From the IMG/VR virus record IMGVR_UViG_3300027906_002599, positions 1 through 37,288 of that record: 37,288 nt of DNA, one strand, 5' to 3'. Position numbers and translations under genes: made by a program. The notes beneath the pieces were generated by a model that saw only the letters and a list, made by a program, of their open reading frames with translations, had not been told where the DNA came from and made no database searches. The DNA comes from a virus. Shown here piece after piece: positions 1 through 37,288 of this stretch; within the stretch, counting starts at the first letter, position 1, and the number at the start of each line of letters is the position of its first letter.

Positions 1-112
1 ATAAATCTTTTAAAGGTGCCGCAAAACTATCTTTTACTGCTCCTTTTTCTACGAGCATTTCAGCAACTGTATCTTTGCCACTGCCCATAAATCCTGTTAT
101 TCCTATTATCAT
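1..112 (-). CDS. Deoxynucleoside monophosphate kinase, N-terminal fragment (T4 gp1 type)
   Basis: The fragment starts with ATG at 112 and runs off the left edge of the window; only about 37 residues are visible. It opens with a hydrophobic strand followed by a P-loop, GFMGSGKDTVAEML, near residues 7-20. The Lys-Asp-Thr ending of the P-loop is typical of phage dNMP kinases of the T4 gene 1 type, which phosphorylate dNMPs to dNDPs for phage DNA synthesis. It is the last visible gene of the minus-strand run that starts at gp13, 25 bp after the fifth oxygenase-like gene. Another P-loop nucleotide kinase cannot be excluded from so short a piece. Confidence 0.72.
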   Translation of the reverse strand, partial: MIIGITGFMGSGKDTVAEMLVEKGAVKDSFAAPLKDL

Positions 113-137
113 ACTAATATATATATTCCAATTTTTT

Positions 138-992
138 TTAGATAAACAATTTTCCGGTATCGTACATTTCTTCCATTTGTTTGAACGTTAATTCATGACT
201 GCCATGTACTCTAAGTGTTACTCTAGGTTCTCCATTAGTTTTTACTCTATGCCACTGATTAATATTTACCATGTAAGGATTATGCATACCAACATGCTCA
301 GTAATAATTTCTAATTCATCTTCCCAAACACTTGCATTGGGCCAATGACTATCAACAACCATTGTCATATCATTGAGTACAGTTGTTATCGGTTCTTGTG
401 CAATATGATAATCTTGACAAAATTGTTCTATTAACTCTAGTTCTGCATTCCACATATTTTCACTTGGTTTTGCAAACTCTAAACTACTACCTTCTTTGTC
501 TCCTAGTAATCTAAAATTACATAGACCAGGATGTCTATAAGCATCTAAAAATACAGAATTAAAATCTTCTGGTGCTGTTGCTGGTATTGATACAGGCCCT
601 TCTTTGTGCCACTGTGTAGATTTAGAAAAACATAATACAGTAACTGGCGGAGTGTTTAAACCATTTATACTCCAATTGTTTTGTAAAAAATCTGGGTTGA
701 ATGTTTCGTGTAGCCAATCTGATACTCTTCTTTTTAATTCTAAGTTTGATATAAAACCGATACCATTAAATGCTTGTTGCTTGTTATCTGAACTGTTTGA
801 CCATCTATTTGCTTTTGCTTCTGTAGGTATTTTATCAGATGTCCAATTTGTCCATCTAATTTTTCCAGACTGTACTGTGATTTCGTCTGGTATTACATTA
901 CCGTTAATCATGTCTATGTCTTGTTCTGTAAAAAAGTCTTCCGCTGTAAACGGAAACTCTACTCCAACACAATCACAATAACATTCTAGCAT
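138..992 (-). CDS. Putative Fe(II)/2-oxoglutarate oxygenase-like protein, array copy 5
   Basis: This 284-aa protein is the last of five tandem paralogues. A double-stranded beta-helix oxygenase signature is visible: His129-x-Glu131 (QWHKEGP), a middle strand NFRLLGD near 159-165, and distal His248 followed nine residues later by Arg257 (WHRV...PRVTLR). This is the HxD/E...H...R layout of Fe(II)/2-oxoglutarate dioxygenases, with Arg257 the likely 2-oxoglutarate binder. Seen in sequence: all putative metal ligands are present. Inferred: enzymatic activity and substrate, neither of which can be read here. It ends in the paralogue-specific helix (LTFKQMEEMYDTGKLF). The start overlaps the previous gene's stop at 992. 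A catalytically dead beta-helix protein or a virion-associated role is possible. Confidence 0.62.
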   Translation of the reverse strand: MLECYCDCVGVEFPFTAEDFFTEQDIDMINGNVIPDEITVQSGKIRWTNWTSDKIPTEAKANRWSNSSDNKQQAFNGIGFISNLELKRRVSDWLHETFNPDFLQNNWSINGLNTPPVTVLCFSKSTQWHKEGPVSIPATAPEDFNSVFLDAYRHPGLCNFRLLGDKEGSSLEFAKPSENMWNAELELIEQFCQDYHIAQEPITTVLNDMTMVVDSHWPNASVWEDELEIITEHVGMHNPYMVNINQWHRVKTNGEPRVTLRVHGSHELTFKQMEEMYDTGKLFI

Positions 993-1873
993 TATTTAAA
1001 AAACTCTCCTGCCTCTACCATTTGTTCTATTTGTTCAAATGTTAAATTTGTATTAGCATGTATTCTAAAAGTAACTCTAGGTGTGCCATTTGTAACTACT
1101 CTGTGCCATTTACCAACATTAACAATGTATGGATTATGTTGTCCTACATGTTTTGTAATTGGTATTAAATTTGGTTCCCAAACATTATTATGAAATAATT
1201 GTAATGTACTTGCCATAATTAAGTTCTTATGTTCTGTTGCAGTTGTCAACATAGGATCTGGTGCTGTAGAGTTTTTAATATCTTCTATAAACATTTCAAC
1301 TATTTCGTCTTCTGCTTGTTGCATTTCTTCATCTGGTTGTGCAAATTCTATATAACTGTTATCTACATCACCTAAAAGTCTAAAATTAATTACTGCTGGT
1401 GGTCTCCTAGAATTATCAAAGTCTGGGTGTGGTACAGGTCCTTCATTATGCCAACCACTAGTTTCCATAGAAAAACATAATACAGTAACTGGAGGTGTAT
1501 TAGTACCTGATGAAAATTTCCAAATCTCTTGAAAATAATCTGGGTGTAACGTTTCATTAAGCCACTCCCATACATCACGTTTTAATTTAGTATCTGTTAT
1601 TATTGCATTACCATTAAAACTACCAAAGTCTGCACGGTATCCTTCTCCAGCACCATCTGTAGACATTTTGTATGTATATCTACTCCATTTTAATTTTTCT
1701 GATTTTATAAAAGTGTCTTGACCTCTAAAAGCCGACAAGGCTCCAAAGGACTTATCTTCCATAATTTCCCCTTCTCTAGTACCGTGAATCATTTCTATAT
1801 CTTGTTCAGTAAGAAAATCGTCCTTATTAAAAGGAAAGTCTATGCCAGGTAAGTCGCAATAACAACCGTTCAT
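992..1873 (-). CDS. Putative Fe(II)/2-oxoglutarate oxygenase-like protein, array copy 4
   Basis: This is a 293-aa paralogue of the neighbouring genes. The N-terminal CYCDLPGIDFPF is nearly the same as in copies 3 and 5. The putative facial triad is His142-x-Glu144 (GWHNEGP) and His257 (KWHRV), with Arg266 nine residues after the distal His as the likely 2-oxoglutarate anchor. The conserved NFRLLGD strand lies near 163-169. Its stop overlaps the start of copy 5, and its start overlaps the stop of copy 3 by 4 bp, the usual ATGA-type coupling. There is no separate promoter, so it is probably translated from the gp13 transcript. Substrate unknown. Confidence 0.62.
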   Translation of the reverse strand: MNGCYCDLPGIDFPFNKDDFLTEQDIEMIHGTREGEIMEDKSFGALSAFRGQDTFIKSEKLKWSRYTYKMSTDGAGEGYRADFGSFNGNAIITDTKLKRDVWEWLNETLHPDYFQEIWKFSSGTNTPPVTVLCFSMETSGWHNEGPVPHPDFDNSRRPPAVINFRLLGDVDNSYIEFAQPDEEMQQAEDEIVEMFIEDIKNSTAPDPMLTTATEHKNLIMASTLQLFHNNVWEPNLIPITKHVGQHNPYIVNVGKWHRVVTNGTPRVTFRIHANTNLTFEQIEQMVEAGEFFK

Positions 1874-2682
1874 TTAAAAAATTCTCCGTTATCAACTAAA
1901 CGTTCTATTTCTTCAAACGTTAAGTCTGTATTAGCATGTATTCTAAATGTAACTCTAGGTTCTCCATTAGTATTAACTTTATGCCATTGAGATAAATTTA
2001 CAATATATGCATTATGCATACCAACATGTTCTGTTATTTTAGTTAATCCAGTTTCTTCTTCTAGCCAATGCTGGGCCGCTGTAAAAACTACACCTTCATG
2101 TTCTGCAGAATGTATCTCACCATTAACATCATTATACCATGTTTCAAAGTATTTGTCAATACATTCTTTTTCTTTTATATTTAATTCGTCATTTGCTTCT
2201 GCAAATTCTAATGTACTACCGTCTGGGTCGCCTAGCAATCTAAAGTTAATTACTGCTGGTGCTCTTGGTTTAGATACAATGTCTGTGTTTATATGTTCTG
2301 ATAAGTTTTCAGGAAACTGTATTGGTCCTTCTCTATGCCAAGCAGTTGGGTGTGAGAAACATAAAATAGAAACTGGTGGAGTTTTTCTTCCACCCATATT
2401 CCATATTTTTTGAAAGTAATCTGGATGTATAGTTTCATGTAACCATTCCCAAACATCTTTTTTTAACTGTTGGTCTGTTATTACTGCTCCGCCATTTAAG
2501 ACATCATCTTTTGACCATTCTGTTGTTGACCAATTTGCATACCAATTTATTTTTTCAGTTTGTATAGAAGGTGTCTTAGGTATTTCTTTTCTACCATAAA
2601 TCATATCTAAATCTTGTTGAGAAAGAATATCATTAGTAAAAGGTAACTCAATACCAGGACAATCACAGTAACAACCTAGCAT
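1870..2682 (-). CDS. Putative Fe(II)/2-oxoglutarate oxygenase-like protein, array copy 3
   Basis: At 270 aa this is the shortest of the five paralogues. Key residues are His116-x-Glu118 (AWHREGP), NFRLLGDPDGS near 146-156, His234 (QWHKV) and Arg243 (PRVTFR). The order and spacing match the Fe(II)/2-oxoglutarate beta-helix oxygenase pattern. The N-terminus CYCDCPGIELPF is shared with copies 4 and 5, which makes these three the closest group. It overlaps copy 2 by 7 bp upstream and copy 4 by 4 bp downstream. The Cys-rich N-terminus (three Cys in the first eight residues) is specific to this sub-group; its role is unknown. Confidence 0.62.
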   Translation of the reverse strand: MLGCYCDCPGIELPFTNDILSQQDLDMIYGRKEIPKTPSIQTEKINWYANWSTTEWSKDDVLNGGAVITDQQLKKDVWEWLHETIHPDYFQKIWNMGGRKTPPVSILCFSHPTAWHREGPIQFPENLSEHINTDIVSKPRAPAVINFRLLGDPDGSTLEFAEANDELNIKEKECIDKYFETWYNDVNGEIHSAEHEGVVFTAAQHWLEEETGLTKITEHVGMHNAYIVNLSQWHKVNTNGEPRVTFRIHANTDLTFEEIERLVDNGEFFK

Positions 2683-3623
2683 TTTAAAAACCGGTCTTCG
2701 TCTATTAATTGTTGTATATAATCAAAGGAATGTTTTTTATGTCCCATAAATCTTAAACTTACTCTAGGTGCTTCTGTTTTTATATTAACTCTGTGCCAAG
2801 AAGATAAATTTAAAAGGAATGGGTCATGGTATCCTTCTATTTTACCACAAGGTGTTAAATGACTTAACATTTCGTCACTTGATGTTTGGTCAATACTAGA
2901 TGATACGGAGATGCCACGTCCTTCAGACCACATTGTTTCTGGTTCTTTGCCATCTTGTTTCCATTTACTAATATATTCTTTGTTTAAGTTATCATATACT
3001 TCAGTAAAGTATTCATCTGGTTCTGCAACTTCTATAGAGCAATCATCAGGATCACCTATAAGTCTAAAGTTACATACAGCACTTGTACGTGATGTTTCTA
3101 TTCTGTTTTCAAATAAACTTTCGTCTGTAATTTTTCTCCAACCAGTTAAACCTTCTGTATGGAATGTACTAGGTCCACTAAATCCTATTAATGTTATAGG
3201 AACAATCTTTCTACCAGCAAAACTCCAAATGTCTGCTAGATAATCTTCATGGAATGTATCTAATGCAAACTCTCTTAACTTATACATTAAGTCTTTATCT
3301 GTTATTACACCTATGCTTGTTGGTGGTCTATATCCTAAATACTTTCTTTCTTCAAATGTTAAGTCTGCAAAATCTTGGTCTTTTTCTAATATAATATCTG
3401 TGCCAGCAAGTTTATGTTCGTTAGGACTATACATCCAATGCATTTTTTCTGTTTGTGCCATAGTCCAGCCAAACAAGTCAGGGTGTTCAACTATATCAAC
3501 TTTTTTGTTAAACCTTGCTCTGTCGTATATTAATTCGTAGTCATCGTCTGTAAATATATCTTCTACAGTAATTGGAAGTTCTAATCCTGGAAAAGAACAT
3601 AAATGATTTTTAACTTTTTGCAT
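2676..3623 (-). CDS. Putative Fe(II)/2-oxoglutarate oxygenase-like protein, array copy 2
   Basis: This 315-aa protein is the longest and a more divergent paralogue. It keeps His155-x-Glu157 (TFHTEGL), the middle strand CNFRLIGDPDD, distal His277 (WHRV) and Arg287 (APRVSLRF), ten residues after the His. Extra sequence near 60-100, including MHWMYSPNEHK, and an insertion around 225-255 distinguish it from copies 3-5. It overlaps copy 1 by 14 bp at its start and copy 3 by 7 bp at its end. The shared fold and tight coupling point to duplication within one operon. Enzymatic function is inferred only from motif conservation. Confidence 0.6.
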   Translation of the reverse strand: MQKVKNHLCSFPGLELPITVEDIFTDDDYELIYDRARFNKKVDIVEHPDLFGWTMAQTEKMHWMYSPNEHKLAGTDIILEKDQDFADLTFEERKYLGYRPPTSIGVITDKDLMYKLREFALDTFHEDYLADIWSFAGRKIVPITLIGFSGPSTFHTEGLTGWRKITDESLFENRIETSRTSAVCNFRLIGDPDDCSIEVAEPDEYFTEVYDNLNKEYISKWKQDGKEPETMWSEGRGISVSSSIDQTSSDEMLSHLTPCGKIEGYHDPFLLNLSSWHRVNIKTEAPRVSLRFMGHKKHSFDYIQQLIDEDRFLKC

Positions 3624-4458
3624 TTAGCAACTTTCCTTCATTGTGCATATCAATCCAATGTTTCATTGGATATTCTTCATTGAGCATTAATCTAAAAGTG
3701 ATTCTCGGTTCAGATGCTCTGCTATTTTCTACTCTATGCCAAGGATTAGGGTGCGTATCTAAATGTCCTAAATTTAATAAAAATGGACAATCGTATTTTA
3801 CTTTTCTGTCTATTTCTTTAACTTCTTCATTAATAAACATTACAGCATCACTATAAATGTTACTTCTTATGCTTTTATCTTCATTCCATTGTACATCAAA
3901 TGAATTTCTTCTATTAATAGACAAGTGTTCAATTTCTTTCTGAATCCTCTCATTTGGCATGCCAAACACTAAATCACTATCATTGTTTGCTCTTAGTTTT
4001 ATATTTAGTGAACAACTTGTTCTTTTATGACCGAGTTTTTGCTCCAAATGGGAACCAGTATAAGATTCGAAGTTAGTCCAAGGATAAAATCCTTCATAGT
4101 GCCATCTAGAAGTTTCACTTGGTTTTGTCATTACTAATGTTGAAGGAAAAATTTTTCTTGGCATTTGATAGAACTTAGGTGAGAGGAAATCTTTTGGAAA
4201 AATATCATTTGCCCATTCATTTAATGTTCTTGATAATTCTTTACTAATTAACCAACCTATTTGTAAGTCTGGTGCTTCTGTATTTGTAGTCCATGCAATA
4301 TTTTTTGCGTTATCAAAAACTGCCTGGCTATGTTGATAGCCATCTTGTAAATCAAAATCTTCTTGTAATAATAATTCGTCTGCTGTAAAAGGAAGAGGGT
4401 AGTCCAGTAACTCAGGTATATCCCAAAAAGTGTCGGGTCTCATCTTAGCCCATAACAA
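3610..4458 (-). CDS. Putative Fe(II)/2-oxoglutarate oxygenase-like protein, array copy 1
   Basis: This 282-aa gene lies directly after gp13 and is the most divergent copy. Residues His120-x-Glu122 (RWHYEGF), His241 (NPWHRVEN) and Arg252 (EPRITFRL) keep the putative iron and 2-oxoglutarate positions; the His-to-Arg gap is two residues longer than in copies 3-5. The NFRLLGD strand is replaced by NIKLRAN. The start at 4458 overlaps the gp13 stop by 14 bp; a second ATG at 4443, one base after the gp13 stop, is an alternative. A short AGG lies about 7 nt before the 4458 ATG. Confidence 0.55.
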   Translation of the reverse strand: MLWAKMRPDTFWDIPELLDYPLPFTADELLLQEDFDLQDGYQHSQAVFDNAKNIAWTTNTEAPDLQIGWLISKELSRTLNEWANDIFPKDFLSPKFYQMPRKIFPSTLVMTKPSETSRWHYEGFYPWTNFESYTGSHLEQKLGHKRTSCSLNIKLRANNDSDLVFGMPNERIQKEIEHLSINRRNSFDVQWNEDKSIRSNIYSDAVMFINEEVKEIDRKVKYDCPFLLNLGHLDTHPNPWHRVENSRASEPRITFRLMLNEEYPMKHWIDMHNEGKLLNAKS

Positions 4459-5212
4459 AACCTAACGGTGAGTTGCCTTCTTCCATGTTGTGTAATCCGG
4501 CTATTAACTGTTCCATTTCAGTTATTGCTTCAGCCTTTAAGGCGTCTCCGTTAAGTGTTGTTGCTCCACCTGGTCCAGGAAGTCCACCTGGGAATTTGCT
4601 TCTTGCTTCACCTAACATCATTTTGCTTTGTGCTAGGGCGAAATTCGATAGCCAATCTGCGGCATAAACATCCTTGATTAAAACACTTTCTGGTATAAAG
4701 TTATTAACTCCTACTGCAATATCCTCTGCGTGTGCTACGTTTCGTAATATGGTTAATTCTTTGGTATTCCTATTAAATGTAAAGTTGTACTCGCTACCAA
4801 ACACACGACCAATAGTTTCTTTGTATTGTGCAAATGCATCAAATACTGCAAGTCCACCTATTTGTCCTGCTTGTAACATGTACATATTATTGAAAGCCAC
4901 ATCGAACGGATCAAAGTTTGTGCCACCGCCACTATTAGTACCAATACCTCTTCTATATAAACGTTTAACATCTATAACTTCATCAGGTAATACATATTTT
5001 GTAATACCATCTTGGGTTTGAATAAAAATAACTGCTTCTTCAACACTACCACTACTCAACTGTCTATACTTTTGTATAGATTTATTGATTGCTATATCGT
5101 AATGCTCTCTATCCAACTCAACATCTACCATTCCATCAGCCAATCTTAACTGAATCTCTTTAATGATTTCGTCTCTGTTGTTGTAGCCTATTTGGTCTAT
5201 TCTCTGTGCCAT
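4445..5212 (-). CDS. 13: Neck protein, T4 gp13-like head completion protein
   Basis: The 255-aa protein resembles T4 gp13 in its N-terminal part: RDEIIKEIQLRLADGMVDVE, a helix of the type HYDIAINKSIQKY, then a beta-rich stretch ending in DVKRLYRRGIG. The C-terminal half has a helix with the Gly/Pro-rich loop FPGGLPGPGG and an EMEQLIAGL helix, as in marine T4-like neck proteins. gp13 joins filled heads to tails together with gp14. The ATG at 5212 is preferred over a GTG five codons upstream, because a late-promoter octamer (5218-5225) lies 5 nt before it and would remove the GTG from the transcript. gp14 is encoded 6 kb away on the other strand, an unusual split. Confidence 0.8.
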   Translation of the reverse strand: MAQRIDQIGYNNRDEIIKEIQLRLADGMVDVELDREHYDIAINKSIQKYRQLSSGSVEEAVIFIQTQDGITKYVLPDEVIDVKRLYRRGIGTNSGGGTNFDPFDVAFNNMYMLQAGQIGGLAVFDAFAQYKETIGRVFGSEYNFTFNRNTKELTILRNVAHAEDIAVGVNNFIPESVLIKDVYAADWLSNFALAQSKMMLGEARSKFPGGLPGPGGATTLNGDALKAEAITEMEQLIAGLHNMEEGNSPLGFVMG

Positions 5213-5217
5213 ACTAC

Positions 5218-5225
5218 TATTTATC
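5218..5225 (-). promoter_or_regulatory. T4-type late promoter octamer before gp13
   Basis: The minus strand reads GATAAATA, close to the T4 late consensus TATAAATA. Its last base is only 5 nt before the gp13 ATG at 5212. No Shine-Dalgarno lies between them, so the transcript would start at or within a few bases of the start codon. Confidence 0.6.
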
Positions 5226-5236
5226 ACTTTTTGCCT

Positions 5237-6400
5237 TTAAAAGGCTTTCAATATGATAGTAGTATCGTTCATTCTTCCGTTTAATTTGGTGGGTGTTGTT
5301 TTAACTTCGTCAAATGCTTTAGCAAAACGTGTTTTAGCATTTCCAGTCCAACTATTAATTTGTTCTGCTGGCTTTCTAAGTGTCTTTTGTACACTAGTTT
5401 CTTCATCAAAATCTTGTATAGTAGTGCCTTTTACAAGTAATCCTGCACCAGGTCTGCCTAATCCACGTGGATCTTTGTTCTTTGCGTGGTAGACTCCTAC
5501 TTTACGAGTCTTTGTATTGTATATCCATAATTCGTTTGCGTAGACGACGTCTGTGGGCGAAATAGATGCTATTCCTAGTGTGCCATCGTTCACTTGATAT
5601 TTCATTTTCTTTATAATAACATCTTTGCTTCTTGCTCTAGGTTTACGTTGTTTCCTATTTGCTTTACCAGTAAGTATAACAGCATCACAGGCTGAGTTTA
5701 TTTTTTCAAAAAATGCTACATAGTCTTTCTTCATTTTCTTATCCATAAAACTATATGCTTCTTTTAATTGGTCACATGTACCTGCTAAATTTTCTTTTGC
5801 TTCTTCAGTAATCATTTCATACTGGTCTTTAATAAGTTTAGCATGTGCAGGTTTTACAACACCGCCGCCATATACTTTCATATCCCTTTCAGGGTCAAAC
5901 TTCTTAAGGTCAAACTTTTCATTTACAATGAATTCATCTAACAAGCCGTCCCAGTCACCACATAAGTCAGTAATCTGTTCTAACATTCTTTGTTGTATAG
6001 ATACTTTAGGTGGAGCCTTTACTTTCTTCTTTTCTACTTCTTCTAAAACTGTCTTACCTTGCATAATCAGTTCTTCCTGTTTTTTATCATAAAACTTTGA
6101 TAATCTCTCTGGCATATATCCTAGTTTTTTCCAAAGCCAGGCATACTTGGCACTACTGCTAAATCGCCAATCTGGATTTTTAAGAATAACCTTAATATCC
6201 TCTGGTGCCCAACCACTTGCTTCTTTAACCCATTGCCTATATGCGGCAACACCTTCCTTTGTAGATATTTCAGAATGCACAAAATAGTCACAACTATCAA
6301 ATGCTTTTTCTTGTTCCTCAGGATTAGTCAACCCAATGAACTTTTTCCAATCTGGTTCCTTGGTTACATAAACGGTTCTTTGCTTTTTCTTTCTAGCCAT
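5237..6400 (-). CDS. Conserved hypothetical protein of marine T4-like phages
   Basis: This 387-aa soluble protein has no signal peptide or membrane segment. The N-terminus is very basic (MARKKKQR). It is followed by an alpha-helical region rich in Lys/Glu to about residue 250, then a second basic stretch (KANRKQRKPRARSK), then a beta-rich C-terminal part with NELWIYNTKTRKVGVY and a Gly-rich turn (PRGLGRPGAG). I do not recognise a known enzymatic motif; the basic patches suggest nucleic acid contact. The start is placed at the ATG at 6400. A longer reading from a TTG at 6466 would sit on the -35 box of the sigma70-type promoter and is unlikely. It is the first gene after that promoter, so it is probably expressed early or constitutively. 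Confidence 0.7.
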   Translation of the reverse strand: MARKKKQRTVYVTKEPDWKKFIGLTNPEEQEKAFDSCDYFVHSEISTKEGVAAYRQWVKEASGWAPEDIKVILKNPDWRFSSSAKYAWLWKKLGYMPERLSKFYDKKQEELIMQGKTVLEEVEKKKVKAPPKVSIQQRMLEQITDLCGDWDGLLDEFIVNEKFDLKKFDPERDMKVYGGGVVKPAHAKLIKDQYEMITEEAKENLAGTCDQLKEAYSFMDKKMKKDYVAFFEKINSACDAVILTGKANRKQRKPRARSKDVIIKKMKYQVNDGTLGIASISPTDVVYANELWIYNTKTRKVGVYHAKNKDPRGLGRPGAGLLVKGTTIQDFDEETSVQKTLRKPAEQINSWTGNAKTRFAKAFDEVKTTPTKLNGRMNDTTIILKAF

Positions 6401-6437
6401 TGTTTTATTAAAATTACTCCAAACAATATTGCTAGTT

Positions 6438-6466
6438 AGTATAACTTCAAAAAATTTCTTTGTCAA
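6438..6466 (-). promoter_or_regulatory. Sigma70-type promoter (TTGACA-17-TATACT)
   Basis: The minus strand has TTGACA at 6466-6461, a 17-nt spacer and TATACT at 6443-6438. This is a near-perfect host sigma70 promoter, lying between a terminator (6492-6517) and the ATG at 6400. The same two hexamers and spacing recur before tRNA-Ser (10977-11005). Confidence 0.85.
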
Positions 6467-6491
6467 TTGGTAAATTTTGAATCAAAATGGT

Positions 6492-6517
6492 AAAAAAAGG
6501 GCCAGAACGGCCCTTTT
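6492..6517 (-). terminator. Rho-independent terminator after the secreted-protein gene
   Basis: A hairpin with the stem GGGCC/GGCCC, extended by A/T pairs, surrounds a 5-nt loop and has T-runs on both sides. It lies just after the stop of the 6520-7068 gene and before the sigma70-type promoter, so it separates two minus-strand transcription units. Confidence 0.85.
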
Positions 6518-6519
6518 AA

Positions 6520-7068
6520 TTAAAAATTGCTAGAGTTATGTCTGCCGTCACTATAAATTGGTCTATATTCAAAAGGTTGAACGCATTGAGGAGCATTATA
6601 AACCCCTCCCCAAAGTGTAGTATAAGTTACACATCCATCCCTATTGTTACTACCAACCCATTTACCATTTGCATCTTTTTGCCTCAATTTGCAATATGAG
6701 ACATAATTATTCATCCCACCAACACTAATATTACTGCCTGGTTGGTCAGGGTGTTTGCAATCTTGACCTATTACATCTCCGTTCAAATCACAATCGTAAG
6801 TAGACGCGGCAGGCTTTAACGGCCCGAAGCAATATGGATTGGTGGGTGGCGGTGGATCATCATCGCCATCACGTCTGGAGTTTTCTGTAACTTTTCCAAA
6901 TTCTATATTATCGTCTGATTGTGTTTTTGTCCAAAGAGGTCCTTCAGAAACATATATACCCGCACTTTCAGGCACAGTATATTGTGTTCCATCATTGTAA
7001 TAAATCATTGTTTCGGCTAATGAGAGTGTGGACATCATTACTCCTAACAACAAAATAATATACTTCAT
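6520..7068 (-). CDS. Predicted secreted protein of unknown function
   Basis: This 182-aa protein starts with a clear signal peptide (MKYIILLLGVMMSTLSLA, cleavage likely before Glu19). The mature part has DGTQYTVP, a Pro-rich linker (DDPPPPTNPY) near residue 95 and about six Cys spread over the C-terminal half, which suggests disulfides and a periplasmic or extracellular location. The start is the ATG at 7068, which has a strong GGAGG about 7 nt upstream; longer readings would overlap the FabZ gene in another frame. A perfect TATAAATA lies 56 nt upstream and a terminator follows. I do not recognise the family. It may belong with the exported curli-type proteins, but nothing links them beyond export. 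Confidence 0.7.
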   Translation of the reverse strand: MKYIILLLGVMMSTLSLAETMIYYNDGTQYTVPESAGIYVSEGPLWTKTQSDDNIEFGKVTENSRRDGDDDPPPPTNPYCFGPLKPAASTYDCDLNGDVIGQDCKHPDQPGSNISVGGMNNYVSYCKLRQKDANGKWVGSNNRDGCVTYTTLWGGVYNAPQCVQPFEYRPIYSDGRHNSSNF

Positions 7069-7124
7069 AGTATATCCTCCGTTTATTGTTGAGGTGTATG
7101 ATACCGCCGTAAATCCACCAACTG

Positions 7125-7132
7125 TATTTATA
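7125..7132 (-). promoter_or_regulatory. Late promoter TATAAATA before the secreted-protein gene
   Basis: This is an exact match to the T4 late promoter consensus on the minus strand. It overlaps the stop codon of the FabZ-like gene and lies 56 nt before the ATG at 7068, leaving room for a leader with the GGAGG ribosome site. Confidence 0.8.
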
Positions 7133-7550
7133 GTTTTTTGGCAGTTAGACCTATTGTAGCAGATGCTACACGTGATTCTCCATCGAATACTTTGCAATCA
7201 TAGAAGATATGATTAAGTTTACGTTTGGTAAGTTTGGCTGTAAGTCTTAATCTAGTACCTGGAAATACAGGAAATCTAAACTTACATTTGTCTACACTAG
7301 TAACAAAAGTAACATAATCTTCATGTTTAAGTTCATCTTGTTCTTTTCCTGCTAGATGTAATGCATGGAGACCGGCACATTGATTCATTCCTTCGATAAT
7401 ATAGACACCGGGCCAAATTTTTACATGAGGGAAGTGTCCTTCTAATACTGGATGAGCATTATGCACCATATATGTTGCTTCAACTTCTTCATCATTTAAG
7501 ATAGTGTGTTCATCTATTAGTGCAATAGGATGTCTGTGTGGTAGTTCCAT
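7128..7550 (-). CDS. fabZ: FabZ-like 3-hydroxyacyl-ACP dehydratase (hot-dog fold)
   Basis: At 140 aa this is the usual FabZ length. The N-terminal LPHRHPIALID matches the FabZ LPHRYPFLLVD motif. The central EGHFPHVKIWPGVYIIEGMN carries His39 and Glu53, 14 residues apart, as for the FabZ catalytic His/Glu pair. FabZ dehydrates 3-hydroxyacyl-ACP in type II fatty acid synthesis, and related hot-dog proteins act on other acyl thioesters. The first MELPHR leaves no N-terminal extension. It sits downstream of the radical SAM and FNR genes on the same strand. A late-type octamer (7557-7564) lies 6 nt before the ATG, with no Shine-Dalgarno. A fatty-acid gene is unexpected in a T4-like phage. Substrate specificity cannot be read. 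Confidence 0.82.
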   Translation of the reverse strand: MELPHRHPIALIDEHTILNDEEVEATYMVHNAHPVLEGHFPHVKIWPGVYIIEGMNQCAGLHALHLAGKEQDELKHEDYVTFVTSVDKCKFRFPVFPGTRLRLTAKLTKRKLNHIFYDCKVFDGESRVASATIGLTAKKL

Positions 7551-7556
7551 GTAAGG

Positions 7557-7564
7557 TATTTAGT
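7557..7564 (-). promoter_or_regulatory. Possible late promoter octamer (ACTAAATA) before the FabZ gene
   Basis: The minus strand reads ACTAAATA, ending 6 nt before the FabZ ATG. The same octamer lies at 14630-14637, 5 nt before another ATG. Its position fits the leaderless-type arrangement seen at gp13, gp14 and the cyclase. Confidence 0.45.
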
Positions 7565-7571
7565 AAGTTAC

Positions 7572-9428
7572 CTACAGCGATTCTTTATATTCTTGTACAG
7601 ATAGTGTTCTAGGGACATCTTCATTAAAAAGTGTTACAGTTTCATATCTATTATGTTTATTAATGTCAAATATTCTATTAAAATATGTGCTATAATCTTG
7701 AAACATTTGGTATCTTAGGTCGTTTGAATTCTTTACAGGATCAAAGTCTTGCCAATACTTGTTGTGTCTAAATTGTACTGTTGTTTGATGTGCTATATGG
7801 TGTGATTGTTGTGTAGATAATCCGTGTTTGTTTTTAGTTAATAAAATGCCTTCCCATACTTTACGGTCATCTTGTATAGTATATCCTTCTTCTTCTAAAT
7901 TAGTTTGTATGCTACTAGTTGTTTTTGTTGGGTCTGATTTAGAATAATCCGGTTGTACCTGTCTAATTGTATAAAGTTGTACAACTGTTTGGTCTAATTT
8001 ATTATAATCCATATCTATTAATTTATAATGCATTTCTTTTATACCTTCTAAAGTATCTTCTGGTAATCCATACATAAAGTTAGAATGTAAGAACACATTT
8101 TTAAATTTATCTGCTTTAAGTTCTCTAATATATGCCATTTGTTCTTCGGGATGCCAACCTTTACCGATTGAAACAGCACTATCAGGTATTAATGTTTCTA
8201 TACCGTAATGAGCATATTCAAGTCCACTTTCTAGTAGAATATCTTCTTGCTTTAATCTGTTCTGTAAATCTAATCTTAAAAAACAAGAATACGTTAAAGG
8301 TATATTATGTTTTGTTTTTATTTCTGCTATTCTTTCTAATTTTGCAGTATCATCATTTAGTGTATCATCTGTTATCCAATATCTACTTACTCCGTACTCT
8401 TCCCAATTACGTTTTAATTCATCTTCAAGTCTTGACGTACTTCTTGTATAAGTGCCTTTTGTTTTTCCTATTAAATTAAACTCACAGAATGTACATTTAA
8501 AAATACAACCTCTACCTAGTTCTAATCCAATACGTTGGTTTGGTAAAATAACATCTTCGTCAAAATATTCCATTGTGCTGTTATAAATGTCAAGCATACT
8601 TTTAGGATCACTGTAAGACTCTTTGCTGTTTCCTTCTTCTAAGTCTTTTAGCATATCTCTAATAGTTACGTCTGCATATCCAAACATACGAATATCTATA
8701 TCATCTAAAGGAGTCTTATTTTTACTAACACCACCAAACTCTTTTGTGTAATTATATTGTACTCCTCCTATAACTAATTTAGTGTTAGGATTTTGTTCTA
8801 ATATCCACGGTTTAATTAAATGTTGCCTACCTGGAGGGAAAAACGAACTATTCAATAAACCATATTGGTCTTTATGAAATGAAAATACTTGACCAAACAT
8901 TACTGCTTTAGTGTTTTCTCCAACAAATTTTTGTATAATTTTATGTACAGTATCTTCACTTACATGTAAAAGGTTGTGGATAACTTGTACTGTATAGCCT
9001 AATTTTCTTATTTCATGTGCAACTTTATCACTGCCCATAGCACGACCATCATGTTGGTCTAAAGAGGGCCAAGTTAAATAATATCCAGCATTTTTAAGTT
9101 TATCTTCGCCATTAGCAGTACTTAAAAGTTCTTTTCTAGATGGTAATTTATAACATTGTTCTTCAAAGAATTTTGCTTTTCCCATATATTCAGTATGAAA
9201 AAAGTCGTCTGACCATGACTCGCCTGGCTTATACATTTCCTTTAAAATCATTTCATACTCTCTGCCACGTTGAGGATCAGAAGCAAAGATTAATACATCA
9301 ACAGGAGTGTGTTCGAAATCTTTGTCTATTTCGATAGCAAGTTTTATGTCTTTTTGATTTTTCCAGTCTATACCAGGATCTCCACCTGGTCCTGACCAAT
9401 TATACCAATCTTGAAGAACGTCTTTCAT
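7572..9428 (-). CDS. Radical SAM protein, possibly with an N-terminal B12-binding-like domain
   Basis: This is a 618-aa protein. The radical SAM cluster motif C308-x3-C312-x2-C315 (GRGCIFKCTFCEF) is intact and would hold a 4Fe-4S cluster to cleave S-adenosylmethionine. Downstream strands (YWITDDTLND, YSCFLRLDL, YGIETLIPDS, NFMYGLPEDT) fit the radical SAM TIM barrel. The part before the cluster, about 120-290, includes RKLGYTVQVIHN and KLVIGGVQYNY, reminiscent of the Rossmann-like cobalamin-binding domain in B12-dependent family members; the classic DxHxxG signature is not clear, so this part is weak. The reaction is unknown. It lies just after a ferredoxin-NADP reductase, a plausible supplier of electrons for the cluster. 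The ATG at 9428 is 5 nt after a GATAAGTA octamer. Confidence 0.85.
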   Translation of the reverse strand: MKDVLQDWYNWSGPGGDPGIDWKNQKDIKLAIEIDKDFEHTPVDVLIFASDPQRGREYEMILKEMYKPGESWSDDFFHTEYMGKAKFFEEQCYKLPSRKELLSTANGEDKLKNAGYYLTWPSLDQHDGRAMGSDKVAHEIRKLGYTVQVIHNLLHVSEDTVHKIIQKFVGENTKAVMFGQVFSFHKDQYGLLNSSFFPPGRQHLIKPWILEQNPNTKLVIGGVQYNYTKEFGGVSKNKTPLDDIDIRMFGYADVTIRDMLKDLEEGNSKESYSDPKSMLDIYNSTMEYFDEDVILPNQRIGLELGRGCIFKCTFCEFNLIGKTKGTYTRSTSRLEDELKRNWEEYGVSRYWITDDTLNDDTAKLERIAEIKTKHNIPLTYSCFLRLDLQNRLKQEDILLESGLEYAHYGIETLIPDSAVSIGKGWHPEEQMAYIRELKADKFKNVFLHSNFMYGLPEDTLEGIKEMHYKLIDMDYNKLDQTVVQLYTIRQVQPDYSKSDPTKTTSSIQTNLEEEGYTIQDDRKVWEGILLTKNKHGLSTQQSHHIAHQTTVQFRHNKYWQDFDPVKNSNDLRYQMFQDYSTYFNRIFDINKHNRYETVTLFNEDVPRTLSVQEYKESL

Positions 9429-9433
9429 ACTTG

Positions 9434-9441
9434 TACTTATC
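9434..9441 (-). promoter_or_regulatory. Late-promoter-like octamer (GATAAGTA) before the radical SAM gene
   Basis: This is a one-base variant of GATAAATA on the minus strand, ending 5 nt before the ATG at 9428 and abutting the FNR stop codon. The same variant at the same spacing precedes the ATG at 14002. Confidence 0.35.
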
Positions 9442-10173
9442 TTAATCTACAAAGGCTCTTTCAAGTACAAAATCTCCGGCTTCTCCTAAATTACCTTCTT
9501 GAAAACCTAAGTTTTCAAAAAAGTCTCTACATTCATAATTCATTTCTGGTCCACCGCATACCATTACTCTGTCAGTATCTTTATTAAATCCGCCATCTGT
9601 AAAATTTTGTATGTGTAGCCAAAAACGTCCTTTACGTTCATAATCTTCTTGGGTACATGTATCGTAGTAAGTAAATGTAAATGGTGTGTCTGCAATAGTG
9701 TTTACTGCATTTGTTATTTCTGTTTGATATGTATGTTCTGCATGTGTTCTTGTTGTATGTACTAATGTTACATTATTAAACTTTTCGTATGTTTGAGGGT
9801 CTCTAATAATACTCATAAACGGTGCTAAACCTGTTCCTGTGCATAATAAAAACAAATTATCTGCTTTAGTTAAATTATCAATCGTTAAAGTGCCCGTAGT
9901 CTTTGGCATACATATAACTTCATCTCCAACTTTTAAATGCTGTAAACGACTTGTAAGAGGGCCGTCTGGTACCTTAATACTTAAGAACTCTAAGTGGTCT
10001 TCGTAATTTGCACTAGCAATACTGTATGCTCTTAATAATGGCTTGTCATCTACCATTAATCCAATCATTGCAAATTCACCGTTTACAAAACGAAACGATT
10101 GATTTCTTGTTGTTTTAAAACTGAATGTTTTATCGGTCCAATGATGAACCCATGTTACTGTTTCTTTATTCAA
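9442..10173 (-). CDS. fpr: Ferredoxin/flavodoxin-NADP+ reductase (Fpr type)
   Basis: This 243-aa FAD protein transfers electrons between NADPH and ferredoxin or flavodoxin. Visible motifs are RAYSIAS (48-54) for FAD, GPLTSRL (71-77), CTGTGLAPF (111-119) for the NADP-binding domain, MVCGGPEM near 204-211, and a C-terminal VLERAFVD matching the Fpr-type end. The length fits bacterial Fpr (about 250 aa). The start appears to be TTG at 10173, overlapping the TGA stop of the preceding gene, so translational coupling is likely. It sits directly upstream of the radical SAM gene, and its product could reduce the ferredoxin used by that enzyme. Phage-encoded FNR is uncommon; confidence in the family is high. 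Confidence 0.88.
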   Translation of the reverse strand: MNKETVTWVHHWTDKTFSFKTTRNQSFRFVNGEFAMIGLMVDDKPLLRAYSIASANYEDHLEFLSIKVPDGPLTSRLQHLKVGDEVICMPKTTGTLTIDNLTKADNLFLLCTGTGLAPFMSIIRDPQTYEKFNNVTLVHTTRTHAEHTYQTEITNAVNTIADTPFTFTYYDTCTQEDYERKGRFWLHIQNFTDGGFNKDTDRVMVCGGPEMNYECRDFFENLGFQEGNLGEAGDFVLERAFVD

Positions 10174-10424
10174 TGTTTAGTCGCCTTAAATGATTCTATC
10201 ATTGCTTGTCTTATTTCTGGGTCTTTTAATTTATCTATAAATTCATGATTAAGTTTAAACGTCATACCTTGTTCAAACTTTGTCATTAATGATGTATCAT
10301 CTACTCCTAGCATCTTAGTAAGGTCTTTAAATGATAACATGTCTAAACCATTTTCTTTTGCTTCAAGCAATAAATCTAATATTACTTCTGTTAATATATC
10401 GTCTATGTCTTTATCACTTGTCAT
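10170..10424 (-). CDS. Small acidic helical protein, unknown
   Basis: This 84-aa protein starts at the ATG at 10424 (MTSDKDIDDILTEV). A longer in-frame reading to 10502 only translates tRNA-Ala and is rejected. The sequence is helical, with LTEVILDLLLEAKENG and LTKMLGVDDTSLMTKF, and has no signal or membrane segment. The phrase SFKDLTKMLGVDD has the feel of a small helix-turn-helix, but this is not strong enough to call. It overlaps the FNR start by 4 bp, so the two are probably co-translated. Family not recognised. Confidence 0.6.
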   Translation of the reverse strand: MTSDKDIDDILTEVILDLLLEAKENGLDMLSFKDLTKMLGVDDTSLMTKFEQGMTFKLNHEFIDKLKDPEIRQAMIESFKATKH

Positions 10425-10441
10425 ACTAATACTATCGAAAC

Positions 10442-10517
10442 TGGTGGAGCGAACAGGGGTCGAACCTGCGACCTTCTGGATGCAAACCAGACGCTCTCCC
10501 AACTGAGCTACCGCCCC
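10442..10517 (-). tRNA. tRNA-Ala (anticodon TGC)
   Basis: The minus strand folds as a full cloverleaf: acceptor GGGGCGG with TCGCTCC (two G-U pairs), D-arm GCTC/GAGC, anticodon stem TCTGG/CCAGA around loop TTTGCAT (anticodon TGC), T-loop TTCGACC, and an encoded CCA at the 3' end. It reads GCA-type Ala codons, which are common in AT-rich phage genes. Confidence 0.95.
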
Positions 10518-10527
10518 CAGTTTATGT

Positions 10528-10749
10528 TTACCCTAAATTTCTGTTTAGGTATGCTCTCATATTGTCGCTAATCCTTTTTTGATTTGCTCGAATGTTAGAA
10601 CTTATTTCTTCTGCGTTTGCTCTAATGTTAGCACTAATTTGTTCTGCATTTTTTCTTACGTTGTCACCAACGTTTTGAAAATCCCAATCAACATTCTTAG
10701 TTGCTTTTTTAGTAGTAACTGCTTTAGTTTTTGCTTTTGCTTTTACCAT
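10528..10749 (-). CDS. Small basic protein with 11-residue repeats
   Basis: The 73-aa protein lies between the two tRNA genes. The N-terminus is Lys/Ala/Thr-rich (MVKAKAKTKAVTTKKATK), like a nucleic-acid-binding or histone-like tail. The C-terminal half is built of three near-identical 11-residue units: NAEQISANIRA, NAEEISSNIRA and NQKRISDNMRA. An 11-residue period suggests an amphipathic helix or coiled coil. The ATG at 10749 has a GAGAG motif about 6 nt upstream; an upstream in-frame ATG at 10833 would add 28 residues. It is probably on the sigma70-type transcript that starts near 10970. Family not recognised. Confidence 0.6.
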   Translation of the reverse strand: MVKAKAKTKAVTTKKATKNVDWDFQNVGDNVRKNAEQISANIRANAEEISSNIRANQKRISDNMRAYLNRNLG

Positions 10750-10875
10750 TTTGTTCTCTCTGTGCGTTGCACTAGTTTCAGTAGTCTTATTCCGGTTCTT
10801 CTGCCTCGTTGCATTTTCTACTGAGTAGCACATATTTACCGGTATTAATTAACACTAGTTTTAATATCTGGTAAT

Positions 10876-10965
10876 TGGCGGAAAGGGAGAGATTCGAACT
10901 CTCGGTACAGTTACCCGTACTCCTCCTTAGCAGGGAGGTGCTTTAAGCCACTCAGCCACCTTTCC
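10876..10965 (-). tRNA. tRNA-Ser (anticodon GCT)
   Basis: The 90-nt minus-strand sequence has acceptor GGAAAGG/CCTTTCC, discriminator G, and an encoded CCA. The anticodon stem CCTCC/GGAGG holds loop CTGCTAA (anticodon GCT). A long variable arm, diagnostic of class II tRNA-Ser, follows, and the T-loop is TTCGAAT. It decodes AGC and AGU. Its 5' end lies 12 nt after the -10 box of a sigma70-type promoter. Confidence 0.95.
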
Positions 10966-10976
10966 TATTATTTGAC

Positions 10977-11005
10977 AGTATATAGGTATTCACGTTCATT
11001 GTCAA
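10977..11005 (-). promoter_or_regulatory. Sigma70-type promoter before tRNA-Ser
   Basis: The minus strand has TTGACA at 11005-11000, a 17-nt spacer and TATACT at 10982-10977. The hexamers and spacing are identical to the promoter at 6438-6466. Transcription would start near 10970 and read tRNA-Ser, the small repeat protein, tRNA-Ala and possibly on through FNR. Confidence 0.88.
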
Positions 11006-11019
11006 GGATTAAAGAAAGT

Positions 11020-11027
11020 GATAAATA
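11020..11027 (+). promoter_or_regulatory. Late promoter octamer before gp14
   Basis: GATAAATA on the plus strand ends 7 nt before the gp14 ATG at 11035. It is divergent from the sigma70-type promoter at 10977-11005. There is no Shine-Dalgarno between octamer and start codon. Confidence 0.6.
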
Positions 11028-11034
11028 GTACATT

Positions 11035-12066
11035 ATGCCAAGATTACAACTGTGGAACAAGAACAAAACTAATGACTACGGCTTTATAGATAGAGTTGTA
11101 GCAGAAAGTATCAATGCCGGCGGCACAGGAGTCTATGTACACAAATACATAGGCACATATACTGATGACTCAACAGCCAGTATTGGTAGTGGCGACTTGT
11201 ATATACAAGACGTTATATTCTTAGAAAACAGAGATAGAAAATACGACCCAGACATTTACGAACTACGTGGAGCATATAATATAGCAGAACCAGATTTTGA
11301 TTTAACACAATTTGGTATGTTTTTATCTAACGATAGTTTGTATATGACTTTCCACATGAACTCATGTGCAAGTTTACTTGGCAGAAGGTTAATGGCAGGT
11401 GATGTTTTAGAACTACCACATTTAAGAGATGATTTACTTTTAGGTGGTGGTGAAGCAGTTAATAGATTCTTTGTAGTAAGTGATTGTGGCAGACCAGCAG
11501 AAGGATATGATCCTAGATGGTGGCCCCACTTATGGAGATGTAAATTAACTAACATTACAGACAGTCCAGAATACAGAGATATTCTTGGTACTGGAGAAAC
11601 TGCAACTGATTTAAGAAATGTTCTTAGTACATACAAAACAGAAATTGAAGTTAGCGACAAAGTTATGGCAGTTGCCAATGCTGAAGTTCAATATGATGCT
11701 GGAAACTTTGAAGGTGGTCATTTATATGTAGATGAAACCAGTGTAGATAAGCCAGGTGTGTACTTCCCAGGAGATGGCTCTGCACCTAACGGCATAAGTA
11801 TTGTTGGAAGTGGAGATTCATTCCCAATAGGATCAAACAACGGAGATTATTTCTTGAGAACAGATTTTGAACCTCATAGATTATTTAAGAAGTCTGGAAG
11901 TAGATGGATTAAAATTAGCGATGACAACAAGAAGGCTTGGAGTGCCGCTAATAAAATACTTACTTCCTTTATTAATAATGATAATATTACAACAAACACA
12001 GATGGTACAACTCAAGTTGAGAAAACAAACCTCAGTAAAGCAGTTAAACCTAAGGCAGATAACTAA
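11035..12066 (+). CDS. 14: Neck protein, T4 gp14-like
   Basis: The 343-aa protein aligns by eye with T4 gp14 over its N-terminal half: an early VVAESINAGGTGVYVHKYIG block equals the AESI...G...Y block of gp14. Further on are a TQFGMFLSNDSLYMTF block, a GDVLELPHL segment and WWPHLWRCK. gp14 joins gp13 at the head-tail neck. It is longer than T4 gp14 (256 aa) because of a C-terminal extension containing a Gly-rich stretch (GVYFPGDGSAP and GSGDSFPIG) and a low-complexity Asn/Thr end. It starts a plus-strand late operon with gp15, and the stop overlaps the gp15 ATG. Confidence 0.78.
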   Translation: MPRLQLWNKNKTNDYGFIDRVVAESINAGGTGVYVHKYIGTYTDDSTASIGSGDLYIQDVIFLENRDRKYDPDIYELRGAYNIAEPDFDLTQFGMFLSNDSLYMTFHMNSCASLLGRRLMAGDVLELPHLRDDLLLGGGEAVNRFFVVSDCGRPAEGYDPRWWPHLWRCKLTNITDSPEYRDILGTGETATDLRNVLSTYKTEIEVSDKVMAVANAEVQYDAGNFEGGHLYVDETSVDKPGVYFPGDGSAPNGISIVGSGDSFPIGSNNGDYFLRTDFEPHRLFKKSGSRWIKISDDNKKAWSAANKILTSFINNDNITTNTDGTTQVEKTNLSKAVKPKADN

Positions 12067-13316
12067 TGGCTAATTTAGATTACTGGTATGACGCACAATT
12101 AAGAAGATACTTGATGCAATTCATGAGGATTTTTAATGACTTTAAAGTGTCAGAAGGTAAACGTGATGGTGCAACATACTATAATAAAGTTCCTGTAAGA
12201 TATGCAGACATGCAAAGAATGGTAGGACATATTATGAGAAAGGGTAGTGAAAACATGGTTAACTCTACTCCTTTTATAGCATGTAGCATTAACAGTTTAT
12301 TACTAGCAAGAGATAGGGCTCAAGATCCTATGTTAATTAGTAAAGTACAAGTTGCAGAAAGACAATATGATAGTGGTACTAGTCAATATAAAACGGGTAG
12401 TGATTCACAAAGTTTTCCAGGTAACTTATACAGCACAGATAGATATATGCCAGTTCCGTACAATTTAACAATGCAAGTAGACATTTGGACTGGAAATACA
12501 GACCAAAAATTACAACTGTTAGAACAAGTATTAATCTTGTTTAATCCAAGTATTCAATTACAACACTCTTCCAATCCTTTAGATTGGACTAGTATTTTTG
12601 AAGTGGAACTTACAGATGTAAATTGGTCAAATAGAAGTATGCCAGCAGGCGTCGATGAAACAATAGACGTTGCCACCCTAACATTTACTTTACCTATCTG
12701 GTTAAGTCCACCTGCAAAAGTACAAAGACAAAAAATTATTAATACAATTATAACTAATATTTACGATACATCAAATGTACAAGATTTAGGTTATGATGAA
12801 GATATATACGACTTCTTTAGAACAGTTGATTCACAATTTGAGTTACATACTGTAAGTCCAAACAATTACTATTTAGAAATGAATGGTACAGAAGCAACAT
12901 TATTTAAAACAGGACCTACAGAAGGTACTAGTTATGATGATGGTGAAACAACAAAAGCAAATTGGAATGATTTATTAGAAGTTATTGCTCCGCAAGGAGA
13001 TAAAGGTACGTTGTCTAATGCAAGTGTTACAATGAGTGATATACCTTTAACAACAGGAAGTACATTACAATTAAATATTTCAAACGATATAGATTCAACA
13101 ACTAGTCTTATTAGTGGATTTATTGCAAGAAATAGTATAGACCCAAGCAAATTAGTATTCACTATTGACAGTGATACATTGCCAACTAATACATTAACAA
13201 GTTTAACAAAAATTATTGATCCTACAGCAAGTTATCCAGGCGATGGTACATTAGCCGCCGCCACAAATGGACAAAGATATTTACTTACATCAGAGATTTC
13301 CGGAGACAATTGGTAA
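12066..13316 (+). CDS. 15: Tail terminator / sheath stabiliser, T4 gp15-like, cut by an in-frame TAA
   Basis: The visible product is 416 aa. The N-terminal YWYDAQLRRYLMQFMRIFND and KVPVRYADMQRM match the T4 gp15 opening (FRRY...F..., VPI.YA). The blocks LQLLEQVLILFNPSIQL and VATLTFTLPIWLSPPAK match its later strands. gp15 caps the tail tube and sheath and receives the head. The reading frame stops at TAA (13314-13316), yet the same frame stays open for 64 more codons with sequence that looks like the true C-terminus (see next entry). This could be a nonsense mutation, programmed readthrough or a base error. The core gp15 domain is complete before the stop. The C-terminal region beyond about residue 220 is a long Ser/Thr-rich extension absent from T4. 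Confidence 0.8.
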   Translation: MANLDYWYDAQLRRYLMQFMRIFNDFKVSEGKRDGATYYNKVPVRYADMQRMVGHIMRKGSENMVNSTPFIACSINSLLLARDRAQDPMLISKVQVAERQYDSGTSQYKTGSDSQSFPGNLYSTDRYMPVPYNLTMQVDIWTGNTDQKLQLLEQVLILFNPSIQLQHSSNPLDWTSIFEVELTDVNWSNRSMPAGVDETIDVATLTFTLPIWLSPPAKVQRQKIINTIITNIYDTSNVQDLGYDEDIYDFFRTVDSQFELHTVSPNNYYLEMNGTEATLFKTGPTEGTSYDDGETTKANWNDLLEVIAPQGDKGTLSNASVTMSDIPLTTGSTLQLNISNDIDSTTSLISGFIARNSIDPSKLVFTIDSDTLPTNTLTSLTKIIDPTASYPGDGTLAAATNGQRYLLTSEISGDNW

Positions 13317-13511
13317 TATCTGCAGACTAACAATGACATAATTGAGTATAACGGTAGTGCATGGACTAAAGTATTCGATGCATCGGCTGTTACGGCTGTA
13401 CATTATGTCACAAACACATTTACAGGAAAACAGTATCAATGGAAAAACGAAACGTGGACAAGCACTTACGAAGGGACGTACAACCCAGGGTTCTGGAAAA
13501 TCAACATCTAG
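13317..13511 (+). pseudogene. Continuation of the gp15 frame after the in-frame TAA
   Basis: The gp15 frame continues open from 13317 to a TAG at 13509-13511. It encodes 64 residues with DIIEYNGSAWTKVFDAS, HYVTNTFTGKQYQW and a terminal YNPGFWKINI. The aromatic and Gly-rich strand pattern follows directly from the RYLLTSEI segment before the stop and reads like one beta-domain. It has no start codon of its own, so it is best seen as a detached or readthrough C-terminus of gp15. The Nudix gene begins inside it in another frame. Confidence 0.65.
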
Positions 13512-13990
13512 AAGAAAAGAGCATTATAGAAAAATTAAATCCTTTGACCAATCTTAATAAACATAAGGGCATTAGTGCCGCAGGTGTTTTGTTTTTAGCA
13601 AAAGACACAGGTAGATGTTTATTCCAACTACGCAATTCAGATAAAAGACAAAAACATACTTGGGGATTTTGGGGAGGCATGATAGAAGGAATAGAAACTC
13701 CTTATGAAGCCTTACAAAGAGAACTATCAGAAGAAATTGGTCTTGTTCCTGAACTTAAAAAATTAAATCCATTAGACGTATATCAAAGCAAAGACAAAAA
13801 TTTTATGTATTACAGTTTTTGCTATGTAGTAGATAAAGAATTTCAACCTACACTAAATGATGAGAGTTGTGGGTATGCTTGGGTAGACATAGGACAGTGG
13901 CCCAAACCATTGCATGATGGAGCAAGAAGTACACTAGGACGTAATAAAGGCACTGGTAAACTGCACACTATACTTAAAATCAATATGTGA
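13439..13990 (+). CDS. Nudix hydrolase
   Basis: The reading frame is 183 aa. A complete Nudix box, G-x5-E-x7-REL-x-EE-x-GL, is visible at residues 80-102 (GMIEGIETPYEALQREL and onward), giving the Mg-binding Glu residues. The WGFWGGMIEG approach matches the family. Nudix enzymes hydrolyse nucleoside diphosphates linked to another moiety; the substrate here is unknown. The ATG at 13439 overlaps the residual gp15 frame by 73 bp. The first 30 or so residues look unlike the rest, so translation may begin later, for example at a non-ATG codon near 13490. The C-terminal YAWVDIGQWPKPLHDG suits a small Nudix protein as found in other T4-like phages. Confidence 0.85.
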   Translation: MEKRNVDKHLRRDVQPRVLENQHLEEKSIIEKLNPLTNLNKHKGISAAGVLFLAKDTGRCLFQLRNSDKRQKHTWGFWGGMIEGIETPYEALQRELSEEIGLVPELKKLNPLDVYQSKDKNFMYYSFCYVVDKEFQPTLNDESCGYAWVDIGQWPKPLHDGARSTLGRNKGTGKLHTILKINM

Positions 13991-13996
13991 TAAGTA
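13989..13996 (+). promoter_or_regulatory. Late-promoter-like octamer (GATAAGTA)
   Basis: A one-base variant of GATAAATA overlaps the Nudix stop codon and ends 5 nt before the ATG at 14002. The variant and spacing are the same as at 9434-9441. Confidence 0.35.
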
Positions 13997-14001
13997 ATAG
14001 C

Positions 14002-14628
14002 ATGTCAAAAGATATTATTAATTTTGATGCTATAAAACTTACAACTGAACTAAACAAATATAAACGACACAAGGCAATCCCAAATACATTCTTTGATGGC
14101 ACATATACAATACTTGATGTAAGAGAATTGTACGATGACTTATCTTCGAAAGCACAAAAAATTGCAGATGAATTGATTGAACATTATAATGTTGAAGTCA
14201 AGCAAAGTGAAGAAGGTTTATATAAAAGTTTTTTAAATGAGTATAAAGCATTTTTAAGAAATCAACACACTCGTCATGAGAAGTGGATGTATCCACCTGT
14301 GATGAAAAAATATAGAGCAAATATAAATCCTGTAAGAGCAATAACCTATGACATTAGGGAAATGGCTTACGCATATAACTCGCATGATGACCATCATGTT
14401 TGGTTAAGTCAATTAATTACAGAGCCTAATTTTTATCATAGAGTTATACAAGACATAATTAAAGATAGAGAAAAAGTAGATAAGATTTTAAATTACTATA
14501 TGCCTATATATAGTGTTGCTAATTTTAAAATGCCAATGGAAATAAAACACTTGCAAACATTAAGACAAGATTTGCTTGAATATGCCAAATTGTTCACAGA
14601 ATTTAGAATATACAATCCAGACGAATAA
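14002..14628 (+). CDS. Hypothetical helical protein
   Basis: This 208-aa protein starts at ATG 14002 (MSKDIINFDAIKL); a GTG five codons upstream is less likely because of the octamer lying between. It is mostly alpha-helical and basic, with no signal peptide or TM segment. Notable features are a long charged helix near 40-90, a His-rich patch (YNSHDDHHVWL) near 125-135 and a C-terminal LRQDLLEYAKLFTEFRIYNP. I do not recognise a family. It sits in the gp14-gp15-Nudix plus-strand run and may be co-expressed late. Confidence 0.65.
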   Translation: MSKDIINFDAIKLTTELNKYKRHKAIPNTFFDGTYTILDVRELYDDLSSKAQKIADELIEHYNVEVKQSEEGLYKSFLNEYKAFLRNQHTRHEKWMYPPVMKKYRANINPVRAITYDIREMAYAYNSHDDHHVWLSQLITEPNFYHRVIQDIIKDREKVDKILNYYMPIYSVANFKMPMEIKHLQTLRQDLLEYAKLFTEFRIYNPDE

Positions 14629-14629
14629 G

Positions 14630-14637
14630 ACTAAATA
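14630..14637 (+). promoter_or_regulatory. Possible late promoter octamer (ACTAAATA)
   Basis: ACTAAATA lies directly after the stop of the 14002 gene and ends 5 nt before the ATG at 14643. The same octamer precedes the FabZ gene on the other strand. Confidence 0.45.
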
Positions 14638-14642
14638 TTATT

Positions 14643-14858
14643 ATGAAGTCAGGCAAAATAATACAGATTGCGGACCTAATTAACGACAAATTACGAAAAG
14701 AACAAGAGTTAGAATTCTATGAATTAGAATTAAAAAAGTTGTTACTTCGTATGCAGTTCGTACGACAAGAAATTGACCTTACTAATACTATTATAGATTT
14801 AATACAAAAGGAAGAGATTCCTGATATAATGAAAAATATTAGCAAGTATGAAGTTTAG
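14643..14858 (+). CDS. Small coiled-coil protein
   Basis: This 71-aa protein is almost entirely helical and charged. Heptad-like Leu/Ile spacing (ADLINDKLRKEQELEFYELE, then LKKLLLRMQFVRQEIDLTNT) suggests a coiled-coil dimer. It has no cysteine, signal peptide or TM segment. I believe similar small proteins occur in other marine T4-like phages, but the function is unknown to me. It ends at 14858, immediately against the stop of the convergent cyclase gene at 14859, with no terminator hairpin visible between them. Confidence 0.65.
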   Translation: MKSGKIIQIADLINDKLRKEQELEFYELELKKLLLRMQFVRQEIDLTNTIIDLIQKEEIPDIMKNISKYEV

Positions 14859-16724
14859 TTATTTGTAAAGTTTTCTTATTTCACCATCGAACAGCGGAGC
14901 ATAAATTTTTACAGGCTCCTCTTTTCCTTTTACAGTAACTTCATCGAGTTCACGACATGCAATATCCGTAAGTTGCATGTATGTAAATTCACTCAATAAG
15001 ATAGGAGTGTCTTGTTTTCTAGTCTCGGCTTCTAATCTAGCACCTAAGTTTACAGCATCGCCTACAACACTATAATCTAATCTAGTTTCAGCACCCATAT
15101 TACCAACAATACATGTACCTGTGTTTACACCTGTACCAAATTTAACTCTAGGCAATCCTAATTTTTCCATTTCTTTTTCTAATTCATCACCAAGTAATTC
15201 AATTTCTATTGCAGTTTTAACTGCCATCTCTGCATGATTTTCACATGGTATTGGTGCATTCCAAAATGCCATTATACAGTCGCCCATGAACTTATCTATC
15301 GTTCCACCGTTGGCTAATACTATGTTTGTCATCTTATCTAAGAAACTATTGATTAATTCTACTAATCCTTCAGGGTCATCATTCTTCATATACTGCTCTG
15401 ATATAGGAGTAAAGCCGACTATATCTGCAAATAAGAAACTCATCTCTTTTCTTTCTCCGCCTAACTTCATTAAACTTGGATCTTTTACTATCATATCTAC
15501 ATAGTCAGGTGAAATATATGTGCCAAATTGTCCTTTTATTTGCTGTCTTAACTTGTATTGCTTGTAAAAATTGTTAAAAGCACTCTGGGTAAACACTAAA
15601 AATCCACTAATTACCGGGAAAGTTGCGTCCATTAACACTAGGTGATTTGTGTAAAACCACACACTTCCATAGGCTTCTGTACCCAAAATTAGCATGGAAA
15701 TAGGTGCTGTCCACAGTAAAGGTAACTTATAAACAGCAAAAGCAATCAATATCATACCCAACAGGGCTCCTAAGAGCTCGTATAAAGCACTTAATTCGTT
15801 TCGCTGTATATTTGATCCATCTATAAAATTCTGTAGCATATGGCCCTGTATATGCTGTGGATACATAAGTCCTTTTGGAGTAGGAACAGGGTTTTGAACA
15901 CCTTCTGCTGTAACACCTAGTATAATAAACTTGCCACCTAGGTCTGGTAGACTGTTTATATCCACATATTCTACTTCTTCAAAGGTGTTATTAAAACGTA
16001 TAAATGCTGTTCCAATTGGTTGTGTTACTATAGGATCAAAAGGTGGTACTGCAAATTCTTGTATTCCTATCTCAGATGTCTTTAACATATAACTTGGTTT
16101 TTGTGTATATGTTCTTAACATCTCAATAGCAAAACTAGGGTAAATTTTTTCATTTACTGTTATTGCTAATGGGTAAGTTCTTGTAACTAAATCTGGTTGT
16201 GGTGCTGAAGCAAGTACTCCAATACCCTCTGCTTGTTCTTCAAGGATAGAAACGTTTGTTACGAGATTGGGCCACTTTAGCAAAGATTGGGTCGGGTTCA
16301 AAGGTCCTATCGTGCCTGTTCCAATGTGCGGGCCTGAACTCCTTATCCCCTTCGTTGAAGGTGTCTGGCTTAAAACTATGCCGTTTCCTTTCATCCAACT
16401 TGCTAAAGTTTCGTCTCCGCCAAATCGGTCCGTCTCGGGGAACATCACGGTCAAGCCAATGATACCACCATTCTTCTGTCTGATGTCGTGAATTACCTGG
16501 GCAAAATTCTGTCTGGGCCATGGCCATTGTCCCCATTGTTGTAAACTTTTCTCGCCAACATTAATAATAACAATTTCATCACTTTGTTTTGGCTCGTCTA
16601 ATAGTTGTAAAGCATCGAACGTTTGTAGTCGTAGACTTTGTATAGGCGTAGGATCTAATATTTTTACTGTCGTGAGTAAACAGATTGTTACCACAACTGC
16701 CCAACCACTGTATAACCACTTCAT
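14859..16724 (-). CDS. CHASE2-domain class III adenylate cyclase
   Basis: The 621-aa protein has an N-terminal membrane segment (about 6-20), a periplasmic CHASE2 sensor (about 30-300, with DEIVIINVGEKSL, WPWPRQNFAQVI and GGKFIILGVTAEG), three membrane segments (about 312-380) and a cytoplasmic class III cyclase domain (about 425-615). Catalytic features are intact: metal Asp434 (FADIVGFT), Lys478 and metal Asp482 (IDKFMGD), Asn559 and Arg563 (GDAVNLGAR). Lys478 favours ATP; Ser552 sits where Asp or Thr is usual. It should convert ATP to cAMP in response to an envelope signal. The ATG at 16724 is chosen because a late octamer lies 5 nt upstream; longer readings run into the next gene. CHASE2 cyclases and FecR proteins often co-occur in bacteria, as here. 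A bacterial origin is likely. Confidence 0.92.
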   Translation of the reverse strand: MKWLYSGWAVVVTICLLTTVKILDPTPIQSLRLQTFDALQLLDEPKQSDEIVIINVGEKSLQQWGQWPWPRQNFAQVIHDIRQKNGGIIGLTVMFPETDRFGGDETLASWMKGNGIVLSQTPSTKGIRSSGPHIGTGTIGPLNPTQSLLKWPNLVTNVSILEEQAEGIGVLASAPQPDLVTRTYPLAITVNEKIYPSFAIEMLRTYTQKPSYMLKTSEIGIQEFAVPPFDPIVTQPIGTAFIRFNNTFEEVEYVDINSLPDLGGKFIILGVTAEGVQNPVPTPKGLMYPQHIQGHMLQNFIDGSNIQRNELSALYELLGALLGMILIAFAVYKLPLLWTAPISMLILGTEAYGSVWFYTNHLVLMDATFPVISGFLVFTQSAFNNFYKQYKLRQQIKGQFGTYISPDYVDMIVKDPSLMKLGGERKEMSFLFADIVGFTPISEQYMKNDDPEGLVELINSFLDKMTNIVLANGGTIDKFMGDCIMAFWNAPIPCENHAEMAVKTAIEIELLGDELEKEMEKLGLPRVKFGTGVNTGTCIVGNMGAETRLDYSVVGDAVNLGARLEAETRKQDTPILLSEFTYMQLTDIACRELDEVTVKGKEEPVKIYAPLFDGEIRKLYK

Positions 16725-16729
16725 GCATG

Positions 16730-16737
16730 TATTTATC
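16730..16737 (-). promoter_or_regulatory. Late promoter octamer before the cyclase gene
   Basis: GATAAATA on the minus strand ends 5 nt before the ATG at 16724 and overlaps the last codons of the upstream TM-protein gene. No ribosome binding site lies between. Confidence 0.6.
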
Positions 16738-17203
16738 GTCCGGCTATAATGCTTACTGTCATCATGACTACCGCAAAAATAACAATACATAAACATACTA
16801 CTGCTGTTACATCTATTGCAAATTTTTTACTTTCTGCTTTACGTTTAGCCTCCATTAATCTGGCTTGTCTAATGACACGTCTTTCACGCATCATATCTTC
16901 GTAAAAATTTTGCTGTCCTGTATAGATTAAATACTCTCTCAACTCTTTTTCAAGTTGTGCCATTTTATGTTTTGCGGCTGTAATTTCTAAAGCCTGTGCT
17001 TCTACACTACCACCAGCCATATATTTTTTTGCTAAAGATGGATTTTTGCTGTATTGATTTGCTTCTGTAATTGCATCTCTGGCATCAAAAAACCGACCGA
17101 AATACCCGGTGACATCTTCAATATCCCGACCCATTTCTACTGCTTTTTTGATTCCGGTAAATGCCTGACTAGCCATCGATATGGCTACGGCGACTTCAAT
17201 CAT
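16733..17203 (-). CDS. Helical protein with a C-terminal membrane anchor
   Basis: This 156-aa protein has helices from the N-terminus (VAVAISMASQAFTGIKKAVE), a charged coiled region near 80-125 (MRERRVIRQARLMEAKRK) and one hydrophobic segment near 130-153 (VTAVVCLCIVIFAVVMMTV). This gives a tail-anchored inner-membrane topology. I recall similar proteins in other marine T4-like phages, annotated only as hypothetical; a holin or spanin-like role is possible but unproven. A strong AGGAGG lies about 8 nt before the ATG, and a GATAAATA octamer 41 nt upstream gives it its own late promoter inside the curli cluster. Confidence 0.7.
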   Translation of the reverse strand: MIEVAVAISMASQAFTGIKKAVEMGRDIEDVTGYFGRFFDARDAITEANQYSKNPSLAKKYMAGGSVEAQALEITAAKHKMAQLEKELREYLIYTGQQNFYEDMMRERRVIRQARLMEAKRKAESKKFAIDVTAVVCLCIVIFAVVMMTVSIIAGR

Positions 17204-17244
17204 CCAAGTGACCTCCTACGTCATTCTTGTCTACCTACAGAAAT

Positions 17245-17252
17245 TATTTATC
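17245..17252 (-). promoter_or_regulatory. Late promoter octamer before the 16733-17203 gene
   Basis: GATAAATA on the minus strand overlaps the curlin-like gene's stop codon. It leaves a leader of about 35 nt holding the AGGAGG site. Confidence 0.65.
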
Positions 17253-18157
17253 TAATCTTGTGTTATATTGATAGTGCAACCACCGACGGTTACACATGTT
17301 TGAGTTAAATTATAATTTTGTGCTGTGCCACTATTTTGTGTTAAATTTAACGTTGTTGGTTGGGTACCATATAGAGTTATATTGGCATTATGAGCACCAT
17401 TCCCTTTTTGTACTCCACTTATTTGACTATAGTCTTGATAACTTTTATAGTTTACTGTTTTGTTTCCATCGTTAATTTGTTTCCACCAAATGTCTTGTTC
17501 GTCACCATATATCCATATATTTGCAGTATGACTGCCTGGTGTATTAGTATTACCGTTTGTTTGATATCCAACAATAACATTATTATCTCCATGATAATCT
17601 AATATAACTTTATGACCACCATGCTCAGAACCATCACCTTGACTAAATGTTGTATCATTTATGTTGTTAAGTCCAACACCTTGACCCCATCTCATTAAAT
17701 TGTTGTCTCCCCAAAAGTGAAAGCCTGCTTCAGTATATCGACAATTATTGTCTTCTGTACATTTTTGACTAATTTCTATTTCATTATCTACGCCGTCTAC
17801 GTCTCCACACCAAGTTGAATTAGGGCAATTTACTTTACCCCAAGTACTTGTAAATCCTGCAAATTGCTTCTCGCCTACTTGCGTAATTTTAACAGAGTTT
17901 CCATCTCCAGATACAGAGAATTCAACTTCATTGTCTTCTCCCAACTGCCCAATCCACATAGTTAAATTATCTACATTGCCATATTGTAATCCTAAGTCCA
18001 AATCAATATGCTGGTCTTTACCTTGTTGGTCAATATTTAAAACTAAATCGTCACCAACCTGGTCTATATGAACATGGTTGTGTCCTTCACCGGCAAATGC
18101 ATCATAACTTGCTGTTGCACAAAATATTGCTAATAATGTTCCTAATATATACTTCAT
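17252..18157 (-). CDS. Curlin-like (CsgA/CsgB-type) secreted amyloid repeat protein 2
   Basis: The 301-aa protein has a signal peptide (MKYILGTLLAIFCATASYDAFA, 22 residues). The mature part is repetitive and rich in Gln, Asn and Gly. It has curlin-like strand-turn units such as VHIDQVGDDLVLNIDQQG, GDGNSVKITQVGE and GDNNVIVGYQTNGN, and ends in INITQD. This alternation of Gln-x-Gly-x-x-Asn turns and short strands is the hallmark of curli subunits, which stack into cross-beta fibres. Six Cys occur, unusual for curlin. It starts directly after the FecR stop with no gap. The CsgG/CsgF genes in the same operon support export through the curli pore. Which unit nucleates and which polymerises is unknown. 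Confidence 0.8.
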   Translation of the reverse strand: MKYILGTLLAIFCATASYDAFAGEGHNHVHIDQVGDDLVLNIDQQGKDQHIDLDLGLQYGNVDNLTMWIGQLGEDNEVEFSVSGDGNSVKITQVGEKQFAGFTSTWGKVNCPNSTWCGDVDGVDNEIEISQKCTEDNNCRYTEAGFHFWGDNNLMRWGQGVGLNNINDTTFSQGDGSEHGGHKVILDYHGDNNVIVGYQTNGNTNTPGSHTANIWIYGDEQDIWWKQINDGNKTVNYKSYQDYSQISGVQKGNGAHNANITLYGTQPTTLNLTQNSGTAQNYNLTQTCVTVGGCTINITQD

Positions 18158-19363
18158 CTAATCTACCTGTATAATTGTTATAAATGTTCCTTCGCAATCA
18201 TTAAGACATATTGTGGTGTCTTTTAAGTTACTATCTTCTATAAAGATTTTAGCACTATTACCTGACTGTTGTTTAATACTTACTGTATTAGTTACTTGTC
18301 TAAAGAAGAATATTTTACCATCTTCTGTAATAGTATTAAACTGCGTTGTGTCATCAAAACCTAAAGCAGTTCCTGTAATTTTATCGGTTCCTAAACTTCC
18401 TTCTGAATTTTCTCCGCCTTTACTTTTACTTTTTCCGCCTACTTCTACACTTTCCTCTTCTATAATTTCTAACAAATCTTGTAAGAAATCTACATCTAAG
18501 AAGTTAATGTCTAACTGACTAAACTCTAAATCTTCTGTTGTATCTTTCAATACATCTGCTTCAATGGCATTAGCATCTAATCCATCAAAGTCTAATAATC
18601 CACCATCTCCTTTTGATTCTTCTGCTTGTTCATCAACTGCTTCTGTAATCTCAGTTGGTTCACTTACAATAAACATGTTATCAATCATGTTTAAATCCAA
18701 ATCTGCAAGAAGAACTGGATTAGTTGGTGCTTGTTCATATGTACTAACCATTACAGCCTGAAATGCTTCAGTTAATACTTGTACACCACCATCATTTGTG
18801 ATAGTAATACTACCACTTGGAGCACAACCTTCTTCTAAACGTACTCCGTCTGTACATCTTTGGTCTGGTAATAATATTACCAAACTTCTTCCCAACTCAT
18901 CTACAGTAGTAGTAAAGTCGGTTCCCCTAATACCTATAGTAGCAGTAGGAGTTTTTACAGTTATATTTTCTTTTGGTACTAACCCTAACCCGCCAGTGGC
19001 AAATCGTGCAGTCCCTTGCACGAAATCTAATGCCATCCTGCTTTTACTGGGGTCAGGATCGTACACATATTCATTAATAACCATGTATGTGTGTTCCGTT
19101 AAACTAACTAGTGTGTCATCTATAAACTTTAGTTTAATACGACCATCAATCGTTTCAACTTCGTCCATGCTCTGTATGTCTGTGTCTAGTTCTGCAATCA
19201 ATTTGTCACCAGACGTCCTTTTAATACTTCCAGGTGAGCCACTTTGCTCAAATACTCCGCCGATACTTTCATTGGCACCGGCGGAAATACTGTATGTTGC
19301 ACTAAACAATAAAAATGCGTATAAACAAACTTTAGTCAGTTTGTCTGATACTAACTGATGCAT
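18158..19363 (-). CDS. FecR-domain exported protein with a curlin-like C-terminal tail
   Basis: The 401-aa protein begins with a signal-type hydrophobic segment (VCLYAFLLFSATYSISA). A FecR domain follows at about 35-190: GSIKRTSGDKL, IKLKFIDDTLVSLTEHTYM, VINEYVYDP, FVQGTARFATGGL, and VKTPTATIGIRGTDF, the classic FecR core. An acidic, Leu-rich middle (about 230-330) is followed by a last 60 residues with curlin-like units (NTVSIKQQSGNSAKIFIED) and the end ITIIQVD, like the ends of both neighbouring curlins. FecR domains sense or relay signals in the periplasm, or act as surface structural modules. ATG 19363 is used; GTG 19369 is an alternative. It overlaps curlin 1 by about 30 bp. Confidence 0.85.
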   Translation of the reverse strand: MHQLVSDKLTKVCLYAFLLFSATYSISAGANESIGGVFEQSGSPGSIKRTSGDKLIAELDTDIQSMDEVETIDGRIKLKFIDDTLVSLTEHTYMVINEYVYDPDPSKSRMALDFVQGTARFATGGLGLVPKENITVKTPTATIGIRGTDFTTTVDELGRSLVILLPDQRCTDGVRLEEGCAPSGSITITNDGGVQVLTEAFQAVMVSTYEQAPTNPVLLADLDLNMIDNMFIVSEPTEITEAVDEQAEESKGDGGLLDFDGLDANAIEADVLKDTTEDLEFSQLDINFLDVDFLQDLLEIIEEESVEVGGKSKSKGGENSEGSLGTDKITGTALGFDDTTQFNTITEDGKIFFFRQVTNTVSIKQQSGNSAKIFIEDSNLKDTTICLNDCEGTFITIIQVD

Positions 19364-20150
19364 TTTCACTATCTAAATCAACGTCGATTTTACCAGGACA
19401 TACAGGACTACATGTAGCCGCATTACTTTGTAAAAACTGGAAATCACCATCTGAACCTACTAAAACAAATTTTAAGTAGTGGTCAGAGTTACCAGTTTGT
19501 TTTGATGTAATAGCATTATCATCACCAGTAATGTTCATTTCCCAAGTTGCGGAACCGGCATCAACTTTAATACCACTTTGTGAAAAAGCAGATGTACTGT
19601 TCCAACCAGAACCTGGAGTTCCACCCCAAGTTTTAGTATTATTAACAGCACTTCTAAAGTCGTTTCTGTCCCCTAGTATTGTTAAATCCATATTAAGGTT
19701 GTCTGCGGCAAGGTCTCCACCGATGTCAACATCAAATATGTTAGTATCACCTTGAATATTCCAAAGCATATCAACACTATCTGCACTACCTGTTGCACCT
19801 ATGTTCATATCTACTGAGTTACTATCTCCTAAGAAATATAAATCCCAAACAGTTGAACCAGAACCGTCTCCAGTCCATGCACCAAATATTTCATTACTAT
19901 CACCATCTTGGATAATATCAATAATCAAGTTTGCTCCAGTAATGACTAAATCACTACCATCAGAAGCATCACCTGTTATTTTGTTACCACTACCAGCCTG
20001 TAATATGGTCAAAGTTAAATTATCCCCTTGTTGGTCCAATAAAACTTCGTTATCGTCAGCACCTAAGGCAGGAGCATAAAGTCCAACCGTAAGTCCCATA
20101 ATCGCGAAGACATTGATTGCAAAATTTCTAAATAAATTTCTAGTCTTCAT
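19332..20150 (-). CDS. Curlin-like secreted amyloid repeat protein 1
   Basis: This 272-aa protein has a signal peptide ending near residue 31 (LYAPALGA). The mature part is acidic and Gly/Asn/Asp-rich, with repeated strand-turn units about 20-25 residues apart: DQQGDNLTLTILQAGSGN, IIDIIQDGDSNEI, LYFLGDSNSVDMN, WNIQGDTNIFDVD, LTILGDRNDF and MNITGDDNAI. It ends in VSIRQTD. The (L/I)xxxGDxN turn resembles curlin repeats, with Asp replacing some Gln/Asn. It lies directly after csgG, overlapping it by 11 bp, with GGAG before the ATG. Its likely role is a fibre subunit exported by CsgG. The family call rests on repeat pattern and context. Confidence 0.75.
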   Translation of the reverse strand: MKTRNLFRNFAINVFAIMGLTVGLYAPALGADDNEVLLDQQGDNLTLTILQAGSGNKITGDASDGSDLVITGANLIIDIIQDGDSNEIFGAWTGDGSGSTVWDLYFLGDSNSVDMNIGATGSADSVDMLWNIQGDTNIFDVDIGGDLAADNLNMDLTILGDRNDFRSAVNNTKTWGGTPGSGWNSTSAFSQSGIKVDAGSATWEMNITGDDNAITSKQTGNSDHYLKFVLVGSDGDFQFLQSNAATCSPVCPGKIDVDLDSENASVSIRQTD

Positions 20151-21120
20151 TATTTTCTCCGTTATTCTTCAGGAGCATTTTCTCCCAAAGTTTTTTGTCG
20201 GCTTTGAGGTCCTCTTCATCTATGTCTACTTTCATCCAAGTTGCTTGTTCGTCAGGAGAGAGTTCCTGTACGTCCCACCCTTCAGGGTAAACAATTTTCC
20301 AATAACCTCGTTCATCGCCTTGTTGTATAAGTGCCAATACTGCGGCTTCAATAGCCGAACGTACTGCCCACGTTACACTTTCGTTCTCTGTCATACCACT
20401 TTCTAGTTCAAGCAACTTGGTATCCATATCTAGGAATCTAAATACGTCTCCGGCTTGTCCAGTACTCAAAATGGTTTTGTATGTCTGTACGTTGAGTAAC
20501 ACTTCGCCGGTGAGTGTGCTAACGGCTCTAAGTGATACTACAACACTATCTCTTCGATATTGATTCGCTGTACCAATACCGAGATATCTTGCACCGTTAC
20601 CTCCAGTTTCAATATTAGTGTCATATCCAATGACTCCTCCCTCTAATATCATACCTGCAAATAACAATGGTTGGACTCCTTCTGCTGGTTTCTCTTCTGA
20701 AGCAAACTGTTCACGAGTACTACGAACAATCTGTCTTTCTCTAACCAAGTTGTCTAGTCCTAAACCTCTTTCTACTACTCTAAACCATGTGCCTTTAGGA
20801 TCGTCCTTAGCACCTGCGGCTTTGAGTGAATCTATTAATAAATCTTTTGCACCTTGTGTAACAGCGGTGCTGAAACTTGCAACTCCATCTGAACTAAATC
20901 TTTGTCCAGTTAAGTCTTCAAATTTATAAACTGCAACCACAGGCATAACCTCTGCCGGTGGCAAATTCCTTAATTTTTTATATGTGGGTAATTCTACAAA
21001 TTTTGGCTCTTCTATACATTCAAGTAAAGACGTTCCGCAAAGTTTGTCACCAGGAATTGAGACACTAGCACATCCACTAATGAACAAAGCAAATAATACT
21101 GCTATAAATCCTACTCTCAA
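20140..21120 (-). CDS. csgG: CsgG, outer-membrane curli secretion channel lipoprotein
   Basis: The 326-aa protein has a lipobox (ALFISGC, Cys17). It matches E. coli CsgG clearly along its length: VAVYKFEDLTGQRF, FSTAVTQGAKDLLIDSL, ERGLGLDNLVRERQIVR, GVIGYDTNIETGGNGARYLG, YKTILSTGQAGDVFRFLD and AIEAAVLALIQQGDERGYW. CsgG forms a nonameric outer-membrane pore for curli subunits. It is longer than E. coli CsgG (277 aa), with extra residues before the first strand and at the acidic C-terminus. The start is TTG at 21120, because an in-frame stop lies two codons upstream. The csgF stop is 3 bp away, so the two are surely co-transcribed. Confidence 0.96.
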   Translation of the reverse strand: MRVGFIAVLFALFISGCASVSIPGDKLCGTSLLECIEEPKFVELPTYKKLRNLPPAEVMPVVAVYKFEDLTGQRFSSDGVASFSTAVTQGAKDLLIDSLKAAGAKDDPKGTWFRVVERGLGLDNLVRERQIVRSTREQFASEEKPAEGVQPLLFAGMILEGGVIGYDTNIETGGNGARYLGIGTANQYRRDSVVVSLRAVSTLTGEVLLNVQTYKTILSTGQAGDVFRFLDMDTKLLELESGMTENESVTWAVRSAIEAAVLALIQQGDERGYWKIVYPEGWDVQELSPDEQATWMKVDIDEEDLKADKKLWEKMLLKNNGENNED

Positions 21121-21123
21121 TGT

Positions 21124-21624
21124 CTACCCGCCTAACGTTCCGATACCAATCGGTATCTCAATTTCTGTAACTGTACCGTCAACATCTACAATAGTAAGTC
21201 TAATATATTGTACTCCGTCTATGGTAACAATTTGATAAGATACTGCATTATCTTCAATAGAGAATGCACCTTCGGTTGAGTTAGTACAAGTTGGTACTTC
21301 TTCTGGGTTACAGAACATACTATCTACCAATCCTTTAGAAATCTGACTGTAAATTCTGCTTTCCAGATTTCTAATAAACTTATTGATAGTACTGTTTGAT
21401 TCTGCTCTATCTGCCGCTCTTAAAGCCGCTTCAACATCATCCCTAATTTTATCTTTCCTACTTTTTTCCTGATTCTCAATAGTTAAGTAATGAGCGCCAG
21501 TACCAATACCACTGAAACTAGGGTTCTTAAATTTATGTTTAAGTTGGTCTGCAAATACAGTTTGGCTACTAAAATAAAGTAGCATTACACCAATACCTAA
21601 TATACGTCCTGTGATTTTATTCAT
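21124..21624 (-). CDS. csgF: CsgF-like curli assembly factor
   Basis: The 166-aa protein has a signal peptide (cleavage after VFA, residue 25). The mature N-terminus HKFKNPSFSGIGTGAHYL corresponds to the E. coli CsgF segment FQFRNPNFGGNPNNGAFLL, which inserts into the CsgG pore. A helix (INKFIRNLESRIYSQISKGL) and a C-terminal beta part (YQIVTIDGVQYIRLTIVDVD) also match CsgF. CsgF couples the CsgG pore to surface nucleation. A charged insertion near 52-75 makes it longer than E. coli CsgF (138 aa). A strong AAGGAG lies before the ATG, which overlaps the upstream stop by 4 bp. Confidence 0.92.
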   Translation of the reverse strand: MNKITGRILGIGVMLLYFSSQTVFADQLKHKFKNPSFSGIGTGAHYLTIENQEKSRKDKIRDDVEAALRAADRAESNSTINKFIRNLESRIYSQISKGLVDSMFCNPEEVPTCTNSTEGAFSIEDNAVSYQIVTIDGVQYIRLTIVDVDGTVTEIEIPIGIGTLGG

Positions 21625-21926
21625 TTTCCTTTTTTCTCCTTAAGAATCTTCAGTTCTTCAACTGCTTCTTCCTCCTCATGCTCTTCGATAACTTTTCTTC
21701 GAGCATTATATTCTAAAACCACATTAACCTTTTGTTGCAGTCTTATCATATCTTGATCCAACATCCTTGTTTGGTCAATAACTTTGATTAATGCCATATG
21801 CATTTTTCCAAGTTCTGGCTTCACATGTGTTCCAATGTAATTCCATACATAGTATATAAAGTAACCTAAACCTACACATGCAACTACAGGAAAACCGTAA
21901 TCAGATATTAAGCCTGCTATGTCCAT
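21621..21926 (-). CDS. Single-TM protein with a cytoplasmic coiled coil, copy 2
   Basis: This 101-aa protein has an N-terminal YGFPVVACVGLGYFIYYVW membrane segment (about 10-28) and a charged helical tail ending in a Glu/Lys-rich stretch. It is a paralogue of the upstream gene: both share the GFPxV...GYFI pattern and a following coiled coil. The layout resembles small holin-like (BhlA/UviB type) proteins, but similar pairs in marine T4-like phages are of unknown function as far as I know. An AGGAGAG motif precedes the ATG. It is the second gene of the curli operon. Confidence 0.65.
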   Translation of the reverse strand: MDIAGLISDYGFPVVACVGLGYFIYYVWNYIGTHVKPELGKMHMALIKVIDQTRMLDQDMIRLQQKVNVVLEYNARRKVIEEHEEEEAVEELKILKEKKGK

Positions 21927-22223
21927 CTAGTCTCTCCTTGCGTCGATACTCCCGTCTTCAATAAAATTTTCTGCTCGGGCTATTCTATCTATATCAGGTC
22001 TCAATTCTAATGCACTAGATACTAATAAGTCAATTTTCATCATTTCGTTACTCATAGTTCGTGCTCTGTCTTCCAACATCACGCAAAATTTAGTAAGTGT
22101 CTGAATTTGGCCCACCACTCCGGCAAGCATTTGCTTTATTGTTAAGAAAATAAAGTAACCCATTACCAATGCTCCGACAATAGGAAACCCGACTTCCGCA
22201 ATTAGTTTGAAAATCTCACTCAT
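21927..22223 (-). CDS. Single-TM protein with a cytoplasmic coiled coil, copy 1
   Basis: This 98-aa protein is the first gene of the curli-cluster transcript. The TM segment GFPIVGALVMGYFIFLTI lies near residues 12-29, followed by a helical coiled region (LTKFCVMLEDRARTMSNEM) and a polar end (DGSIDARRD). It is paralogous to the next gene. There is no clear Shine-Dalgarno before the ATG at 22223. The late octamer at 22298-22305 is 74 nt upstream. Holin-like and membrane-scaffold roles are both possible; neither is shown by the sequence. Confidence 0.65.
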   Translation of the reverse strand: MSEIFKLIAEVGFPIVGALVMGYFIFLTIKQMLAGVVGQIQTLTKFCVMLEDRARTMSNEMMKIDLLVSSALELRPDIDRIARAENFIEDGSIDARRD

Positions 22224-22297
22224 CTGTACTGCACACTCTGTTTATTTGTTTTTATAGTAGTGTAAATTGTGTTTCGTTACTCTGTACTCTACATGCA

Positions 22298-22305
22298 TAT
22301 TTATC
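22298..22305 (-). promoter_or_regulatory. Late promoter octamer before the curli operon
   Basis: GATAAATA on the minus strand lies 74 nt before the first ATG of the operon. It sits in the 257-nt intergenic region 22224-22480, which otherwise holds a divergent GATAAATA (22357-22364) and no gene I can support. Confidence 0.65.
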
Positions 22306-22356
22306 CAAAAGTTGCCAATTTTTTTGGTAGAGGATAGCATTTTGGAATTTTTTCTT

Positions 22357-22364
22357 GATAAATA
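22357..22364 (+). promoter_or_regulatory. Late promoter octamer on the plus strand
   Basis: GATAAATA on the plus strand, 116 nt before the ATG of the 43-aa gene at 22481. It is divergent from the octamer at 22298-22305. Confidence 0.5.
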
Positions 22365-22480
22365 AACGTGTAACACGAATGTAACATAGTACATTTGAGA
22401 ATCATGTTTTACAAACCTCATTAGAGATGATGTAAGACCAATGTATATGGGAAATTCGGTTACCTCAATCGGAGAAGAAA

Positions 22481-22612
22481 ATGGCGAAATCCTTAGGAAT
22501 AGTAGCCAATGCAACTCAACGTTTTGCTTTGGACTACTTTAAAAAATTTGACACGATGATGAAAGCCGGTAGACTTACCAATGTGGCTAAGATAGCCGGA
22601 GTTACTAGTTAG
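22481..22612 (+). CDS. Small 43-aa protein, unknown
   Basis: This short plus-strand gene has a good ribosome site (GGAGAAGAAA then ATG) and ends in TAG, followed at once by a strong terminator. The product begins MAKSLGIVANATQRFALDYF, then KKFDTMMKAGRLTNVAKI, and ends GVTS. It is basic and probably amphipathic helical. It is alone between a plus-strand late octamer and a terminator, so it is a complete small transcription unit. The family is not recognised. A small regulatory RNA ending in the same terminator is an alternative reading. Confidence 0.6.
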   Translation: MAKSLGIVANATQRFALDYFKKFDTMMKAGRLTNVAKIAGVTS

Positions 22613-22614
22613 TC

Positions 22615-22646
22615 AAAAAAAAGCACCCTTAATGGGTGCTTTTTTA
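22615..22646. terminator. Bidirectional rho-independent terminator
   Basis: The perfect 8-bp stem AAGCACCC/GGGTGCTT has a 5-nt loop, with an A-run before and a T-run after. It serves the plus-strand 43-aa gene and the convergent minus-strand 22663-23232 gene. Confidence 0.93.
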
Positions 22647-22662
22647 TTTCTTTAAAAAAAGA

Positions 22663-23232
22663 TTAACCTTGTTGATTAGGGTCTTCAATTACCGGTGCAG
22701 GTTGCACAGGTGCATCTTCAACAACTTCTTCTGGTGCCACTTCTGGTTCAGGAGCAACTTCAGGAGCAGGTTCCATTTCTGGTGCCGCTTCTTCAGGCAT
22801 TACTTCTTCAGGAGCAACTTCGACATTTGCTTCTTCAGGCATACTTTCAGGCGCAACTTCTACGTTTGCTTCTTCTGGCATACTTTCAGGTGCAACTTCT
22901 ACATTTGCTTCTTCATAGTGTACTTCATCATGGTCTAGCATGACATTTGCTTCTTCTACCCAGGCTGTGTCCTCAACATAACAATTAGCATCTTGCTCTG
23001 CAAGTTCACAAGGAACGTATGCCCAAGTCATTGCTTGTGCTTGTTCTTCTGCTATTTCGTTTTGTTTTTCTGATAATTCATTGAATAGGTCTCTGGCATT
23101 TTTTCTTTTATCAAGTTCTATACCTATTGCACGACCTTCGACTTCCAACATATCTTTAATACTTTTTTCCATTTCATTCGCTTGATGTTGCATGTCTTCA
23201 AGCATTTGTATCATTGATTCAGATTGGTACAT
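22663..23232 (-). CDS. Acidic repeat protein, unknown
   Basis: This 189-aa protein has two parts. Residues 1-70 are helical and look like a coiled coil (MIQMLEDMQHQANEMEKSI and further). Residues 85-189 are very acidic, Pro/Ala/Val-rich low complexity, with three tandem 13-14-residue units (EEANVEVAPESMP twice, then a variant) followed by PEV/APE repeats. Three Cys lie near 75-90. It has no signal or TM. AGGAG precedes the ATG at 23232, and a late octamer lies about 77 nt upstream. Such acidic tails can act as scaffold or nucleic-acid mimic modules, but no function is visible. Family not recognised. Confidence 0.7.
   Translation of the reverse strand: MYQSESMIQMLEDMQHQANEMEKSIKDMLEVEGRAIGIELDKRKNARDLFNELSEKQNEIAEEQAQAMTWAYVPCELAEQDANCYVEDTAWVEEANVMLDHDEVHYEEANVEVAPESMPEEANVEVAPESMPEEANVEVAPEEVMPEEAAPEMEPAPEVAPEPEVAPEEVVEDAPVQPAPVIEDPNQQG
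22796..22914 (-). repeat. Three tandem 39-42-bp repeats within the acidic protein gene
   Basis: Two 39-bp units and one 42-bp unit encode EEANVEVAPESMP-type blocks. The DNA copies differ mainly at third codon positions, so the amino-acid repeat is kept while the DNA drifts. Confidence 0.85.
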
Positions 23233-23308
23233 AATATCTCCTGTTTATGTATATTTGTTTATTCTGCTGTATCTGTGTGGGATTTGCATTCGCTTTTGAA
23301 TACAAAGG

Positions 23309-23316
23309 TATTTATC
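23309..23316 (-). promoter_or_regulatory. Late promoter octamer before the acidic repeat protein
   Basis: GATAAATA on the minus strand, 76 nt before the ATG at 23232. It is back-to-back with the plus-strand TATAAATA at 23321-23328, only 4 bp apart. Confidence 0.65.
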
Positions 23317-23320
23317 ATTA

Positions 23321-23328
23321 TATAAATA
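23321..23328 (+). promoter_or_regulatory. Late promoter octamer TATAAATA on the plus strand
   Basis: An exact T4 late consensus, 45 nt before the ATG at 23374, which has its own AGGAG site. It forms a compact divergent pair with 23309-23316. Confidence 0.75.
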
Positions 23329-23373
23329 TTAATGTACAGTAACGTACAACACACATACACACAGGAGAATACA

Positions 23374-23589
23374 ATGAGTAATTCAAAAAGTGGGTTCGAA
23401 TTAAGAACCGATATCTTAGGAATGGCTATGGGATTGTTAGAAACTAACAGAGACCAGGTTACAAATTCCTTTTTCAGCATACCAGATGAAGAAAGAGTTA
23501 ATGGTGAGAAAGCACCAGTTGTTACTATCACTACGGATGAAGTAATTAAAACTGCACAAGAACTTTATACTTTCGTAAACGAGAAATAA
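23374..23589 (+). CDS. Small conserved protein of marine T4-like phages
   Basis: The 71-aa soluble protein starts at the ATG at 23374, preceded by AGGAG 8 nt upstream; an upstream in-frame ATG at 23332 lies too close to the promoter and has no ribosome site. The product has SGFELRTDILGMAMGLLETN, which fits an N-terminal helix, and ends in VIKTAQELYTFVNEK. I recall proteins with an SGFELR start in marine T4-like phages; the function is unknown to me. It is a single-gene unit between a late promoter and a terminator. Confidence 0.75.
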   Translation: MSNSKSGFELRTDILGMAMGLLETNRDQVTNSFFSIPDEERVNGEKAPVVTITTDEVIKTAQELYTFVNEK

Positions 23590-23594
23590 AGTCA

Positions 23595-23630
23595 TAAAAA
23601 AAGGCAGGGTAAAACCTGCCTTTTTCTTTT
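23595..23630. terminator. Bidirectional rho-independent terminator
   Basis: The 9-bp stem AAAGGCAGG/CCTGCCTTT with a 6-nt loop is flanked by an A-run and a T-run. It sits between the plus-strand 71-aa gene and the convergent tail-fibre gene ending at 23641. Confidence 0.93.
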
Positions 23631-23640
23631 AATTCTTTTA

Positions 23641-26181
23641 TTACATCATATTAACTAATACTTCAATAACACCTTCTCCACTCTCGTTAGAACCAACTGC
23701 TTTACCAATTATTCTACCTGGTTGTGCGTTATTATCTACCATAGCATGACCTTTAACAGAACTGCTTACTAGTAAATCACCTTTAGCAACTGGACCAGTA
23801 ACCTTAGTAGGTACTCTTCCTGTTAGTGCTAGGTATTGACCTTCGCCTTCGCTGTTCATCATGTATGCTGGATCAGTACTTATAACACCTGCAACTCTAT
23901 GGTCACATTCGTGTTCACATGCAGTAATTTCTGCTTCACCACCGAAGCATACTACTGTACCTGCATCAAGTTCTTCATCAGTTGTATATTTCTCAGCCAA
24001 ATCCGCATATTTTGCCGAACTAGCCACACCTGAAAAAAGAACACTATGTATTTCTGCATATCTTAAAGAACCTGTTCCTAAGTCAACTGCATTATCTGAG
24101 CCAGGTGTAATATCACCTGAATGTGAGTCGTTAGCATCGCTTCTTAAGAAACTGCCACTATCAATACTGTCTAATGTTGTAGCATTAACGTTTAATGCAT
24201 TTACAAAAGCAGTATCTACTCTTGCATCAATAAGGGTATTGGTGGCTGGTCCTGTGTAAGTAATTGTTCCACTACTATATCCTAAACTACCATCTCCACC
24301 TGCGTCAGTAACTGTGATTGCCGCTTGGGCTCTAGCATTTGTGAAGAATAAGTTTGTTGAACCTTCTGTAACGTCATCTGAATCACCACTTAATTCACTT
24401 AATGCATCTGCTGTATCAACTTGTGCATCAACGTATGCTTTAACTGATTGCTGTGAAGGAACTTTAGTAGCACTATTAGATGCCATGTTATCTTCATCAA
24501 CTAATGCGTTTGTAATTCTAGCATCTGCTCTTGCGTTTGTAAAGTATAAGTTACTTGAACCTTCTGTAATTTCATCTGTATTATCTTTACCTGCCACCTG
24601 AGCATCAACGTATGCTTTAACTGATTGCTGTGATGGAAGTCTAGTAGCACTATCACTTGATAAATCATCTTCATCAATTAATGCCGCTGTTATTCTTGCG
24701 TCTGCTCTTGCGTTAGTATAATATAAGTTATCGCCTTCAGTAATGTCTGTAGTTGTTAATGCTTCAGAAACTGTAATAGTATCTGCCGCATCATCATATG
24801 TTACACTAATATTACCTGAACCAGAAAGTCTAGCACCAACTTTATCCATAACTCTTTCATCTGTATAGTATAAGTTACTGCCTTCACTTAAATCACCTGT
24901 ATCAGACGCCGCTAATTGAACAGCAAATCTGGCATCTGCTCTTGCATCTGCTCTAGTATTTGTAAAATAAAGGTTAGTTGAACCTTCTGCTAACTCGTCT
25001 GTGCTAGTTGCTATAGTAAAGTATGTTGATCCATCATTTGTAAATTGCCATTTATCAGTAGTTTCGTTAAATTGCAAAACTACATCTGTACTTGATCCTC
25101 TATCAACTGTTAAACCTGCGTTTTCAGTTGGAGATCCACTTGTTCCATTGTTAAGTACAATATTGTTATCTTCTAATGCTAACGTTTCTGTATTAATTGT
25201 TGTAGTTGTACCATTAACTGTAAAGTTACCTGTAACTACAATATCGTTACTAAATGTTTTGTTTCCGCCAACAGTTTGTGTTCCTGTAGTTACAACAACT
25301 GTACTGTCTACTGCAAGTACACCACTTGATGCATCTATACCAGTACCTGCCATTGCTGTGGCTATATCCGCTAATGATTCTTTCTTCGTGCTATTATCTG
25401 ATGCATCTATAATTGGTATTAAATCGTTTGCAACGTCTACCGTTGCCGCTGTTAATTCGTTTAAGTCCAATGCTAAACTTAATGCACCACTTGTTCCACC
25501 GCCTGATAAACCATCACCAGCAGTAACACCTGTTATATCTGCTGTTGTGCTTAACACACCATTTGTTGCTGTTAAGTTTGTACCTGCCATTGCTGATACT
25601 AAATCTGCTATTGCTTCTTTCTTTGAACTACTGTCACCAGCATCGATAATTGCAATACTATCATTTGCAACATCAACTGTTGCGGCTGTTAATTCGTTTA
25701 AGTCTAGTGCAAGTGATACTGCACCACTTGAACCACCGCCACTTAAACCGTCACCTGCTGTAACGGCACTAATGTCGCCTGTTTCTGAAATGCTTAATTG
25801 TCCTGAACTTGCTGATAAACCTGATCCTGCTATTGCACTTACAAAGTCTGCAATAGATTCTTTCTTACTTGAACTATCTCCTGCATCGATAATTGCTATG
25901 CTGTCTGCATCTACGGCTACTGTTGCCGCTGTTAATTCGTTTAAGTCTAAGGCTATGCTTAATGCTCCAGAAGTTCCACCACCGCTTAATCCGTCACCTG
26001 CCGTAACTGCTGTAATGTCTCCTATTTCTGAATATTTTGCTAGCCTGTGTCCACCTGCTGTTGACCCATCGTGGACTCTAAGGGTATCTAAATCTGTATC
26101 GACGGTAATTTCACCTACTAACCCAGTAAACGAACTGTGTTGAGATGTAGTTCCTCGTCTCCATTGAATTGCTGTGGCCAT
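23641..26181 (-). CDS. Tail-fibre-like structural protein (846 aa)
   Basis: The N-terminus IQWRRGTTSQHSSFTGLVGE, then TDLDTLRVHDGSTAGGHRLA, resembles the Mtd-type N-terminal fibre domain. Three tandem units of about 80 residues follow (AGDGLSGGGTSGALSIALDL, NELTAATV, ESIADFVSAIAG). Next come repeats with GSTNLYFTNTRADAR and PSQQSVKAYVDAQ, as in marine T4-like fibre proteins. The C-terminal ~130 residues (YADLAEKYTTDEELDAGTVV to IEVLVNMM) are shared with the longer fibre next door and resemble a fibre C-terminal trimerisation/chaperone module. This copy contains a Cys-x-His-x-Cys-x-His cluster (CEHECDH). AGGAAG precedes the ATG. It probably takes part in host recognition. Confidence 0.8.
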   Translation of the reverse strand: MATAIQWRRGTTSQHSSFTGLVGEITVDTDLDTLRVHDGSTAGGHRLAKYSEIGDITAVTAGDGLSGGGTSGALSIALDLNELTAATVAVDADSIAIIDAGDSSSKKESIADFVSAIAGSGLSASSGQLSISETGDISAVTAGDGLSGGGSSGAVSLALDLNELTAATVDVANDSIAIIDAGDSSSKKEAIADLVSAMAGTNLTATNGVLSTTADITGVTAGDGLSGGGTSGALSLALDLNELTAATVDVANDLIPIIDASDNSTKKESLADIATAMAGTGIDASSGVLAVDSTVVVTTGTQTVGGNKTFSNDIVVTGNFTVNGTTTTINTETLALEDNNIVLNNGTSGSPTENAGLTVDRGSSTDVVLQFNETTDKWQFTNDGSTYFTIATSTDELAEGSTNLYFTNTRADARADARFAVQLAASDTGDLSEGSNLYYTDERVMDKVGARLSGSGNISVTYDDAADTITVSEALTTTDITEGDNLYYTNARADARITAALIDEDDLSSDSATRLPSQQSVKAYVDAQVAGKDNTDEITEGSSNLYFTNARADARITNALVDEDNMASNSATKVPSQQSVKAYVDAQVDTADALSELSGDSDDVTEGSTNLFFTNARAQAAITVTDAGGDGSLGYSSGTITYTGPATNTLIDARVDTAFVNALNVNATTLDSIDSGSFLRSDANDSHSGDITPGSDNAVDLGTGSLRYAEIHSVLFSGVASSAKYADLAEKYTTDEELDAGTVVCFGGEAEITACEHECDHRVAGVISTDPAYMMNSEGEGQYLALTGRVPTKVTGPVAKGDLLVSSSVKGHAMVDNNAQPGRIIGKAVGSNESGEGVIEVLVNMM

Positions 26182-26270
26182 TTTTAATTCTTCCTATATG
26201 TTCTACAATTTGTGTAGTCTACGTTCACGTCTGAACATAGTCAAAAAGGCATTGTGCCATTTTATAACTG

Positions 26271-26278
26271 TATTTATC
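26271..26278 (-). promoter_or_regulatory. Late promoter octamer before the 846-aa fibre gene
   Basis: GATAAATA on the minus strand, 89 nt before the ATG at 26181 and just after the stop of the 1752-aa fibre gene. It gives the shorter fibre its own late transcript. Confidence 0.65.
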
Positions 26279-26283
26279 GAAAG

Positions 26284-29200
26284 TTACTTGATTTGTGCTT
26301 CTACAACACCCGTTCCAGTTGATAGATGTTCACCGATTGCAACACCTATCATACTAGGTCCTGTTACGTGATATCCTTTGAACGGTGCCGCTTCTGCGTG
26401 GCCCGGAGTGTTACTACAAATTAGTACATCTCCTTTTCTGACTGCGCCAGTAACTTTAACAGGAACTCGTCCTCTTAATGCTAATGTTATGCCGCCTTCT
26501 AAATCTTTGTTCATTAAAAATGCTGGGTCTGTACTAACAACACCTGCTATGCTTGGGCAGTTTTGTTTAGTTGATTGTGTTACTTCTTTGTTACCACCAA
26601 ATACCATTACAGTACCTACGCCATAGTCTGCATCAGGCAAATATCTTTCTGCCAAATCCGCATATTTTGCCGAGGTTGCCGTTCCTTCAAAACTAACAGC
26701 ATGTATTTCCGCATACCTTAAAGAGCCTGTTCCTAAATCAACTGCATTATCTGAAGCAGGTGTAATATCACCTGTATGTGAATCGTTAGCATCTGCTCTT
26801 AAGAAAGCAGTACTGTCTAAACTATCTAATGTATCTGCATCTACATTTAAGGCATCAATTGCCGCTTTAGTAATTCTTGCATCTGCTCTTGCATCAGTAT
26901 AGTAAAGGTTAGTTGAACCTTCACTTAAATTATCTGTGTCGGCAGTTACAAAGTTTCCTGTAACTTCTAATGTACCTGTAACTTTTGCACCACCACTTAC
27001 TGTTTCAAATACTGGACTATTATTAAAATATAATGTTTGTCCTGCACCTGAATTAGTTGCTATACTTGTTTTTGTTCCTGCGGCGTTTGTAATATATGTT
27101 GTACCAGAACGTATTTTAATACTTCCTGTACCAACGTCTGTAATGAAACTGTCAACACCATCATGGTAGATTTCTAAATCAGGACCATCACCAAATATTG
27201 CTTTTTCGTTATCAGCATAAAGTATATTATGTCCGTTTATATCTAAGTTACCACCTAGTTGTGGAGTTGTATCTTCTGATAGATTGTTAATACTAACTGC
27301 TTGAACTCTTGCGTCTGTATAATATAAATTAGTTGAACCTTCTGAAATGCTATCTGTATTAGCACCTGTAATAGTTGCATCTGTTACAGTTAATGTTCCA
27401 CCTGAAGGGATAGTTACGCCGTTTGTAAATGTTTTAACACCTGCGGCACTTTGTGCACCAGTTGTTCTTAGAACTGTTGTATCTACATCAATAGTACCAC
27501 TACCAAATACAATGCCATTACCACCATCTAAATAATTTTCTACTGTAGTGGTTATGAAACTTGCGTTGGCTACTATGTTATCTGCATTTACATCTATACC
27601 ATCACCGCCTACAACATTAAGTGCTACTGTACCTGAAACACCACCACCGGTCATACCATCACCAGCAGTAACTCCTGTAACTGTACCACCAATTGTGTTT
27701 ACATCAACAAATGATAAAGTACCACTACCGTCTGTTGTTAATACCTGATTAGCACTACCATCTGCTGTTGGATATGTTAATCCTGCAACTTCTAATCCTG
27801 TGCTGTTAATTAATTCTAATTTATTGGACCTAAGTCTAGCAAGTATAGTTTGTGTTCCTGCTTTTTGAGCCGCAAATTCAAACCCACCATCTTCTGAACC
27901 ATCTGATGCGTCAAGAATTTTACCTGTAATTTTTCCAAATAATGTTGATTGTCCTGCATCATTTTCACCTTGGAATGCAATTTGTCCTAAGTAATCTGCG
28001 TCTGCCGGACTTGCACTATTTCTATATAATTGTAATTGTGGACCTGCGGCATCAGTGGCATCCGTTGAGGATATAACCATATCTGATGTAAATGTTTTAG
28101 CACCACCAATGCTTTGTGCTCCGGTAGTTCTTATAACTGTACTATCAACATTTACTGTAATATCACCACTTGATCCTCCGCCACTTAAACCATCTCCTGC
28201 AACAATACCTGTTACGTCACCTACTAGGTCATTGTCAATAACAAATGTACCTGCGGCGTCATCGTATGTTACAGTTATATTAGCACCACCTGATACTAAT
28301 ACGTTTACTCTATCATCTACTGCTTCAGAAAAATCACTAACTTGTGATGCTGTAATATTAATGGCAGTAGTTGCCGCTCCAGTTAATCTACCTTGTTGGT
28401 CAACTGTAAATGTGCCTACTGATCCAGCGGCTCCATAAGTTGCTGGTGTAACTGCTGTATTATCTAGTGCTACTGTTAATGTATTAGAAGCACCTGAAGT
28501 ACTAATTGCATTACCACCTGCAATAGTTAATGTTTCACTATCTAAGTCTATGCTTAATGCACCGCCTGAGTCTCCTTGGAAGTCCAGGTCTTCTGCTGTT
28601 AGTTGTGTATCAACGTATGCTTTAACACTCTGTTGTGATGGAACATGCGTTGCACTATCAGACGCCATGTTATCTTCGTCTTTAATTGCGTTTGTAATTC
28701 TTGCATCTGCTCTAGCATCTGTATAAAATAAATTTGTTGAACCTTCTGTAATATGGTCACTAGTTCCTGGAATACTAAATTGTCCAGTGCCGTTTGTATA
28801 ACCTACTGATCCTGCTGTAGCACTTAAATTGCCTCTAGCAATATCTCTAATGTTATCACTGTTTGCTGTAATTGTAATAACGTTTGCCGCACTAACAGAA
28901 CTGTCTATGCCTGTTCCTGCTGTTAATTGTCTTAAGTAATAAGTGTTACCTGATAATGTTGCTAATGCATGGTCTCCAGTACCGTCACCTAAATTTAAAG
29001 TTGTAACTGTAGCATCAATTAAGTCTACAACTGCATTACCTTGAATACCTTTTAGTTTGTTAGTTGAAGAATCATAAAATATTGTACCATTAACTAATAA
29101 GTTTGCTGGTGTATGTCTAGCACCTAAACTTAAAGCACCATCAACTGTTAATCTTTCTAATGGTCTTTGTCCTGTTGTATATTGTGCTGATGTTCCTAAA

Positions 29201-31542
29201 TCAAAAACACTTGTATATGTTGCAACGTTACCAAAGTCTCCAATAAATGTTGTAGATTTACCAAAGTTTTGATAGTGTGCTCTTGGCACACCAACTTCAA
29301 CTGCATTATAACTTGCTACTGCATTAAGTGTTCCAACAGTTTCACTACCTAAATAAGTATCTGTACTATCTGCATTACCAGTTAAAACTAAAATGTTTGA
29401 TCCGGAAATCATTGTAGCAGATACTGTAGTGTTACTTCCTGACAATGAACCTAAATCAGTTTTATAAAAAATTGTTCTTACGTTTGAAGAATAAGTTTGT
29501 CCTGCGGCAAAAGTAGCATTAGCCGACTTAACATGTCGCATGTTACTAACTGAAGTAAACGTACCTGCACCATTATTTTGGTCATCTACACTTGCATTAC
29601 CATCAATACCACGTTGTATTAAAAGGTCACCTGTTACTGTTAAGTTTCCAGCTCTTGTTTGACTATCTGCTGTTGGGTTAGAATCAAAGTAATCACCTCC
29701 AGTTGCATTACCATTAAAAGTATGTGCTACAGTAAATGAAGTAGCATTTGGTGTAGCCGCTACATCAAAAGTACCATGAGCGCCAGCATTATTTGTATTT
29801 TGTATTGTATATCGTTCAGCAACTCTAACTCTATGAGCACCGGTTGTGGTAACAGTCATTGTTGTTCCGTCACCAGATATTGAAGTAATGTTACCACTTA
29901 TAGTTTGTTCACCTTGGTGTAATACAGCATAAGAGTGGTCATACTTTTTAGTGTTAATAAAAATATTTTGCTGGTCATCTGCATTTTTAAATGATATGGC
30001 ATTGTTTGCCGAATTAGGATTACTTAAATCAGCATTATTACCGTCAACAATTAAACCATTTGCTAATTTAGTACCTAGTATAAAGGAATACGATGCTTGT
30101 ATTTCATAATCTTTATCAACTTTTTCAGTATCTGTATAAGTTTTTAAATTATTATTTGCAGTTACAATATTGGCTTCTGCCGCGGCAATTGATGCCACTA
30201 ACGTATTTGAAACTGATGTACTATTGTTTAATGAATCTGTTATTTCTCTTAAAGTATCTAGTTGTGCTGGAGCACCGCCAATTAAATCATCTAATTCTGT
30301 TTGCACATAAGCCGTTGTGGCAAGTTTAGTACTGTTATCATTTGCTGAAGCAGTAATACCTGTTGCCGCCGCACCTGCACTAAAAGTTGCTCCGGTGAAG
30401 TCTGTTGTTCCTGTATAAACATAATCTGCTGTTAATGTATCATTTCTATCTGTTGTAACAACATCTGCTGTTACATCTATAACACCATTTGCTTCTGTAA
30501 CATAAGTACCGTTTTGAATGTATGCACTAATGGCTGTATTAAAATCGTTAACTTGTGAACTCGGTACTGATATGTTTACATCTGCCGCCGCAGTTAAACG
30601 TCCTTGTGCGTCTACTGTAAAGGTTGGTATTGCTGTAGCACTACCGTAACTTGCGGCTGTAACTGCCGTGTCATCTAAAGTTATAACACCATTTGCTTCT
30701 GTTATTCCAGTTCCTCCGGAAACAAAGGCTGTAATGGCTGTATTGAAATCGTTAATCTGTGATGATGGAATATCTATTACGGCGTTTGCCGCCGCTGTTA
30801 ATCTACCTTTTGCATCTACAGTATATGTTGGAACTGTTGTAGCACTACCATAAGGTCCTGCTGTAACAGTTGTGTCAACTAAATCTATTGTAATATCGGA
30901 ACCGTCATCTGTTCCTTGACTTGCAACAATAATATTACTGTTGCCAACACCTTGTGCTGATTGAACATAAGCACCAGTTGTATCTGTTCCTAGTGCTACT
31001 GCATTTGCTTGTACAGTTGTGGTTGCTACAGTTAATGTAACATCTCCACTACCATCAATTAAAATACTTCCTGAACCAGCAACATCACCTGTAAGTGTTG
31101 TTGTTAATGTTCTTCCTGTTTGCCATTTATCTGCTGTATTGGCTATACCTGTAAATCTTGTTCCAAAAATTCTACCTGTTTCTGAACCATAAGCATTTGG
31201 CGTAATTACTGTTGTACCAATTGTTGTATTACCTACAACGTTAAGTGATTGTGCAACATTCAAGTCTTGTGATATTTCTGTATCTTGACTTACTATTAAA
31301 GTGTTAGCAGTTGCGTTACCACTATATAAAAGTTGAACGTTACTTCCAGCATTTGAATTAATTTGAAGGTATGCTTCAGCAACATCGCTGTCGCTGTTAA
31401 TTACATAACCATCTGCGTCGTTTACTGTTTGCGTATCTGCGTTAAAAACTACGTTACCTTTACCTGTTACAGTTCCGTGTACTAATAGATTTCCAAATAC
31501 GACTAGATTCTCATCTGGATTAAAATTTGATTGTTTACTCAT
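26284..31542 (-). CDS. Large tail-fibre-like repetitive protein (1752 aa)
   Basis: This is a very long beta-rich protein, poor in Cys, built of recurring elements: TVTAGPYGSATTVPTYTVDA and its variants (VDAKGRLTAAA, VDQQGRLTGAA), SSQVNDFNTAI, AGDGLSGGG, GSTNLYYTDARADARI and PSQQSVKAYVD. The N-terminus (NLVVFGNLLVHGTVTGKGNV) and a mid-region with SISGDGTTMTVTTTGAH look like fibre shaft domains. The C-terminal ~130 residues (YADLAERYLPDADYGVGTVM to VVEAQIK) are paralogous to those of the next fibre. It is probably a long tail fibre or a baseplate-attached adhesin. A GATAAATA octamer lies about 40 nt upstream. Repeats could cause assembly collapse, so exact length is less sure. Confidence 0.82.
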   Translation of the reverse strand: MSKQSNFNPDENLVVFGNLLVHGTVTGKGNVVFNADTQTVNDADGYVINSDSDVAEAYLQINSNAGSNVQLLYSGNATANTLIVSQDTEISQDLNVAQSLNVVGNTTIGTTVITPNAYGSETGRIFGTRFTGIANTADKWQTGRTLTTTLTGDVAGSGSILIDGSGDVTLTVATTTVQANAVALGTDTTGAYVQSAQGVGNSNIIVASQGTDDGSDITIDLVDTTVTAGPYGSATTVPTYTVDAKGRLTAAANAVIDIPSSQINDFNTAITAFVSGGTGITEANGVITLDDTAVTAASYGSATAIPTFTVDAQGRLTAAADVNISVPSSQVNDFNTAISAYIQNGTYVTEANGVIDVTADVVTTDRNDTLTADYVYTGTTDFTGATFSAGAAATGITASANDNSTKLATTAYVQTELDDLIGGAPAQLDTLREITDSLNNSTSVSNTLVASIAAAEANIVTANNNLKTYTDTEKVDKDYEIQASYSFILGTKLANGLIVDGNNADLSNPNSANNAISFKNADDQQNIFINTKKYDHSYAVLHQGEQTISGNITSISGDGTTMTVTTTGAHRVRVAERYTIQNTNNAGAHGTFDVAATPNATSFTVAHTFNGNATGGDYFDSNPTADSQTRAGNLTVTGDLLIQRGIDGNASVDDQNNGAGTFTSVSNMRHVKSANATFAAGQTYSSNVRTIFYKTDLGSLSGSNTTVSATMISGSNILVLTGNADSTDTYLGSETVGTLNAVASYNAVEVGVPRAHYQNFGKSTTFIGDFGNVATYTSVFDLGTSAQYTTGQRPLERLTVDGALSLGARHTPANLLVNGTIFYDSSTNKLKGIQGNAVVDLIDATVTTLNLGDGTGDHALATLSGNTYYLRQLTAGTGIDSSVSAANVITITANSDNIRDIARGNLSATAGSVGYTNGTGQFSIPGTSDHITEGSTNLFYTDARADARITNAIKDEDNMASDSATHVPSQQSVKAYVDTQLTAEDLDFQGDSGGALSIDLDSETLTIAGGNAISTSGASNTLTVALDNTAVTPATYGAAGSVGTFTVDQQGRLTGAATTAINITASQVSDFSEAVDDRVNVLVSGGANITVTYDDAAGTFVIDNDLVGDVTGIVAGDGLSGGGSSGDITVNVDSTVIRTTGAQSIGGAKTFTSDMVISSTDATDAAGPQLQLYRNSASPADADYLGQIAFQGENDAGQSTLFGKITGKILDASDGSEDGGFEFAAQKAGTQTILARLRSNKLELINSTGLEVAGLTYPTADGSANQVLTTDGSGTLSFVDVNTIGGTVTGVTAGDGMTGGGVSGTVALNVVGGDGIDVNADNIVANASFITTTVENYLDGGNGIVFGSGTIDVDTTVLRTTGAQSAAGVKTFTNGVTIPSGGTLTVTDATITGANTDSISEGSTNLYYTDARVQAVSINNLSEDTTPQLGGNLDINGHNILYADNEKAIFGDGPDLEIYHDGVDSFITDVGTGSIKIRSGTTYITNAAGTKTSIATNSGAGQTLYFNNSPVFETVSGGAKVTGTLEVTGNFVTADTDNLSEGSTNLYYTDARADARITKAAIDALNVDADTLDSLDSTAFLRADANDSHTGDITPASDNAVDLGTGSLRYAEIHAVSFEGTATSAKYADLAERYLPDADYGVGTVMVFGGNKEVTQSTKQNCPSIAGVVSTDPAFLMNKDLEGGITLALRGRVPVKVTGAVRKGDVLICSNTPGHAEAAPFKGYHVTGPSMIGVAIGEHLSTGTGVVEAQIK

Positions 31543-31581
31543 CGTTAATGTGTTTCCGCCAATAATAAATTGCTTTAGTTG

Positions 31582-31589
31582 TATTTATC
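31582..31589 (-). promoter_or_regulatory. Late promoter octamer before the 1752-aa fibre gene
   Basis: GATAAATA on the minus strand, 39 nt before the ATG at 31542 and just after the terminator at 31605-31639. Confidence 0.7.
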
Positions 31590-31604
31590 TAATTGGGAAT
31601 AAAA

Positions 31605-31639
31605 TCAAAAAAAAGCACCTCCCGAAGGAAGTGCTTTTT
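31605..31639 (-). terminator. Rho-independent terminator after gp23
   Basis: On the minus strand the stem GCACTTCC/GGAGGTGC (one G-U pair) closes a TTCG tetraloop, followed by a run of T. It lies 39 bp after the major capsid gene and ends the capsid operon. Confidence 0.93.
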
Positions 31640-31677
31640 AAATGTCTGCTATTCGCAGTTTGAATTAAAACTAATTC

Positions 31678-32817
31678 TTACTGGAATGCTACGTTTGATA
31701 AAGTAATTGCATCAACGTAGTCAGCCGCGTTACCCAATGAACTTGCTGTGTTAGTAAGTTCGATGTAACCGTATCTTGTCATAAATGACACGACAGGTTC
31801 GAATGTAGCAGGGTCCATAACTGGGCCTGTGCTCATTAGTGGGATATACGGACAGTAGAACGCAGGAGCATCAGTTTCGCTTGATCCTTTGTATCCAACA
31901 AGTACTTTAGTACCGTCAGCCGCATAACTATCAACAAAAACTTTGATAGAACCGTTTAAAGTTCCAGCAAGTTTAGTGTTAGTAGGTGCTTCAAAAGAAC
32001 CTTCAGTTGTTCTAGCAAAAGTTGAAGTAGATGCTGATTGTAATATAGTAAGTGCTTCTGGAGAAACAACTATATAGTTACCTGCGCCTCTTCTTGTTCT
32101 TGCCGCGATTCTGTTTGCCGCTCTGTTGATCTCAATAGCCAATACTGCATGTCTGTCACCAACGTAAGTTTGTGTACCAGTCACAGAGTTAAAGTCTAAT
32201 GTAGTTCCTGCACCAGCAAGTGTTCTTAAAGAACCAATAATTTCTTGGTCGATTTCAACAACAATCTCTTGTGCTAGAGCCTGCATAATTTCTGCTTCAA
32301 CATCAAGACCATGCATTGATTCAGCATCTTGTGCCGATTCAAAAGTCCATCTTGCAGATAGACGTCTTGTTTTTGCTTCAACAGTTTGTTTTAAGATTTG
32401 GATGCTCATTTTCTTACCTGCAGTTCCTTCTGACGCCGCTGTAGCATCTGGTGAACCTGAGTAAGCATTAGCAATCTTAAATGGTGAAAGTGCTTCATCA
32501 CCAGGATTAACTCCTGTTGCACTCTCGGCATACCTTGTTCTTAAAGTATGGATTTGTCCTACTGGACCACTCATTGGTTGTACACCAACAAGTTCGTTAG
32601 CAATGACTGAAGGCATAACCCTTCTAATCAAAGGTAACATTACTTTGTTTAAAGTTGCAACGTTGCCAGACTGAGTCGCTCCACTAGTTGCGGATTCCTG
32701 AAGATATCTTTTAGTATTCTCGAGGACCACATCTAATGTACCTTTACGAGAACCGTTAAGTCCTTCTAAAAGTGCGTCCTTAGTTGCTGACCAGTTGCTT
32801 TCAAATAATTCTGCCAT
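31678..32817 (-). CDS. 23: Major capsid protein, T4 gp23-like
   Basis: The 379-aa protein has the marine gp23 core: LPLIRRVMPSVIANELVGVQ, PMSGPVGQIHTLRTRY, EAKTRRLSARWTFESAQD, then QALAQEIVVEIDQEIIGSLR and NYIVVSPEALTILQS. The HK97-type fold is the family's. The N-terminal ~41 residues look like a delta-domain ending in YLQE, a fit to the gp21 cleavage consensus (Leu/Ile-x-Glu), so maturation cleavage after Glu41 is likely. At 379 aa it is shorter than T4 gp23 (521 aa), as usual in marine relatives. AGGAG lies before the ATG. It is the last gene of the gp20-gp23 operon and is followed by a strong terminator. Confidence 0.96.
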   Translation of the reverse strand: MAELFESNWSATKDALLEGLNGSRKGTLDVVLENTKRYLQESATSGATQSGNVATLNKVMLPLIRRVMPSVIANELVGVQPMSGPVGQIHTLRTRYAESATGVNPGDEALSPFKIANAYSGSPDATAASEGTAGKKMSIQILKQTVEAKTRRLSARWTFESAQDAESMHGLDVEAEIMQALAQEIVVEIDQEIIGSLRTLAGAGTTLDFNSVTGTQTYVGDRHAVLAIEINRAANRIAARTRRGAGNYIVVSPEALTILQSASTSTFARTTEGSFEAPTNTKLAGTLNGSIKVFVDSYAADGTKVLVGYKGSSETDAPAFYCPYIPLMSTGPVMDPATFEPVVSFMTRYGYIELTNTASSLGNAADYVDAITLSNVAFQ

Positions 32818-32827
32818 TTCTTATCTC

Positions 32828-33937
32828 CTAATTTGAAAGTCCGGCTAATTTACGGATATTCTCAATTTCGACAATATCCTGTCCATCTTCAGTTGAAGTC
32901 TGAACGTTTTTGTCACCAGTGTGTTCTGATGTCACTGATTCCGTTAATGGCTTTCTAGATTCTTTAGGTAGTGCTTCGCCGTCTAAAACACTAGGAAGGT
33001 ATTTGTTAAATTGCTTCTCTAGGTTTTCTGTTTTTACACTCTCTAATAAATCAACCATTATTTCTTTTTTGCCTTTTGCTAAAGGTTTAAGCAATGAGTC
33101 CATTTGCTCTTTACGAGCATATCTGTCATTTGCTACATTCAATTTTGATTCAACAAGTTTAGTTGCTTCTGCTTTCGCTTCAGCATCTGCTTTTGCTTCG
33201 TCTAATTGCTCTTTAACATCAGCGATTTGTTTTTCTAAATCTTTTACGTCTGAAGATTCATTCAAGTAACTTGAACGATATTCATTTGCAAAGGATTCAA
33301 AGATTCTGCGACCGAAATCGTTTTCTCTTGCGGCTGTGATGTCATCTCTAAACTGTTTAACATTCTCTGTTACGATATTGTTTACAGTTTGTTCGACCTT
33401 GTCAGCGGCACGTTTGATAAAGTCTTTTTTGGTTTCTGCAAGTGCTTTTTTACCTTCAGTTACCATTTTAACTTTTTGTTCTACTAATGCTTGTTTGTCT
33501 TCGTGGAATTCTTTAAGTTCTCCACTTAATTGTTCAACAACAAAGTCATCAAGTTTTGAAACATGTTCAGAAACAGAGTTTCTCTCATCTCTCAATTCTT
33601 TAACTTCTTTTGCTAATTGTTCTGCAACAAACTTCTCTAATTTCTTAGAGTGTTCGCTAACAGCCTTTTTGTAAGCAACTCTTTCTTCTGCAACTTTCTG
33701 CTTATCTTCAGCAAGTTCAACCATTTCTGCTTCAACTCTCTCTTTGATAAAGCCATCTACTGCTTCAACAATAAGACCTTTGTCATGCTCATATCTTTGA
33801 GCAAACTCTTCTCTTAATTCTGCTGTTAGTTCCTCACGGGCTTCGGTTAGACGACTTTCCCAGGCTTCTACAATACTTTGACGAATTTCTTCGTTAAGTT
33901 CGCTAGATTCGATTAAGTCTTCAAATTTTTCTGCCAT
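32828..33937 (-). CDS. 22: Prohead core scaffold protein, T4 gp22-like
   Basis: The 369-aa protein is nearly all charged alpha-helix with long coiled coils (EELTAELREEFAQRYEHDKG, VEQLSGELKEFHEDKQ, KDLEKQIADVKEQLDEAKAD). It sits between gp21 and gp23, the fixed place of the scaffold gene in T4-like phages. It forms the internal core on which gp23 assembles and is degraded by gp21. The C-terminal IVEIENIRKLAGLSN is typical of marine gp22. It is longer than T4 gp22 (269 aa). GGTAGGAG precedes the start. It has two similar coil segments with EQLAKEVKELRDERNSVSEH and the VEQLSGELKEF block, so internal duplication is possible. Confidence 0.93.
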   Translation of the reverse strand: MAEKFEDLIESSELNEEIRQSIVEAWESRLTEAREELTAELREEFAQRYEHDKGLIVEAVDGFIKERVEAEMVELAEDKQKVAEERVAYKKAVSEHSKKLEKFVAEQLAKEVKELRDERNSVSEHVSKLDDFVVEQLSGELKEFHEDKQALVEQKVKMVTEGKKALAETKKDFIKRAADKVEQTVNNIVTENVKQFRDDITAARENDFGRRIFESFANEYRSSYLNESSDVKDLEKQIADVKEQLDEAKADAEAKAEATKLVESKLNVANDRYARKEQMDSLLKPLAKGKKEIMVDLLESVKTENLEKQFNKYLPSVLDGEALPKESRKPLTESVTSEHTGDKNVQTSTEDGQDIVEIENIRKLAGLSN

Positions 33938-33946
33938 AGTAGTCTC

Positions 33947-34576
33947 CTACCTCATTTTTAACTCATTAATAAAATTAATGATGCTTTTATCTAGGTGCTT
34001 TATTGCACCAGTTTGTTTATCGTGTGTATAGTCTTTTGCGATATCATAAATCATGCTACCGCCTCGCATATTGAACAAAGACTCATATATAGTCTTTGGA
34101 TAGGCGTCTGGGGCACTTGGTTGTGCAACAATATCAACGGTAACAATATCAAAATCAGACACACGACCTGATTCATTTACGTTTCCACTTCCTCTACTGC
34201 TGACACCTAACTTCGCACCTGCTTTTAATAAAGCCTTTGCGATGTTCCCCATTGGTGTATCAATAACCTTTAATTTACCTAGTCCGTTAGAACCATCACA
34301 TGACATTTCTGTAATGATATGGCTCACACGGTCTAAATTAATTTGTAGTTCTTCTGGATGGTCTAATTCACCCATCACAGTTTCACCACCGGTAAGTCTT
34401 TCTGTAACGGTTTCAACGGCTTTTTTTATCTCATCTTTAGGATATACTCTTCCATTTTGATTTTTAACATCACCTTGGATGAATAATCCTGCCATGAATA
34501 AGTCTTTCCCATCGTTAGATTCCATTATCTGGATCTTACTTTGTTCTGGACTCATATATTCGTATAATTTACGCAC
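33947..34576 (-). CDS. 21: Prohead maturation protease, T4 gp21-like
   Basis: The 209-aa protein carries the gp21 catalytic region: MGELDHPEELQINLDRVSHI, with conserved His73 and His86, then GVSSRGSG near 124-131 holding the catalytic Ser, and a downstream DIVTVDIVAQPSAPDA. It cleaves scaffold and capsid proteins after Glu during head maturation. The start is GTG at 34576, with AAGGA about 8 nt upstream; the next ATG (residue 8) is a less likely alternative. It lies between the acidic core gene and gp22 in the conserved T4-like order. Length matches the family (212 aa in T4). Confidence 0.95.
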   Translation of the reverse strand: MRKLYEYMSPEQSKIQIMESNDGKDLFMAGLFIQGDVKNQNGRVYPKDEIKKAVETVTERLTGGETVMGELDHPEELQINLDRVSHIITEMSCDGSNGLGKLKVIDTPMGNIAKALLKAGAKLGVSSRGSGNVNESGRVSDFDIVTVDIVAQPSAPDAYPKTIYESLFNMRGGSMIYDIAKDYTHDKQTGAIKHLDKSIINFINELKMR

Positions 34577-34600
34577 CGTTAATTCCTTACTAAACTGTTA

Positions 34601-35419
34601 TTAAACTTTTTTAGGTTCAACGTTTAAGTTGTCTGATCCACCTGAATCTTTTGGTGAGTTATCACCTGAATCACCTTCGCCGCCATCTTTGACTGCTACA
34701 GGCTCTCCTTGTCCATGTGGGCTAACTACTTTAGTTGGTCCTTTTTTAGCATTTCCAGAATCATTGTTGTCTGCTTCACCACCTTTAGGTTCTGCAACTT
34801 TATCTGAAAGTTTAGTTGCTTCTTCAACAACTTCTTCTTCAGACTCTTCAACTTCTGATTCGTCTAGGTCATATTCTACTGCTTCTTCTTGAGGCTCTTC
34901 ATCACCGAGCATATCGATAACTTCGTCTTCAACTTCTTCAGCATCATCACCTGCTTCTTCTTCGTCGTCACCCATTAGTTTTTCAAACTCTGCTCTTAAA
35001 TCTTCAAGTTCGTCTTCAAGTTCGTCGACTTTGTCTTCTAACTCTTGCTCACCTTCTTCTTCTTCAGCAGGCTCTTCACCAACTTCGTCCGCTTCGATTT
35101 CATCATCTGCTTCTTCAACATCTGCTACAAAATCGTTTTCTGGATCTGCTATATCAATTTCTTCTTCAACAGCCTCTTCTTCTGATTCTACAGTTTCTTC
35201 AACTGCTTCTTCTTCTGATTCTTCTGCTTCTTCTACAGTTTCTTCTTCTTCTACTTCTGTTGATTCTACAACTGAGGTATCCTCTGCATCATCTAAGATA
35301 CGTTCGTATTCCTTCCGAGCAGTTTCAACAACGTATTCGTGAAGCAACTCTTCGGCACGTTCGTTATCTTCGGCAAGTAAGAATTCTAAAACTTGTTCTA
35401 GTTTACTGCGTTCTGACAT
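34601..35419 (-). CDS. Acidic prohead core protein (in the gp67/gp68 position)
   Basis: This 272-aa protein has a helical N-terminus (SKLEQVLEFLLAEDNERAEE, then LLHEYVVETARKEYERIL). This is followed by an extremely Glu/Asp-rich low-complexity region (about 45-200) and a Gly/Lys/Asn-rich tail. In T4 the small core proteins gp67 and gp68 are encoded between gp20 and gp21, and this gene has that position. I infer a prohead core role from place and composition, not from clear homology. TAGGAG lies before the ATG. It follows the SGNH-like gene after a 185-nt gap with a late octamer at its far end. Confidence 0.65.
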   Translation of the reverse strand: MSERSKLEQVLEFLLAEDNERAEELLHEYVVETARKEYERILDDAEDTSVVESTEVEEEETVEEAEESEEEAVEETVESEEEAVEEEIDIADPENDFVADVEEADDEIEADEVGEEPAEEEEGEQELEDKVDELEDELEDLRAEFEKLMGDDEEEAGDDAEEVEDEVIDMLGDEEPQEEAVEYDLDESEVEESEEEVVEEATKLSDKVAEPKGGEADNNDSGNAKKGPTKVVSPHGQGEPVAVKDGGEGDSGDNSPKDSGGSDNLNVEPKKV

Positions 35420-35604
35420 TATGTGCTCCTATAATTAAATTATAATATATTTTACACCCAATATGGTTATACTGGACATATTGCTGTATGTTTACTTATA
35501 TAGTATGTGTTAATTTGGCTGAATATAGTCGTATTTTGACTCAAAATGCCATTTTTTTGTCTGGAATGTGTATTGTAACATTCAGTCTGGGTGTTTTTGT
35601 ACTA

Positions 35605-36384
35605 TTATTTATCTAAACTATTTTGTTTGATATGGGTTATAGAATCTATAGCAAAAGACATATGGCTTTCAATTGGTAAGTGATTTGAGTACTTTGGTCC
35701 TGGGCTATCTTCCCAATTTCCATATATGTCATCGCATACATTTAAGTACTCTGCTATGCCTTTTTCTAGTAAGTTTTCATCTGGTATTTGCCATTTAAAT
35801 GGTTCTAAATTGTATTCTAATAAAGAGTTAGACATGCTCATACCTTCTGCCCACTCAAATGTATTAGGGCTAAAAATAAACTTAATGTTATTTTTTATCA
35901 GTTTATCTAAACCATTTTGTAGTATATAATACTGTTTATGTCGTTCAATATCAGGGTCATAAAAGAACATAAAATAATGCTTTAGTAATGAATGTGTGTC
36001 TTTATCCATTACTTTAGATAGGCGTTCTTTAATATGATTATCATCAAAAGAAGTGTCTAAATCGTCTTGAAACACAGAACCTATGCTGTCCATTAATAAT
36101 GTTTTATCGATGTTATTATACCCATTTTCATGTGTATATCGTTTACTATTATTAATTTTAAAGTCTATTCTTGTAGGAGTTGTAGCATTTATTATTACAA
36201 AATCTGCATTTAGCACATCAACTGCATGGTCTATTTGTAAACGTATGCCAAAGTTTGTACAGGCAGGACTAGCCAAGTTATAATACTCAGCATCAAAGTA
36301 ATCTGCTATAAATTGTCCGAATTCATGATTAGGTAGGTTAGGATCGCGACTGGACCACGAACAGCCACAAACCGCCAGTTTCAT
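35605..36384 (-). CDS. SGNH/GDSL hydrolase-like protein
   Basis: This 259-aa protein begins MKLAVCGCSWSSRD, a block I fit to the GDS nucleophile (Ser9) of SGNH hydrolases. YYNLASPACTNFGI near 34-47 and VIINATTPTRID near 63-74 fit the Gly and Asn blocks. A C-terminal NHLPIESHMSFAID supplies a likely catalytic His (about 241). It has no signal peptide or TM, so it would be cytoplasmic or virion-borne. Marine phages carry related GDSL-like genes; the substrate is unknown (acyl esters or glycan acetyl groups are common). It sits inside the head operon between the 68-aa gene and the acidic core gene, where T4 has no such gene. Its start abuts the previous stop. Confidence 0.6.
   Translation of the reverse strand: MKLAVCGCSWSSRDPNLPNHEFGQFIADYFDAEYYNLASPACTNFGIRLQIDHAVDVLNADFVIINATTPTRIDFKINNSKRYTHENGYNNIDKTLLMDSIGSVFQDDLDTSFDDNHIKERLSKVMDKDTHSLLKHYFMFFYDPDIERHKQYYILQNGLDKLIKNNIKFIFSPNTFEWAEGMSMSNSLLEYNLEPFKWQIPDENLLEKGIAEYLNVCDDIYGNWEDSPGPKYSNHLPIESHMSFAIDSITHIKQNSLDK
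35606..35613 (-). promoter_or_regulatory. Late promoter octamer before the acidic core gene
   Basis: GATAAATA on the minus strand overlaps the stop region of the SGNH-like gene, 186 nt before the ATG at 35419. The gap between (35420-35604) holds no gene I can support. Confidence 0.55.
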
Positions 36385-36591
36385 TTAAAAGTCCGATGTG
36401 GATGCCTGGGCTGGCTTGGCGTACATAATAGAAGCAAATTCTTCTTGTTCTATCATTTCTGCCTTTTTAAGTTCTCTGTATTTACGAAGTTTGTTTAAGG
36501 CTTCAAGAGTAAGTCTACCTTTACGAGTATCGTCTAATTCTCTAGGGACTACTTTATCTTTTTCTGGATTATAAAATTCGTCTAATCTCAT
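36385..36591 (-). CDS. Small conserved protein between portal and core genes
   Basis: This 68-aa protein starts MRLDEFYNPEKDKVVPREL and continues DDTRKGRLTLEALNKLRKYR; it is basic in the centre, helical and soluble. I recall proteins of this type between gp20 and gp21 in marine T4-like phages, with unknown function. It may be the counterpart of the small T4 core protein gp67, but that is only positional. Its start overlaps the portal stop by one base, so it is translationally coupled, and its stop abuts the SGNH-like gene start. Confidence 0.7.
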   Translation of the reverse strand: MRLDEFYNPEKDKVVPRELDDTRKGRLTLEALNKLRKYRELKKAEMIEQEEFASIMYAKPAQASTSDF

Positions 36592-37288
36592 TATATATCA
36601 CTTGCTCCTGTTCCTAATTCTGCTCCAGTTCCTTCTGGTCCTAAAGTTTGCACATCTGGTGATTCAACTTCTGCACCTGGTTCTGGAATGTCTTCTACTG
36701 GCGCCTCTAAATCAAAGTCTGAACTTGGAGGTGTTTGTATTCCAACATTTCTCAATCCAATATTTTCAGACTGAGTTGCTTTTTGGTCTTTATTGTATTT
36801 ATTCTCTTGTTTCCAATAATGCTCGTTATCTTTCATTTCTTCTTCAGTTAAACCTAAATACTTTTTAAGTTTAAATTGTTGTGAAAGATAAGGTACTGCT
36901 TCTAAACTACCAAATAATGTTGCACGTTGCGTATCTAAGTCTAATTCTCTATAACTACTAAAGTTTTGAGGTGGTGTAAAGTCTAGATTAAATGTATCAT
37001 TTTCAATATCTATACCTTTATGTACTAAGAAACGTTTAAATTCTCTATCTAGTTGTCTAATAAGTTGTTTTTGTAAACGTTCACAATATTTTGCAAATTG
37101 AAATTCTTGTATATAAGCAACTCCAACTTTACCGTCATTATATTGTGCTGTTCCATCATCTGGTCCAGTTGGTAAGTAAGAACTAGGTACTCTTAATCCT
37201 CTTAATAGTTTATTATTAAAATATTTTAAGTCATCAATTTCGCCAAGATTGTTACCACCTGGGAGGGTATCAACTTTTGAACCTCTAC
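36591..37288 (-). CDS. 20: Portal protein, T4 gp20-like, C-terminal part
   Basis: The frame runs off the right edge, so only about 231 C-terminal residues are seen. The edge reads RGSKVDTLPGGNNLGEIDDL, then KYFNNKLLRGLRVPSSYLP, which is the strongly conserved gp20 block. Next are YIQEFQFAKYCERLQKQLIR and a helix KKYLGLTEEEM. The last ~80 residues are a Pro/Glu/Gly-rich tail. gp20 forms the dodecameric DNA entry vertex and starts head assembly. The start codon lies outside the window; an internal Met at 36836 is not a real start. It is the first visible gene of the head operon. Confidence 0.95.
   Translation of the reverse strand, partial: RGSKVDTLPGGNNLGEIDDLKYFNNKLLRGLRVPSSYLPTGPDDGTAQYNDGKVGVAYIQEFQFAKYCERLQKQLIRQLDREFKRFLVHKGIDIENDTFNLDFTPPQNFSSYRELDLDTQRATLFGSLEAVPYLSQQFKLKKYLGLTEEEMKDNEHYWKQENKYNKDQKATQSENIGLRNVGIQTPPSSDFDLEAPVEDIPEPGAEVESPDVQTLGPEGTGAELGTGASDI

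Follow-up and report, generated by a model that had tools for sequence, protein, structure and literature searches.

A variable array of putative HxE-type 2-oxoglutarate oxygenases at the gp13/dNMP kinase junction of marine phages related to PA5oct

The window analyzed here, a 37,288-nt stretch of viral DNA, carries five full-length paralogous genes on the minus strand (138–4443), which lie closely packed as one unit, with gp13 on one side and a dNMP kinase gene on the other. We consider it likely that all five encode active Fe(II)/2-oxoglutarate (2OG) oxygenases. They belong to a gain-and-loss array at a fixed site, which is probably made late and may act as an oxidative tailoring module. The major capsid protein shares 70% identity with its counterpart in Pseudomonas phage PA5oct, and gp13 shares 51% with the PA5oct neck protein. 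The source phage is a marine relative of this giant Pseudomonas phage. The genes of the region are as follows.

1..112, minus strand: first part of the dNMP kinase gene, truncated by the window end; flanks the insertion site downstream
138..992, minus strand: P1, putative oxygenase paralogue, 284 aa, motif WHKE, Arg 9 residues after the distal His; adjoins the dNMP kinase gene
992..1873, minus strand: P2, putative oxygenase paralogue, 293 aa, motif WHNE; 1-nt overlap with P1
1870..2682, minus strand: P3, putative oxygenase paralogue, 270 aa, motif WHRE; 4-nt overlap with P2
2676..3623, minus strand: P4, putative oxygenase paralogue, 315 aa, motif FHTE; lowest dN/dS between orthologues (0.02–0.05)
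3610..4443, minus strand: P5, putative oxygenase paralogue, 277 aa from the ATG at 4443, motif WHYE; the most divergent paralogue, adjoins gp13
4445..5227, minus strand: gp13-type neck/head-tail adaptor Ad2 (phrog_211, E 1.7e-29); upstream border of the insertion site
5237..6466, minus strand: gene of the phrog_11903 family; its position upstream of gp13 is conserved
7128..7550, minus strand: FabZ-like hot-dog protein; co-occurs with the oxygenase array
7572..9428, minus strand: radical-SAM protein resembling B12-binding radical-SAM families; accompanies the array in most array phages
9442..10173, minus strand: ferredoxin/flavodoxin-NADP reductase-like protein; also in array-free relatives, at another place

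ORF calling placed the five consecutive minus-strand genes at 138–992, 992–1873, 1870–2682, 2676–3623 and 3610–4458, with overlaps of 1, 4, 7 and 14 nt at the junctions within the array. The ATG at 4443, one base past the stop codon of gp13, is a more likely start for P5 than the TTG at 4458, judging from the starts of its orthologues. The dNMP kinase gene begins approximately 25 nt after P1, with its start at 112, and the near-identical contig L006 has the complete kinase ORF (PF21448), followed by the tail sheath and tail tube genes. In an all-versus-all BLASTP comparison the five proteins shared 21–44% identity (E 1e-82 to 1e-7); P1–P3 are 41–44% identical to each other, and P4 and P5 match the others at 21–28% (E 1e-39 to 1e-7). 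Chance resemblance among the five is ruled out by these E-values together with the family-wide conservation. The spacing from the distal His to the Arg is 9, 9, 9, 10 and 11 residues in the five paralogues. The original prediction had described five overlapping tandem paralogues, all with HxE and with an Arg 9–11 residues after the distal His, and the ORF layout, the BLASTP results and the motifs agree with this description.

The family set comprises 75 distinct ORFs from approximately 30 marine virus contigs. Five residues are each present in 71 of the 71 sequences that cover the position: the first and the distal His, the Glu two positions after the former, the Arg 9–11 residues after the latter, and one Asn; a single Trp is shared by 74 of 74. 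These six are the only invariant columns of the alignment, in which conservation has a median of 36% per column. Across the family, 11 kinds of residue occupy the middle of HxE, and no HxD member was found among the 75 ORFs. The His/Glu/His/Arg positions do not vary, while most of the protein does; the free variation that would have spoken against the original prediction was not found. Such conservation is what one would expect of copies that are all maintained as enzymes. We infer that the proteins bind Fe(II) and 2OG: the His-x-Glu...His triad would hold Fe(II), and the Arg would hold 2OG.

AlphaFold2 models with family alignments as input had a mean pLDDT of 88.4 and a pTM of 0.87 for P3 (model m7c317f471ba0) and 87.2 and 0.88 for P5 (model mf4400899c977). 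P3 and P5 are ~25% identical to each other, and both models form a double-stranded beta-helix, the fold implied by the original assignment to 2OG oxygenases; a contrary fold was not found in either. Foldseek searches against the PDB gave a best E of 5e-4, with 2OG oxygenases leading the list and some other cupin-fold proteins also present. Using VIA-align, the top match of P3 was type II proline 3-hydroxylase (1e5r; Z 9.6, rmsd 3.4, 148 residues aligned), with further matches to HalB, BesD, WelO5, FIH, OGFOD1 and AspH. P5 matched a nucleoside-antibiotic hydroxylase, WelO5, OGFOD1, HalB, BesD and ALKBH5, and also ALKBH3 and ALKBH7. Among viral predicted structures, matches with E near 1e-7 were to uncharacterized phage proteins, and weaker ones were to annotated phage 2OG oxygenases. 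The family has these features of the 2OG oxygenase superfamily: the beta-helix core in the models, the His-x-Glu...His motif and an Arg soon after the distal His, which in the P3 model lies at the start of the strand that follows the His-bearing strand. Matches of predicted models at Z 8–10 establish a shared fold only, and since the VIA-align rows lie within 1–2 Z of each other, the fold gives the 2OG oxygenase type and not the substrate. Type II proline 3-hydroxylase, BesD and HalB, WelO5, FIH and AspH share the beta-helix with the P3 model at Z 8 to 9.6, but are just 7–14% identical to P3, and their functional classes are tied. Proline 3-hydroxylase and FIH use HxD, and the halogenases are without the carboxylate. 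The array enzymes are probably hydroxylases, because the carboxylate missing in radical halogenases is present in all copies.

Searches of Pfam, PHROGs and NCBIfam gave no match naming an oxygenase family and nothing credible, and sequence searches of the PDB gave no credible match to any solved chain. A tblastn search of 50,697 phage records yielded no relative, and scanning prokaryote genomes for the pattern confirmed no family member. Two PHROG hits were set aside: of 30 members, one hit phrog_37994 (virion structural protein; E 0.004) and six hit phrog_6840 (no function; best E 0.0009); neither says anything on the function of the family. VioC, AsnO and some JmjC demethylases have H-x-E, with glutamate replacing aspartate in the facial triad. 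The array family has this Glu in common with them and no credible sequence match to a solved chain. JmjC oxygenases bind 2OG through a Lys on strand IV; no JmjC model in Pfam matched the array family, which instead has its conserved basic residue after the distal His. With its invariant HxE triad, this putative oxygenase family is one that the sequence libraries searched do not cover.

Multi-copy 2OG oxygenases in phages are already known from cyanophages; the array family adds an HxE variant to them. Cyanophages carry 1–5 2OG-Fe(II) oxygenase genes, whose function is untested (PMC3037559), the phage S-SCSM1 carries 24, likewise untested (PMC9602691), and a 2026 survey noted that 2OG oxygenases are widespread in marine phages (PMC12774648). 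Such enzymes are common in ocean phages, sometimes with many in one phage. The oxygenases of T4-like cyanophages (PF13759, PF13640, PF05721; for example in P-SSM2) likewise belong to marine T4-related phages with several genes per genome, and the neighboring pair PSSM2_159/160 of P-SSM2 resembles the adjacency in the array. However, in the 100–149 kb stretch of P-SSM2 the oxygenases are scattered and gp13 is directly followed by gp14, and the cyanophage proteins have ~185–210 aa compared with 270–315 aa in the array family. Five oxygenases from P-SSM2 and Syn19 have H-x-H at the aligned position, where the array family has H-x-E. HHalign between the array family and these five gave a probability of 2%, with few rows on the cyanophage side, and no credible PHROG match or sequence link to cyanophage-type oxygenases was found. 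The H-x-H motif and the missing profile link in these five proteins suggest that the array family is a variant form among phage 2OG oxygenases.

The junction was surveyed in the best 80 of 589 gp13 relatives, of which 75 span the region from gp13 to the kinase gene. In these 75 loci, 57 have no family member, five have one, five have two, four have three, three have four and one has five; the counts include a rare copy outside the junction. The family is absent from PA5oct and from a 250-kb relative. In most of the 57 array-free loci, as in PA5oct, gp13 and the kinase gene nearly abut, whereas the order in array contigs spanning the site is gp13, array, kinase, sheath. The linkage to gp13 noted in the original prediction takes the form of a shared insertion site and operon. 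The number of copies at this fixed site changes through gain and loss (1 to 5), and the oxidizing enzymes made by these phages seem to form a shifting set. Several array phages share 89–99% gp13 identity and have arrays that differ in the number and kind of copies. Identity of gp13 to that of the window is at least 80% in array phages and at most 78% in array-free phages, so that presence of the array fits one clade. Because the site holds anywhere from 0 to 5 copies in related phages, comparing otherwise similar phages could reveal the role of the enzymes. Family copies also occur elsewhere nearby, beside the reductase gene (L064 and L065) and between phrog_11903 and gp13, there in the opposite orientation (L017). 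Other genes were seen at the junction as well. A SAM-dependent methyltransferase gene lies between the array and the kinase gene at L036:2970–3839, and likewise at L037:700–1572, on a contig that begins inside the array. One array-free phage has a radical-SAM protein with a SPASM-like C-terminus at the junction (L100:2983–4017), and another has a 206-aa ORF with no Pfam or PHROG match, whose motif IPKCGSTS recalls sulfotransferases (L114:735–1352).

In the tree, copies cluster by array position across phages and thus form positional orthologue groups: a gp13-proximal group (P5), a second group (P4) and a distal group (P1–P3 and their kin) with more recent duplications. P1 is ~76% identical to its L015 orthologue. 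Between orthologues of P1, P3, P4 and P5, dN/dS is 0.02–0.28 (NG86), and orthologue pairs of these four copies are under purifying selection. The closest pair for P2 gave a dN/dS of 0.44 at 53% identity, which is too diverged to judge well. The tree and the orthologue dN/dS support the earlier idea of repeated duplication with selection on the active site. It is very improbable that the proteins have lost enzyme function and now serve in the virion or neck, or as a hetero-oligomer. The position between gp13 and the sheath genes and a copy number that varies, as in decoration proteins, would suit such reuse of the beta-helix, but a scaffold has no need of metal and 2OG positions that are invariant in 71 sequences, and 1 to 5 copies beside a gp13 that is ~80–99% identical are unsuited to an essential structural part. 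A non-enzymatic structural role was rejected on the basis of the invariant active site. Beyond the active site the retained copies have diverged, which suggests that they serve several related substrates and do not just raise the dose of one enzyme. Because the array is part of a structural operon, the enzymes are probably made late, together with the virion proteins. The T4-like late promoter word TATAAATA was not enriched in the window, and no late promoter was identified.

Array phages have, in the region from the gp14 position to phrog_11903, genes for an NADP reductase, B12-type radical-SAM-like proteins and a FabZ-like protein. Among loci spanning both regions, the FabZ-like gene is present in 7/7 with the array and 0/18 without it, and a radical-SAM gene in 6/7 and 0/18, respectively; in the array phage L065, the stretch seen contains no radical-SAM gene. 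A record-wide check of a few relatives found the reductase in two array-free records, and in the array-free records one weak radical-SAM match and no FabZ-like match. The reductase is therefore not exclusive to array phages. The association with the radical-SAM and FabZ-like genes is suggestive only, because all array phages form one clade, and it may reflect a single historical event.

Our best guess is that the array, with the upstream B12-type radical-SAM and FabZ-like genes, would form a phage-encoded oxidative tailoring module; the methyltransferase or radical-SAM/SPASM gene at the junction in some relatives would fit such a module. A protein or peptide residue is a strong candidate for the substrate, at somewhat less than an even chance, and the same can be said of a small molecule or lipid, whereas a nucleic acid is an unlikely one. 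It is conceivable, though rather doubtful, that the junction is a docking site for protein-tailoring enzymes, namely the 2OG oxygenases, the methyltransferase and the radical-SAM/SPASM protein, and that the expanding array and the B12-type radical-SAM enzymes place several oxidative modifications on phage or host proteins late in infection. If this is true, the phages would encode a post-translational modification system with a changeable enzyme set. Auxiliary metabolism, with a free amino acid or other small molecule as substrate, or with depletion of host 2OG, is a serious possibility without being the likelier case. Among the best fold matches are enzymes that use free amino acids (type II proline 3-hydroxylase, proline cis-4-hydroxylase, BesD and HalB), the FabZ-like gene suits work on small molecules or lipids, and modulation of 2OG has been proposed for cyanophages by Sullivan et al. 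2010 (PMC3037559). However, protein and nucleic-acid hydroxylases score within ~1 Z, so that the fold does not decide, the array sits in a virion operon, and five diverging active enzymes would be unnecessary for 2OG drawdown alone. Hydroxylation of phage or host DNA or RNA by AlkB- or TET-like enzymes is quite unlikely. The matches of P5 to ALKBH5, ALKBH3 and ALKBH7 and the dNMP kinase gene directly after the array point in this direction, but the kinase gene lies beside gp13 in array-free phages too, and the Pfam and PHROG searches linked the paralogues to no AlkB or TET family.

The region upstream of the array has further features. The radical-SAM genes (7572–9428 in the window) occur in related phages in one to three tandem copies, and are a second family that is expanding in the region. 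A 225-aa ORF without a family match (6520–7197, minus strand) has an internal start from which the product would likely be secreted (MKYIILLLGVMMSTLSLAE). At 14859–21120 on the minus strand, the window has in a row genes for a CHASE2-adenylate/guanylate cyclase, a curlin-repeat protein, a FecR-domain protein, a second curlin-repeat protein and CsgG. Curli operons with CsgF/CsgG have been reported in pelagimyophages (PMC7029224), and the genes at 14859–21120 form a curli-like cassette that includes a cyclase and is carried by a jumbo-type phage.

Follow-up and report, generated by a model that had tools for sequence, protein, structure and literature searches.

Our analysis of a 37,288-nucleotide stretch of viral DNA (IMG/VR record IMGVR_UViG_3300027906_002599, positions 1 to 37,288; hereafter the window) showed that its CHASE2/class III nucleotide cyclase gene does not stand in isolation but closes a curli (type VIII) secretion cassette, in which csgF, csgG, cur1, fecR, cur2 and the cyclase gene follow one another in that order on the same strand (Table 1). 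The full cyclase open reading frame runs from 14859 to 16796 on the minus strand. A start codon within this frame, at 16724 (MKWLYSGW...), lines up with the starts of its relatives and is most likely the one used, giving a protein of 621 aa. A 156-aa protein (phrog_32327) is inserted between cur2 and the cyclase gene in the window; its position varies among the loci that have it nearby, and it is thus not a fixed member of the cassette. Next to csgF lie genes for two proteins of about 100 aa, each with a membrane helix at its N-terminus. Such a pair borders the cassette in most of the surveyed myoviral loci with enough flanking sequence, and continues to do so even where the cassette has been rearranged. 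An acidic protein with EEANVEVAPESMP repeats (22663-23232) is encoded between the tail fibre genes and the cassette, and an Rfam search of the window returned two tRNAs only.

Table 1. Positions of the cyclase gene, its domains and the neighbouring cassette genes in the window.
Feature	Position	Strand	Basis
CHASE2/class III nucleotide cyclase, 621 aa, catalytic set D-K-D-S-N-R	14859..16724	-	
Class III cyclase catalytic domain, residues 424-610	14895..15455	-	Pfam, fold matches, residues
Three membrane helices and signalling helix, residues 312-400	15525..15791	-	Model; identity profiles
CHASE2 region, predicted periplasmic sensor, residues 17-321	15762..16676	-	Pfam PF05226, E 1.5e-36
N-terminal membrane helix, residues 7-23	16656..16706	-	AlphaFold model
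156-aa phage protein with C-terminal membrane helix (phrog_32327)	16733..17203	-	
Cur2, second protein with curlin repeats, shuffled independently of adjacent genes	17252..18157	-	
FecR-domain protein, signal peptide-like N-terminus, proposed CHASE2 ligand	18158..19369	-	Pfam FecR, 5.8e-9
FecR C-terminal beta-strand domain, curlin-like I-x-I-x-Q end	18158..18340	-	
First curlin-repeat protein Cur1	19332..20150	-	Pfam Curlin_rpt, 3.3e-5
CsgG outer-membrane secretion pore	20140..21120	-	Pfam CsgG, 8.1e-46
CsgF pore accessory protein	21124..21624	-	Pfam CsgF, 4.2e-11
Small protein with N-terminal membrane helix	21621..21926	-	
Second small protein with N-terminal membrane helix	21927..22223	-	

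The first-pass annotation had described a complete, phage-encoded membrane cyclase with an intact periplasmic sensor, and both the Pfam matches and an AlphaFold model (mean pLDDT 88) agree with this description, the sensor being a predicted one. The CHASE2 match scores 126.7 bits, the Guanylate_cyc match covers residues 426-603 (E 1.3e-18) and the PF00211 score is 67.7 bits, against a curated cut-off of 21.9. In the model, the N-terminal helix is followed by a periplasmic-type alpha/beta domain (46-307), by helices at 312-333, 336-361 and 368-400, and by the cyclase fold, which places CHASE2 between the N-terminal helix and the three membrane helices. Among solved structures, this fold is closest to the catalytic domains of CyaB, Cya2 and CyaC; Pseudomonas aeruginosa CyaB and Spirulina CyaC share the class IIIb fold and the catalytic residues of the window's enzyme and differ from it in their sensor domains. 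The metal-binding Asp434 and Asp482, Lys478, Asn559 and Arg563 are all kept, as had been claimed, and Ser552 occupies the Asp/Thr specificity site. In class IIIb enzymes, a Lys combined with Thr or Ser at these positions goes with ATP as substrate; the Ser and Lys of the window's cyclase fit this pattern and predict a class IIIb enzyme that uses ATP. Ser552 had been thought a small oddity, but it is ordinary, since Ser is the commonest state among the bacterial CHASE2 cyclases fetched as relatives (59/80, the other 21 having Thr); the transition-state Asn is kept in all 80. The cyclase is under strong purifying selection, with dN/dS values against four near relatives of 0.05-0.10 for the catalytic domain and 0.12-0.14 for CHASE2. 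Taken over all comparisons, dN/dS is about 0.03-0.15 in most and higher in a few, mostly those of the membrane helices.

The major capsid protein of the window (31678-32817) is 70% identical to that of the Pseudomonas jumbo phage PA5oct and 64% identical to that of Vibrio phage 2.275.O, its gp15-like protein (12066-13316) is also closest to PA5oct (38%), and a 339,794-base IMG/VR contig with a 90% identical capsid protein and the same cassette is collinear with the window. These likenesses place the window in a marine PA5oct-like jumbo phage lineage with T4-type structural genes, so that the earlier label of a T4-like phage holds for the structural genes and not for the phage itself, which is not a small T4-like one. 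An origin from an HTVC008M-like phage is ruled out by the capsid and gp15 proteins. Contamination by host DNA is likewise ruled out, both by the T4-type structural flanks, whose gene order is preserved in many independent contigs, and by the isolated phages HTVC008M and Melnitz, which carry homologues of the cyclase together with the cassette, in the same gene order. Matches of the cyclase to Acinetobacter 'phages' were set aside as pieces of bacterial chromosome, being surrounded by iscU, hscA and mfd. The corresponding site of PA5oct, flanked on one side by a tail fibre gene and on the other by a hypothetical gene with NUDIX and gp15 genes after it, is without the cassette; a NUDIX gene is also found in the window (13439-13990). 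A window tRNA is identical to a SAR11 tRNA-Ala at 63 of 76 positions, a likeness that is uninformative for placing the host. Elsewhere in the window, four consecutive open reading frames of 270-315 aa (138-3623) all match, with identities of 24-29%, one and the same region of the 340-kb relative, which suggests a tandem family with fewer copies in that relative, and a radical SAM protein (7572-9428; Pfam Radical_SAM 4e-14), which in NCBIfam matches B12-binding radical SAM families best, had no counterpart in the collinear 340-kb contig.

The window's cyclase cassette is not the first to be reported, because a cassette with FecR and an adenylate cyclase has already been described in podoviral and myoviral pelagiphages and a regulatory role suggested for it (Wittmers et al., 2022; PMC9599517). 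Phage curli genes are also among the subjects of Zaragoza-Solas et al. (2020; PMC7029224) and of Buchholz et al. (2022; PMC9004378), the words cyclase and FecR being absent from the text of the latter. The novelty claimed in the first-pass annotation is therefore mostly pre-empted by published work. The pelagiphage type VIII cassette consists of the same genes in nearly the same order, also in marine phages, with its cyclase and FecR recognised as belonging to it; it differs from ours in its carrier, since the window's cassette lies in a PA5oct-like jumbo phage. Its presence in this lineage appears to be new, as the papers that we found on the cassette concern HTVC008M-like myoviruses and HTVC023P-like podoviruses, and a search for literature on jumbo phages with curli genes found none. 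Moreover, similar topologies were reported for the four cassette components that could be placed (PMC9599517), whereas we find exchanged cyclase halves, a catalytic class seen only in phages and co-inheritance of FecR with CHASE2. It is this exchange of output halves, the phage-only class (against a bacterial sample of about 100 sequences), the FecR link and the missing cAMP receptor that remain of interest.

Two scans of viral contigs, together with the isolates, yielded 161 loci, 156 of them with sequences long enough for alignment, and 68 dereplicated loci were used for the CHASE2 tree and the distance correlations. The 156 cyclases fall into two catalytic classes, one with Ser or Thr at the specificity site and the transition-state Asn (65 sequences), the other with Asp at the specificity site, Ser in place of that Asn and an additional C-terminal tail (91 sequences; hereafter D-S-R). 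Catalytic dN/dS values of about 0.03-0.11 indicate purifying selection in both. The cyclase of HTVC008M (AGE60353.1) has the architecture and catalytic class of the window's enzyme and a catalytic domain 65% identical to it, but its CHASE2 side is just 32% identical; conversely, locus L033 is 78% identical to the window on the CHASE2 side and 36% in the catalytic domain. The Melnitz cyclase (QZI94833.1) shares architecture and cassette with the window's, but has a D-S-R catalytic domain (33% identical) with the Asn to Ser change and the extra tail. Identity profiles place the main exchange break near residues 380-400, past the last membrane helix; within the window's lineage there is a further break at about residue 315-320, from which point the membrane helices diverge as well.

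The catalytic class changes at least four times on the 68-locus CHASE2 tree, each change being forced by well supported branches; this robust minimum replaces a first count of 10 obtained with FastTree from the 156 sequences. On the catalytic columns the D-S-R sequences form one clade with full support, whereas on the CHASE2 columns their grouping is rejected (AU test, p 0.003). The jumbo lineage behaves in the opposite way, forming one clade on CHASE2 and FecR and being rejected as one on the catalytic columns (AU test, p 6e-7). The CHASE2 and catalytic halves thus have separate histories, and the trees indicate repeated replacement of one class of output half by another behind CHASE2 sensors that are themselves related. 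The D-S-R pair was found in none of the 80 bacterial CHASE2 cyclase relatives and was absent from the motif-bearing best bacterial matches to a D-S-R model (20 of 21 loci), in a sample of about 100 bacterial sequences, with the matches to the model drawn mostly from 289 alphaproteobacterial genomes, so that the pair may occur elsewhere. It is conceivable, though in our judgement unlikely, that phages evolved a signal-making domain of their own in the D-S-R class and swapped it behind conserved sensors, in which case its product would be a nucleotide different from cAMP, or its role would be non-catalytic. If this were true, related phages would be running different private signals off the same curli sensor.

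In contrast to its own catalytic domain, with which its pairwise distances hardly correlate (r = 0.14, 68 loci), CHASE2 is tightly co-inherited with FecR. Across the 68 loci, the distance correlation with CHASE2 is 0.82 for FecR, 0.69 for both CsgG and Cur1 and 0.30 for Cur2; as cur2 separates fecR from the cyclase gene, plain linkage is not the reason for the FecR-CHASE2 link. The partial correlation of CHASE2 with FecR remains at 0.62 given CsgG, while that with CsgG falls to -0.06 given FecR. The association is strong within two of the three phage lineages (0.84 and 0.65) and weak (0.29, n = 16) in the third, the window's own jumbo lineage, where CHASE2 barely varies. Of 65 tree splits, CHASE2 and FecR share 15, CHASE2 and the catalytic domain nine, and FecR and the catalytic domain four. 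Mantel correlations of this kind mix shared ancestry with function, and they therefore support contact between FecR and CHASE2 rather than prove it. A similar pairing is found in bacteria, where 23 of the 80 CHASE2 cyclase loci have a FecR gene within 7 kb, compared with an expectation of about 0.01 per locus (25 FecR matches in about 34 Mb from 12 of the same genomes), and it has been reported independently for Campylobacterota (PMC9239204). The bacterial enzymes, including those of the Campylobacterota and of Bradyrhizobium and Thalassospira loci, are of class IIIb with Ser or Thr; unlike in the phage loci, CsgG, CsgF and curlin were not found near them, and the bacterial FecR domain often forms part of a much longer protein, unlike phage FecR.

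The FecR protein itself has features that could link it to the fibre. Its N-terminal half has a fold like the cell-surface signalling domain of PupR, with a marginal match to an adhesin anchoring domain (5ix9, E 0.013), and its last strand ends in I-x-I-x-Q, the Gln being invariant in 24 aligned sequences. A curlin-like C-terminal pattern, which we defined post hoc from inspected sequences, occurs in 67/68 FecR, 63/68 Cur1 and 55/63 Cur2 proteins, compared with 28 of 1117 other open reading frames and two of 24 bacterial FecR neighbours. Profile-profile comparison of the FecR C-terminus with the curlins gave weak support (hhalign P 0.0015-0.006).

These observations suggest a model, to which we give an even chance of being right, in which a phage-borne curli cassette has as its signalling output an ATP-using class IIIb cyclase that is gated by FecR. 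CsgG and CsgF would export the curlin proteins, the FecR domain would hold the FecR protein in the periplasm, and its curlin-like C-terminal strand would join the fibre or the pore. CHASE2 would then read the state of FecR and pass it inwards, along the three membrane helices and the signalling helix, to turn the cyclase in the cytoplasm on or off. What the enzyme would sense is thus fibre secretion or a disturbance of the envelope rather than a soluble signal from outside. The cassette holds together across three contexts in the surveyed loci; in three loci (L102, L103 and L104) it is inverted relative to the cyclase gene, with all genes retained.

This integrity of the cassette, and the way in which CHASE2 tracks FecR, argue against the simpler idea that the cyclase raises host cAMP to alter host transcription via a CRP-type regulator and owes its curli neighbourhood to a shared donor. 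The active site is intact, as this idea would have it, and cNMP-binding proteins are present in many marine bacteria. In one marine alphaproteobacterial family (loci L242 and L251, genomes G007 and G009), a CHASE2 cyclase adjoins two small cNMP-binding proteins, possibly a complete cAMP circuit. HTVC008M, however, infects a member of the SAR11 group. Two genomes were assigned to SAR11 by four 16S probe sites, and among 41 genomes of their family a cNMP_binding protein is absent from 40 and a class III cyclase likewise from 40, counts that apply to the hosts of HTVC008M-like carriers and do not transfer to the window's jumbo phage. We found no literature on cAMP reception in Pelagibacter, and in SAR11 cAMP would have no known target unless a different receptor exists. 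A cNMP-binding domain (PF00027) was also lacking from all eight carrier phage records searched, two complete genomes and the 340-kb contig among them. The rewiring of the host through cAMP proposed in the first-pass annotation thus finds no support in the SAR11-family genomes or these phage records, and we consider it improbable.

The same lack of a cNMP-binding effector in the phage records weighs against a Pycsar-like defence or superinfection exclusion system, in which envelope damage by a second phage would trigger nucleotide synthesis and stop the cell. The repeated exchange of output domains does resemble an arms race, and the catalytic domain distantly matches Pycsar cyclase profiles (PycC, 76 bits), but these matches reflect only the common class III domain. 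The hallmark of Pycsar, a cyclase with an adjacent cyclic-nucleotide-binding effector, was not found, the neighbours in the cassette having no effector-like match, and we think this explanation very unlikely. The curli pore and its regulators could instead time lysis, with the cyclase as trigger or by-stander, a role that would suit the two small membrane-helix proteins adjoining csgF in most surveyed loci that have enough flank and that agrees with the proposal made for CsgGF of Melnitz (Buchholz et al., 2022; PMC9004378). That proposal mentions neither cyclase nor FecR, the two small proteins have no family match, holin families included, and curlin proteins are present, making the cassette more than a pore; a function in lysis therefore seems quite unlikely to us.

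To our knowledge, second messengers made by phages have rarely been documented. Here, a phage supplies a complete sensor-cyclase, and SAR11, the sole host group in which the question could be asked, is without this class of enzyme or its usual receptor, which makes the purpose of the signal a puzzle. Co-inheritance gives CHASE2, an orphan sensor, a specific candidate partner, and naming FecR as that partner leads to a direct binding test, also for the many bacteria that have the same pair. The exchanged catalytic halves show that a sensor can be kept and its output altered.
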